From contig JAJEKV010000062.1 of the NCBI GenBank assembly GCA_021234155.1, positions 7,642,425 to 7,706,424 on the forward strand: a stretch of 64,000 bases of DNA, written 5' to 3'. The first letter of the stretch is position 1; each line of letters begins with the position of its first letter. Position numbers and translations under genes: made by a program. Below are positions 1 through 64,000 of the stretch, in pieces. The stretch is from Isoetes taiwanensis (lineage: Eukaryota; Streptophyta; Lycopodiopsida; Isoetales; Isoetaceae). The notes beneath the pieces are model-generated. The model made no database searches. It was not told the origin of the DNA and saw nothing but the letters and a program-made list of their open reading frames with translations.

Positions 1-461
1 GCCGTATATATCGGGGGAAAAACTTTGGCTTGATGTGTGTTGCTTGGTTCTTTGCTTTGCCACATTCCTAGGGCATGTGATGTCCCCTATGAAGTCTAGT
101 CAAAGCATAGGTCAATTATTTGTTGAAGCCCCTAGACAAAGTTTTGTTCAAGTTTTGGCGAAGCATCTGTCAATTTCGTAGTTGAATGAACTCCAAGTCA
201 ACTTCCTAGTTAATCTATGGTCAAATTCGCAAGCGAGTTCTGATTAACTCTGTCAATTGCAATTTGGTCTGGGACAAAAGATGACCGTAGTGGACTTGGC
301 TTAACCCTTTGGCGATTGTTCTAGATATGAGATGATAATATAATATGTCTTGCCTAGAAATATAAAGAATAGGCTGGCAACAAAAAGTATGCAATCAAGC
401 TGTACGAGCTGGAGTTCCATATCCAAATATTCTGCACATATGCAGTTAGAAATAAACAGGA

Positions 462-728
462 AAAATGGTGATCATCTGATCAAGCTGGAGATTCCAAAGC
501 TTTGGGGAGACCAAGTCTGTATGAGCTCAAGTTCCATATTCTACATACATGAAGGTAAAAATAAAAACAGTATATGTTCAAGGAAAATGGTGATCATCTG
601 ATCAAGCTGGACACTCGTGGAATTAAAGGATGTCCCGTTATTCCAAGGGTTGTCCAATCTTGGCCATGACCAAGGGGTGTGCAACGTGGAACTAAAGGAT
701 GTCCCATTATTCCAAGGGTTGTCCAACG
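462..728. repeat. Two pairs of short direct repeats in a gene-free stretch
   Basis: A block beginning aaaatggtgatcatctgatc occurs at about 462 and again at about 585. A second block beginning ggaattaaaggatgtccc occurs at about 618 and again at about 690. I see no coding potential in 1-777 beyond short frames with no recognisable content. The repeats look like local duplications in decayed mobile sequence. Confidence 0.6.
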
Positions 729-777
729 TAAAGGATGGCTTTATGCCTAGAATAAAACCATGTTTGCATTAAATTAA

Positions 778-1093
778 CATTCTTTTAGATTATATTGAAT
801 TGCTCAATAGCCTTACATTCTCCTAAATTATATTTGCATTTGCTCCATATATATAAGCCACATGTTTACTACGCAATTAAAACAATTGAAACGAAAGAGC
901 TTTCAAGTTCAGAATTGGTTTCTCCAAATTTTGGCACATTCTTTTAGATTATATTGAATTGCTCAATAGCCTTACGTTCACTTAAATTATATTGCGTTTG
1001 CTGCATATATATAAGCCTCTTGTTTACTATGCAAATAAGACAATTGAAACGAAAAAGCTTTCAAGTTCAAAATTGGGTTCTCCAAATTTTTGC
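778..1093. repeat. Tandem duplication of a 158-bp unit containing a TATA-like box
   Basis: The segment 778-935 is repeated at 936-1093 with only scattered mismatches. Both copies start with acattcttttagatt and end with tctccaaatttt. Each copy contains catatatataagcc, which resembles a plant TATA box, about 60-70 bases before its end. This could be a duplicated promoter or part of an LTR, but no gene follows that I recognise. From 1100 to about 2300 I see nothing else I can support. Confidence 0.75.
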
Positions 1094-2319
1094 ATCACTA
1101 AAATTTGATGTTCAGTAAAGCACCTAGTTTTATGCTAAATCAAGCTCCCAAAGAAGAAAACGTGGATAGAGAAATACGTGGAGATTTGACACGTTTTTTT
1201 TGGATGCTCGACAGTCTAAACAAATCCAGATTATACTTTGGGATCAAAGAGGGACTCAATAAGTTTTATAGTTTTTGCTTTGGAATAGCAAGGATAAGAT
1301 ACGTCTTGGAAAAAGAATGTTAATGCAGTGCATTCATATAGAGTTTAAACAATACAAATAGGACTCACTCAATTATTATGCCTAGCAACTTCACCTTGAA
1401 TTGGGCACAATACATCAATAAATGCAAGCAAATACCATGACTATTTTTAGGCCTTGCTTCTGTAGCATTTGTGCATGAAAAACAATCATAAATATCCTAA
1501 GAATCTGTAGTATGCAGAGATACATAGTATGGCAGCAATTTGATGTGCGAAAATGATGGAGCAATAACAACCTTTGCATTGAGACGTAATATAAATAGAC
1601 ATCCTATGATAAAAAGGCTAGGTAAGCAACAAACTCTACGGAGGAAATAATTACGTGTAGCTCCTGCGCACCGACATCCTGTACTCATTCAATAATGGAT
1701 TGGTTGTGGGCTCAATGACTCTTGCCATAAAACAAAAGCTTTATACCTAGCGGACTCATGAGAGACCACTTCTAAAATATCTACGGACCTTCAAATGACA
1801 TCATATGCGCATCATTAATCAAAATCAATGGCTGTCACAAATCAATAGTTGCCGACCACAAAGGAAGCAAAAAGTTAAAAAGTTTACCTTGCTATGAAGA
1901 CTCTCACGCAACAATATTGACATCCGGACACGAAGAAGAATATATCCGAATAATGAGATGCACATTCGTCCCACGAATGCCATTCACAAAAGACTTAGTC
2001 CAAAGTTCTAAAACACACCGCAAACCAAGAAATCAGTTCAACATAATTTAAAGCATAAAAAACACAGAAAAAAACAAAGCTCACATTGCTTGCAATTTTA
2101 GGCGCTTAGTGGATGCCAATGTATGAATATGAAATGTGATGAAACTCTGATGAAGATGCAGGAGTACTACTTGGTAAAAGTGCAAACATAGGTAAGCTCT
2201 GTTTTGGATGGCTTGATCTTGAGATTGCTACAACTAATGATGCTTCCCAAATGCTACATACAATACAGATGAGCCAAAACATTGAGACCCATTTAAACAA
2301 ATCCAAACACATGTCACCA

Positions 2320-2560
2320 CTTGACTAACATCTCTATCCATCTGTTTTGCCATGACAAAATCCACCACTTTGGTACCATTTTTTCATGCAACAGTATGTT
2401 CTGAGGCTTCACATCTAGATGAATAATGGGCTGTCTGCAATCTTCATGCAAATAATGGGCTCTCAACATATACTAGTGATCCAGTGAGCCATTAGTTTCT
2501 CTACATTGTCCATTAGTTTGACAGATTCCAAATGGATCACATGTTAAGGGAAGTTGGCAT
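2320..2560 (-). pseudogene. S-domain (G-type lectin) receptor-like kinase remnant
   Basis: Two pieces of one receptor-kinase family lie in order on the minus strand. The first, 2560-2473, encodes PCQLPLTCDPFGICQTNGQC, which is the cysteine-rich EGF-like stretch between the S-locus and PAN domains. The second, about 2456-2330, encodes the kinase catalytic loop with YLHEDC, then IIHLDVKPQNILL, then a frameshifted continuation in which K-VVDF and QMDRDVSQVVT can be read. The transmembrane segment and the first half of the kinase that should separate them are missing, and the DFG and activation segment are out of frame. Such receptors normally sit in the plasma membrane and signal in defence or development. 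This copy cannot encode one. Confidence 0.82.
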
Positions 2561-4060
2561 GGGCCATGAAACATTTTGGGCGTGTTCCACATCATGGTGT
2601 GCATGTTTAGCCTGTGAAGAGCCTGTGACAGCATTTGAAGTAATAGGGCTAAGGAACTGCCATAACATTCCTGGTTTGCAAGTTGAAAAAATATTAGAAT
2701 CTGCAAAATCAAGATTATTGGGTTTGTAGATGAGCGAAGCTTGCTTGCAAAGATCAAAACTGGAGGTTTTAACAAAATAAGGCTATACTTTGGCTGTTAT
2801 GTTGAAATAGAAAACCAACCTGCTATGTTCAATAGTTGCAGTATTGCATACAAATGCCCGCATTGCCCACTTGAACGCTGGAGAAGGCATAGAAAAATTT
2901 ATTCTTGAGCAAAAGCCCTTCGACCTCTTCATCAAAAGCTTCCTTCTCCTTTCCTCGCTTCATCGACCTAAAAAACCGGCATTTTATATGGCAAATGGGC
3001 TTGAGCCTCAAAGCAAGAACTTCGACATTGCTCTTTGCCGATTTTCCAAATGCTTTATCACCCGTATAGGCATCCTCAATCTCGGCTTGCTCTTATCTCT
3101 GAGGGTTGCAAGCGTGATTCTATGTTCACAAATTGGAACAGAGCTCTATCCGGTTCCATGGATTGAACTTAGTTAGCCAAGATTTGGGTATATGCCGCAT
3201 CGCGGATCAAACCGAACTGATACGGCCTTGAATCCGGAGACCATACTCAAGTTTTAGAATCCCAAGCATGTGGGCAAAATCCGAATCACGTAACATCCGA
3301 TTCAATTGAAGGAGGAACATTTTGAAAAACTGCCGCAATTAGCCCACTTTCCCCGGTCTATTTTACATGCAACATACCTAACACCGCGGGTAATCCCGAA
3401 AGCCAAATTGCAAGCTGAAATTGCTTAAAGGGTTAGCAAGCCTTATTAATACTATCGGTATAAGCGGTACATGCCCCCAGTTAGCATTTATCCTCGCCCC
3501 TAAAACCTCTGCAGGCTAAGAATGGATGTAAACGAATTGGCAACGAAGCCTGCCTACTCGGATCTTTGCAAACTTCGAAATTGTTTGGGTGCACAAAGCT
3601 TCGAACCCTGGTTTTATTTGATGGGTCTCAAATTCGACCTCCGAACCATGCTCGCATTGCATGGGTCTTCAAATTTGACTCGCAATCTTCAAATCCGACC
3701 CAATACGCCATGGGAAATCCAACTCTTTGATTTTTTGCTCGAAATCTACTTACGTAGAGCTACAGCTACAAATATCCGCCCACGTAATCAAAAAACTTCA
3801 AATCACACTCAGAAAACATGTTACCTTGTTTACACAACAATAGAGACTCTACGGGTATATGGAGCAAGGAGCTCGTTGCCGGAAACAATGGCCATGGCTT
3901 CAAACCTGCGCCCTGCGCCCATGTCTGCCGGAAAAGAACCGTACAAAAACGTAGATAATTCCAAAAATCAATTTTACTCTGCATTTTTGACCTGCAAATA
4001 GATATACATAATTCGAAATCGCCATTTTTGGAGCCGTTTTTTTTTTTTTTATATATAGGA
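2561..4060. other. Gene-free stretch
   Basis: Frames of 110 and 159 codons exist here on the plus strand, but neither shows a recognisable domain, a convincing start context or splice structure. I see no RNA gene. The segment is probably decayed mobile or intergenic DNA, like its surroundings. Confidence 0.5.
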
Positions 4061-4061
4061 A

Positions 4062-4180
<119 letters not shown>

Positions 4181-4184
4181 AGTC

Positions 4185-6475
4185 TTTGTACTATGAGCGG
4201 TTGCACTATGAGAGACTGTACAAATCCAACTAGAAGCCAAAATGCAGAGCTATCCAATGAAGATTCTACTAGATTCACCAAGGCTCTGGAAATATTCCCC
4301 TAGGCTATATGAGATGCCATTAATGTTCCCCTGTATTCCTTAAGATCCCATTATGATTCCTCGAGATCCTTTACAATTCGATAAACATTCCGTTAAATTG
4401 CCCAATATTTTATGAAGGTTCCATTTTGTATTACGGTGATTGTACAAATTAACTAGAACTCAATTCAAAATCATAATGATGAAGGTTCCATAGAGATTCT
4501 CTAGATTCTCCAACATTCTATCAAGGTTTCTTTAGACAGAATTCCCTTAGATTCTTAAAGATTCTCTTGAGATTTCTTTAGATTTCCAAAAATTATCTCA
4601 AGATTCCTCTAGATTGCCCAAGATGCCAGCTAGATTCTCCTACATTCTGTTAGATTCTATGAAGATTTCTCTGCAAGCACACCTAATATCAAAGATTCTC
4701 CTAGATCCTCTGGGATTTTCTCCTAGATTTCCTAAGATTGCACAAAGATTTCCCTAGATTCTTAAGATTCTATAAAGATTCTCCTAAATTTTTGGGAATT
4801 ATTCCAAGATGCCTCTAGATTCACCAAGATTCTATGTAAATTCATTCAAAATTTCAAGGATTCATTCAAATTTTGTAAAGATTCCCCTATATTCTCAAAG
4901 ACTTTATGAAGATTCCTTTGGATTCGCCGAAATTCTCAAAGAGTTTAATGAGATTCCCATAGATTCCCCTAAAAGATTGTTTCAAGATTCACCTAGATTT
5001 CGCATGATTCTATGTAGATACTCTTTGATTTCCTTAGATTCTATGAAGATTCCTTTAGGTTCTCCAAAATTTCATCAAGATCCCCCTCGATTATTAAAGA
5101 TTTTATGAAGATTCCTTTAGATCCTATGAAGTTCCTAGACTTCATCAAGATTCTCCTAGATTCCCAAAGATTCTCTAAAGATTCACATAAATTCCCCAAG
5201 ATTCTATGTAGATTCTTATAGACTCTCTAAGATCCTAAGAAGATTTCCATAGTGCTCAAATATTCTATGAAGATTTCCTTCGATTCCCTTAGATCCTCTC
5301 GAGATTCCCCTAGATTTCTAAAGATTGCCCCAAGATTCACCTAGATTCTCCACGATTCTATGTAGATTCTCTTGGACACCCCTAGATTCTATGAAGATTC
5401 CTCTAGATTCTCAAAGATTTCATTAAGATCTCCTTAGATTTTTAAGGATTTTATGAAGATTCCTGCAGATACCCTTAGATCCTATTAAGATTCCCTTGAT
5501 TTCTTCAAGATTCCTCAAGATTATATGTAAATTCATTAAAATTTTCAAGCATTCATTCAAATTTTGTAAAGATTCCCCTAAGATTCTCAAAGATTTTCAT
5601 GAGATTCCCATAGATTCCCCTATATTTCAAAAAAAGTTTGTTTCAAGATCCTTTAGATTTCCCACGATTCAATGTAGATACTTTTCGATTCCCTTAAATT
5701 CTATAAAGATTCCTTTAGGTTCTCCAAAATTTCATCAAGATTCCCTCGATTATTAAGATTTTATGAAGATTCCTTTAGATCTTATGAAGTTCCTTTAGGT
5801 TCTCCAAGATTCCATCAAGATTCTTTTAGATTCCCAAAGATTCTCTAAAGATTCATATGAACTCCCCAAGATTCTATGTAGATTTTCATAGACTCTCTAA
5901 GAATACGATCAAGTTAGCTCCAACTGCGACGGAACGATGCCAAAGCACCACTCTTTGGAAAGTTCTCGAGGAGAGGAATCCAATGGTGTGGGTCCCACCT
6001 TCATCCGACCCCTCTACTGCAAGTTTTCGGCCCTTGAAGCTGATTATAAAAAAGAAGCTTCCTAGAAAGTCTATTCATTAATGATAGTGTCACCTCATTA
6101 ACTTTGAAATTAAATAAGGATGCCACCTCACCTCTTTTAATAAAGAAATTGTAATTTAATAAAAAATTTAATGGTTAAGATTTCTCCTCCCCCTTTTGAT
6201 CCCACGGTTAAGATTGACTGCACCAAAAAACACATTTTAAGGGACCTTCCTTGCACCTTCCCTTAAAAAAAATCAAAGGCCAAGATTTCTCGCGTGCCCG
6301 ATCCACGGTCCAGGGATGGGGTGCATGCCCCATGCATGCCCCATGCATGCCCCCCATCAAATCCAAAGGCCGTTGTCGCGCCACCTCAAAAAATGGACGG
6401 CCGAGATGAATCTCTACATAACTTTAACCCCCCATAGGACCCATAAAGTAATTGTATATATATAGTAGATATATA
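4185..6475 (-). mobile_element. Minisatellite-bearing non-autonomous repeat element, copy 1
   Basis: Read on the minus strand the element starts near TATATATACAATTAC, followed by a CTCGGCCGTCCAT block at about 6400. A region rich in GCATGCATGGGG motifs and a unique segment (about 5905-6350) follow. The rest is about 1.6 kb of degenerate short-period repeats built on AGATTCCCCTAGATTCTATG when read on the plus strand. The element ends at CATAGTACAAAGACTTGTATATA next to the TA tract. The same modules in the same order occur in the opposite orientation at 57680-59625. No transposase is present, so it must be moved by proteins encoded elsewhere. The longer open frames here are products of the repeat and not genes. 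Confidence 0.75.
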
Positions 6476-7879
6476 TCAAAAGAAGCTACTATATGCAGAT
6501 GACGACATTCTCTTATAGATGACATCATTCATTTGAGCGGCACTACTAACACACAATAGCTTGACACCGAACTGATGATATGTAGATCAATTTCTCTAAG
6601 ATGAAAACTCGTCATCAAAAGAGCTAAAAGTGAATTGAAGTTCTAAGTTTTGTCATCAGATGAAGTTAATGTTTTGAGTTGTCGAATACTATGAATTTGG
6701 ATTTGGCAACTAATATGCTTTTGGATCTAGCACCTCGAATAAACTTTGTGGTTGGTGTCATGTCTTCTGATATCAAGCGATTCCAGCTACATGGCATACC
6801 TTTGGAGCCTTGTTATTTTAATCAAAAACGGCAATAGCTTGGAGAGTCCATACCATATTTTGGGAGTTAAAACTACATTACTATCAATAATTTTTACAGG
6901 AAACATGATTGCTAAAGCGATCGAACAGATTAAAATAGATATTTATTTAAAGTGAAACATGAGTATCTTTGCCTTATTTAAAACTTCAGTATTTTCATTG
7001 AGTCTCTGTTCATTACTTTTATAGTAGTGTTGTTTAGGTCGGGGGTATTAGAGACAAGAAATGAGGTTTAAGGGAAATGGTTATCATTTTTTGCATGACT
7101 TTGAAATTTGTCTGAATCGTGTCAAAAGCCTTTTGTTCTAAGATAATACATGGATGTATGCGTCTTAGACAAGCTTTATGCTAGTAATTTGGAAGGGTTA
7201 AAATAACTAATCATACTTACATCAGTAGACACATATGTCTATAAAGAGGTGTCGAGGCCATGACTCAAAATTGATACAATAGGATTTAATGTGGAATTCC
7301 CTACTTAAGATACGACACTAACTAGTTAAGATACGTTCACTTGTCATGCACCGTTCAAAAGCCTATGCTGTCTCACTTAGATGGGCTATCCAAGACTAGA
7401 TGTCATCTCATTTCATCAGGACTATGACATTTAATGATCTTGTTAGATGCAAGCAGAGGGGTATCCCCCTTGCTCCCCGGCTGGAAGGAGTAACTACGGG
7501 TCGAACTCGTTCTTCCTCTGGGTTCTATCGTGTTGTTATCCACCTTGATTGGGTTCCAGAGCGTCGCGTCTATGAGCTTAATAGCATCACTCAACCACCT
7601 GCTCATGATGAGCCCGAGTGCGAATGAACTGCTGCATTCATGTATGCTATGCCTCTTATATGAGTTCTAAATTTTGTTACTACAATATTTCAAACATTCG
7701 CTAGTTATAAGTATGTAACCATAAGTGATACGTGTGATCCATCTACTTACCGCACATTTTCAATTTGGAACGCTCTTGGCCATCTTCCTTACATGTAGAT
7801 TCTAAATTCAGATAAGCATTCTCTCCTGCATGTGCAAAATAAGCACCCCGCCACGTTGTTTGAGTAAAATGACTGAACG
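6476..7879. other. Intergenic stretch, no supported gene
   Basis: One plus-strand frame of 75 codons at 7400-7627 has unusually balanced composition, but no domain I recognise. It could be an isolated exon. The rest is AT-rich with no recognisable gene. The left end of the palindrome-rich cluster that follows was not located within this stretch. Confidence 0.4.
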
Positions 7880-8009
7880 TATCAACGGTGCAAAAGTGGT
7901 CCCCACACAGCGTGTGGAACAGTCTATTTCGCACCGTAGTCACGGTGCGAAATTGCGCCCTCCAAAAATTTTGGAACTACTACTTTCGCACCATGGCGAC
8001 GGTGCGAAA
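7880..8009. repeat. Palindrome cluster 1 of the histone-H3-encoding cluster
   Basis: Two full palindromes lie at 7927-7952 and 7984-8009 and one half-site at about 7880-7896. Each full site is TTTCGCACCGT, four to six central bases, then the inverted copy ending GGTGCGAAA. The same 26-bp palindrome recurs in the two other intergenic gaps of this cluster and nowhere else that I noticed in the window. The array lies just downstream of the 3' end of the minus-strand histone-like gene. Confidence 0.9.
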
Positions 8010-8187
8010 TAGACCCTCTCACAGAATGTGGAATAACTAGTAAATGAATACACAGCCTCAATAAATAGAATAGCAAATAATTATAGAACCTCAACATTTA
8101 TTAGAAGGAGAACTAAAATGTAACCATAACGAGAAAAATATTAAAACACTCATATATTAACAACCAAAAAAGGGTTACAAAAGGCTC

Positions 8188-8838
8188 CTAAGGGAGGCAG
8201 CCATGGAAGTATCTAGCTAAGGCATAGTCCCTGTCCTGCACAGTAACACATCCTCTGTGCACACAACAGCGGACACTGTCCTCAAAAAGGCTAATTCGAT
8301 GAGCCTCTGCTGCCTCTTGCAGTATATCCAAGGCCTCTGTTTGGATTCTATTCATCTCCTCCTCCACCATCGGGACATAGTCTGGTGCTCTCTCCCTCCT
8401 CTTCTTCCTTGATTCCTTCCTCCTCTCAATGATGGCCTGCATCTCGTACCTGACCATTCTAGCGAAGGCAAGCTTGGGAATCAGAGGCTGGGTGCATGGA
8501 GCACCCTTTATCTTCTCAGGGCCACCATATCTAATACTAGGATCGCCTTCCTTTGGCTTCCGCTTATTCCCATGCTTATCTGTCTCATTGGCTGCATCTC
8601 TCTCAGCTTGTCTCCAACTAGGAACAAGCTTAGGAGGCTTTGCCGGGCCGGATCTCTTGGGCGTGGATTTCTGCTTACGCCGGGGAATGGGCTTCCTAGT
8701 ACCTGTTCCACTAGAACTGGGCTTCCCATGATCAACCTGATCCTGCTGATCATGCTGGTCCTGCTGATGCTGATCATGCTGGTTCTGCTGATCTTGCTGG
8801 TCCTGCTGATCCTGCTGATCATGCTGGTCCTGCTGATC
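8188..8838 (-). CDS. Histone H3-fold protein (3' exon of an element gene)
   Basis: The open frame gives 216 residues and ends with a stop at 8190-8188. Residues 1-40 are Asp/Gln-rich (a GATCAGCAG-type repeat). Residues 40-110 are very basic, resembling a histone tail but without the canonical H3 ARTKQ or ARKS motifs. Residues about 117-212 match the histone H3 fold: PLIPKLAFARMV aligns with the H3 LIRKLPFQRLV helix, then LQEAAEA (173-179), LFED (184-187), C and H at the expected spacing, VT (198-199), D (204) and LAR (207-209). About 25 extra residues lie between the first helix and LQEA. No ATG precedes the fold, so an upstream exon is needed. The in-frame TAA at 8839-8841 lies inside a good donor (GTAAGA, first base 8842), suggesting the frame is joined to the ORF at 9000-9587. 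The fold is certain; its role in nucleosomes is inference. Confidence 0.85.
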   Translation of the reverse strand, partial: DQQDQHDQQDQQDQQDQQNQHDQHQQDQHDQQDQVDHGKPSSSGTGTRKPIPRRKQKSTPKRSGPAKPPKLVPSWRQAERDAANETDKHGNKRKPKEGDPSIRYGGPEKIKGAPCTQPLIPKLAFARMVRYEMQAIIERRKESRKKRRERAPDYVPMVEEEMNRIQTEALDILQEAAEAHRISLFEDSVRCCVHRGCVTVQDRDYALARYFHGCLP

Positions 8839-8999
8839 TTACTGCACTTCCAGAATCTGCTGCAAAATAGGCACTAGCAGAGTCTGCTCGTGCTCTTGTT
8901 CCTCCCCCACCACTGCCAAACATTTGGGAATGCAGTCGTGGCCCCAACGTCTTAGACGGGGTAACCTGATTCAGCAGCCACTGGGCACCATGGCCCTGG

Positions 9000-9587
9000 T
9001 CAACCTGCCACAGCATCTGGATGTGTGTAGACGCCCCCCCGTGGTCCCAGCATGTAATCCAGCTCATTACACAGGAACTGGAATGGCCGTTTCTCCACGC
9101 TGGACATGGATGTCATCATCCTCGGCCACATGATATATGACCCGACGGCTTCCTCTACTGTCTCCGCTCCAGGGGTGGTGAAGGGCAGACTGGCCGTTGG
9201 ATCCAGAGCTGTGTCCACTGATACCACAATACAGTCGTCTGGAACTGGAATATTGTGGCAGACAGAGGCCTCGCGGAAAGCTCCTTCCCCAACAACCTTA
9301 CTGGAGCTCAGCAAGGAGACCCGAGTAGGAAACACGTTCGGGTTTTGGAAATATTCGTCCACACTATTATTAATGTCCTGGATGACATTTCCAAGCCTTT
9401 GCCCGAACCCTTCTGGCAGGACAGTCTCATCTACGTCCATCTGTTGGCTTGTGATTGGAATAGCTGTCTCGACGTCTGTGATGGGAATAGCTGTCTCGGC
9501 GCCGCTAGTAATGACCTCGTCAAGATTCTGGCGCTTGTCAAGCACCTCATTTTGTGGGTTTTCAGAGCTAGCGCCTTCCATGGACAT
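9000..9587 (-). CDS. Element protein with a DUF8039-like domain, probably the 5' part of the H3-fold gene
   Basis: ATG at 9587 opens 195 codons. Residues 1-60 are acidic with an internal duplication (AIPIT twice). Residues about 105-155 (PVPDDCIVVSVDTALDP... then VGSYIMWPR) resemble the domain I know as DUF8039, found in proteins of plant En/Spm (CACTA) elements. That match is from memory and is moderate. The frame closes just after a run of seven C at 9034-9040. Shifting frame there opens about 80 more codons (IQMLWQVDQGHGAQWLLNQV and onward) that look more protein-like and lead to the GTAAGA donor at 8842. The likely intact product is therefore one protein with an acidic N-terminus, the DUF8039-like domain and a C-terminal histone H3 fold. 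The homopolymer shift may be real decay or a sequencing error. Confidence 0.6.
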   Translation of the reverse strand: MSMEGASSENPQNEVLDKRQNLDEVITSGAETAIPITDVETAIPITSQQMDVDETVLPEGFGQRLGNVIQDINNSVDEYFQNPNVFPTRVSLLSSSKVVGEGAFREASVCHNIPVPDDCIVVSVDTALDPTASLPFTTPGAETVEEAVGSYIMWPRMMTSMSSVEKRPFQFLCNELDYMLGPRGGVYTHPDAVAG

Positions 9588-9672
9588 GAGCGGATTTTAG
9601 CAAGGAGAAGAAATTCAAATAAGCAATATTGTCTCTCCCGATCCCATAAACCCCTAGACTAAAAAATGTTCA

Positions 9673-9856
9673 TAGTAGCCACGGTGTGAAATGGTGTCAT
9701 GCGCATGCCGTGGAATAGCTGTTTTCGCACCGTAGCCACGGTGCGAAATAGGGCAGTCCAAAAACTGCCGACGTCGTGTTCTCGCACCGTAGCCACGGTG
9801 CGAAATCGGGCAGTCCAAAAACTGCCGACATCCTGTTCTCGCACCGTGGCTACGCT
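9673..9856. repeat. Palindrome cluster 2 of the histone-H3-encoding cluster
   Basis: Full copies of the TTTCGCACCGT palindrome lie at 9723-9748 and 9781-9805, with half-sites at about 9673-9691 and 9838-9856. The flank gggcagtccaaaaactgccgac is also duplicated, so part of the array is a tandem repeat of about 58 bases. It fills the gap between the 5' end of the gene at 8188-9587 and the 3' end of the gene at 10056-11541, the expected position for a promoter or boundary element. Confidence 0.9.
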
Positions 9857-10055
9857 CCTTATGTACATACATGGAAATGACTAAATTCACCATTAAAGAA
9901 GACCTAACATATACATCTAACAAGGATTTATTGCGGACATTAAATTCTAACAATTAATAAATTTCATAGATGAACAATCATACAAAAGCAATTTTGTCAT
10001 ATGAAAACAATTCATGAATTTTATAGAAAAGATATTATATTAATACAAAAGCTTT

Positions 10056-11541
10056 TCAAGTACATTTCCTTTTCTTGGCATCAGGGCCTGGAGTACCCGA
10101 ATCAAATTCTTCTAAGTCCTCTTCTTTTACTCCAGCCCCAATTGCATCTAACAGACACAAGACGCAGTGCTTCCTTGTCCGCTCCACTCAAGCCTAGAGC
10201 TGCTTTATTTGCAAGGACAGAGTACATTTTGAAGCCCCCGAAGACATACATGGCGATAGCCCTATCTACTGCTATAATTCGATCATAGTTTGCGGCTAGG
10301 GGCACGTGGTTGCCAGCTAAGGACAGAGCTTTAAGCTTGAAGACCTCCTCTACTCCAGATGGACTATATTTATTGTGAAACACAATAATTTCCCCCTTGT
10401 GAAGGTAGCCCATATAATGTGCAATACTGGCGTCCCGACCTAGGGTGACTCTCTCATGCCTTGCACAGAAATCATCAATAAATAACTCCTGCATAAAAGA
10501 TACATCAGATTCAAGAAGAAATAAAAAATGAAACCAGATAAATACCTCTCTCTTGTCCCGTTCGACAACAGCTGGGTTTGTTATTTTGAAAGAGGACTTC
10601 GACAGCTCATGTTCTATGAACACAGAAGCAGTGTTTGAAGAGCTAGCAGCTTCAAATTTGACATCTTTCACTGCTTCATACCCTGCTTCAGCTTGCTGCA
10701 TGACAATTTCAAATGCATCCTCTGGAGGTATTGAGGATCCATCATAAGTCACAGCCTCCATCATTTGTCTTGGGACATCAGTCTCAAAGTCTATAAGTCC
10801 TCCCAGACCTACAACATGCACATATATCTGGCCCAATATCTCGTCTTCTCTCAACCCTGTCACTTCAGATATGTCGGGCAGCAACAAGTATGGTTTCCCA
10901 CCTACATGGATGGGATATGCTTCTGATAACCCCCAAGTAGACAATTGTTTCTCGGAGACATCCTCTTCCAGAACCTCGTTCTCCTCATTTTCCAGTATGA
11001 GCTTCTCTTCCTCAAGATCTATCGGCTGCTCTACTGGTGAGGCGGGGCGTTCTATTTGAGCGACCTGTGCACTTGAAGAAGAACCGGCATCTTTGCTTGG
11101 CTTAGTGTAAATCATGTATGTGCTGAACATGATATCTAGGCTGAAAAAACTTTCTTTGCCCTCTTGCCTGCACAGTTCTACAGGTAGTCTCTTCAAGAAC
11201 CTTCTAATTCGGTCTTGATCAGGTTTCGGAAACATCTTAATTAAAGCTTGCATGCTTAGTGAAGGCAAACCAGTCACAGGACTTGGTTTCACGTCAGGAC
11301 CAGCTCTAGCCATGAAGCTATGAAGGATGCCGCCATATGCATCAGTAAACCTGTTACACTCTGCCATAATGTCTACTGTCAGGCAAAAATTATTATATAC
11401 AGTGGTTGCATCCACTGGTTCCTCTAGCTCCTCCTCGAACTCTTCTGGATGCTTCTGACGAAAATCCCGTTTTTTCTCCACTATTTTTTCATACCATGCG
11501 CTAAACAACTCCCATGCCTTATCTGACCTGCTATTTGTCAT
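10056..11541 (-). CDS. Uncharacterised element protein, about 480 residues
   Basis: The first ATG of the open frame is at 11541 (MTNSRSDKAWELFSAWYEKI). The N-terminal third is charged and helical in composition, a Ser/Glu-rich linker follows, and the C-terminal half (YMGYLHKGEIIVFHNKYSP and onward) looks globular. I recognise no family. A 57-base segment at 10489-10545 has GT and AG ends and hydrophobic codons unlike its surroundings. It keeps the frame and is probably a small intron. Near 10145 the frame leaves what looks like the real tail: a one-base shift gives an acidic C-terminus ending in PDAKKRKCT with a stop at 10056-10058, and KKRK resembles a nuclear signal. The gene lies between two palindrome arrays and is co-oriented with its neighbours, so it belongs to the same element. 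Confidence 0.6.
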
Positions 11542-11672
11542 TCTCGTGGAGCAGCGCCTCGATTTATGACAGTTTGAATGTGAGCGCCTTTGTAGCGGCT
11601 TGATTTGCAAGAGAGACTAACAACGTGACAACAATGCGAAAATAACACTTCCTTAATTTATGCTATACACAA

Positions 11673-11970
11673 ATTCGCACCATGGCTATGGTGCGAAAAT
11701 AAGACTTCGATAATTTATTCTATGTACAATTTCGCACCGTGGCTACGGTGCGAAAATACCCCTTCCATTTTTTATGCTATGTACAATTTCGCACCGTGGC
11801 TACGGTGCAAAAAGACCCCTTTCATTTTTTATGCTATGCACATTTTCGCACCTGGCTACGGTGCGAAAATAGCCCTTCCATATTTTATGATATCCACAAT
11901 TTCGCACCGTAAGTACGGTGTGAAAATACATCCATATTTTATGTTGTACACAATTTCGCACCGTAGCTAC
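11673..11970. repeat. Palindrome cluster 3: six copies in a ~60-bp tandem array
   Basis: Copies or near-copies of the TTTCGCACCGT palindrome lie at about 11673-11700, 11728-11755, 11786-11811, 11844-11868, 11898-11925 and 11953-11970 (half-site). The spacer ccattttttatgctatgtac is repeated with each, giving a period near 60 bases. Mismatches often hit both arms differently. The array fills the gap between two co-oriented genes, upstream of the gene at 10056-11541. Confidence 0.92.
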
Positions 11971-12052
11971 TTTAAGTCTTATATTCCAATGAAAGCAAAT
12001 GTTTGCAATTAATATACAATAGACCTCCAATTAACTATCACTTATATTTATA

Positions 12053-13263
12053 TTACATAGATTCATATACAGATATGACTTTAGGTGGCATGCATGACCC
12101 CAATTTATAGCATTCTTCTCTGCGCTTTTCCACCTTCTGTCCGTCTATCATAAAATGGAAGAAATTTAAGTCTGTCTCAAACTCTAATTGCCGCTGAACA
12201 TCGAATAGAGACCACTCGCTCTCCGCTCTCAGACTTTTGAACATCTGATTATCCTTATGAATGTTCAAGTCTATGACAACGGAATGAGTGCCATCATTGT
12301 CATCTTGTTCTACAAGAATCCAGACGTACTTTCTTCCTTCACAGACATTTCGCCATCTCCTATACTTAAAAGTGACATACAATGTTTGCTTCCGAATGAA
12401 ATATCTGAACCGAACCGTGTCTCGACTTATCTTGCATTCAGTAGATTCAGCTCCATCGTGAAGTCGAGCACTCCAACCTTCAAGAAATAGACTATCTAAA
12501 AAACTATCCACCGACTGTTGAACTGTAAACATCTTCAAGGTCTTCTTAACATTGTCGGCGCTCTTGAATAAGGCAATGAACAGATCAATTCCTAAATTTA
12601 TCTTCACATGCCCGCAGACTCCTCCCTTCTTCTTCGATGCCGTGAACATTTCCTGCGACAACTTACTCCGTGCTAATAAGATAGAAGTGGCATCCAGAGG
12701 CCTGCAGTATAAATCGGACAGGCTGGGCAATGGAAGCTCAATTAGCTTGGATCTTCGTGGAGAATATTCATACCTCCAGAACCATATACCCCTTTCTCTG
12801 AGCTGCACTGGTGTGCTACCTTCGAACAACAAGGAGCCCATATCTTGGTGAAAGCAATGGAATACACTACTTATCGAGTGTGAAGAGACTGTGTTCTCCA
12901 CATCAGATATACACAAACCTGAGAGAATAGGAATGAACTGGATAAGTAACTGAACTAATTTAAATATGGATTGCATAGAAGTACATACTCACAATTTGCT
13001 TCTAACCGTGGGAAAGTTCGTCGCTTGCTTATTTTTTCTTTTGCCATATCTGTTGGAGTGTATACATGCCTTACTTGTACAAATATCTCTTTGCCTGATC
13101 GAAAATCGACCAACAAAGCCTTCCAATGTGCAGAAACATTATTTCTCCTGCATCTTTTGACTCGCCATTCACCTCGCATTGCAAGTTGGAGTGTAACAAA
13201 GCTCCCGGTCGACACCACGAAGCTTTCAAAGTCATTTCCGACTGTGATAGAGCTTATAGCCAT
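12053..13263 (-). CDS. Uncharacterised two-exon element protein, 378 residues
   Basis: Exon 1 is 13263-12993 and exon 2 is 12918-12053. The intron (12919-12992) has a strong donor GTGAGT and a pyrimidine-rich CAG acceptor, and joining them restores one frame (..RLEANCLCISDVENT..). The start is MAISSITVGNDF and the stop falls at the window position where the 3' flank becomes AT-rich. The first 100 residues include a compact beta-rich segment (HWKALLVDFRSGKEIFVQV). The second exon has a basic stretch and RVRFRYF/YVTFKYRRW-like segments, but I cannot assign a family. Intact splice sites and an uninterrupted frame make this the best-preserved gene of the palindrome cluster. Confidence 0.7.
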
Positions 13264-13763
13264 CTAGTCACAGAATTCAAATCAGAATGTGGAGCGGAAT
13301 CAAAATACTAGGAAAGGCTCCGCGATTTTACATTGATCGAAGCTTTCCTGTGGTCGAAACTCCCTTTGGCGCAGGTCGAAGCAGTTCCAGAGCAAATCGA
13401 AGTTCCCTTGGCGCGGGCAATCGATCTTCGTGCAAACTCTGTTGAGGACAACACCCGAGTGGGAATTGAGGGCGGGAGCTAACGGTCATAATTGCCACGT
13501 GTGTAATCTGGCACCCGAAGCTAGAGGCACGGATATTACCGAAGCTACCGGCAGTTGACACCTGGAATGGCGAAACCAAGGTTCGGTAAAAAAACTCTGT
13601 ACAAGCTCGGCTCCCCATTGGCCGCGAGCTTTTTGACGTGGCATCGAGTAAGGGCCCTTATTTGACCTCAAAAAAACTCTAATGAAGATCATCTGAATCT
13701 AATCTCTATAGCTCAAGTTCTAAGCATAGAAACAATTGACATTCTCTCTTTAGTGCTACGTCT
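13264..13763. other. 5' flank of the palindrome-cluster genes
   Basis: No gene is supported here. The stretch is more GC-rich than its surroundings, with repeated tcgaag words (for example gatcgaagc, gtcgaagc, atcgaagt), and may hold the promoter of the minus-strand gene that starts at 13263. I found no terminal inverted repeat that would mark the element edge. Confidence 0.4.
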
Positions 13764-13996
13764 GGGCGTTTGGTCTAGTGGTAACACACTAGTTCCTTAG
13801 TAATGTGGTCTCGAGTTCGAGACCGCCTAGAATCGCACTCGGTACTGTTGAGGGTCAAATCCTAACAGACGCAATGTAAGGTGGTTGGGGGCAGGGCCCA
13901 ACCGAGCAATGTAGTGTGGTGTGTGGTCACATGTCCAGTTGGATGCTGCCTAGTGGCGTGACGTTAAAATACTATCTATCTATCTATCTATCTATC
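13764..13996 (+). mobile_element. tRNA-derived SINE
   Basis: The 5' head is tRNA-like. GGTCTAGTGGTAACAC fits an A box and GAGTTCGAGACC fits a B box, spaced as in a pol III promoter and ending in a stem complement (GACCGCC). A tRNA-unrelated body of about 150 bases follows, then a (CTAT)n tail at 13970-13996. This head, body and simple-repeat tail layout is diagnostic of a SINE and argues against a functional tRNA gene. I could not settle the target-site duplication. Confidence 0.85.
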
Positions 13997-14797
13997 TTCT
14001 TTTTTCTAGATATTATATGCAATGGTTTTTTGGTAAAAAAGAACCTCTCATAAAAATCTTATTTTTCATTAAAACTTTTTTTTTTCCAGCCAATATATTG
14101 TAAAAAGCATTTGCAAATGTAATGGCCAACATATTAAGGTAACGACAATTACAAGTTATAAGATGACATATCCATATTCAACAAGCTATACTCAAACAAA
14201 TGGGATCTAGATTTATAGGAAAGCTTTAAGAAAAACGCGAAACATAAGTTTAGCTTCGTCAACAACTTAGAAAACATATTAGGTTTTATTAGAGGCTTCT
14301 AATTTGCATCAAAACATCAGCCCCTGTCCTTCTAATGCAACAAATGTGGCTTAGTAAATGCTACATTCTACTGGCAATAATAAAGCCACCAAATCTAAGA
14401 ACAAAATGATACGTCATGTTTGTAAATGCTGGAAGCTCTAATATTCCACTTGCATAGGCAATTTAGGCTCAAGTCATCTAATTGCCAAACTTTAAAATTA
14501 GCTAACGTTGAGTTAATGCTAGGAGTTGCACTTGCACACTTTTTGTTGAGATAACTAGATAGTGGAATTTGGACTGCAAGTAATGCAATTCATTCAATAA
14601 GACTCCGTACTTTTAGAATTTTGAAATTAGGCTTCTCTTAGGCTCCATTAAGATTTCAAAATTAGGCCTCTCTTATGCTCTGTTAGATTCTGAATTTAGC
14701 CCTCTTAACCATTTAATGATTCCCAACATTTGACGTGAGATGACCAAAAAGTTGTCCTTAAGTGTGATGTTGCCCAACAGGGATGGATGCGCACAAA
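13997..14797. other. AT-rich stretch without a recognisable gene
   Basis: No frame longer than about 60 codons has recognisable content. A local near-duplication (aaattaggcttctcttaggctc, then aaattaggcctctcttatgctc, about 14627-14682) is the only structure seen. It may be the 3' part of the Mutator-like element whose transposase remnant follows. Confidence 0.4.
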
Positions 14798-15670
14798 TTA
14801 AAATAGCTTAAGTAGCTTCTTTTGCGGCATCACTAACACTTCGCCTTTCAGAAGGTGCCTCTTCATAGGCATTTGATGCGTGACTGCATATGCAGCTTTC
14901 CAAAAGAATATGATGAGTTGTGAGGAGTTGGTCTTCTTCTTCATATTTTCGTGGAGATGTCTTGTGCAAAAGGCATAATCAACAGCGGGAAGCAATCCCT
15001 TCTATCTGTCAAAAATAGATGTTAAGTCTCTTAGAATGTGAATGACTACATTTACAAGATCTTGTACGAACCAAATCTAGTTTGCCTCATTTTATTAGCA
15101 ATGTCAAAAGCTAGTGGACAAAGGTGCCCTAATGCATCTATGGCAATTGCAAAAAAGCAAAACATCAAGGTATTTTCTAATCATGAATGTTCCATCCAAA
15201 TCTATCAAAGGTCTACAATTGTTAAATCCTAGAACACTAGCATTGTATGATAAAAACATAAAAAATCGATCATCTTGTGTTTTTTGTATGCTTGCAATAG
15301 AGGTTGGATTAGCTAGCATCGCGTTTTACATCTACTATTAAGTCTTTGGGCTTGTGTCCAAGATGGTGCTACCATCTTGGAGTAGCCTTGTTGCTATGAA
15401 TCTGAATTCTGCCACAATTATGTTATGTTGTCAATTCTGCCACAATTTATGTTCAAGCATAACATATTCCTTGTCCTTCAGCAACAATAGAAACATGCAC
15501 ATGCCATGGACATTCCTCCTCTTCCTTTGCCATGTATTCCACAGTGTATTGGACCAACTTTCCTTACCTCGAAAATTGAGGCAAATTTGACGCCTCGTTT
15601 CAAAGGTTTCTATGCATGCTCCAATTTCAATCGTCCTAGGAACCTGCTGAAAAAGAAAAGCAGAAAGCAT
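14798..15670 (-). pseudogene. Mutator-like (MULE) transposase remnant
   Basis: On the minus strand, 15319-15104 encodes FLSYNASVLGFNNCRPLIDLDGTF, which is the start of the MULE transposase core with the first catalytic aspartate in DLDGT. Farther on, 14995-14798 encodes YAFCTRHLHENMKKK and FFWKAAYAVT, matching the conserved block after the catalytic core (family pattern: FC-RHL--N-KKK, FWKAA-A). The stretch between them is frameshifted and shortened, so the second aspartate region is missing. The frame at 15670-15431 may be the upstream part of the same protein. It is not functional. Confidence 0.82.
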
Positions 15671-16590
15671 TACTTCAATGCTCTAGGGTGTATTATTTTT
15701 TCTGGGCCCTTGTATCGTGGCACAATTTATAGGATATTCCCTTTCCAAACATCATGTTCGCCTATCTGGAGTCTTTCTGGGGTCAAACTAGCCCCAGTTG
15801 ACCCGATTTAAAAGGGGACTCTAGAAGGCCACACACCATGAGGTAAAATAGTATACTACCATCTGTACAGTATACACCATGTGTCATACTAATATAATGT
15901 AGAACTGCATAACTCAAACATAGCAACATAGCTCAAACATAGCAACAACATTCGAACATGACATGAGCCTGGGGAATCGAACCCCAATTCCAATCCAATG
16001 CTCAGGGCTTACCTGGAATGCCACGAATAGGACGTCTCCGACTACCTTATCTGGAGCTTCACAATTTAGTTCAATTCCTGACATGATACATGCATCACAG
16101 ACCCGCCAGTGATGGCTTCATAGAACTGCAAATTCAACTTGCTCTTGCACAAACGGGCCCCCTAATATTTCCTAGAAAACTATACAATAAAAATTTGATC
16201 CGGGGTGTATGTATGCTCAAAGGTCAGATTCAATGTAGAACAGGAAAAAATAGAGATTGAAAGGAAAGTCAGATTCTTGCAGTCTGTAAAGGCAATAATG
16301 GATGCAAAGACAAAGACATTAGATGTTTTTGTTTGAAGAAGTGTGTCCTGCCCATCTTTGTCGTCTCTGCACAAATCAAAACAGCTTGGCTTTCCGCTAA
16401 CAAAACATAGCATTACAAGCAGTTCTGCTTGACAATTTGCCCATAATCTTGCCTAGAAAGCTTCAAGTCATCGTCAAATTAGAATCCATTTCGTGAGTTG
16501 CTTCGAATTTAGCTACAGAAATATCAAAAGCGGAACTAAGGTTTTTTTAATTCTTTGTTTCTTATTACTAATTTACAGTATTTTCTGTAG
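15671..16590. other. Intergenic stretch with an isolated B-box-like motif
   Basis: GGGGTTCGATTCCCC is present on the minus strand near 15970-15985, a good pol III B box or tRNA T-arm. The matching D-arm is not visible, so I do not call a tRNA. The words tgtacagtatacaccatgtg and repeated aactcaaacatagcaac give the stretch a decayed-repeat look. No coding region is supported. Confidence 0.4.
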
Positions 16591-16830
16591 GTTTCTTTCA
16601 TGGATGATCTTCACGAGCCTGTTCTTCGTGACATTACAAATACTGTTCTTGATAGGGACCTGCAGACCTTCAAGCTTGGTAACTTGAACATCTCAGATGA
16701 CCCTAATGAGACTGTTGCTGACTTTGAGAATGCCTTACTGTCCGAGTTTGGAGAGGAAGCTATTGCAAAATATATTAGGGATGCTGGTGATGAACCTGCC
16801 ATTGTTCCTGTGTCAGATTTTGTCTTGTAA
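16591..16830 (+). CDS. Orphan terminal exon, acidic C-terminus of an unidentified protein
   Basis: A clear acceptor (ttttctgtag, ending at 16590) is followed by an open frame encoding about 79 residues to a TAA at 16828-16830. The peptide (MDDLHEPVLRDITNTVL, then FENALLSEFGEEAIAKYIRD) is acidic and well balanced and has the codon texture of a real protein. I do not recognise it. No matching upstream exon was found, so it is either the last exon of a gene now broken, or a captured fragment. It lies 540 bases upstream of the reductase gene on the same strand and is not part of that protein. Confidence 0.45.
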   Translation, partial: VSFMDDLHEPVLRDITNTVLDRDLQTFKLGNLNISDDPNETVADFENALLSEFGEEAIAKYIRDAGDEPAIVPVSDFVL

Positions 16831-17370
16831 TCCTCAGTATCAAATTTTGATGGAATGAAAAATTGATACTTTTTTACTCTCTATATTTTTGTCTACTGAA
16901 TTATGGAATTGCAACTAAATTTGGAACTGCAAGTAACTTAAAAACTTTAATCACATTTCTGAAAAAGAAAAACAAGCAGAATTAGGGGTAAAAACAACAG
17001 AATTGAACCTAGGTTAACTTTATGTGTGCAGATTAAGAGCAAAAATATGGGGTTTCTATATTGCTCAAACAGGGGATTCTTGTGCAGGAGATTTTGTGTG
17101 CCGAACCAGGGGTTCTTGTGAAGGGGATTTTGTGTTCAAGCAGGCTTCTTGCTCGCATCCACCGGTTTCATGAATGCAAATTCTTGATGGCATCACCGGT
17201 TGAACCAGTAAACCAAATTTGTGGACCCAATCGTCATGCTGTGATATTGGCTGATGCCATGTGGCATCACAGGAATACACCACCGAAGAAAATGTCGACC
17301 CGATTATGATATTGTAGGCCGATATCGGTTCCTGGTAACAGCATTGTGCAGCAGTCCGGCTTGCAGCTCC

Positions 17371-19016
17371 ATGGCCACCAAAGCACCTAGCATCACTCTT
17401 AACAATGGCTATGCCATGCCTGTCATAGGCCTTGGCGTATGGCGGGCAGATCCTGGGGCACTCCATGAGCTCATCTTCCATGCTCTTCGACTGGGCTACC
17501 GCCATTTCGATTGTGCAGGTTTGTCTCCATCCTTTTCCCCAAACACTTTCAAATCTGCAGCCTTGCTAGACAGATAACTTAATGCTTTTATCTGAGATAA
17601 ACCCATTACTGCAGCCGATTATCAAAATGAAAAGGAAGTTGGTAGCGCTTTGGCAGATGCCATTTCCCAGGGTTTGGTAAAGCGCGAGGAGCTTTTTATC
17701 ACTACAAAGGTAGAAACTAAGATCTTTATTGTAAGACAGTGGACTTGTGAAATTGACAAATCCCTCCTGGTTTACAATAATTTATGTATCCTATAATCCA
17801 TATACTAATGGCATGCCGTTTACAGCTATGGAATTCCGACCATGGACATGTTGAAGAAGCATGCAAAGACAGTTTGACAAAGTTGCAGCTAGATTACCTT
17901 GATCTTTACCTTGTACATTTTCCTGTTGCTGTTCGTCATACAGGTAGAATCTTTGCGTATGGAGTGTTGTAATTTTTTCTTGTTTGTAGCATATGCTGAT
18001 GAGTCTTTGACAGGTATTGGGACAACTTCAAGTCCGCTGGATGTTGATGGTATGCTCGATATTGATGTCACAATCTCATTGGAGACTGTGTGGCATAACA
18101 TGGAAAGCTTGGTAGAAAAGGGTCTAGTTCGAAGTATAGGCATCAGGTATTAGCTGATCCAATATCTAGATGTGTGCTTACAAAAGCTCATTAAATGCAC
18201 AAAATACCATGCCTTATATATATCTTCTTCTTCTTCAAAAAAAAAAGAAACTGTTGAAATAACTACGGTAGCAGTTGTTATCTCCTTTTGTGCGTACAGG
18301 CTTTGTAGACAGCGTGAGATTATTAAGCATTCATGGTAATAGTAAGAAGTTTAGCTTAATTGTTTTGACATGGACTCCTTCAAAAGCATATAAAAGGTAG
18401 TTTTGTATATATAGCATATCAAGATTTTGGCATTGAGTTTTGCAGGCTCATTTTTTCATAATCATGTGCTTGTACTTCTACAGTAACTATGACATATATT
18501 TGACACGAGACTGCTTGGCATACTCAAAGATCAAGCCAGCTGTCAATCAGATTGAAACTCATCCTTACTTCCAAAGGGAATCATTAGTAAAGTTCTGTCA
18601 AAAACATGGCGTTACTATTACGGCCCATACCCCTCTTGGTGGTGGTGCAGCTAATGTTAAATTGTTTGGTTCTGTAAATACATTGGATGATCCTGTCCTG
18701 GAGGTATCTTGGTTTTCACTTATAATATTTTCACTTATTATATTATGAACAAAACGAAGTAACGCTGCTCTTTGAAAATTTCCAGGATCTAGCCAAGAAA
18801 TATAACAAGACTCCTGCCCAGATTGCACTTCGATGGGGTATTCAACGCAACACAATCGTCATTCCAAAGTCAAACAAGATTACAAGGTTAGAAGAAAACT
18901 TCAATGTGTTTGACTTCTCTCTATCAGATAAAGACATGGCAACCATAAAATCAATTGAGAGGAAGCTGCGTACTAACCAACCTGCTAAGTTTTGGGGAAT
19001 TGATTTATATGCATGA
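17371..19016 (+). CDS. NADPH-dependent mannose/sorbitol-6-phosphate reductase (aldo-keto reductase)
   Basis: Six exons (17371-17518, 17615-17709, 17826-17943, 18014-18146, 18484-18703, 18786-19016) join in frame to 314 residues, the usual size of plant mannose-6-phosphate and aldose-6-phosphate reductases. All introns are GT-AG. The AKR catalytic tetrad is visible as Asp47 (FDCAAD), Tyr52, Lys81 (FITTKLWN) and His112 (YLVHFP). The signatures [16 protein letters not shown] (completed across the exon 4/5 junction), [24 protein letters not shown] and [10 protein letters not shown] follow the family in order, and the C-terminus ends in FWGIDLYA. The family reduces hexose-6-phosphates in the cytosol to make mannitol or sorbitol phosphate, a storage and osmoprotectant route. 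Which sugar phosphate this enzyme prefers cannot be read from the sequence. No frameshift or missing residue is seen, so it is probably functional. Confidence 0.95.
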
Positions 19017-19849
19017 CAACATGTGAGCGAAGAATGCTATTTGGTATTTAACTATATGAGATTGTTCGTTCTTTTTATCAGCAATCTTGTTTAGTGCTGT
19101 TTGTGGCCCTGGTTTTCTATTTATGTTCTTCATTTCCTTTCAAACCTTAATTTATTGCGTACAAATGTCAAGCCCTGTCGTGCACAACTATGCAAATCAT
19201 GCCTCATGAGTCGTATTTTTATTATGTGCTTTACAGTTGCACCATACAGTTCCTTGGAGGTTTAGGGCAGATTAAAATTTTCAGTCATAGGGAAGCTACT
19301 GTGGTAGAGAACACCAAGTCAAAAATAAAAATTAAATTAAACTTAAGAACTGTAGATGTAATTGGATTTAGAAACGATCTTGAATTAAAGGGATGAGGCA
19401 GTTGGATGATGAAGATATTTGAAGGATGTAAGGAAAATCTCAATATACAATATGTATATTTGTATGCGTATGTTTGCATATGACTGTAAAAATAGCATGT
19501 TCATTGATAGAGCCATGGAATCCAAATGGACATAGGAGCTTAATTCAAATCTTTGCCTAAAAAAAATATGGCACAGCAATATTTGTCCAAGGGGTACTTT
19601 AATAAAGCTTATTGGTGCAGTATCCTTGGAATCTTGTTCCTTCGAGCACTACCACTAAGTTGCTTGGAGTTCTTTTTGGAATGGAATCTTGTTCCTTCGG
19701 GCACTACCACTAGGTTGCTTGGAGTTCTTTTTGGAATGGAGATTTCAGTAGCACAAGGTTGCTTGGAGTTTTTTGGAATGGAGATTTCAGTAGCCCAAGC
19801 ATGGGATCAGGTCATTCTTGGCCTTTAGAGGCATCTATCATGGTGGAGA
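19017..19849. other. 3' flank of the reductase gene
   Basis: The stretch contains the presumed 3' UTR of the reductase, then a tandem duplication near 19620-19795 in which the words ttgcttggagttctttttgg and atggagatttcagtagc are repeated. No other gene is supported. Confidence 0.5.
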
Positions 19850-21130
19850 GGTGCTTCGTTATCCATAGCCAGAAGAGTGCAGGGAGCTAAATATATCCTT
19901 AACAGTACGTATGTGTATGTGCAGGGAGCTAAATATATCCTTAATAGTACGTATGTGTATGCGGTGTCTACATTACTAGCTCCTCCTCAAAAATTTAAAG
20001 AGATTATTGTACTAGTTCGAAACTCTGTGTGGGGTGACCATGAGACAGGTGCAGCTGTAAATATTGCCTAGAACAAATGCATCCGCCCCAGAAAGGAGGG
20101 TGGTCTAGGTATATCTGATCTTAGACTCCATGGTAAAGCTCCCCTTTCCAAGTTCCTCTGGCATGGGCCTTGTACAGTCAGTCATGTGGAATGCACATGT
20201 GGAATGCGTCTGCATGTTCAGTCATTGGAGCACTGCGTTGCTTTTGGCAAACTTGCAGTTAAGCCTCAGTTACCTGGGCTCTCTTCTATCCCCTCAAGCC
20301 ATTCTCGCATGCATCTCCCTTTTTCAAAGGTCTGTTAAATGCCTGGTACACTATGAATCCTTTGGTGGCCGTTAGCCCACTTAATTGCATGCAAACCTCT
20401 CTCTCTTTTTTGTGGCTTCCTCTTGACCATCTTCCATTTGCAGCCTCTCTGCAACCTAGAACACAAGGGAAGTGGTAGGACACTGGTGTTTCTATGCTTG
20501 AGACATGATACTACAATGAACAACTCCTCACTTGGCCAACATTTCATGAAAATATCATCTGGCTGCAGAGGACTTTTATGTGCAACCAGATCTGGAAGCG
20601 AATCTGGAAAACTAATGAAGGCATTTCAGTGGGTAAGGATTGGTTCAGCATTGCTATAGATCCCTAACATCTGCTCCCCCCTTCCCCCATCTTCATATTG
20701 GACATTGATGGTGCAAGAAGAGCATCTCCATCTGCATGTGGAGCTGTATCGGGATAAGAATATCATTCCTAAACACTCGGTGCTTCTTTAGCATATTGTT
20801 CATTAGTCAATCCGAGTGAATGTGAAGGTCCACTCATTTAAGACACGAGTAAGTCCACTCTGCCCTGTATGCAAGGTGTCACCTGAGACTATTGAGCATT
20901 GTTTTGATTTGTGTGACAACTTGCACAGCTCATGGGCATGGATTTAGGCGCATTTTCAATCGCGTCACAACATTCAACAGATTCTCCTTGGTTCGCCACT
21001 TGGACGCTGGCCAAGATTAAAAAATTAGCGTTCCATATCACATGAATGTTGGCCTGTTGGCAGCAGGCCATTTGGAAAAGTCAGTGTCATCTAGTATTTA
21101 AGAATGCTTCCCCTACCCCAGATGGAGTGT
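19850..21130 (+). mobile_element. Degenerate L1-like LINE, 3' end of the reverse-transcriptase ORF
   Basis: Fragments in several frames follow the order of an L1-type ORF2 C-terminus. They are LARRVQGAKYILNSTYVY and PRKEGGLGISDLRLH, then about 20847-20930 encoding CPVCKVSPETIEHCF and DLC, which is the CxxC-H-C zinc-binding domain at the end of plant LINE reverse transcriptases. A 43-base stretch (cagggagctaaatatatcct and onward) is tandemly duplicated at 19879 and 19922. Numerous stops and frameshifts show it is dead, and the catalytic FADD region is not present. Confidence 0.75.
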
Positions 21131-22743
21131 ATTTATATTTATTCCGTACATATTATGTAGCTTATTTATAATAATATATTAATACAAGATATTGTGGTCT
21201 TTAATTTGTATCTGATATCTTTGAGTCGTATGTGGAATGATGGTTTATTTAGGTAAGTTCATGCTAATGAACTTCTTCAAAAATCTAAAATGATCTATAT
21301 AGGATTCGTTATTTAATTGAAATATCTTTCTAGAAATAGGCTCTTTCATTGAAATAGGCTCTTTTTTCTAATCTAATTCAACTCGAAGATATGTAAAGTA
21401 CCATATTAATGATATGGCTTAGGATAGCAAAGTCGAGCTTATTCTACTATTATGCACAAATTTGGACAAAATGGCATTTAAGGGCTGAAGTTCTTATAGA
21501 GCACTCTGTTATGTGTGTATGAACGCGGGAGTAGATGGTTTACAATTGGAACAATGGAATACGCATGCTAACGGATGAACATTAGCTACCATTATTTATT
21601 GTGGCAGAAAAACTATGGAACAAATGCCTCATGACTATGGCACAAAAGCTGATTTTGGGATATGGCACTACTCCTAATCAGTTGATTCTGCAAACTAAGT
21701 CTTGTTTGGTGTTCAAGGCCTCTGGTCGTCTAATGTAATAGGAATGGGTACTGTCTATGGTCCTAGGGACGAGTTTGTGCGGCATCAAGAAAAATGCTCA
21801 TTTGAGATCATTTTGATTAAAACACGTGGCAATTTAGAGATTAACAACAAAACACTTACCATTTAATACACATTTTTTAAAATAAATAAGGCAAAAAATT
21901 ATTAGAAACCATAACTCTGACGTTACTGGGATAAAACTTTCAATTTAATGGTTAATACAGGAGCGTAGATCAACTTGTCGTAATTAAAACAAAATGCTAA
22001 TTTTAAGGTATTGTGCTAAAGCCCCAAGATTTTATTTTGTTATTGATAAATTTTAATTGGCTGGTATATACGTATCTATAAGGCTAAGGATGGGGAAACC
22101 GATCGAATGTTTGCTAAAATATACGACAATTCCTATATTGGTGTTGGATTTTTATCAACAACACCATTAGGGATTAGGGTATGAATTAGTAAAACATTCT
22201 CATAACCTTCGATAAGAGTACAACGCACACTTTTCGACACCGCGTGACCAAGGCCAACAGCGACATTAAGTGAGGGCTATACTTGTCAACGAAGGCTTAA
22301 AAGTAAGCTTTTGTAGTAACCTTTTGGTTGCTAGACTGCTAAAATGTATATGCAATAGGGTATGCTTCCATATGATAATCGGTACCTAGGACCTCCATTA
22401 CATAGAGATCTTCTTTGTGTCCATTAAAAGAGAAAATATTACTATTCACAATTCGCAATTTCAGAATTAAAAAAAGGAAATATTTAGACATTAACAAAAA
22501 TCTCCCTATAAGGTTATTTATCATTTAATAAACATTTCGTGGCATATGTTAGGCAAAAAATGAATATCGGTCGTATTAAGACGATAATTACAAATATTTA
22601 AACCATCTACCATTTAATACATTTGGCAGCATCACTGTATTCATTCTAAAATTATAATTCTGACCTTGGTGAGATTTGAAGCAAGGTACGACTAGAAGCC
22701 AAATGAAGAATAAATGCTGCCTCTCACAATTCGTGGCCAACTC

Positions 22744-22780
22744 ATATATAGCCAACTCATTCCATGAGTTGGCTATATAT
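22744..22780. repeat. Perfect 17-bp hairpin with 3-base loop
   Basis: The arm atatatagccaactcat (22744-22760) is followed by tcc and then its exact reverse complement (22764-22780). A shorter partial copy (gtggccaactcatatatagc) lies just upstream. This may be the fused ends of a small foldback element. There is no adjacent U-run or gene to make it a terminator. Confidence 0.85.
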
Positions 22781-25019
22781 GGATAGCTTGTTTTTACAAA
22801 TTGAACACAATTGACAGCATCAATTATATTCATTTGAAAACTATAGCTTTTATTTTGGCGACATTGATGCGAAACATGAGTGGAAGCCATGTCTGCTGTC
22901 TATATAAGGCATCATTATATTCACTGTAAAAACTATAACTGTTTACAGGAATAAAAAATATGAGCGATGGTACATCTAGTCTATGTAAATCTAAGCTAGA
23001 TAGTGTTTTTAGCCTATGGCTTTTCATGCCTTATCACATTTTATGACAGAAATAAAAACAAATAAAGTAGCAGGAATTTGCATTTAGCTTTACTTATGGA
23101 TAATCTACAGTCTTAGAACTTCAGAACTTTTTATTAGTTCTAAAGATGCCATTTACAAAAAATGCATTTTGGATCTTTAAGTTCGAAAATAATTCATGTA
23201 TACATGGCTTGGATGGACACATACCTGACTTTTGGGCAGAATGCTATGAAGAGGGAAATGTTGGGTGGAGATCAGATGGAATACTGTTGAAATAACGTGC
23301 GATAAAAGAGAGAACACTGTAGCAAATAAACCCAGCATCAGATGTGAACAAAAGCACATGGAGCGACAATTTCGTTATTAGAAATGGTTTGATACAAAGT
23401 CCAAAATTAATCATTTATTACAATCATAATTATTAACTAATTATAGGTTTCTTTAAGATATACCAGATGCTCTAATCTAGAATGGTTAGCAGATCTCAAA
23501 ATGAAAAAGTCCATGGTGATGGCCTAGGTAATTTCAGTTGAAGTTCTTAACTGATATCTGTGACATCATACTTCTATGCTATATATTTCTCTATCAGTAG
23601 CATATCAGTCCTAATCGGCCCTAGACCTTCGGTGATGTTTCTGTGTTCTAGCATTCTAAGAGATTGCTGCTCTGCGAGAGAGGAGTTCTCTCTTGGGCTC
23701 CCTCAGATTAAGCCGTTTGAAACCAAACATTTGTCCTTGATTTGGCTTTTCCCTTCTCTGTGTTGGATTTAAGAATTCAATCCCATAATCTGTGAATTCA
23801 CACCCAAATTTGGGTCTATAAAGCACAAAATTGCAGAGGTCAATCTTAATCTCTGTGGTCCAAAATTTACACAGCCTATGAGTTCACACTCAAATTTGGG
23901 TTTATAAACCATAAAATTGGAGGTCAACCTCGATCTGTGAGGTCGAAAAAGTCCACAATTTGCTCTGAATTTAAGCAATACATCCGCCTCAACGGTGGCA
24001 AACGTCCTATTAAAATTGGGGGCATGCCATAGGTAAATGGATGCCATAATTCTTAGGTACCGTTGCTGCTGTGGGAAGTTACTCAATGCAGAATTTCGCC
24101 TTAGCAATCATATTAGAGTGACTCCATCTCCTTAATTTGTGACCAGCATTAGCAACTCGATATGCCGAAATTACAGTTGCAAAAGAATCCACAGATCCTG
24201 ACTCAACTTTAAAGTTTTTGGATTCTAGTGCCTGGATTTATGTAAAGGGCTTTGATTTATTTTATTCCTAGTTTGCTTCTGGTCATGAAAAAGCAAAGTG
24301 TCTGCTGTTCGTAGAAAGCTTTTACAGAGCCTGTAAATAGGCTTGAATCTGGCTTCGATCATGAGAAAAGTATCAAAATTCGTCTGAATGCAATTGGGCA
24401 AAGTCGCATCTCTGGAAGGTTCCTCTTTGCAAAGAGCTGCAGTGTACAAATTTGTAGATTCTGCTTTCATGGCCGAGCAACAGAGATCCAAAATGCTGCC
24501 GGAATTGCCTCAAAATGCGCGTTTAAAACATTCTTTTGAGAATTGTGCCAAAAGATAGGCTAATTAAATTCCATTGGTTCGATACGCACATGGTTATGGG
24601 GCAAGGAATTCGAAATTTTATTGAAGGACCTATGGACTCGGCCACAAAAATCCAAGAACTTGTCTGCAAAGCGCATCAGTTGGGGCTAGAATCCATATTA
24701 GACTCTGTAATCGATGAATACGTCAGAAACTGCTATATGATTATGCGTTAAGCAACCCAAAATTTTGTTGAACTGGCCATGGATTTGCCCGTAAAAATCG
24801 AAGAAGATGTCTGCAAAACACATCGATTGGGGCCAGTGAGCACAGTACAGAGAAAGGCCTAGGGCTCTCTGGCTCTTGTTTTAAATTTGAGCCCCTAGAT
24901 CGATGCGCCAGGTCTAAGGCCACTGTTTTCTGGATTCAACACTGCTGCTGCAAACAAAAAGCTTAGCCCCTTTTTATGATGTGGGCGATGGATTTCCCTA
25001 TGTTTCCAACTGAATTAGC

Positions 25020-25735
25020 CTGCTTTTATCCCGGAATTAGCTGCCTTTATCTTTAATTTCCTCACCGAAATTGAAACGCTAGATTAACTATTTGCTTTCT
25101 GTTCTTACCATATAGAAGATTCTGGAGCTAGGGACAGCAACTTACCCGGATTTTTTCAGCTCTGGCTGGACCTTTCTTGTTAGTCTCGTGCAAAGCTTCT
25201 GCAAAGAACACAACGAATAGACCAATTACTAATCTATTTTGTTAAAATGGAGCCCTGGGTGGCATCTAACGGAGTAGAATGAGTGCAGCCGCCCTGTGTT
25301 TCCAAGCCTGGAGTCTTTAAACTACTTGGATGAAAATTGGTCCGAAAATGCATCCTAGAAAGCAATAGATTTTTTAACCGGAATTGAAACCAAAGTCATG
25401 GACCAAGCAATTCCCAGCTGATTTTTGCTTATTCTAAAACCACAATTAACTGGTTTTATCTTGCTTAGTCTCCTCACCGGAATTAAAAGGGAACGTTAGG
25501 TATTTAATTTAAGAAATGGACAATTTTCAATCAATTCTCGTTTGGTCCAAAGGAAATTTCATATCTCTTACTGCATGCAGAGTAAATCATGGCGCTACAG
25601 ACACAAACTTACCCGGGGTTTTCTTGGCTCCGCCTGTACTTTTGTTGATAGTTTTGTGCAGAACTTCTGCAACAACAAATAGAGTCTATTACTAATCTAG
25701 TTCATACAACGGGGGGCCAGGCGGCATAAGGGAAG
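25020..25735 (-). repeat. Diverged tandem duplication containing an exon-like segment
   Basis: Blocks at about 25020-25275 and 25440-25735 are related (shared words: tttcctcaccgaaatt / tctcctcaccggaatt, acttacccgg, cttctgcaa, tattactaatct, ggcat). On the minus strand each contains TGCAG, a stretch of about 54 bases, then GTAAGT, which is a small exon bounded by consensus splice sites. In the first copy one frame reads ALHETNKKGPARAEKIR. I do not recognise the peptide. It is probably a duplicated captured exon. Confidence 0.5.
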
Positions 25736-25889
25736 AGGCACGTGCACCGGGGGAAGCTCACGGCGATCTGAAAGTTTCTCCGGTTTGAATATAGTCAATT
25801 TTGCTCTTAAGCAATAACCGGAAGGTAGGTATAGCTAATTCTAAAATGCCTTTTTGGAACCGGATTTTTTTTTAATAATAATATATATA

Positions 25890-26323
25890 GAAGGATAGCA
25901 CATCAAACCATTGAAAGGGGCATCAAACATATTAAGAAATTGAACCATTAAATTAAACCCCCCTTGACCCCCAGTTATTTTTGCTGATATTCATGCAAGA
26001 CGTCCAACGGTTGGCGAGGAGCCCCAAATACATACGCCAATATATGTGTACCGTACTAAGCATACATGTGTACAATGCACCTCACAACCTTTGGGCTAAT
26101 TGTGTATTTGAAACTGATAGTTATCTAAAACTTACAAATAAACGAGTTGCATCTAATGATGGTTGGGATCGTCCGAAACAGACATCCAACAGTTCGAGCC
26201 TACCGATGGACGCCCTGCACGAATATCAGCAAAAACAACTAGGGGGTCGGGTGGGTTTAATTTAATGGTTCAATTTCTTAATATGTTTGATGCCCCTTTC
26301 AATGGTTTGATGTACTATCCTTC
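25890..26323. mobile_element. Foldback MITE with ~85-bp terminal inverted repeats
   Basis: The left arm (from 25890, gaaggatagcacatcaaacc) and the right arm (ending at 26323) are near-perfect reverse complements for about 85 bases, differing at only a few positions. Between them are about 260 bases with no transposase. The size, long arms and lack of coding capacity fit a non-autonomous foldback or MITE. It is flanked by TA-rich sequence, so the target duplication cannot be read confidently. Confidence 0.88.
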
Positions 26324-26675
26324 TCCTTCTATTCTATCTATCATATCCTTATCTCTTATATATATACAATTATATTGTGTGTAGATGTGTGTAGACAGTT
26401 TGATCTCGGCCGTCCATCTCAGATCTGGACGGCCCACGTGAAGCCCCCAAATAACCCACCATAAATGACCCCTTTATTTGGGGCTTTTGATCTGGGCCCT
26501 AGAATGTGCTAGATCAATGACTCAGATTTAATTGCCAATACTAAATGTAATAATTAATGCCATTTATGTTGTAGCTAATGAGGTGGCATCGTATTGTGCC
26601 ATTAAAGCCACATTAATACCCTTTTGTAACGTGGCATGCTTGGGTTTTAAATCAATTAAAATCTTAATTAATTAA

Positions 26676-29519
<2,844 letters not shown>

Positions 29520-29900
29520 AGAGGATCTTTATAGAATCTTGAAGAATTTAAAAGAATCTTCAGAGCTTTCGAATCTTCTATAAACCTTGAAATATAAAGA
29601 AATCCACAAATAATCTTCAACCATCTAGGTGAATGTTTATGAAATCTTGGAGTACAAGGGGTCTTCATACAATCTTAAGGATCTGGCAAAATCTTATGGA
29701 AATCTTCTCATAATCTTCATAAAATGTTGGAGGACCCGGAAAAACTTCATAGAATTTTAGAGAGCCTCTAAGGGAATCGTATGAGGATTGCAAACTCCAG
29801 GAAATCTAGGGTAAGGTCCATATAATCTTTGAGAATCTAGGGCAATTTTTATAGAATCTTAAAAAATCTAGGCGAATCTTCATAAGAATCTTAAGCTCGA
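29520..29900 (-). repeat. Short-period minisatellite, degenerate
   Basis: The segment is composed of variants of AATCTTCATAGAATCTTGGA. This is the same repeat family as the long arrays at 4260-5900 (opposite strand) and 58230-59570, but shorter and more decayed. It precedes the 3' end of unit 1, as the array at 58230-59570 precedes the end of that element. Confidence 0.7.
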
Positions 29901-30792
29901 ACGAGACACCATACAATTTGTGTGCCCCCATAAAAGCTTAGGTTCGAAGTAGACACCTTATGAACTGCACACTTGTTGGGGATCCTTAGCTTCTAGTTAA
30001 AGGAATTGGGATTCCAATTGAGATGATTGAGATTATAACAACCCATGAAGGAGTTAACATTCACAATTTGAGTAGGTTGCAAGTGTGTGTGGATGCATTT
30101 CCTGAATAAATATGCTTATGCTACTCGTTAGAGGGACATTGAATTCGACTTATCTGAGCCAAAGGCACCCCACAGGCTAAAAATAAGGAACATCCTTCAC
30201 CAAAAATGGATGCCGTAAAAAAAAACAACTAAGATAATTTGGTGCTTTGGAATGAATCTTTCTATAATCTTACGGAATACTCGCAGTATCCTGGAGAATT
30301 TTAATACATTGTTGAAAAACCTATGTACGTACAGTCGATTTCGTACACTCCCTTATAGTACAAATACTTTTATATATATACAATTATATTTGTGTGTAGA
30401 TGTGTGTAGACATTTTGATCTCGGCCGTCCATCTCAGATCTGGACAGCCCACGTGAAGCCCCCAAATAAGCCACCTCAAATGACCCCTTTATTTGGGGCT
30501 TTTGATCTAGGCCCTAGAATGTGCTAGATCAATGGCTTATATTTAATCGCCCATATTAAATGTAATAATTAATGCCAACCGAGTGGCAAGAACCTATAGT
30601 TACAAATCTCGAGAGAAAGTCTTCGAGATGTTTCGGCAAAAAATATCTTTGAGATATCTGATTTCTTCAAGCCCTGACTGCTCTGCTCTGTTCGATAACC
30701 CATTCATACTCGATCCACTCCTCCGGCCAAGTTAGGCTTGGGATCTTGTGTTTTTTGTCAAAAATCCGTCTGTTTTTTCTTAGATCTTGGAG

Positions 30793-30908
30793 ATGGCCGG
30801 AAAGGGTGAAGGCCCTGCCATTGGTATCGATCTTGGTACTACCTATTCTTGCGTCGGAGTTTGGCAGCATGATCGTGTTGAGATCATCGCAAATGACAAG
30901 GGTAACAG
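30793..30908 (+). pseudogene. HSP70 first exon, isolated
   Basis: ATG at 30793 opens [20 protein letters not shown], then VGVW and [11 protein letters not shown], which is the N-terminal ATP-binding start of cytosolic HSP70/HSC70 chaperones including the phosphate-1 motif GIDLGTTYS. The exon ends at 30908 with a donor (AACAG, then gttagg), so the next residues should be TTPSYVAF. No such exon is found in the following 5 kb. The exon is intact and has a normal start context (gagATGGCC), so a captured promoter plus exon 1 could still drive transcription. The rest of the ATPase and the substrate-binding domain are missing. Confidence 0.88.
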
Positions 30909-31483
30909 GTTAGGCATCTGTTGCTTTCCGCAGGGCTTCCTATTTCTTCTGCATAAATGTCTTCTTAGATTCGGCCCATGTTCATTCTGCTTCGAAGTAT
31001 TTTCTTTTACCGTAGCATTGCACCTGTATTCAATTGATCCTTCATATGATCTACTTCTAAACGTGAGAAACCGAGCATCGCCAGTACGAGGTCTTTGGTA
31101 CGACTGTCCAGGCACAGATTTGCAGAGATAATGCAACAGGTATTTTATAAGTTAAGAATGGTTTGTTTTTATGAAAGGGCAAATGCCAGACATGATTCTT
31201 AAGCTTGTGTTGCAGGTAATTAATTGCCGAGGGCTCTTGGTTGATGCATGCTTTTATGCATGAAGAACCACAAACAGGTCCCTTATTGAATCGATTTCGA
31301 GCGCTTATCCTTTTTGGATTTGCATTCCATCTATGTGCGACGGATTTGGCGATGTTTTTGGAGCTACCCCTTTGCGCATGATGCCGGTAGTGCTTATGCC
31401 CGGTTCAGCATCACTTACGGCCTCTCCTTTTTATTCTGGCGTCATTCACAGCCATGATTGGCAGACATAGCTGTGGTAAGCTT

Positions 31484-31714
31484 TTTGTTGATCTAACAAG
31501 GCAAATGCTTTCGAAGCTTGCAAATCAGCTATACATGTCTGCTCTGCTGTCCTTTGGAAACAAACATATGGTTAACCTGAAGAAGTACAGTATTTTGCTT
31601 CTGGATCTTCTGGTGGATCTGAAGACTGTTCTACAAGCTGACAATGGTTTCCTTCTTGGGCATTGGTTAGAGAATGCGAAGCAGGTAGCAACGTCTCAAA
31701 ACGAAATGGAACTG
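31484..31714 (+). pseudogene. Alpha-N-acetylglucosaminidase (NAGLU) exon fragment
   Basis: The frame encodes VDLTRQMLSKLANQLYMSAL, then LLDLLVDLKTVL, NGFLLGHWLENAKQVATSQNE and MEL, ending at a donor (CTG, then gtattt) at 31714. This is the helical C-terminal domain of family GH89 alpha-N-acetylglucosaminidases (family pattern VDLTRQ-LSK-AN--Y, then FLLG-WLE-AK--A--Q-E). The catalytic TIM barrel and the final exon are absent. Together with HSP70 exon 1 less than 600 bases upstream on the same strand, it makes a chimera of two unrelated host genes. Confidence 0.83.
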
Positions 31715-34700
31715 GTATTTAGTTTTCCACAATGTTTATTGCCTTTTTGTCCCTTCGATTTGTCTCTTGTTTGGCAATTAAGCCCAATCGATCTGAGTTT
31801 GCATTTCCCTGCATATTGTGCTAACTCTGGGTATTTACCCTTTTTGCAGGCAAAATCCTTCGGGTTCAACTGGTGGTAATTTGAAGGCCAAATGCACGTG
31901 GTTACATGCAGAACAGGTGATCACGTACTATTTGTTTCATCAATAAAGAGATTTGTTTTGTCAATAAGGGGGTCAGATGCACATAATGGGCTGTGTCTTA
32001 TCTTCTTGATTGTTGCAGTTACGTCAAAAAATCCAGCTTCAAGCTTGTTAGAATCCAGAAGCATGAGCGTGTCGAGTGCTAATACCAGGGCTACATGGAT
32101 TTCATGTTCACCCTTCAAGAGACCGACAAAGGTATGCCTTTCTCTTTGGTTAAAACTCAACTTCTAATCTTGAGAGCTTAGCAGAAGGTAATCATTTTGC
32201 AGGTTTCTGTATTGTTGAAAGAGTTTAAAACCAGTAGCTGTTGCTTCGAACTTTGACAATGCTTATGAGGATGCACATAAAAATGAAAATAAGTCAATAT
32301 GGCATTACACTCATATCTCCCTTCATATCGCTCATGCTAGAGGAGATAATCGTGCGTGTAATTGTATCTGCTAAAATAAGTATCCGAAATTGACTTCTGC
32401 CACTTCTACCTTAGCCAGATAAGGTCTGGCTTTCATATAGGAACATAATTTGGCTTATGACTTCATGCTGCTTACCAAACAATTTAGATTTCGCAATAAG
32501 CAACAGAAGAAGTGCCAGAAGGCACTATTTAAATCTTTATGCATGTGTGTTCCTGTTCTTCAATTAGTTTAATTATTTGGAGAATCTTTTAGTTAGGTAT
32601 TTTTATCATTATTATTCCCGTAATTTTGATAATTGTATTTTACAAGAACATTTTTTTTCTAGATTCGGCGTTGGGATTACTTTCGAGGGCGGCTTTGTCG
32701 ATACTTTTGACGTGGCAAACGTGGTCAGTCTGTTGTGTCCACTTTTCCTGCATGTATGTCTTGCTATCTGTTTTCTCTGTTTTTGTTGTGAAGCTTATTT
32801 GGACTAATGGGCAGAATGAGGCAACGGATGGCCTTGTTGGTGGAGTTCATTATGTCTAGAGTCCCATGCAGTTTTAGGCATTGCTACAAGCCGGATGTAA
32901 CATCTTTGTTGCAAGAATCATTGGGGGTACATATTCTATCCCCGGAAAAAAAAAAGTGGTCTTTTATTTTATTGTTGGAAACTTAGGTTGTAGCCGGACT
33001 ATGTAGTTAAACTTCACGTAATTCATTCTCCTTTCGATTTTCAATTCTTTAAGTGGAAGTGAAACCCGAACCGGACACTTCTCCCTTACTGCCTTTAGAA
33101 ATGAATGGAGCCCAGGGCTATCTTTAAATATGAAGCTTTTTCGGTCTCATTTTGGATGCGAGCATCGGACCCAACAAATATGGTCGCTTTTAAGTAGTGT
33201 ATGCGTTATCATCTTGTGTTTACCGCCAATTCGAGAAATTTAACTATTTTCACCTTCTTTGTGAAATCATCTTGTGTTTACTGCCAATTCCAGAGAATTT
33301 AACTATTTTCACCTTCTTTGTGAAATCCCTGTGCGTATAGCTACTATACTCGTAGTCTTTGAGCCATTTTTGAATCTTTGTGGCTATTTTGATTAATTTG
33401 AAATGGGCTGCAGGTTTTATGGAGTTCTGCTACTTCGATGTGATATTGGAACAAAGAAAATATGTTTATGAATGTAATATTTCTTCACACTAAGATGATG
33501 CATGGTTCTCTAGACAATTATTTTAGAAAAAATTTGTCCAACTAGCCTGCAGTTTGATCAACATGGGAATTTATGGGTAGTTGCTAGTGCAGCTGAAACA
33601 ATGGTCATTGACAATTTTGGGCACCCTCTTGTGCTTGGCCAGTCCCTTTGTTTTGTGTATTTGGAATTTTGTTGACCGAGCACAATAAGCTTTTGACTGT
33701 GGCAGTTGGCCATTATCTTCCTCACAATCTTACACTCTAATAATGAATGAAAAATTGTTTCACCATCTTACACTCTAATAATGAATGAAAATTTGTTTCA
33801 TTGTTAATACAACCGAGACAGAGAGAGCAGAGCACTACCATATTTAGCTTTTCTAGAATTCAGGTAGCTACATCGTGGTTTTAAATACCAGCGTTGCAAT
33901 TTTTTAACACTTGTGAAAACTTGATTTGGGCAACCAGCCGTAAATGCATGATCTGACAATTCCACTCAAAACATTTTGCGTCGTTAAATGGCAATCGAAA
34001 ATAATGTTCAAAGATTTGGAATTAATCCAAAACCATTTTGCAAACTAAAATAATGTTGAAAGATTTGCAAGTAACATAAAATCATTTTGCTTTGGGCCTT
34101 GGTTGGCAGTCTTTGATTGGCTCAGCAATATAAAAAGGAGCAAAATACCCTTCTTGCTTCCAGAAGAATGGTGCTTACTGGGTCTAGCATGAGGGTGGCA
34201 GCGGCCAGAAAGGCCACAGTAAGCTCTCAGCCTCTCAATTGTATACCTTTGTCCTTTAGGGGAAGATTTTAACATGAGTGGATGCAAGAAGCGTTGCAAC
34301 TCTAAGCTATTGATCAGGTCTTGAAGGGCGCCTGCAATTTGATAGCTCATTGAGTTGTGCAACCGTTTAACACTAGCCCAATGAGTCATATGTTGAAGGG
34401 TTTTCAATAGCTGTAGAGTTTTGGATTGCAAATAACAAAGTTTTAACGGTGGATGCCATCGCAATGCGAGGTGTTGAATGAAAACCTTTTTCTCTTGCTT
34501 CTCAATCCCATTATGCAAGTTAATCCAAGGCAAAAGCATACACCATCATATGGATAATACTATACCTACTTTAAATGTATTATCATTGCATAAAGTAGGT
34601 CCAGCTGTTGTAATTCTGGTTGCAGATGAACAAGAGGCTGTTATTTTTTCTTCAAAAGGGAGCCAATTTAGTAGCATATCCTTGTTATCCACCATTCACT

Positions 34701-36277
34701 CAATTCAACTAACAAAATTTTCTTGAGATGGGTTCTATGATTTTGAACCTGGATATTTTGCATCCAACTCCAGAAAAATGTTGCATGATAATCGTTGAAA
34801 CCTAGAGTTTTCGCATCCAACTTCTATGCTATTTTTGAATTATGCAAATCACTGGAGGTGAAGAGCTTCAAAATCATTCACAAAACCAAATAACTAAATA
34901 GATCGAGATGAAAATGGAAAAACCTTTCATTCAGGGGATATTAAAAAGAAGTTATTTAGGGAAGCCCTTTTAGCGCGAGTAAAATCCTTTGTTTAACATT
35001 TTCAATTGAAGAAATTATTTAGGGAAGTTCTTTAAGCACATGGGATTCAATCATGCATAAAGTTTTGGCATTAAACACCGGCGATATTATGAATATTGCG
35101 AGACCACACCAATTCATGGTTCAAGTCAACGTCGTCTCAAATAATGTTGCGAGTCCAAACATGGTTCAAGTCAACGTCGTCTCAAATAATGTTGCGAGTC
35201 CAAGAGAATCGAAATTCCAAAGAATTTTGAATATTCCAAAAGGAGGTCCATTCTGGACTAGGAAACAAGTTTTTACCATGGCACTTCCGACAACATTGGA
35301 TGTTTTTTATTCTGTAGATGAAATAGTTCTAGTAAATAGTGTTGAACTTCTAACTGCTAGAAGTTCTAATAAACAATGGCGAGCTTCATTGAATGGCTAT
35401 CAGGCAAGGCATTTAGCTTCAAACTTCATGATTTTGGACTAGATACAGACTCCCATTTGTGCGACAGGATAGTTGAGATGATAAAGTCTCAAACAAGAAG
35501 AACGTTAAAGACACTAATACTTCACCATGTGATGCCAATGAATTAATGGATTATGATACTTAAATTCGACTTGGACAAACAAAATTTGGGGGTTAACCTA
35601 TGACTATAAACAGACTAAGAAGCTATATGAAACTATACGACAATGTTGAACGACCCAACTTCCACTATGAATTCTTCTAACTTAATTTTTGACACTCAAC
35701 TTTAGATACTAATATTTTTAAGCTTTGATTTTACTCCCAAATCTTCATAAACCATGGTAACAAACCCACTTATAGTACAAATACTTGTATATATATACAA
35801 TTATATGAGTGCTGCCAACATGAAGTAGAGATTTGGTAGAGATTGATCTCGGCCGTCCATCTCTGAGATGGACGGTCCAGACGGTGCCACCTCGTAACAC
35901 CCCCAAGCATCCCCCTGATTTGGGGCTTTTAATCTGGACCATCGGATTTAGGGATTTGATCTAGGCCATCCATAAAAAAATTAATGATATTAAATGCCAC
36001 CATAAATGTCCCCTTATTTGGGGCTTTTGATCTAGGCCCTTGGATTTAGGGGTTTGATCTTGGCCGTTCATACAAAGGTCCTTGACATTAATGCTATCCT
36101 AAGAAGTGGCGACATGTTATATGTTGTTTCCCTAGTTTTTCCTAAAGGTTTTAATGGTGGCGTGCCAAATTTTCGTGTCCCATAAGCGAATGACGTGTTA
36201 TTGCCCATGGAATAGGGTAGGCCTGATATAGGAGTGGAAAGGGGGATGAAGATGCAAGTTTTTTATGAGGGGCGGCT
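31715..36277. other. Remainder of unit 2 and start of unit 3
   Basis: A possible exon at 32664-32730 (acceptor tttttttctag, FGVGITFEGGFVDTFDVAN, donor gtcagt) and an exon-like SLQFDQHGNLWVVASAAETM at about 33550 are unassigned. A 43-base block (atggttcaagtcaacgtcgt and onward) is tandemly duplicated at 35118 and 35161 inside a 129-codon frame of unknown nature. A 47-base stretch (tcttgtgtttacygccaatt and onward) is duplicated near 33215 and 33268. No complete gene is present. Confidence 0.4.
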
Positions 36278-36407
36278 ATGGCAGTGTCGGGAACACGTGG
36301 AGATGAGGTTGCGGGCTGCCCTGTTAGCCTGCTCTTATCGTTAACTTTTCTTTTTTTATCCATGCGACCTCCACGACCTCTCAATTCCTTTGTGATCCGC
36401 AACTCCG

Positions 36408-36698
36408 GTGGCCCTAGCGATGTCTTCCCTCGGTTCGGAGCTCGTCTTCCTCATTCTTCAGTTCTGGAGGAGGAGAAATTTAGAGAAACCGTTCATAAGT
36501 AAGTCTTCTCTTTCTCAATCTTCGGAATCCCTCCTTTCCGCTTACCGAACTTGCTGCGGTTGGAGCAAGAATCGGGATTCTGGTTTTACAAAAGTGGGCG
36601 ACAACCGTTATTCCATGAAGATTTTCTTCGAGATTCGGAAGCAAAAGTACCTGGAGGCTTTGGACAAATTAGTGCAAAACATTTATCTTCAAATTTGA
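36408..36698 (+). CDS. Unidentified exon-like frame
   Basis: A 96-codon frame starting MALAMSSLGSELVFLILQFW, with a second half KIFFEIRKQKYLEALDKLVQ that has normal protein texture. No family is recognised. The frame just after it (36700-36916) encodes a hydrophobic segment (FLLSIIAHGISLILHFAIA) that could be a membrane helix. It lies immediately after the unit start, where the other units hold captured exons, so it is probably another host fragment. Confidence 0.3.
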   Translation: MALAMSSLGSELVFLILQFWRRRNLEKPFISKSSLSQSSESLLSAYRTCCGWSKNRDSGFTKVGDNRYSMKIFFEIRKQKYLEALDKLVQNIYLQI

Positions 36699-37191
36699 AA
36701 TGCGGATATGGCATTTTTTTCCCTTTTATTCAAGTGGTTGTTATCAACTTTTTGCTTTCAATCATTGCTCACGGTATCTCACTAATATTGCACTTTGCCA
36801 TAGCAAGTGATGCATGCCGTGGAAATCTAAAATGGCATAACAGTCTATCAACTTGGTGGTTGAATTCTATCTTTGCTACAACCCGACATTGGATTTGGAG
36901 CACGAGTGGAGCATAGAGCAAGGTGAGCATCAGTAAATGTTTTTCCATTTCCTTGCATCGTAAATGCTTTCCTAGTTGTTACACTATTAATGCTTTTTAA
37001 TTTAATGCATTGTCCGGTAATCAAGGCTTATATTTCTATCTTCCGGTCCAAAAGCTACGATTCTCCGAAGTTTGCTAGCTTCGGATCTGGAAGTACATTT
37101 GGATTTGTGTGGCTTGTGTTTATTTATACGTCCTTTTGTTGGATTTTTAACCTGATCCAAATAGCTTAAGACTGCTCTAACGATTACAAAT

Positions 37192-37479
37192 TTGCATGTG
37201 TGCTCTGCCGCCTTCTTCATAGCTCGAGCTCTATTGTCTGTTGGAAGAAGTCCCGTTGTAGATCTGCGCAGCCAAAATGATGTGATGGGAACAGAGAAGT
37301 CTTGTGATCCATACAGAACACGGGAAAAGCTACCTTGGGCAGACACGGATGTTTACAGGTTGGCACTGGAAGTAACACACATCTCTGTTGATAAAGAACA
37401 GCTTGAATATGCTGCAGCAGCATTTCGAAAGTATAGGTATTTGTCCCAACTACTTCCCCTCTTTGTTACGCAAGGCTGA
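37192..37479 (+). CDS. Unidentified exon-like frame cut near its end by the Copia insertion
   Basis: A 95-codon frame includes SPVVDLRSQNDVMGTEKS, PYRTREKLPWADTDVYRLAL and EVTHISVDKEQLEYAAAAFR, which look like genuine protein. A GT at AGGTATTTG (about 37435) could be the donor. The source is unknown. The Copia left LTR begins 12 bases after the stop. Confidence 0.35.
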   Translation: MHVCSAAFFIARALLSVGRSPVVDLRSQNDVMGTEKSCDPYRTREKLPWADTDVYRLALEVTHISVDKEQLEYAAAAFRKYRYLSQLLPLFVTQG

Positions 37480-37490
37480 CTCCCAGATGG

Positions 37491-38181
37491 TGATGAAAAC
37501 AGAGACAACTAAAGCAAACAAAACCTTCTGATCTTAATCAAGACACATCTTACAATACCCTGGCAATTACCCAATTCAAACTGCTGATAGTGATTCACTG
37601 CATAAGAAATTATCCAGCTAAATAAGCCAGAGCACAGAAGAAGGTGATTCACCGCTACAAGCAAATTCCAGTTAGTAAAACCGGAGCAAACAGGTGTAAA
37701 GCAAAATAGATCACTTATCAAACAAGCAGTTAGCAGATCTTTAGCCTCTGACAGGTTTTCACAGATCACAGCAGAAGATCGTTCAGCTGACTTCTCTTGA
37801 TCCTCCCAATCTTATTGGTACAGCAACCAGCTATTCATATGTTCTTCTGCTGCAGCTTCAGATGACCCAGACGACTCATGAGATCATCAACTCCTTCTAT
37901 TCCGCTTCAAGCAGGAGGCACCAGCACCAATCTTCAACAGCTACCTCTGCTGCTACTGTCGGAGCGCACAAACCAGGCCGATTCCTCTCACGGCAAACCC
38001 AAGAGCGTTTGCAAGCCGCATCAAATATCAGCTGCTCTTCCGTTGATTTCCCCTGTCCCGATCTCTGCTATTTAACTCAGATTTGCACCCACCGACTTGT
38101 TGCATGATGACATGTGTCGGTCTGATAGTGATGGACCTTATTATTTTTTTTTTAGTACAACAATGGCATGAATATCCAACA
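37491..38181 (-). repeat. 3' LTR of the Copia element (left copy)
   Basis: 691 bases, TG...CA. The first ~255 bases (plus-strand reading) are identical to the other LTR. The remaining ~435 bases differ at about a dozen small sites. Confidence 0.96.
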
Positions 38182-38200
38182 TTTCCCCTTCATGCCTTTG

Positions 38201-38632
38201 TTATCTTATACCCAACAATTCTTTGAACAGATTAAGCTTTCTTTCTGTCATTGCTTTGGTGAATATATCTGCTGCCTGATGTGCGGTTTCCACATACTCC
38301 ATTGTAATTACATTGTTTGCAATAAGATCCCTTATAAAGTGAACATGCAACTCGATGTGTTTGGTTCTCTCATGGTGCACAGGATTTTTTGCTATGGCAA
38401 TACAACTGAGACTATCAGTGCGCAATACTGTTGGATGATCTTGAGACACACCTATTTCTGTCAAAAGCCTTCTCACCCATACTATTTCTTTAGCTGCTAA
38501 CGAAGATGCTGAGTATTCTGCTTCAGCTGACGACATGGCAACGGATGATTGTTTTTTGCTTCTCCATGATATTGTACCTCCTGCAAGAACTAGAGCATAA
38601 CCAGAGCAATACCTTACACCCCTTTTTGTCAA
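38201..38632 (-). pseudogene. Copia RNase H domain fragment
   Basis: The fragment encodes SGYALVLAGGTISWRSKKQ, then SSAEAEYSASSLAAKEIVWV, RTDSLSCIAIAKNPVHHERT, KHIELHVHFIRD and the terminal HQAADIFTKAM, which is the standard C-terminal RNase H of Copia Pol. It follows the protease part with a frame change at about 38615-38632, where FDKKG meets YCSGYA. The missing portion is a single internal deletion. Confidence 0.93.
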
Positions 38633-39956
38633 ATCTTAATTCATATCCTAAGTCAACTAACTGACTTACTGAAATAAGGTTCTTATACAAGCCTGGTACA
38701 CACAACACATCGGAAATATTGACTCTCTTTCCTTGCAGATCGAACAATTGAAGCATTCCTTTCCCGGTTACGCTCTGCAAGTCTCCATTTCCTAACTGTA
38801 CATGGCTCAAGTGTTTACTAGCATGAACATCATCTAGAAAATCAGTAGAATTAACTACTGATCGTTCAGCTCCACTATCAACTATAAATTCATCAACCTT
38901 GTTGTTAGAATAATAATCATCACATGTTGATAGTATAACAGGTTTTACCTCTTGATCATCTTGATTCTTAGCAGAATTATCTTCAACAACTTCTTGAGTT
39001 ACATTAACTCTGGCTGCTCCTCTTCTTCCCCTTCCCCTTGACGTACTACCTCTTCCCCTCAAAGCAAAGCTTGCTCTATCAGCACTCCATCTTCCTCGTC
39101 CCCTATCAAGATTTTTGGGACTAGAACAATTTGTGGAAATGTGCCCCATACCACCACAATTATAACAAGACATCTCTTTATTTAATTTTGGACAACTTGC
39201 TTTTAGATGCCCCATTTCGTGACAATAAAAACAAGGACCCATACTTCTTTGATGTTTAGCCTTTGACTTCTCAACAAACAAGACCTCAGGACTTTCTTCT
39301 TCCTCATTACTCATTTTTCTTTGCTCAAGCTCTGTCCTTATTAATCTTTCTGCTTCATCACGATTTTTTATTGTGGTTCTTATTAATGTGGACAACATAT
39401 CATACCTTGAAAACGCACGGGCTATTGCCAGAACCTGAAATTCATCACTTAATCTTGCTCCCGCTGCCTCCAAATCAGCAAAAATATTATCCAGTTTTGA
39501 AAAAAACTCTGTGATACTTTCACTTTCATTATATTTCAACTGTCTTAATTCTCTGTCTAAAACATCCAACTGTGAAGATGATTTTCGTTCATATTTATTG
39601 AGAAGGTATGGCCACATTTGCTGAGGATTCAATCCTCTCATTCTAAGCAAGATACTAGGCCCAACTTTACATGCAATAATCCCTCTGGCTTCTCTAAGTT
39701 TTTGATCAGAATATGTACTAGAACTTTCAGTCTTACCAGAACCTTCTGCAAGCTTGCTTTCCCCTTCACCGATTTTCATCTTTCCCAGTTTCGCAAGGAT
39801 CTCCTTTAGGTCCTTTCCCTCTGGCGGCTGCACTATCTCCATCAATCCTTCTGCATTCAAGACCTCCTGAATTTTCTCTTTCCAGACTTGAAATCCTGCA
39901 CCACCATTATATACTTCTATTGCACTAAGAAGCGCAGCACCAAATCTAGTTGCCAT
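38523..39956 (-). CDS. Copia gag-protease polyprotein, truncated
   Basis: ATG at 39956 lies ten bases inside the primer-binding site. Of 477 codons, residues 1-240 form the gag domain (DUF4219/UBN2 type: LDRELRQLKYNESESITEFF). Two CCHC zinc knuckles follow (CFYCHEMGHLKASC and CYNCGGMGHISTNC), then an Arg/Gly-rich stretch. Next is the aspartic protease with active-site FIVDSGAERSV, where DSGA is the Copia form, and the downstream LGNG and VPGLYKNLISVSQL signature. After LRFDKKG the frame crosses the deletion junction and continues as nonsense. The gag and protease parts look intact. They could form particles only if integrase and polymerase are supplied by another element. Confidence 0.93.
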   Translation of the reverse strand: MATRFGAALLSAIEVYNGGAGFQVWKEKIQEVLNAEGLMEIVQPPEGKDLKEILAKLGKMKIGEGESKLAEGSGKTESSSTYSDQKLREARGIIACKVGPSILLRMRGLNPQQMWPYLLNKYERKSSSQLDVLDRELRQLKYNESESITEFFSKLDNIFADLEAAGARLSDEFQVLAIARAFSRYDMLSTLIRTTIKNRDEAERLIRTELEQRKMSNEEEESPEVLFVEKSKAKHQRSMGPCFYCHEMGHLKASCPKLNKEMSCYNCGGMGHISTNCSSPKNLDRGRGRWSADRASFALRGRGSTSRGRGRRGAARVNVTQEVVEDNSAKNQDDQEVKPVILSTCDDYYSNNKVDEFIVDSGAERSVVNSTDFLDDVHASKHLSHVQLGNGDLQSVTGKGMLQLFDLQGKRVNISDVLCVPGLYKNLISVSQLVDLGYELRFDKKGCKVLLWLCSSSCRRYNIMEKQKTIIRCHVVS

Positions 39957-39979
39957 TATTTAAGTTGCTCTGATACCAA

Positions 39980-40677
39980 TGATGAAAACAGAGACAACTA
40001 AAGCAAACAAAACCTTCTGATCTTAATCAAGACACATCTTACAATACCCTGGCAATTACCCAATTCAAACTGCTGATAGTGATTCACTGCATAAGAAATT
40101 ATCCAGCTAAATAAGCCAGAGCACAGAAGAAGGTGATTCACCGCTACAAGCAAATTCCAGTTAGTAAAACCGGAGCAAACAGGTGTAAAGCAAAATAGAT
40201 CACTTATCAAACAAGCAGTTAGCAGATCTTTAGCCTCGACGGGTTTTCACGGATCCACGCAGGAGAAGATCGTTGGTGACTTCTCTTGATCCTCCCAATC
40301 TTATTGGTACAGCAACCAGCTATTCATATGTTCTTACTGCTGCAGCTTGAGGATGACCCGGGCGACTCATGAGATCATCAACTCCTTCTATTCCGCTTCA
40401 AGCGAGGAGGCACCAAGACCAATCTTCAACGGCTACCTCTGCTTTTTCTTGTCGAGGCGCACAAACCAAAGCCGATTCTCTCTCACGGCAAAACCCAAGA
40501 GCGTTTGCAAGCCGCATCAAATATCATTTGCTCTTCCGTTGATTTCCCTGTCCCGATCTACGCTATTTAACTTTCAGTTTGCACCCACCGGCTTGTTGCA
40601 TGATGACATGTGTCGGTCTGATAGTGATGGACCTTATTATTTTTTTTTTAGTACAACAATGGCATGAATATCCAACA
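39980..40677 (-). repeat. 5' LTR of the Copia element (right copy)
   Basis: 698 bases, TG...CA, immediately followed on the minus strand by the tRNA-Met primer-binding site. Differences from the left LTR cluster at positions that are CAG or CTG in the left copy. Confidence 0.96.
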
Positions 40678-40682
40678 GATGG

Positions 40683-41979
40683 ACATGTTATGGTGTGAGT
40701 TCTAAAGGTCTGCTTTGCACATGTTGTGGTGTGAGTTCTATATTCAAAGCACTGGGGTAATTTTAGGCTATGGTGGGTTCGTTTGCAATTCTTAGTTGTC
40801 ATTTCCATCATTCTAATGGATGTATTGCCTCGATTCAGATGGTTGCCATTTCAATCACCTCATGGGAGCATATTGTTGCAGGACCTGCCGTATGGGCTTT
40901 GATAATCAGTACGGCCTTAACAGTCCTGATCAACTCATTTGAAGCCTTCTAATGTATGTAGTACCTAATGCAGCTTCAGAGATCCTTTTCCTTAACAGGG
41001 TAGAGCAACATTTTGCTCAAGAATTTAGATGGAAGTCTGTACTTCTTAAATGATTGAGGTAGCAGTTGGAGCACTTCTTTCTGCATAAGTGTTAGTTGAT
41101 TTACTAATTTGGCACAAAATTTACAGGCATTTTTGGCATATGGTGTCCCCAAGAGCGAGCACAAAGTTTACCAATTGATGCAGAAGGTTCGCTAAAATTT
41201 CACGATCTCTCCATTAGGTTATCCATGTAGTTAAAGCTTTTTTTGTCACCGCATGCATGCTCGTTGTTGGGGCCACTCATTCGATGCTCTTGCCATTGAA
41301 TATGCTTTATTAAAAGGAAGGCCTCTGCGTAATGTCCCCAGTTGTAAGTAGTTTATTCCCTTTCCTATAGGTTACCTTTATATAGAAGCCACTGACTTGT
41401 TACTATTGGTAAAACAATTTAAATCTTGCGGGCATTGTTCTTGGCCCTTCACAAGGTTAGACTGCCGAGGAGGAGCAAAGTAAATTTTCAATTGATTATC
41501 CTGAACCACTAATAATGTTTGCATTGTCTTTGTGGGATGGGCTCTTCCCTTGAGGTATGGTACCTACAACGTTGTTCCTGTATATGAGAATTCGCTATAA
41601 ATCCTACTTTTGTGACTTTACCTAACAGCTATCATTCTTTCAGGTTCGCATATATAATACAAAGAATGTTCATGAGCAACTTGAAGCATCTTTGCATGAC
41701 TACAATGTGCATCAGTTGGTCTCGATCTAAGAAGCAAATTGCAAATTCCTAAAATGGTTTATTTATATGCACAAGACTTTGTTGAAGACATGTCACTTTT
41801 GGATTGGATATGCCATCATCACTTTTGCATCTCAAGTGGTTGTCATCGGAGAATGTGTGCAGCAAAGGAAACAAAGATATTTAAGCTTCCGTGACTTTGT
41901 CATACTTCCGTTTGATTTTGGGTTTTGTTATCTGTTTCTTCCTCGAAACCCTCTCTTGACAACGACAAGCGTATACCAT
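40683..41979. other. Exon-like pieces of unknown origin
   Basis: Short peptides bordered by splice-like sites occur on the plus strand: AFLAYGVPKSEHKVYQLMQK (41129-41188, acceptor ttacag, donor gttcgc), HARCWGHSFDALAIEYALLK (about 41258), EEEQSKFSIDYPEPLIMFAL (about 41466) and IYNTKNVHEQLEASL (about 41650). They may come from one host gene, but I cannot name it. Confidence 0.35.
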
Positions 41980-42680
41980 ATCACCTGTATGACAGCCCAA
42001 GATCTATTGCGAGGAGCCAACTTTGCATCCGCGAGAGCGTGCATTTTGAGGATTTCATTATGACCTTTCTAGAAATCTTTGGCGGTTGAGAAGATTAACC
42101 ATGCCCGAACAGTTTACTCTGTTCCAACGTGGGTCCCGATCTGCGGCAAATATTATCGCCAATGCCCTTGTTTACGTGACTATTGGAGGAAATGACTACA
42201 ACAATTATCCTCTGCGCAACTCCGGTCGGAGGGCAATTTAGCCCCTGGTCAATTCAACGCCTTTCTCATCTCTAATTTGAGATCCCAACTAGTGGTAAGC
42301 ATTTGTGAAAAATAATTAACAAGAATGCTAAACTCTAATAGTCTCATTGTTTACGTATTTATTTTTTCGCCCGACAAATGTACAACTTGGGTTTTGGCGG
42401 CGTCTCTGCCAAGGTGTGAATTCTGAGATTTTTTTGGGGGGTAACTCTTCTTTGTACATTTAACTTTCGGACAAATTGTCCTTTTGGCTTCTCAAAATGT
42501 CTTCATATGAACGTAATTCAACTAATGGCAAATGTGAACATATTGAGAGTACTGACAGTATTTGTTTCATTATGTCATCTGTTATATTGTTTGTTATGAT
42601 GTCTCTAATATTATGTTTTCTTCTTACTACAGGCACATATCTGGTCAGCAAACAGCAGGAACACGATTGCAAATTAAACG
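41980..42680 (+). pseudogene. GDSL esterase/lipase fragment, disrupted by the TTAA transposon
   Basis: The pieces in order are LLRGANFASA (about 42006, family pattern LLRGVNYASA), SAANIIANALVYVTIGGNDY (about 42139-42200, the block III GxND motif), a frameshift, LAPGQFNAFLISNLRSQLV with a donor (gtaagc) at about 42298, and YNLGFGGVSAK (about 42379). After the acceptor (ctacag, 42633) the frame SKQQEHDCKL runs up to the transposon's TTAA. It continues on the other side at 50788 as IRNFVQDALL, the GDSL region before the catalytic DxxH. The first block (GDSL serine) and the DxxH pair are not found. These enzymes are secreted esterases. This copy is a decayed captured fragment. Confidence 0.72.
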
Positions 42681-43012
42681 GGAGTGTTGCATCACTCCCG
42701 TTTCAAAGATTCCCTTTAAAAAAACACCAAGTTTCTAAAATAAGCCTTTTTTTTATAGTTGTTGAGAATTTCTAGAGGTTCGCATTTTTTTTATGCCATT
42801 TTGGCCCATCATTAGACGAAAACTTTGTATTTATGAAACAGAAATCATAAAAATAGCGAAATTTAGGCATAGACTTGAAGAGACTGAAAGCATTACAAAA
42901 AAACAAGCACCAGAATAGAAAGGAAAAAAAAGTACTATGTTTTTATTAAATTGTTGTACATCAATATTGAAGATTCATTGTAATAAGTAATGATAATTTA
43001 AATATGCAGTAG

Positions 43013-46000
43013 TCAAAGATCTACATCATAGTCCTCCTCATTCTTTTTTTGCTCTCGCCATCTCGTCCTTACATTCTATCTCTCCTTTCTTTGGAGACTT
43101 GAGTTTTTATCCTCCTTGTCCTCTGGAATGGTAGCTAAAGCTACTTCTTTAAGCTCTGCAAAGGTTGCCTCATCGTCTAGTGAGCCGGAGAATGGAGGTT
43201 TGTATCTCGAGGGCGTTAGTTTAGCATAATCGGATGAAGACTTGGCCCCTAGCTCTTGATGTTCATCCGTAAAGTAGGTAAAGCGGCCGGTCTCATCTTC
43301 ACAAAATTAACAACATCCTTATCAATATCCACGGCTACAGTTCGCGGCCCTTCTTAAGTGCACATGCGATAGTAGTACGAGAACCGGAGAAAGCATCAAG
43401 CACCCAATCTCACGGGCGAGAACATGTCCGGGAGATGGTTGATGAGCTTTGTGGTTTACGGTAGTGATTCACAATCCCCGCCTTGTGCGGTTGGGTCCCT
43501 ACAATTTCTCGTAACAACTTCTTTGGAAACTCAAGGGCGTTTGAGAAGTTTTGGCCAGGGCGGTGTTGAAGTGTTCCATGGTCCTCTTCCCATCAAAACT
43601 CCAATAAGCTACATGAAGGTACTCTACCTTGCTAAGCAACCTTGGTCCTCCACCATGGTAGTTGATGTTAGTTTTGTACCTAGTAAAACATTTAAAGTGA
43701 TGTTTACTTAGCAAAAACAAGAACACACTTCCGAAACGAGAAGCGAGGAAATACTATTCCTAATACACTACGTAAGCAAAGAGAAAAGTAATCATTTCGG
43801 AATAAGACTTACCGCACAAAGGTTTTCATATCCCACTGAACCCGGAGAACCAAAGTGGTTTTAAAAGGCTGATTCTACCAAGCCCGGTGCATGCTCGAAT
43901 GGAAAGTAACTAAACGCCAATGTTTAGCCGTTGTGATCTGCTTGATTCCATCAATAAAAGCATTAAACTCTGAAAATTTGAAGGGCTGGTCGTCATATCT
44001 GCTGTCTTTAAGCTTAAACCCGTAGGGAAGATCAGCAATAACCAAAGTGAAGTCCTGTGGCTTAACCGTTCCGACTAGCTTCGTGCAATCACCATGAATG
44101 ATTGAATATAAATTGTTTTGATCAAACATGCAGAATCTCTCGTAGTCGGATGGTTCTAACTCAACAGTTCTTACGTCCATTAACGACCTCTCTTCCCGTG
44201 CTGTTCTAACCAAATGCATGAAGCCCTCGGGAAGGTCTTTGTTTTTCTTTTTGCTCTGAGGAAAAACATGACAACAACTGTAAGGAGATCGTGTGTGCAA
44301 AGGCGAGGAATGTTGAGAGTACTTACCCAGCCCTCAAAATTTGGTGCATATTGCACAATTCGCTCGTCAGAAGTGGCTACAGGGTAGAGTTCCTTGCACC
44401 TTTCCCATGTCTCTCGTTTAGTTGCTCCATCAAACATGTTTGACATGTTATGACGTTCTTTTGGCTGCAAGGCGTTAAGGAAACAATGAGTTAGAAAGTA
44501 AGAAACAAGGCAAAGAAGAAGAAAAACAAATAAAAGTCAAGCTAAATGTATTACGGAATACAAACCGTTTTAGCGGTGATGTTACCTCTAAACAAAATGC
44601 ATTGTGTATTCCGGAATACACATTGCTTCTCTGAAGAAAGCAATGTGTATTCTGGAATACACAATACTTTTTTAGAAGAGGACATGTGTATTCCAGAATA
44701 CACATGGCTTCCTTTACATGGGCAATGTGTATTCCGGAATACACATTGCTTGTCTCTAGAAAAGCATTGTGTATTCCGGAATACACAGTGCCCATGTGAA
44801 GAAAGGTATGTGTATTCTGGAATACACTATCTACCCCGATGTTTTTGGGACTCTAACGTCTAAAGAGTAAAGTTTGTGGCAGAGATCTTACTTGTGCAAT
44901 TCCTTTGACATTTCTTCTAGGCTAAACTCCTTGTCAACAACTTTTTGGAGAAGCCTCTCCAAAATCTCTGTGTCGGAGAAGCCCTGCATTTCTCGCCAGA
45001 CGGTAATGGTCATTTCTTTTTTGGGCACGTCAGATGATTTTTTCTTGGCTGTCTCCTTGCCCTTGCTCTTTAACTCCCCTCGTTCGAACATTGAAAATAT
45101 CTCGTCTTGGAGTTCCCAAATCTGTTCAAAAAGATTTCACGTGAGATAGTTGATTTGTTATTCTGGAATACGTTTTGTGCTTACCTTGCCATCTCTAAAA
45201 GCTAATTGAAACCAGTTATCGTGGCCAATAAGAGACTGCCTTTTATTGGCCTCGTCATATTTTAGGCAGCATTCAATGGCACACGCCTCCTTAAGCTCCA
45301 AGGAAAACGCTGGCTTCTTCAGGTCCTCACCGTACTTTTCCTTGAAAATTACGTACTCCCTGTGCATGAACCGGATCTTGTCGTGCCAAGCTCATCTTTA
45401 GTTTATATTAGTTATCGGCATTGTGGGTGTTGGCAAGCGATTTTTCGCTTCTTCATCGGTAAGACCCGCGATGAAGCCAGTATTGAGGAGGGCGGAGAGG
45501 TACCTCGGGTTCTTCTTCTCTTTGTAAAGTTGCCTTCTTGCCTTGAAGCTGTGATTGCCTCCCAAGACGTAGTGAGTGTAGATCTCTGAGTTATCACTAT
45601 CATAATCCTGGGGGGTTTTGCACTGCTCCCTGTCAACAAGGACAACTATTGGGGCCACATGAGCATTTGGATTGCTCCTTATTCTGTCTTTCAGGTTCCT
45701 CAAGTGATCTGCGTAAATTTTGCGAACCTGAAGTGGCCTTTCACCAGCTTCATTTTTTGGTGGAAGCTTCATACAAGTGACTGGCAAATAAATAACACCT
45801 TGCACAAACTTGTGCAGGTTTATCTCCTCCATTTTTTCAGATGTTTTATCAACTTTTTTTTTTTTTGATGATAGCAACACCGGGTGCTTTGCCTTTCCCC
45901 TTCTTCTTCTTTTGTGCCTCGGGGCATCTTACATTTGCAATCAAAGCCGTTTGCTTTTTTTTAGGCTCTTTAGCGGCAACGGTTTGCCTTTGCCGCTTTG

Positions 46001-46597
46001 GTGGTGGTGACGGTGGCCTTTCGTCGGACACTGATGGACTCCCAGATGGTGATGCACTGCTCGGGCTATCTGGGTTATCTTCCCCTTCTTCTGACTCGCT
46101 GTAGGGGAAGTCCTCGCTCGTTGTGCTTCGAACGTAGTTAATGATAGAACAGAGCGACTTCTTGTTCAGGTAGTGAGAAACATACTTGTAAAGAGGATGT
46201 GGATTTACTTTCACCACTCTAAGGTATGATTCATCAACATGAATAAAGCCTTGGGATGTCTGAAAAGAAAATCTCCCTTCCTGACCGGACCAGCTACCTC
46301 ACTGACGGCCTGGATGGTGCCCATGCAGACAAACTCCCTGTCATCGTACCTTTTGGTTCCAGGGCTCCGACAGACATGTAGAAAAGTCAGGGTGCTGTAC
46401 TTTCCTGAAGTACCCCTTGTAAAGAACCATTGAGTCTGGAAGTTTTCGTAGATAGCTGGCGCAGCTGACTCCTCAAGCCTTCTCTGTGGGTGCGGTTTTT
46501 GTACGACTTTGAGGGGCCTTTTCTGTTGTTTCTTGCTGTTGTCTTGTCTGTGCAAATTGTTTGTAAACACGACCATGTTAGAGAAAACAGTAGCCAA
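43013..46597 (-). CDS. ParB-like domain plus beta-class N4/N6 DNA methyltransferase, multi-exon, frameshifted
   Basis: Domain order is readable on the minus strand. 46597-46264: charged N-terminus and a conserved segment (FVCMGTIQAVSEVAGPVRKG, then GFIHVDESYLRVVKV after a one-base shift). 46140-45850: acidic then Lys-rich linker. 45820-45440: ParB-like segment (RPLQVRKIYADHLRNLKDRI, PIVVLVD, YVLGGNHSFKARRQL). 45380-44892: helical region. 44464-44327 and 44255-43812: SIIHGDCTKL and the motif IV DFTLVIADLPYGF. About 43402-43340: motif I VLDAFSGSRTTIACALKKGR. The tail follows to 43013. Motif IV before motif I is the permuted beta class of DNA amino-methyltransferases. Introns at 45122-45184, 44465-44891 and 44256-44326 have good splice sites. 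Breaks include a homopolymer shift at 45850-45862, shifts near 45430 and 43890, and a TAG at about 43065. The 5' end is unresolved. Confidence 0.82.
44547..44828. repeat. Palindrome array inside a methyltransferase intron
   Basis: Seven near-perfect copies of GTGTATTCCGGAATACAC, one about every 40 bases, lie at about 44547, 44603-44622, 44644-44663, 44685-44704, 44726-44745, 44768-44787 and 44809-44828. Centres vary between CCGG, CTGG and CCAG. The spacers differ from one another, so the palindromes are conserved as sites and are not units of a simple tandem repeat. They lie within the 427-bp intron 44465-44891. A degenerate copy lies in the next intron (45158-45176). Confidence 0.93.
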
Positions 46598-46788
46598 AAA
46601 CTATTCCAGAATACAAAATGTCTTGCAAAAAGGGAAAAAAAGGGCAAAAAGAGGACAAAAATGCCAAAAAAAGCACTGCAATCTTGACAAAAAAACTGGT
46701 CTAAACAAGCTTTAAATGCAGCAAAAACGCCTAGATTAACTAAAAATCGCATGGAAAAGTAACCTCTTAAAACCTAAAAACACGAAAG

Positions 46789-46845
46789 TGTATTCCGGAA
46801 TACACTTTCGCCTTCGACTGAAGGCCAAAGTGTATTCCGGAATAA
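46789..46845. repeat. Two more palindromes between the divergent genes
   Basis: GTGTATTCCGGAATACAC occurs at 46789-46806, extended to a 28-bp perfect palindrome by flanking CGAAA/TTTCG, and a second, one-sided copy lies at 46830-46845. Weaker halves (tgtattccgaat, gtgtattcgaaat) continue at about 47080 and 47150. This is the region that should hold the shared promoters of the two divergent element genes. Confidence 0.88.
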
Positions 46846-47389
46846 GAAACAGACATGCAAATGATTGTACGTTGTACTTTCTTACTGACCTGTCCATGTT
46901 CTCTCTATGTAAATCGGAATACAGTCTCTGAATATTATAATCGAGTATTTGGCGTGGCTTGAGCTCGAGACTGAATACGCAACCCGAAGGCGTAGAAATT
47001 TCCTTTTAAAGGTATCATTTTCGTCTTGCTCTTTTTCTATGTGATGCGAATACGTTCAGCTTTACTATCCTACTCTTGTGTATTCCGAATAGCTTTTATT
47101 TTGACTTTCACTTGATTAGTCTTGGAACTTCTACTTGTACTCACGTTGGCGTGTATTCGAAATAAGAAAAGCTGCATTACGTAAAAGTTTCTCAAATCTC
47201 TTTACTATTTTGCGGTTGTCAAGATGACCGAACCGCCGTGAACAAGCTTCCACCACCTTTTGTTGTCTCAAGCTCGTGCGGTTCGAGGACACGCTTGGGA
47301 ACAACGTCATTTCTAGTGAAGACCGGCATTCTCCGAGTCCTACCTGCTTCATCGTTGTTGCTTCTCAAGACACACCGAGTCCGACACAA

Positions 47390-50249
47390 ATGACTTCCAC
47401 CACCCTTCCAACCGTCACCAAGTCCTCAGGCGGCCTGCTGGCATCTCCTTCCAAAGAATCACCACTAGTTGGGAGCGGGTTGCCACCACCCTTTGTTCCA
47501 TCCCGGACTGCGAAGCTCCACAACAAAGGTCTTTGAAGAACAAGCTACCCCCCTTTATAGTTTAAGCCCCTTACGTTGCAAACATACAAGGAACCGCGAG
47601 AAAACGTAAGACCGTGAGATTCACTACAATTTCTCTCACCGTGACTTCACTACAAATGAGGACGGCGGCTCCGATGCACTCCTCTTCACACAACAACGGT
47701 TGTGACACATGGATTTGCGAGAATTCCAGTCGCTCTAAAGGAGATGTTTGCAAGAACTCCTTTTCAAGATGGTACAAGAACGGTGATGCCACAACCTCTT
47801 ATGGGCCATCGCCATCCTTTAACACTTGTACCCCGCCTATTAGGGAACAACTTCACGTGGTCTGCTTTTCCTCTACAAGCACACCACTTTCGGGACGAGG
47901 AAGTCACCCCCCAGTAGAAGTTTCATCGGAAGATGAAGACACCAACGAGGAACAAAGAGATTACATGTTCTCAAGCCAATCTTCAAAGAAATTCAAGGTG
48001 GATTTTGGTTTGAGGGCGTGCTCCTCTCAAGAAGAAGAAGAAATCTTATGGATGAACACAAAATGAGGAGACTTTTGAGAACTAAATGCTACTCATTGGG
48101 TTGCATCAACAATTTAATATGGCTAAATTACGAAAGCATTAGAGACAACTACTGTTCCATGACATTGGCGGACGAGAATGCCTACTTAGCTTATCATGTA
48201 AGACCGGACCAAGCAACACCTTCTTGCACTACATTAACCGTCAAGAAGTTTGCCGTAAATGCTTTATGGTTGTCCACCGTTTAGGGTCCACCGGGAATGT
48301 CCAGAATACACAAAAGACCGGACAAAAATCCAAAGAATCGATGATCATTGTGGGCCAAGAAGAGTTGTAACCATGCATGCCCTTCTTCTTTGTGTCATGG
48401 ATGGAGAAATATTTTAGAGAAACATGTGAGAAGCTACCTAACAAACAACATGTATCATTTAACGATAACATCACCAAAAAGATGTTTTTAATGAGTACAA
48501 AGAGACTTGCACTCGGCTTGAGACATCTCTTACTCACACTTCACCGGTGTGGAAAAGTGAATTCGGTCTTGTGAAAATTCCTAGAAAACATAGAATGTCC
48601 GTTTTGCTTTCGAGGTGTCGCGAAATTAAAGAGTCAACGAGAAACCGCAAAAGGCAGAGGTCGAAAGAAGTAAGCTCATGTTCTCCAATCTCTCACTTAT
48701 TTCGGAGAAAATGTTTTGACCTGATTTCTTCTACGATATTGTGCAAATGAGAACCTTGCCCGGACATCGTGAACAACAAGCGTGAGAGAGAGAAAGAAAG
48801 CTTGCCAAGCATAGAAAAAAAAAAGCTCTTGAACGTCCAATTTGCAATACATGTCATTTGTGATTGATGGAATGGACCAAAAAACAACTCTACCACATTT
48901 CTTGAACATTCCTAAGGATGTGCGGAGGAATGTTTTGTTAAGGTCCACCTTGTAGGAGCTATGGTCTTCAAAGGAAGTCTAAAGTGCAAAGTATTTTTGA
49001 CGTATCAAACTTGCATGGTGACCCGAACCTCACAATTACAATTCTTAACAAGGTCCCGTATGTCGAGCAAGAGCAATTACCACCGTGCTTTATCCGCAAC
49101 TTGACAATACTACAAGGGAGAACAAGAATCAAACACTCTTTAAGTCATCATTGTTAGTGGAGCTAGGGATCTTTAGAAAAGTGAAGCTTCGGTTTCTTAC
49201 TTGTAGGCCACACTCATGATCCAGATTGACCAAATGTTAAGCAGATTTTACGGCGCCTTAGAAGGAAGAAGGCTTTCATCTTCCTTCTTTAGTTCTAATT
49301 ATTGAAGATTCTTACACTCCTACTCCATTAATTCGATCTTCTTAAAGAGACCGCTGATTTTAGAGAGTTTGTTTTCTCTCAACGTTCAAACGAGAGAACA
49401 AGGCGTGAACAAGTTGAATGATCTCACCTTCGACATCATATCAAGTTCTACTTGAAGGATGGCCAAAGCTTCTTCTGAGGGGAAGAAGTATACCACAACT
49501 AAGGACCTGAGTCCACCCGGGGATTACGCTTCCTTAAATATATTCCGGACACTTCCTTCATAGAAGCGTCTTGAACAACTTCCTCTCAAAAATCCTAAGG
49601 AGTCCAAGCGGAAGAAAAGTACCCCGAGTCATCCTTAAAAGCCATTGAAAATGGAATTTCCTCGAGCTTTAAGTACTTCTTAGAAGAAGATCGGATGTGG
49701 TGGAGTAATTTCTTTCTCGAACAGAAAATTGTTGTACAAAATATAGCTCTAAGACGGTTGCAAGAACCATTTCAATGGCCTAACACCTTCCATCAACCCC
49801 AAAGACCAAGGGTCCAAGCGATTACTACATTTGCACCGGCGGTAGAAGACGAGGAGGACCGAGTCATGTACCTCGGACCAAGGCGCAGAATGAGCCTCAA
49901 GGTAATATCCGCGAAATTACCAAAGGTATGCTAATTGCTCTTCCGACCGAGGAGGATGACAAAGGTCGGCCACTTACGGATAGCAAAAGTGCTTGACCTG
50001 ATCAAGGAGGAAGGCTTAGTCACTAAACTCAAGATTCATTGGCTTGCAACACGCTCAGAAAATGCTTTTGAAGGTAGATATGAGTTAGAAATGAGAAGCC
50101 AAGGAAAAGGGAGAAAGTCCAAGAAGGTGGGTTGTAGGGACGAGCTGAACCTTAATGACGTGACTATTTTGTGCTATGATTTTAAATTGAAATCTGACAA
50201 TCGTCTACGCCAGAAGACTATCAATTTGCTTAAAAAAGCTTGTATTTAA
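47390..50249 (+). pseudogene. DDE-like transposase (DUF7869-like), frameshifted
   Basis: A series of frames covers about 950 codons. An N-terminal Ser/Thr/Pro-rich and acidic region (47390-48066) comes first. A segment with CSMTLADENAYLAYHV (about 48155) follows. At 48851-48901 is MSFVIDGMDQKTTLPHF and at 49202-49257 are VGHTHD and, one shift later, IDQMLSRF. The pair IDGMDQ ... VGHTHxDID is the hallmark of a eukaryotic transposase-like family I know as DUF7869. That name is from memory. The C-terminal part (49965-50249: RIAKVLDLIKEEG, KLKIHWLAT, then LNDVTILCYDF) resembles the small beta domain that ends such proteins. Several one-base shifts and stops interrupt it, so the copy is probably inactive. 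It is divergent from the methyltransferase gene and ends about 530 bases before the right TTAA. Confidence 0.75.
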
Positions 50250-50783
50250 GAAGATGATGAAGAAGGTGGTGACAATGCTTCACCGATGCGGTGATAGTGA
50301 TGAGGAAGATAACTCAAGCACTTCCTCGGATGATGATTGAAAGAAGTGAAGGTGATGACGATGGCATAAATGAACATGAAGACGTCCTGGATCCCTCTCT
50401 CATCACTCCTCACACTTTTGCACATAACTGAGTCTTAGAAAAACACTGTAAATTTTGATGTGAATATGAAGATTCTATCTTCAAATTTTGAGAATACTAC
50501 AGTTTCAATTACAGACTTACTTCAATTTTTTGTTAAATATTTTATCCACTGAAATTAGAGTTTCTCTCTTAAAACATACTTTAAGAACATTCTTTTTGCT
50601 AAGAAAAGTGACACTTTAAAAAGTCAATTCCTTAGTTGCAAAAAAAATTAGTCATTTTGGGGTCAAAATAGAATTTCATGCATCTTTTTTTTTTAAACCT
50701 CATTTTACCCCCTTTTTTGTAAAAAAAAAAGGGAATCTTTGAGGAATATTCCTTTTGCTCTCGTTTCAATGATTTGCTCCCGT
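50250..50783. other. Right non-coding end of the TTAA transposon
   Basis: AT-rich, with homopolymer runs. It contains ggaatattcc (about 50738), which is related to the internal palindrome, and the subterminal repeat gctcycgttt twice before the terminal TTAA. Confidence 0.7.
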
Positions 50784-50787
50784 TTAA

Positions 50788-53700
50788 TACGCAACTTTGT
50801 TCAGGATGCATTGCTCACAAAAGATAATAGAAAATTGGCTATCCCTTTCTTGCTATTGATTGCACAACAAAGGTCAAAGTAAAAGGCTTACTAGCTATTA
50901 AATGATGTGTATTTCATAGGCTTGGTGTGATCTCATACACGATGTCTTCATTTTTAGCATTATTACAAGTGCCAATGTCGCTCATTATGAAGATGGTGAG
51001 TGAAGCGTTATGATAGATGCCATGGAGCCTTTGTTACAATTTGTTGATTTCTCAACCGTTGCTTTTTCCCCAACAATAACATATGCACATTAAGTGGCTT
51101 ACATCTTGTTACGATACACACAAGTAAATGTTGAGGTTTTGCAACGTTTGCATTTTTCCTCGTGTTTAGCATGGTTGATCACATTATATTGTGCAAGATT
51201 TGTTCAGACATTGCATGTTCTCTTGGCATTTTGGGCTGCGACAAGATTTATTTACCAATCTTAATATGAGTTTAAAATCTTGAAACTAGGAGTATGTGGA
51301 ATTTGATGTGGGCTGGGGACGGGGGTAGCAATGGTTAAAGTTTGTGAGGTAGTTTATATTAGTGACGATGTTAGTAGTTGGAGTTGCGTTGATCATGTCT
51401 TTACATGCATTCCCAAAGAAGTGTTTCACCTAATGTCTTTGAATAATTTCCGTTGCATGGCAGACAGATTTCTTTTAGTTCTTCATTAGCGAATTGTTGT
51501 CGTCGCATTTTAAAACCGTGGTACCTTAAGGATTTTAAAATTAGAATTATGTTTCAAGTAACGTACGGTATTTTCATAAGAAGGTAGTTCTTATACAATG
51601 TAAATGATAGGGCGTCAGGAGTGGGTTACAGTAATTTTGCCCTAGGTTGATGTGATACTGCCCCAGCTGAAATATCCACCCGATTGAACCCATTGGACAT
51701 GGGTGACTATGATCTTGCCTTGGATTGATGTGTTATCACCCCTCCAAGGAATTGAACTGGTTGGGTGCAACGAATGAGTGACCATAGTCATCTTGCTTTG
51801 AGTTTGTTTGATGCCTCTATCTAAAATAGTGTAACGAGTGACCATAATCAATCTTGCCTTCATATGTGCAATACCCCTTTTTTAGAATATTGCAAGGTTA
51901 ATATTGCCTTGAATATGTGTGATAGCCTCCATCTAGAATATTGCAAGGTCAACCAAAATTAAACCTACTCTATTACCATCCCATCCAAAACATGCCAAGG
52001 CATTGTCTCTAGAATGCACATAGTCCAATAGGCATAATGAATGGGTGACCATAATCTTAGAAGGCATTGTTTAAGGTAGAACCAGGAATTGAAATTTGGG
52101 GGTGGCAATCGAAATTTGGGGGTAGGGGGGACCCCGAATTCAAAAAAATTCTAAAAATTTTCAATAGCAGAAAAATGTTTTCGGCACTTTTTCAGGCCAT
52201 TTCCATCAAATTTTCTAGGGTTTCTAGGAAAGTACACTATAAATTTGTGTATTTATGGTAGTCTTAAATCTAAGGGCGCATCCCCATTAGGCCGTTATCT
52301 AGGCTTGACTTTGCCACATGGCAAACCCAGCCAGGAAAAAATCATTCCCATTACCTTCCAAGGCACCAAAGTTCTGCTGACGAGTCCAGGACAACTTCCC
52401 TTTCTTAAGCCTCAAGGACTTAGACGTGTTGGAATTGGGGACTGCTAATTTTGAGCAACAACTTGGACTTTGAGATGGTATTTTCTCTTTTCCATATCTT
52501 TATGGCTAAAGTGGTTATATACTTAGCTTGCACAGCCGCAGATTGTTGATGACTTAACGTCTGTGTGTATGAAAGTCATTTTCAATAAAGATTTTGTGGC
52601 ACGACAACATGGTATTGTTGGCTTGCATCATCATCTTGCATTGCATTTCATCTTCAGGTAAGTTGTGTTTATGGTTGAATGTTTCTCCAGTTTTGTCTCT
52701 AATCTCGAGGTCCTTTTGTTTGCAGAAATAGGTGGTCGGTTAAGCATATTGAAATGAATAAAAAGGCTTGCAAATATGTTATTTCAGCCATATGTTTTAA
52801 AGGGATGTTTAAGAGGAGAGCGGCGGAGAGGGTTTGTCCATGTTGATATGAATACTTTTTTTTCCATGTATGGAACACTTCTTATGGACGATTCTTAGAT
52901 GCATTGTTGTTTCTGGAGCTCTTCTGCTGGAGAAATTAGCAAGAATGTGTGGTTCATGGAATAATTTAAGGGCTAAACTTAGCTATTTGGCGATTTTTTA
53001 CCACATTTTCAAAATAATTTGGCTAAAGTAAATGGAAAAAATTGGGAAAAAAATAATAATTTTAGCTTAACTTTTTTCGGGACTGCATCAACCTTGGAGC
53101 TCTTTAGCCAAACGCTAGAAAGTAAGAGAGTGAAATTTTGTATTGTTTAGCTAAACTATAGAAACTTTTAGAATGAATTTCGGGCCAGTTTAGCTAACAT
53201 CATTCTAATTTATATGAAATATAGGATCAATAGTTTAGTTTCTAGCATTATGAATTAATTTGAGTCCTAGACTTTGCTAGTTAGCATTATTTTAGAATGT
53301 TTTCACAAAGAAAATGACCAAAATAAATGGAATATATTGAGAAAAAGTATAGTAATTTGGCTTAATATTTTCTGTTGGTCATACCATAGAAATTTTTGGG
53401 TTGATGTTTGGGTTAGTTTAGCTAAACGCTAGAAAGTATGAGAGGAAAAATGTGTAGAGTTTAGCTAAACCACAGAAAGTTTTGGGATTAATATCAAGCA
53501 AGTTTAGCTAAAGTCATTCTGGCTAATAAGAAATATGCGATTAGTAATTTATTCCCTGGTGTGGTTATAGAAGCTTCAGACAATGAGTTTTTGCTGATTT
53601 GCCTAGGTTAACTTTGGCCTTATTATCTGCTTTCCTTCCAGATGCATGCAATTGAGAGGCACGTTATTTATTGTTGGAGACCTGAAGTCTCTATTTGCGT

Positions 53701-55239
53701 ATGTCCATTCCCCAGCAGGATATAAGCATAGCGGTCTACCCATGCTCTGATCCCTAATGCCTAATGCCCTTCTAAAATTGCTCAACCACAATAAAGGAGA
53801 GCATAATTACACACAATAATGGCAACTGTAGCCCAATTATTGTCCCAACTCATCAACTGAAAGTTGCTTGTCCTTATTTGAAAAGCCTGCAATTCCATCC
53901 ACAATCATGAAACAGGAGACTGTTATACAGGTGTATTTCTTGGCATCCTTAAATATAAATCATGCTACTGATTGTTACTAAGTTCTGGTTCTATAAGAGC
54001 ACATTGCATTCGATGAAGGTACTCCAAGGCTTTGTAGACAATGGAATACATGCTTCTAAATTTGGAATGGATAATACATCAAAAACCTTGCAAGCTTCTT
54101 CCAGATCCCCTCATTAAATTCTCACAGTTAGATTCATGCATCATCTATTTTACCACGTTAACACGGGCTTACATAAGGGAATGTCCGTATCTTCCAAAAT
54201 ATTGGGCCTCAAATTGTGTCTGCAGACTGCTACTATGGTACAAGGTAATATCATGTTCTATTAATCAAATGTAGTTATATGTATATAGTGGGAGCAAGCA
54301 AATTGCTCTAGGCACAATTGTTAAATGATTCATGATGTTGTGGATTAACATTTGTGACTCCAAATTAGGATACACTGAAGCAATTTTATACATAAAACTG
54401 GATATATTACTGATGTTGGACCCTTGGATGTGGGTTCTATTATTTGGTATCAGTGTTGACAGGTCCAAATATTCATAAAAACACAGCAACAAGGTTGCAT
54501 TCTTATGTGGGTAGACGACCCTTTTTGCGAGAATCCACTCCATGGAAGACCGACTGCTCCCAACAGCCCATTGCTGAAGTAAGTCGACATTGCCAGGTGT
54601 AGGGCGTCACATACAAGAATGCCATACCCGAACCTTCGAACTTGCCATTAAGATTAACCCTAAAATCAATTACATATTTCACATTTAACCACCCTAACAT
54701 TTTACATGAAAGCGCTATGGTATTTTAATGTTCTAAATATCTTAATGTTGACATAGAATGTTGACATTGGATTTTGGCATATTTCTACAAATATGCTAGA
54801 TCAAGGGTCCACAAGTATACACCTCACACCCCTGCATACTTGAGCGCTCCCCGACGTATGTACATATAAATACAAATAGGAATGGCATATACAAGGCGAT
54901 CAAAGAATGATCGGCAATGCTTGGCAGTGTTTCTAAGTGAGTAGAAACAATAGAAAATATTCAATCTATGATCATTGTGAAGAAATAAAACATTTATATT
55001 GTTTCATGCCAACTGTTACGCAACGTACATGTTTTTGTTGTGAAAGATAGAACAACCCACCCAATGCGTACACAATCTTTTGTATAGAAATTGCCACTTC
55101 CCAAAAGGTAACATTTTTTCGGTGAGAATGTTATTTTGCAATATAACATGTGCCGAAATGCCTGTGCCTCAAAAATAAATCCATGGTTATGTAGAATAAA
55201 AAAACAGTGGCAAATGCAAATGTTTCTAGATAATGTTGG
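50788..55239. other. Gene-free stretch after the transposon
   Basis: Beyond the first ~40 bases (GDSL fragment) no gene is recognised. The short frame MVLLACIIILHCISSS at about 52610-52660, followed by a gtaagt donor, could be a signal-peptide exon. Repeats of tgaccataatc and gtgtgataccctcc-like words occur at 51640-52060, and words of the type tagctaaacyatagaaa recur at 53100-53520. All have the texture of decayed repeats. Confidence 0.4.
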
Positions 55240-55490
55240 AATCTTTATAGAATTTGAAAGAATGAGAATTATAGAGGGATCTTAATATTTCCTTAAACTC
55301 TCTAAGGTTTTATGAAAATTCTTCTAGATCCTTTAGGATTTCTTAATCCACTTAGATTTTCGATCATTGTATGAGGATTCCACTAAATTCGACTCTTTCA
55401 GTGTATTCCAATCCGTTTAAGCCTAGATTTTATTTCCATGTCTTCATAAACCATAGCTCATTAACCCATTCATGGTACAAAAACTTGTAA
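55240..55490 (+). repeat. Minisatellite remnant and unit end
   Basis: About 150 bases of GATTC-type short repeats are followed by TCTTCATAAACCAT and TCATGGTACAAAAACTTGTA. These are the same modules, in the same order, as at the end of unit 2 (35720-35790). Confidence 0.6.
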
Positions 55491-57679
55491 TCAAAACATA
55501 TATAAAGCATTCACTTTGATTCTATTCTCCAAGATTCCTTGATGCTCCATTGCATGCCTGCCAAATGTCAAAATTTTTTTTCGGGGAACATTTTTGCAAT
55601 TTTGCATTTTTCTAGTTCTTTGTGGCTATGGCGGCCAGGGCAGCCACGGCGCCCTTCCAGCTCCGGCTTCTCAAGATGTTCCCGCTCCCCGGAAGCACCA
55701 GCAGGTCGGCCACAAAACCTTGCTGAAAGGTGACGATTTCTACAAGGTTTGCCCTAGATCTGCCGTTTCTTGATGGGCCTCAAAATCGGTCTCTAAACTC
55801 TAGTTTGCTTGCTATTTGCCATGCTATTGATGTGTCTACAGCCTAAAAACCACCAAATCGGGTCTGGTAGCCGCAAATTCAGCTTGATGGGCCTCAAAAT
55901 CGGCCTCTCAGATTACATTCTTCTTGATGGATCTCTAAATTCCAAAGCAAAGCCCCATTGGATAAAATCGTATCCACAGTTTCAAAGCCCATTGTTTAGA
56001 AATGTCGGTCAGAATTGTCTTCTAGGAATTATTTGCGGGGGAACATGCCCGATGGATTAGATAGACAACCCGGATCCTTTACCGTAATTTTTCCCTCTTA
56101 GATTTGTTAATAGATGAGTGTTTGAATCGACTCGTATGATTTTAGAAGCAACCCAAAGGGATTTTTTTATAGTAGAACCCAAAGGGATTTTTTATAGTAG
56201 AACTGCTCTGTCTACAACTGTGAGGTCGAATTTGCTGCAAATTCCTATGCTCTCTCGCTTCTGTGTTTACCCCTTCCCTTCTATGTCCCTCCCTTCTAAG
56301 GCTTGCCGTCCTTCTCCGCCAAACAAAGTACCTTGAAGGCTGTGAACCAAGTGACTCTTTTGCTTCATACACAGCCCTTACGGATTAATGCTTGAGAAAT
56401 GGCCCCTGCACATAAAAAAGAGGAAGGATTCAGGGCTAAAAGGGCTGGGCCGACACCAATTTAGATAATATAAATCTTGTCCCTATTGGCTCGTGGGTTC
56501 TTGTGGTGCAAAAACTAAACCTTACCCATGTTCTAATGGTCGCCGAGGCATGCGAATCAGAGCTCTGCTCTGGGGATTAACAAGGCGTCTATTTTGGGGC
56601 TGCAGATCCGGTGCATGGGGCTCACAAATCGTAGTAGCCAAGCTTCATCCCCAAGCATCTGGTTTGTGCTTCCTATAATGCCAAAACAGGGGATAAAGCC
56701 AAAACCTGTGATAAGGCACAAACAAGAGGAAGTGCATAAGTTGAAAACACCTCTATTGCTTGCGGGCAAATAGACGAATCTGATGAGGTATCTTTTGATT
56801 CACGGGCGACGACGAAGGCCAATCAAGGAAGGCTGCCAAATACACTACGTTCCAGCATGTTTTCCTCCCTAAATCGTGTGATGAACAAGCCACCCGCTTA
56901 TCGGGTGCTCACACTTTTACTCTATGATATTTAAATCCTTAAAAGCTAAATTATTTCTACCCCATTAGATATCATTTTAATTTGCCCTAAGGCAACATGT
57001 TAGCTATTAGATTTCTGCACCTCAACCGAGGTGGATGCAAAATAAACAACATGGGGCAACAACCATACTTTGAGACCGATTTATATTTCAACTTTGAAAT
57101 TTTAACTCTTAGATAAAGACTCAAAGTTTCATCAGATGATTTTGTGCAATTCAAACAATTGGGGTATACACTCAATCACTTTATATTTGGTGCTAAAATG
57201 ATATATAAGGACTTTTTCAACCATTTCTCAGTTCCCAACTCAACAATTGGCGGTTTAACTACTACAAGTCTTCAATATTGTGCTCACATATTAGAACACC
57301 GTGAGAACACTCATTCTGGTTGCAACCTTGGACCTTGACTCTACTAAAAGTACTCTACAATTTGCAATTTTAATGTTTGCAAATGCTCCGCATGTCGCTC
57401 ATTAAAATTGGCTTGCCTACCAGGATTATTCCACATTCGCATCATAGGCCTTATCAACATACTAAATTCAGGTGTATTTGGAAGGCGAAACTATTGAGCA
57501 GACTTCTAATGAGCGTATTGTATGCTCACAGCAAAAATAAGTATCATGATCAACTACGTCCCAATGCGGACTATAATAAATCCATTGCTATACAAAACTA
57601 GAACATAGACTCGGGCCAACTTTACAGGGTTAGGACTAAAGAAATGTTCGCGGCGGCCTTGGCCGCCGCGATAAATTTC
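55491..57679. other. Stretch without an assignable gene
   Basis: A GC-rich first-exon-like frame at 55628-55725 (MAARAATAPFQLRLLKMFPL) stands out from its AT-rich surroundings and may be a captured first exon. A duplicated phrase (cttgatgggcctcaaaatcgg) occurs at about 55770 and 55882. The perfect palindrome ggcggccttggccgcc lies at about 57652-57667, just before the next element. I recognise no complete gene. Confidence 0.4.
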
Positions 57680-59625
57680 TTGTATATATATAATTATTCT
57701 ATGTGTCCATGGGAAACGATGTACCCATGGATTGGTTACATATTCAAATCAATCTAAGCCGTCTATTAGGGGGCCAATGAGGTGGCACAACTAGGGCCTT
57801 AGGATCTACATGGGGTCATGCATGGGGCATGCACCATGCCTCTAGACCATCGGATCAAGGGGGAAGGCAAAATCATAGCCCTTGATTTTTTTAGGGAAGG
57901 TGCAAGGAAGGTCCCTAAAGGTGCTTTCTGGTGTGGCCAATCTCGGCCCTTGGATCAAAAAGGGGAGGAGAAATCTTGGCTATTAAATTTTTTATTAAGT
58001 TGCAATTTATTTATTAAAGGAGTTGTGGCATCCTCATTTAATAAAAAAAGTAATGAGGTGGCACCAACATTTATTGAAGGAATTTCGAGGAAGCTTCTTT
58101 TTTGCAATTATCTTCAAACGCCCGTAACTTGCAGCAAAGGGGTCAGATGATGGTGGGGCCTACGCCATTGGATTCCTCTCATCGAGAGCTTTCCAATGAG
58201 TAGTGTTTTGATATCGTTTCGTTGTAGTTGAAGCGAATATGATCGAATACTAAGAATCTTCTTGGAATCTTGGAATTTTATGGATCTATGGGAATTTAAG
58301 AGAATATAGGGGAATCTTCATAGGATCTTAAAGAATGTAAAGGAATCTCAATAGAATCTTGAGGAATCTATGAGAATCACAAGAGAATCTTTTAGAATCT
58401 AAGCGAATCTTTATAGAACCTTTGAGAATCTAGGGGAATCTTGATAAAATCTTGAAGAATCTAGGGGAATCTTCATAGATTCTAAGGGGATCTGAGAGAA
58501 TTTACATAGAAACTTGGGGAATCTAGAGGAATCTCAATAGAATTAGGGAATCTATGGAAATCTTAAGAGAATCTTATGAAATCTAGCAGAATCTAAGCGC
58601 ATCTTCGTAAAGTCTTTGAGAATCTACGTGACCTTTAATGGAATCTCGGAGAATCTAGGGGAATGTACTTAGATCTAATGGAATCTAGGGGAATATACAT
58701 AATATCTAAAGGAATCTAGGGGAATCTACATAAAATCTATATATAATCTTAGAGAATATAGAGGAATCTTTGTAGAACATTAAGAATCTAGAAGACTCTT
58801 TGTGGAATCTTGGGGAATCTTCCACATTGGATGTGTTTTGCAGGGGAATCTTCATAGAATCTACGGGAATTTAGGAAAATCTACATAGAATCTTGGAGAA
58901 TCTAGAGGAAACTTGGGTTAATCTTTGAGAATCTAGAGGAAAGTCTTGAGAATCTTAAAGAATCTATGAGAATCTCAAGAGAATGTAGAGGAATCTAAGG
59001 GAATCTAGAGGAATCTCAACAATATTAGGGAATCTATGGGAATCTTAAGAGAATCTTATGAAATCTAGCAGAATCTAAGCGCATCTTTGTAAAGTCTCTG
59101 AGAATCTACGTGATCTTTAATGGAATCTTAGAGAATCTACGGGAATGTACTTAGACCTAATGGAATCTAGGGGAATATACATAATATCTAAAGGAATCCA
59201 GGGGAATCTACATAAAATCTATATATAATCTTAGAGAATCTAGAGGAATCTTTGTAGAACATTAAGAATCTAGAAGAATCTTTGTGGAATCTTGGGGAAT
59301 CTTTCACATTGGGTGTGTTTTGCAGGGGAATCTTCATAGAATCTTTGGGAAATTAGGAGAATGTACATAGAACCTTGGAGAATCTAGAGAAAATTTGGGT
59401 TAATCTTTGAGAATCTAGAGGAAAGTCAAGAGAATCTTAAAGAATCTATGAGAATCTCAAGCGAATGTAGAGGAATATAAGGGAATCTTCGTGAAATCTT
59501 CGAGAATCTAGGGAAATTTTTTCTAAGCCTTGAAGAATCTAAAAGAATCTTTATAGAATCTTCACTAGATGGCTCAAAATTTGTACACTCCCTCATAGTA
59601 CAATCACTTGTATATATTATATTAT
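57680..59625 (+). mobile_element. Minisatellite-bearing repeat element, copy 2
   Basis: The element starts near CTTGTATATATATAATTATT, followed by a unique region. That region contains CCAATGAGGTGGCAC, GCATGGGGCATGCACC and GGAATTTCGAGGAAGCTTC, which are the reverse complement of motifs at 5905-6400. Then come about 1.3 kb of GAATCTAGGGGAATCTTCAT repeats (58230-59570) and the end CTCATAGTACAATCACTTGTATATA. The array has a higher-order structure: a 480-base block recurs (for example 58563 and 59042; gcaggggaatcttcatagaa at 58840 and 59325). It has no coding capacity. Confidence 0.8.
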
Positions 59626-62600
59626 ATTATATTATATATTTATTAGTGCTGGAATTAGCTTTTTCTATCAGCCTCCCGCCACGTCAGCAATAGGTATTTT
59701 TCTTGAAACCCGTGGGTTCTTCCTTCCAGAAAAGTTCCATCTAGGCTATAGCTTATGTTAACGCCGTCCTCGTCAATCTCCGTGTCCAACTGAGGTAAAC
59801 CTTTTGCTTGCTTCAATTCCAAGTTGCGATTTAAAGTATCAAATAGCAAATAGCTTGAAGCGTGTGGCTGCAAGCCGGCACGGTGCTTGGCAAATTACTC
59901 TGTAAACAGGGTAAAAAAACAAAATTTTATGGGCACGATTTGAAATTTTGCTTCCCTGGCACATATTAATTCCCCCATTAAAGCATACAGTGGATGTCAA
60001 AATAACTCGGTTATAGGCAAAATCCTTGCTGCCCATTAAAGCCTGTAATTGATGCCGGAATGGCTGAAATCCTTGGTGTTTTTTGTTAAGCTTATTAGGA
60101 TGCAAAGCCCAAATGATTTCGTGGGCATGTTGCAGTATGAACTGGCTCCAAAGATTGAAATTTGTGACGGAACTGAGGCAAGAATGCTTAGATAAACAGA
60201 GATCTGAGACCGGACTTAGCACAGAAATGAAAACCCATCTGCAAATATCTTTACCTGTGTTTAAAGCCAATTCAAACAAGAACTGAACGGAATTTAACAG
60301 ATTTGTGGACATAAATACTGAAGCATGTTTTAAGCAATAAGCTGGCCTTTGCCATGGATCTGAGGACATGGCCAGGCCGATGGCCTTAAGGTCTTTATTC
60401 CAGATGCCGATGCTATTCAATTCGGAATTACGAGGTTTGCCCTGTTTTTTGTATGGTGAGTCGTTAGGAGGGCAATATATTTGCTTATTCACCTTCTAGA
60501 TCCGCATGGATGGGATGGAGCCATTCTTTTGGCGGCCATGTGTAAAATCTCGATGGCCTGTTCCTGAAATTTTGACATGCTTGGCGAATTGGGCGCTCAC
60601 ATGGGCTGTTGTGCCATCAACAGCTTTGGTGGATAGATCCATTCCGGATCCTATAAAGAGGGAAATTAGTAGGAGTAATCCACGCAGATATGCAGTAAAT
60701 CCTATGACAGGGCTGAAAGTGTTGATAAGACTCTTAGGATTTACAAAGGCATGGAGCATTCAACGTCAAAGCCGCATTCTCAACCGCTTGGGTTTCAGAC
60801 ATCCAGCAATATCCAAGATATTCCAGTGTTTCCTTTTGTTTCCGTGAAAATTTAAGTAGAAGATACATTTGAGCATTCCGATTCTTCCAGTTGCTGGTGG
60901 CTCAACAAGGTTATAGAGTTGTGAGTGAGCTCTACTATGGCCGGAGGTTTGTTATTTGCTATTTACTGCTATTCCAATGGAATGTCAGCTGCAAAATGCA
61001 TGTTTGCCTCTACGTTACTTGATCCAGTGCTTTGGGAAGCCCACAATTTCTGCAACAAAGTAAACAGAAACCCCCATCTTGCTTTCCCCAATTTAACACC
61101 AGCCTTTAAGCACTCCGCTGTGCTGATTTCAAGATGGGATCCAGAACCAGGCCTATGCCAAATCCGGCAACATTGGCAAGGCCAAATCTGGCTTTTCGGA
61201 TCTGTGTTCAAGAATGGGATTGCTCTGTATTAATGTTCATCACATGTTCGGCTTTTAGTTTAACTTGCTTCAGTTTGTGTATTTTGTGTAAAAGCTGTTC
61301 CAATGATCAATTTCTCACTGTTGTTTCAGGCATATGATTGCATCCAGGAAGGTTTCGTGGCCCTGTGAATTGCTTTAAGGCAAGTGTAAAGATAAACATA
61401 CTTTAAACATATAATAAACAATCTATCGTCTTTTTTTGTAACTGTGTGCTTAATTCGAACTATTTTGTGGAAACTTCCTCCTGGGTAGGTTCTTCCATTC
61501 TTTTTGTGTAGATTGTTTGTGTTTAAGTTTTACAAATGGACAGTAAATAGTCTCCAGATTGTCAGTCTTCATACACTGGATACTTATTGAGCTATTTGTT
61601 TATTCTTCACGGAATGCAGTGGATCCATATTTGCCAGTGTGTGCCGAGTTCCTAGGAACACTAGCATCCTACCTGTTGAAATCAAGAATTTCCGATAGAG
61701 AAAAAAAATTCCAGGAAGTTTTCCGGTCAAAATCCGTGGGTTTCTTTATATTTTTCCGGATGAAATCTAGATTTTCATAAGCCCCTTCCGCCTAGCATAA
61801 ATTATTCAGGAAATATACTTGTATATCATACCATATATAAAGCAGTAACATTTCTGTTCTTAAAAAATAGAAAGTATTTTTTCTGGGCTGAGGACAGACG
61901 TGGGGCCGACACGTATACTTATATTGCGTTTCTAAATTCAAGAAAAGAGAAAAAACCCAGGGATGCCGCGTTCTTCCCCTGCAAGCAATTCGGCCTGCTC
62001 CAATTAGGCGAGTTCGGCCCTGCCATAGCCAAGCCAGGCTCGTCCTTATTGCTCAAACCTCGAACCCAGAGGTGCCAAAATGCAAAATGTCTTCATGTGG
62101 TGGGCTTCAGCTGGGGGTGGGGTTCCAGAAGTTTTATTGGGGCGATTCTTGACGCCCGGCTTCTTCTTGCATACATTCTTTTGACGCCCGATTCTTCAGC
62201 GGCAATGGCTGAAGGGAGCGATGCTGGCCATGAATCTCTAAGGGTCTTAGCTGAGGTACAGAATGAAAGGTGCATTTTGCCCCTTTTGCATGATTCCAGC
62301 TTTTGCATGTCTGAGCTATGGCAGTACTATATCCTTCTGCTGGACTGCGAGCCGCGGATTCTTCGTATTTTGGTCGAATGGCGGATTTGCAGAGTTTAGA
62401 AGCTGGTCTGGGGCAGAAAATCTGCGGGAACAAGCGCCCAGCAGCGGCTATGGGAGCGGGGTACAATGGCGGATGGGGTCGATCAGTTTTAGGTTGTGGA
62501 TCCAGTTCTTTGTAATTATTCTACCCGGATTGTTGGTTGCTCGCCCATTCTTTTGGGAACGAAAGGGTTGTCCTTAATGTTAGTGCTTCTGAACTGAAAA

Positions 62601-62870
62601 TTCCTTTCACTCATATTTGATTTTGGTTTGAATTGAGAGAGCATTCAATATACCTCATTCTTTAGCTGCATCTATAGAGCTGATGATGCAAAGAGAATTT
62701 CATTATCAGCTGTATTGCTCTACATGCACAAGGCCTAGTTTACTAGATGCAAAATCTGCCATTGGATAGCGGATTTGGGCGTGGGAGAAAGCGAGTTGTT
62801 ATCAAAATAAGCACATCCAATGCCAAGGAAAGGTGGAGATGCATGCATATAAGTAATGGCCACGACCAAC
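59626..62870. other. Stretch between copy 2 and the WD40 fragment
   Basis: The longest frame (60492-59839 minus, 217 codons) has no recognisable domain and overlaps equally plausible plus-strand frames. MAEGSDAGHESLRVLAE at about 62205-62255, followed by gtacag, looks like a short first exon. None can be assigned. No RNA gene is seen. Confidence 0.4.
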
Positions 62871-62879
62871 TCACGGAGG

Positions 62880-63760
62880 CTTCTGGAGTGCGAATCACTT
62901 CAAGACTCCGGAGGGGTCGTTACAAGCTTTCATGGGAAAAAGTCATCCAACAGGCCTTTTACATTACAGCCATGGCAAGACATTTACCCGGGCAAATGTC
63001 GAGTTATCACTTAATCTTTGCATTTGGATTTACGTTTGTGAGAGAAATAAATTTGTCAACCTAGATTCTTTTTTCTTTAGGTCACTTTGGCACATCTCAA
63101 ATACAAGCCTGCCCAAGCAAACTCTGAAACTCTGGGCGGGTGGAAAGGGGGATCACGATTTCCAACAAAGAAGGTTCTTTGGGGTAAATGGAAGCGAGCA
63201 CTTGGATTTGTTGGGGAAATGGCTTTGCTAGCAAATTTAGTGGAGGCAAGTCCACTTTTTTTGGAGAGTGAATGTAGGAGTCACTAATGGCCCCGCCTTT
63301 ATCAAACTTTGATGGTGAGGGTGTATATGCCATCTTTAATGTTGATGATGCCCTTTTCATCGGTGACTACAATTCAAATGAGAAGGCAAGCAAGCTTATT
63401 GGAGCACATCTTATCAACCGGCGATTTCTCAAAATATATGTTTTGATAATTGTAGGACCACGTAAAAAGCCTCGCACTTCAATAATTCCAACCCCATCCG
63501 TCATCGCGTTTGATCCCGAGGCTAAGGACGGACATGATCTCCTTATTGGATTAATATCGAGATGGTAATTATTGTACAAAACTTCTTCCCTCATGCCAAC
63601 TCATCATTTTCCCGTAATGGATATCTTTTGTTACAATTACTTTCGGTTTCAACTGCGACAACAACTACGGGATCCTGGAAAGAAACTTGTTGGCACAATG
63701 CACTATAATAAAGAGGGTTCTCTTAACAGTAGGTATGTTGCATCTTCTGATTGTTATAGG
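62880..63760 (+). pseudogene. WDR20-like WD40 protein, frameshifted or mis-sequenced
   Basis: Pieces match, in order, the N-terminal half of plant WDR20/creC-like WD40 proteins. They are HFKTPEG (62896), GRYKLSWEK in the next frame, SHPTGLLHYSHGKTFTRAN (62942) in a third, VTLAHLKYKPAQANSET (63081), SNFDGEGVYAIFNVDDALFI (63301), FDPEAKDGHDLLIGL (63510), and after an intron QLRQQLRDPGKKLVGTMHYN and KEGSLNSR (63651), ending at a gtatgt donor near 63733. At least three one-base shifts break the first exon. The animal homologue is an adaptor for the deubiquitinases USP12/46. Plant members are poorly studied. Later exons could lie beyond 64000, so this may be a decayed gene or a captured fragment. 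Confidence 0.82.
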
Positions 63761-64000
63761 GTGTTATGTACAGTTATTAAGCATGATGTAGCGCACCGTA
63801 TCTAGTGACTTCCCTGACTGTCAATAGTAGTGACTTCCCGATTATTAATAGAAGTGCCGAGATATGCATTGTATGGCTTTACCAATCATTTGATTGCCTT
63901 CATGTAGGGCACATAAAATGAAAGTCTGTAGCTTATGTGCAAAGATATCTTTGTTTGATTATGCTTTATGTGATGTTTCACGGCCGATGCAATCACATTG

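Follow-up and report, generated by a model that had tools for sequence, protein, structure and literature searches.

Clustered palindromes on transposons with a ParB-like methylase gene in the lycophyte Isoetes taiwanensis

The analyzed stretch of 64,000 nucleotides from Isoetes taiwanensis (the window) contains one member of a group of transposons that carry a transposase gene, a gene encoding a ParB-like domain fused to a DNA methylase of bacterial type (ParB-methylase), and clusters of palindromes. The element is most probably a cut-and-paste DNA transposon of the Sola1 kind, a placement made by its target site duplications (TSDs) and inverted repeats. The reading towards which we lean slightly is that of a cut-and-paste, Sola1-like transposon whose divergent ParB-methylase binds the palindromes of its own element and marks that element. 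ParB-methylase transposons as such are already known, because the Sola1 element of Ectocarpus has been published (PMC12477816); the palindrome arrays on them seem new. Such transposons, reported so far from algae in the portions of the literature considered, are now found in a lycophyte genome, with at least 150 methylase matches above the cut-off.

A dispersed element with variable target sites

As set by comparison of copies, the whole element is an unstranded feature of 8142 bp (42660 to 50801). It is flanked by identical CAGG duplications at 42656 to 42659 and 50802 to 50805, and bounded by a left terminal inverted repeat on the forward strand (42660 to 42684; AACACGATTGCAAATTAAACGGGAG) and a right one on the reverse strand (50777 to 50801), which reads AACAAAGTTGCGTATTAAACGGGAG inward. 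These repeats begin with AACA in all three families of the element. A search of the 1.66-Gb genome, in which 40 of 1,711 candidates were scored, placed relatives of the window copy, which belongs to family 1, at 39 or more other sites, and their dispersal is evident from the sequences themselves. Twenty of these copies (L009 to L028) were fetched, and sequence of both genes was found between both ends in 14 of the 20. Those 14 other copies with both ends measure 8.2 to 8.7 kb, while in the remaining 6 the right end was not found within the fetched stretch. Copies, ends, duplications, and the co-occurrence of the genes thus bear out the proposal, made in a sequence-only reading, of a transposon encoding a transposase and an intron-bearing ParB-methylase. 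No Rfam family was detected in the window at gathering score.

The ACGGGAG/CTCCCGT inverted ends given by that reading are present, but its element edges, at TTAA sites (42674 to 50787), have to be moved 14 bases outwards on either side, the left TTAA being enclosed within the inverted repeat. Outside the left TTAA, 14 further bases are shared by all the other copies fetched (19 of 20) except L021. Outside the right TTAA, the adjoining 14 bases are identical in 10 of the 14 copies in which that end was located, and variant forms occur in L012, L017, L019, and L021. Counting the window copy, both ends were located in 15 copies, and 13 of these have an exact 4-bp TSD. Its sequence is variable: besides CAGG, family 1 has TAGC, GGCC, AGAT, TTAA, AAAA, TAGG, TTTG (twice), TTGA, AATC, TGTG, and TGAA. 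A TTAA-specific transposon of the piggyBac or Kolobok type would fit the TTAA at both of the edges first drawn, as well as the TTAA duplications of one family-1 copy (L013) and of L041, a member of family 2. A TTAA target site is nevertheless rejected for family 1, because shared bases run 14 positions past the TTAA on either side and 12 of the 13 exact TSDs are other than TTAA; we give this explanation virtually no chance. The TSD of the third family is GTAG. Joining the flanks of L041 with a single TTAA in silico restored an empty site, in which an unbroken frame of 368 residues, presumably PPR-like, spans the junction.

Two divergent genes

In the window copy, frameshifts break both genes. 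The transposase gene lies on the forward strand (47224 to 50431) and had been described as DDE-like from its motifs, in agreement with the match to DUF7869 obtained in a profile search (E 2.1e-51). The DUF7869 domain (forward strand, approximate limits 48851 to 49460) contains D (IDGMDQ), D (QLDN), and HD/D motifs, the last of which reads GHTHDQIDQM in other copies. Its predicted structure had a mean pLDDT of 44.1, too low for use; in this low-confidence prediction, helices and strands follow one another in an order compatible with an RNase H-like fold. When DUF7869 was searched by sequence against the PDB, chance matches only were obtained (best E 0.11), and the papers searched do not mention the domain.

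The methylase gene is divergent to the transposase gene, and five introns were inferred from an exon model based on reading frames and GT-AG splice signals. All exons lie on the reverse strand. A putative exon 1 of 8 bp (46890 to 46897; ATGGACAG) is placed by splice signals and frame only. Exon 2 (45185 to 46547) encodes the N-terminal region and the ParB-like domain (GGNHSFKARRQL, corresponding to LTDEEAK...HNADNEY in other copies) and is followed by exon 3 (44892 to 45121), which was delimited by frames and splice signals. The linker exon 4 (44327 to 44464) had its frame set against L010 and L042. Exon 5 (43813 to 44255) encodes motif IV, DLPYG, and exon 6 (43013 to 43679) encodes motifs X and I (VLDAFSGS) and a C-terminal tail, and carries the PF01555 match. 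Queried as a read-through of several copies, the protein matched N6_N4_Mtase (PF01555) with an E value of 6.4e-17 and 62.7 bits against a cut-off of 26.7, which upholds the methylase assignment of the divergent multi-exon gene. Comparison with L010 and L042 suggests that about 17 exon-4 residues of the methylase query (PKERHNMSNMFDGATKR) are off the ancestral frame, with the methylase and ParB parts unaffected. By its motifs and profile match, the enzyme is a beta-class N6/N4 DNA methylase, with catalysis and target base predicted. DLPYG does precede VLDAFSGS, as had been pointed out, but beta-class enzymes such as CcrM ordinarily have their motifs in this order, which is thus no unusual permutation. 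CcrM was the nearest solved structure in a PDB alignment, and the protein scores far below the NCBIfam cut-off for CcrM.

The ParB-like motifs that had been proposed correspond to a region matching TIGR03764 in 4 of 5 sequences, although the best match (E 1.6e-4) is far under the cut-off of the model. Weak matches to DUF6551 (E 0.014) and phrog_723 (E 0.029) were also obtained. The predicted fold of this region was too poor for use (mean pLDDT 44.5); a PDB fold search with it returned no match at E ≤0.001, with a ParB-like protein at rank 34 (E 3.0), and a PDB sequence search with the alignment gave chance matches only (best E 0.17). In a phage search, 382 records matched, and the ten listed align with the methylase part only, at 23% to 28% identity. 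A search of viral contigs with the methylase found no relative.

Three families and selection on the methylase

Besides family 1, the same plan was found in two further families, at about 70% DNA identity and 37% to 66% identity of the methylase protein; the elements measure 8 to 9.5 kb. The two genes, for which a genome search had been suggested, lie together far more often than expected: when 150 matches were scored for each of them, methylase and transposase formed 24 pairs within 15 kb, 22 of them divergent, where 0.41 were expected. Family 3 was retrieved through the top transposase match, at a time when no methylase was known at that place, and it proved to contain one.

Selection was estimated between family 1 and L041. 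The C-terminal core of the methylase shows 95.5% identity over 134 codons (dN 0.033, dS 1.59, dN/dS about 0.02), and the ParB part 87% identity (dN 0.096), alongside 79% and 86% for two transposase parts (dN 0.128 and 0.087). Conservation is lower than in the transposase for two other methylase parts, namely the exon with motif IV (75%, dN 0.17) and the N-terminal region (49%, dN 0.50). Most methylase exons are given without a dN/dS ratio because dS is saturated. Judged by these substitution estimates, purifying selection on the C-terminal core and the ParB-like part of the methylase is shown, and the methylase bears signs of long selection.

Palindrome clusters as a possible address for a mark

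In every family, clustered palindromes occur in the methylase introns and/or between the genes. Families 1 and 2 share the palindrome GTGTATTCCGGAATACAC, spaced mostly at 41 or 42 bases, of which the genome holds 2,585 exact copies versus 0 for a reversed control. In the window, array A in methylase intron 3 (44546 to 44827, unstranded) consists of seven copies with 0 to 3 mismatches, six in the 41/42-bp register and the first 58 bp off. Intron 2 contains a degenerate palindrome (45156 to 45173, unstranded) in which 6 of 18 bases differ. Array B (46599 to 46847, unstranded), in putative intron 1 and upstream of the main methylase exon, has three sites, at 46599 (5 mismatches), 46788 (0), and 46830 (3). 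Ten of the 11 window sites with at most 5 mismatches are in introns 1 and 3, one is intergenic, and 0 are exonic. Tandem duplication may enlarge arrays, and the spacing would persist by that alone.

Across units, the palindrome cores are kept while the linkers diverge, with core conservation inflated because units were chosen by likeness to the palindrome. Outer positions 1, 3, and 5 are complementary in 100%, 99%, and 95% of 103 units despite base changes, and positions 2 and 4 in only 55% and 71%; the units are not independent because the element copies are related. In family 3, GTGTATTCCGGAATACAC is absent from the element, and nine sites of another palindrome, GTATGAATTCATAC, were found (at most 2 mismatches) against 0.06 expected, GTATGAATTCATAC having been selected after inspection of that sequence. 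Its spacing, about 100 to 115 bp, is unlike the 41/42 bp of the other families, and 20 of its 50 listed genomic sites have a methylase or transposase match, among those listed, no more than 10 kb away. The arrays could also be satellite repeats that form hairpins and spread through slippage, in which case they would lack a protein partner and the methylase would be a passenger, as the range of 0 to 8 array B sites across 21 copies (eight in L019) would suggest. We consider this quite improbable in view of the retained cores amid diverging linkers, the covarying outer positions 1, 3, and 5, the different palindrome at similar places in family 3, and the purifying selection on the methylase core and ParB part.

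In the favored mechanism, dimers would bind the palindromes, either through the ParB-like part or through the recognition region of the methylase itself, and would sit on one face of the helix because 41/42 bp is about four turns. The bound protein would load the methylase onto the element, where it would deposit N6-methyladenine (6mA) or, less likely, N4-methylcytosine (4mC). The mark may keep the promoters and introns of the element open against host silencing, and/or report the replication state to the transposase and promoters, and each family may have different palindromes so as to mark its own kind. Self-marking is offered here as a hypothesis, for which the palindrome clusters would supply a concrete and testable address. 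A tentative extension, to which we give slightly less than even credence, is that the specificity of the ParB-methylase has co-diverged with the palindromes, each family marking its own copies only. If self-marking is true, a land plant would harbor a transposon that writes 6mA or 4mC on its own DNA; the presence of 6mA in plants has been questioned by reports (PMC12695648, in the part considered).

The palindromes may instead be bound by the transposase or by a factor of the host, with no relation to the ParB-methylase. The transposase differs between families 1 and 3, as the palindromes do, but 1.9 kb separate the left end of the window element from the nearest array, and about 4 kb the right end, the ends possess separate inverted repeats, and all nine sites with at most 3 mismatches are in methylase introns 1 and 3 (intron 1 hinging on the uncertain exon 1), which makes this unlikely. 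Strong sites in introns 1 and 3, away from the element ends, would also suit a methylase acting as autoregulator and replication timer, where methylated palindromes between promoters and in introns switch both genes without countering silencing. This idea is modelled on Dam control of IS10, whose control by adenine methylation appears as a title cited in PMC3627910. Nothing sets such autoregulation apart from anti-silencing marking, and we regard it as possible but on the unlikely side.

Comparison with known systems

The element closest by description is Sola1-1_Ec32 of the brown alga Ectocarpus, a Sola1 transposon in which a protein with ParB-like and N4C/N6A methylase domains is likewise encoded opposite in strand to the transposase (PMC12477816). 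It is 21.5 kb long, compared to 8 to 9.5 kb here, and the part of its account considered already suggests binding and modification of the transposon by the protein that it encodes, and leaves palindrome arrays, present here, unmentioned (PMC12477816). The Sola superfamily shares the 4-bp duplications and inverted repeats; its members, mostly 2 to 9 kb and known in a moss, are reported with a DDD transposase, as against DUF7869 here, a comparison by description (PMC10741241). Among the papers searched, none joins Sola with lycophyte or moss terms. Giant-virus Mariner elements likewise carry a methylase on a DNA transposon, but with other transposase and methylase types and with endonuclease genes too, and the text considered does not mention a ParB domain (PMC3627910).

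CcrM and the beta-class adenine methylases share the motif order and the FSGSGT motif I, and include the best solved match; the methylase described here differs in its DLPYG for DPPY, ParB-like fusion, introns, and eukaryotic transposon setting. In bacterial ParB/parS systems, too, a ParB-like domain and palindrome clusters occur together on one mobile DNA, binding being putative here. The palindromes are unlike parS, the methylase is fused, and no ParA-like family is among the profile matches of the element's two proteins. Finally, self-addressed marking would resemble restriction-modification systems in its shifting specificities, which here would serve the control or protection of a transposon in a vascular plant.

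Structure and copies of the element

The element at window positions 42660-50801 (8142 bp) carries a transposase gene and, divergent from it, a gene for a ParB-like DNA methylase. In profile searches, the read-through transposase matched DUF7869 (E 2.1e-51). The read-through divergent gene matched N6_N4_Mtase (E 6.4e-17), bearing out the methyltransferase proposed in the sequence-only reading, and PHROG 67 DNA methyltransferase (E 1.1e-27); the best solved structure was CcrM (E 8.9e-10). The ParB-like domain proposed alongside it was partly supported: TIGR03764 ParB matched this region in 4 of 5 sequences (best E 1.6e-4), with a score under that model's cut-off, and DUF6551 matched at E 0.014. 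Both genes are broken in the window copy. Splice signals and reading frames gave six methylase exons; the first, of eight bases, is the least certain. The introns are likely true, since by our reading four internal positions (after FRDGK, KELHK and FEGW, and at VW|YKTN) recur in two related families, represented by locus L041 (family 2) and by L029 and L042 (family 3).

A search of the genome (1,110 contigs, 1,658,258,908 bases) with the element's left 1.7 kb gave 42 rows representing 40 places, a lower bound given that scoring covered 40 of the 1,711 first-look candidates. The full query was covered at 36 places including the window (at three of these to base 1725 of 1727), with 88-95% identity at the other 35. 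We fetched the 20 best-scoring of the 39 non-window places, which like the window element are copies of family 1. In 14 of these 20 copies, sequence of both genes lay between both ends, so the proposed co-occurrence of transposase and methylase holds. In seven of the 14 (L013, L016, L018, L019, L020, L022 and L023), the middle of the element (approximately 3250-4680) was too divergent for alignment, with conserved sequence on either side. Two of them, L013 and L023, diverge in the methylase's N-terminal region but keep the ParB part. These copies can be read either as one of two subfamilies or as recombinants.

The TTAA sites first taken as the element's edges proved not to be so, as shared sequence runs 14 bases outside them on both sides. 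On the left, these 14 bases are identical in 19 of 20 fetched copies; on the right, 10 of the 14 copies with that end located agree in all 14 bases, and the other 4 have variants. The ends of the window element are AACACGATTGCAAATTAAACGGGAG (left) and AACAAAGTTGCGTATTAAACGGGAG (right, read inward). Within the fetched stretches, no right end was found for 6 of 20 copies (L009, L014, L015, L024, L025 and L028). Exact 4-bp duplications flank 13 of the 15 copies with both ends located, the window included. The duplication of L020 is inexact (GATG/GATA), and L021 has an altered left end, where by our reading a two-base loss would make ATAT fit.

Related families and selection

The family-2 element (L041, 697-9069; 8373 bp) shares 69-74% DNA identity with family 1 across the three longest matches. 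Its aligned methylase exons are open, and its transposase has one stop outside a presumed intron. It interrupts a gene and is flanked by a TTAA duplication; its excision in silico, leaving one duplication, yields a single 368-residue reading frame across the junction, which from its motifs appears to be PPR-like. A near-intact copy within an otherwise open PPR-like gene suggests recent movement.

Family 3 was fetched as the genome's best DUF7869 match, without prior knowledge of a methylase there. It nonetheless encodes a ParB-methylase, also divergently (protein identity 37-66%, depending on the piece), beside a transposase of 40-52% identity, in an element of 9,466 bp with a GTAG duplication, AACAACGTCTTAAATTAAACGCAC at its start and AACAACGTTCAAAATTGAATGCAC inward from the right. 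A first look genome-wide gave 9,902 candidates for DUF7869 and 1,443 for N6_N4_Mtase, none of them confirmed genes; this surplus may reflect many related elements without a methylase. We scored 150 of each, all above cut-off, and among these 150 x 150 scored matches 24 methylase-transposase pairs lay at most 15 kb apart, 22 of them divergent, against 0.41 expected.

When family 1 is compared with L041, 10 differences within the 134 codons of the C-terminal methylase core are nonsynonymous and 58 synonymous (dN 0.033, dS 1.59, ratio 0.02). For the ParB part, pN is 0.09 and pS 0.83, with synonymous sites saturated. The corresponding values are dN 0.087 and ratio 0.08 for the DUF7869 part, and dN 0.128 and ratio 0.10 for the transposase middle. 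Judged from sequence divergence, constraint on the methylase core and on the ParB part is thus similar to that on the transposase or stricter. The remaining methylase protein is less constrained: identity is 75% in the motif IV exon (dN 0.17, dS saturated) and 49% in the N-terminal region, which is much freer still (dN 0.50).

Palindrome arrays

Family 1 carries two clusters of a palindrome, one in methylase intron 3 and one near the gene's start, in putative intron 1. At least two sites were present in the former in 19 of 21 copies, in the latter in 15 and in both in 14. Of 135 neighbour spacings below 200 bp (21 copies and L041, which are related and not independent), 64 were 41 bp and 39 were 42 bp. 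L041 has nine sites spaced 41 or 42 bp, between the main methylase exon and the transposase. Outside the core, complementarity is kept at positions 1, 3 and 5 in 100, 99 and 95% of 103 units while the bases vary, against 55% at position 2, 71% at position 4 and 21-60% at positions 6 to 12. The 18-mer occurs in 2,585 exact genomic copies, its reversed control in none. Among matches listed on the contigs of 50 listed sites, palindromes lay at most 4 kb from 4 of 5 methylases and 1 of 2 transposases.

This palindrome is absent from family 3, where nine sites of GTATGAATTCATAC occur at up to 2 mismatches, five of them exact, against 0.06 expected for a motif picked after viewing the sequence. Three of the nine are in the intron that follows the ParB part, and the others fall between that part and the transposase, with a cluster spacing of approximately 100-115 bp. 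There are 64 occurrences of this 14-mer genome-wide and 11 of the reversed control, and 20 of 50 listed sites are at most 10 kb from a listed methylase or transposase match. A five-site layout is repeated at four loci, one of them L029/L042, and four of its sites are found at a fifth.

Elsewhere in the window, an ORF at 8188-8838 (-), listed with 7930-8006, 9726-9802 and 11676-11809, resembles histone H3 in its C-terminal half (Pfam Histone, E 1.9e-5, narrowly under cut-off); among solved structures its best match is the centromeric H3-like protein cnp1 (E 8.6e-9). The minus-strand ORFs around it had no profile match over cut-off. A separate palindrome near it, CGCACCGTNGCNACGGTGCG, occurs in seven copies at 57-bp steps (0.00 expected); together these are possibly another mobile element, one that encodes an H3-like protein and has its own palindrome array. 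The window also holds a Copia-type gag and start of pol (38523-39959, -) and GATTC-type satellite-like repeats on its two sides (4696-5884 and 58292-59488), seemingly mutually inverted.

A proposed mechanism and comparison with known elements

We propose, in keeping with this pattern, that the element-specific palindromes would be recognized by an element-encoded protein, as a dimer. The ParB-methylase would be their likeliest reader, because the sites lie in its introns and near its start, away from the ends worked by the transposase. Given the kinship to CcrM, N6-methyladenine (6mA) is the better guess for the mark. As PMC12695648 reports 6mA alongside permissive chromatin in unicellular eukaryotes, self-marking against silencing would be plausible. 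The main rival is that palindrome methylation would time the element by replication state.

In the open-access literature, which does not cover two sources cited in PMC12477816, we found no published ParB-methylase transposon from land plants and no published palindrome arrays on such elements. The idea of self-marking by ParB-methylase transposons is itself not new: it is already put forward in PMC12477816, which describes a similar element, Sola1-1_Ec32 of Ectocarpus.
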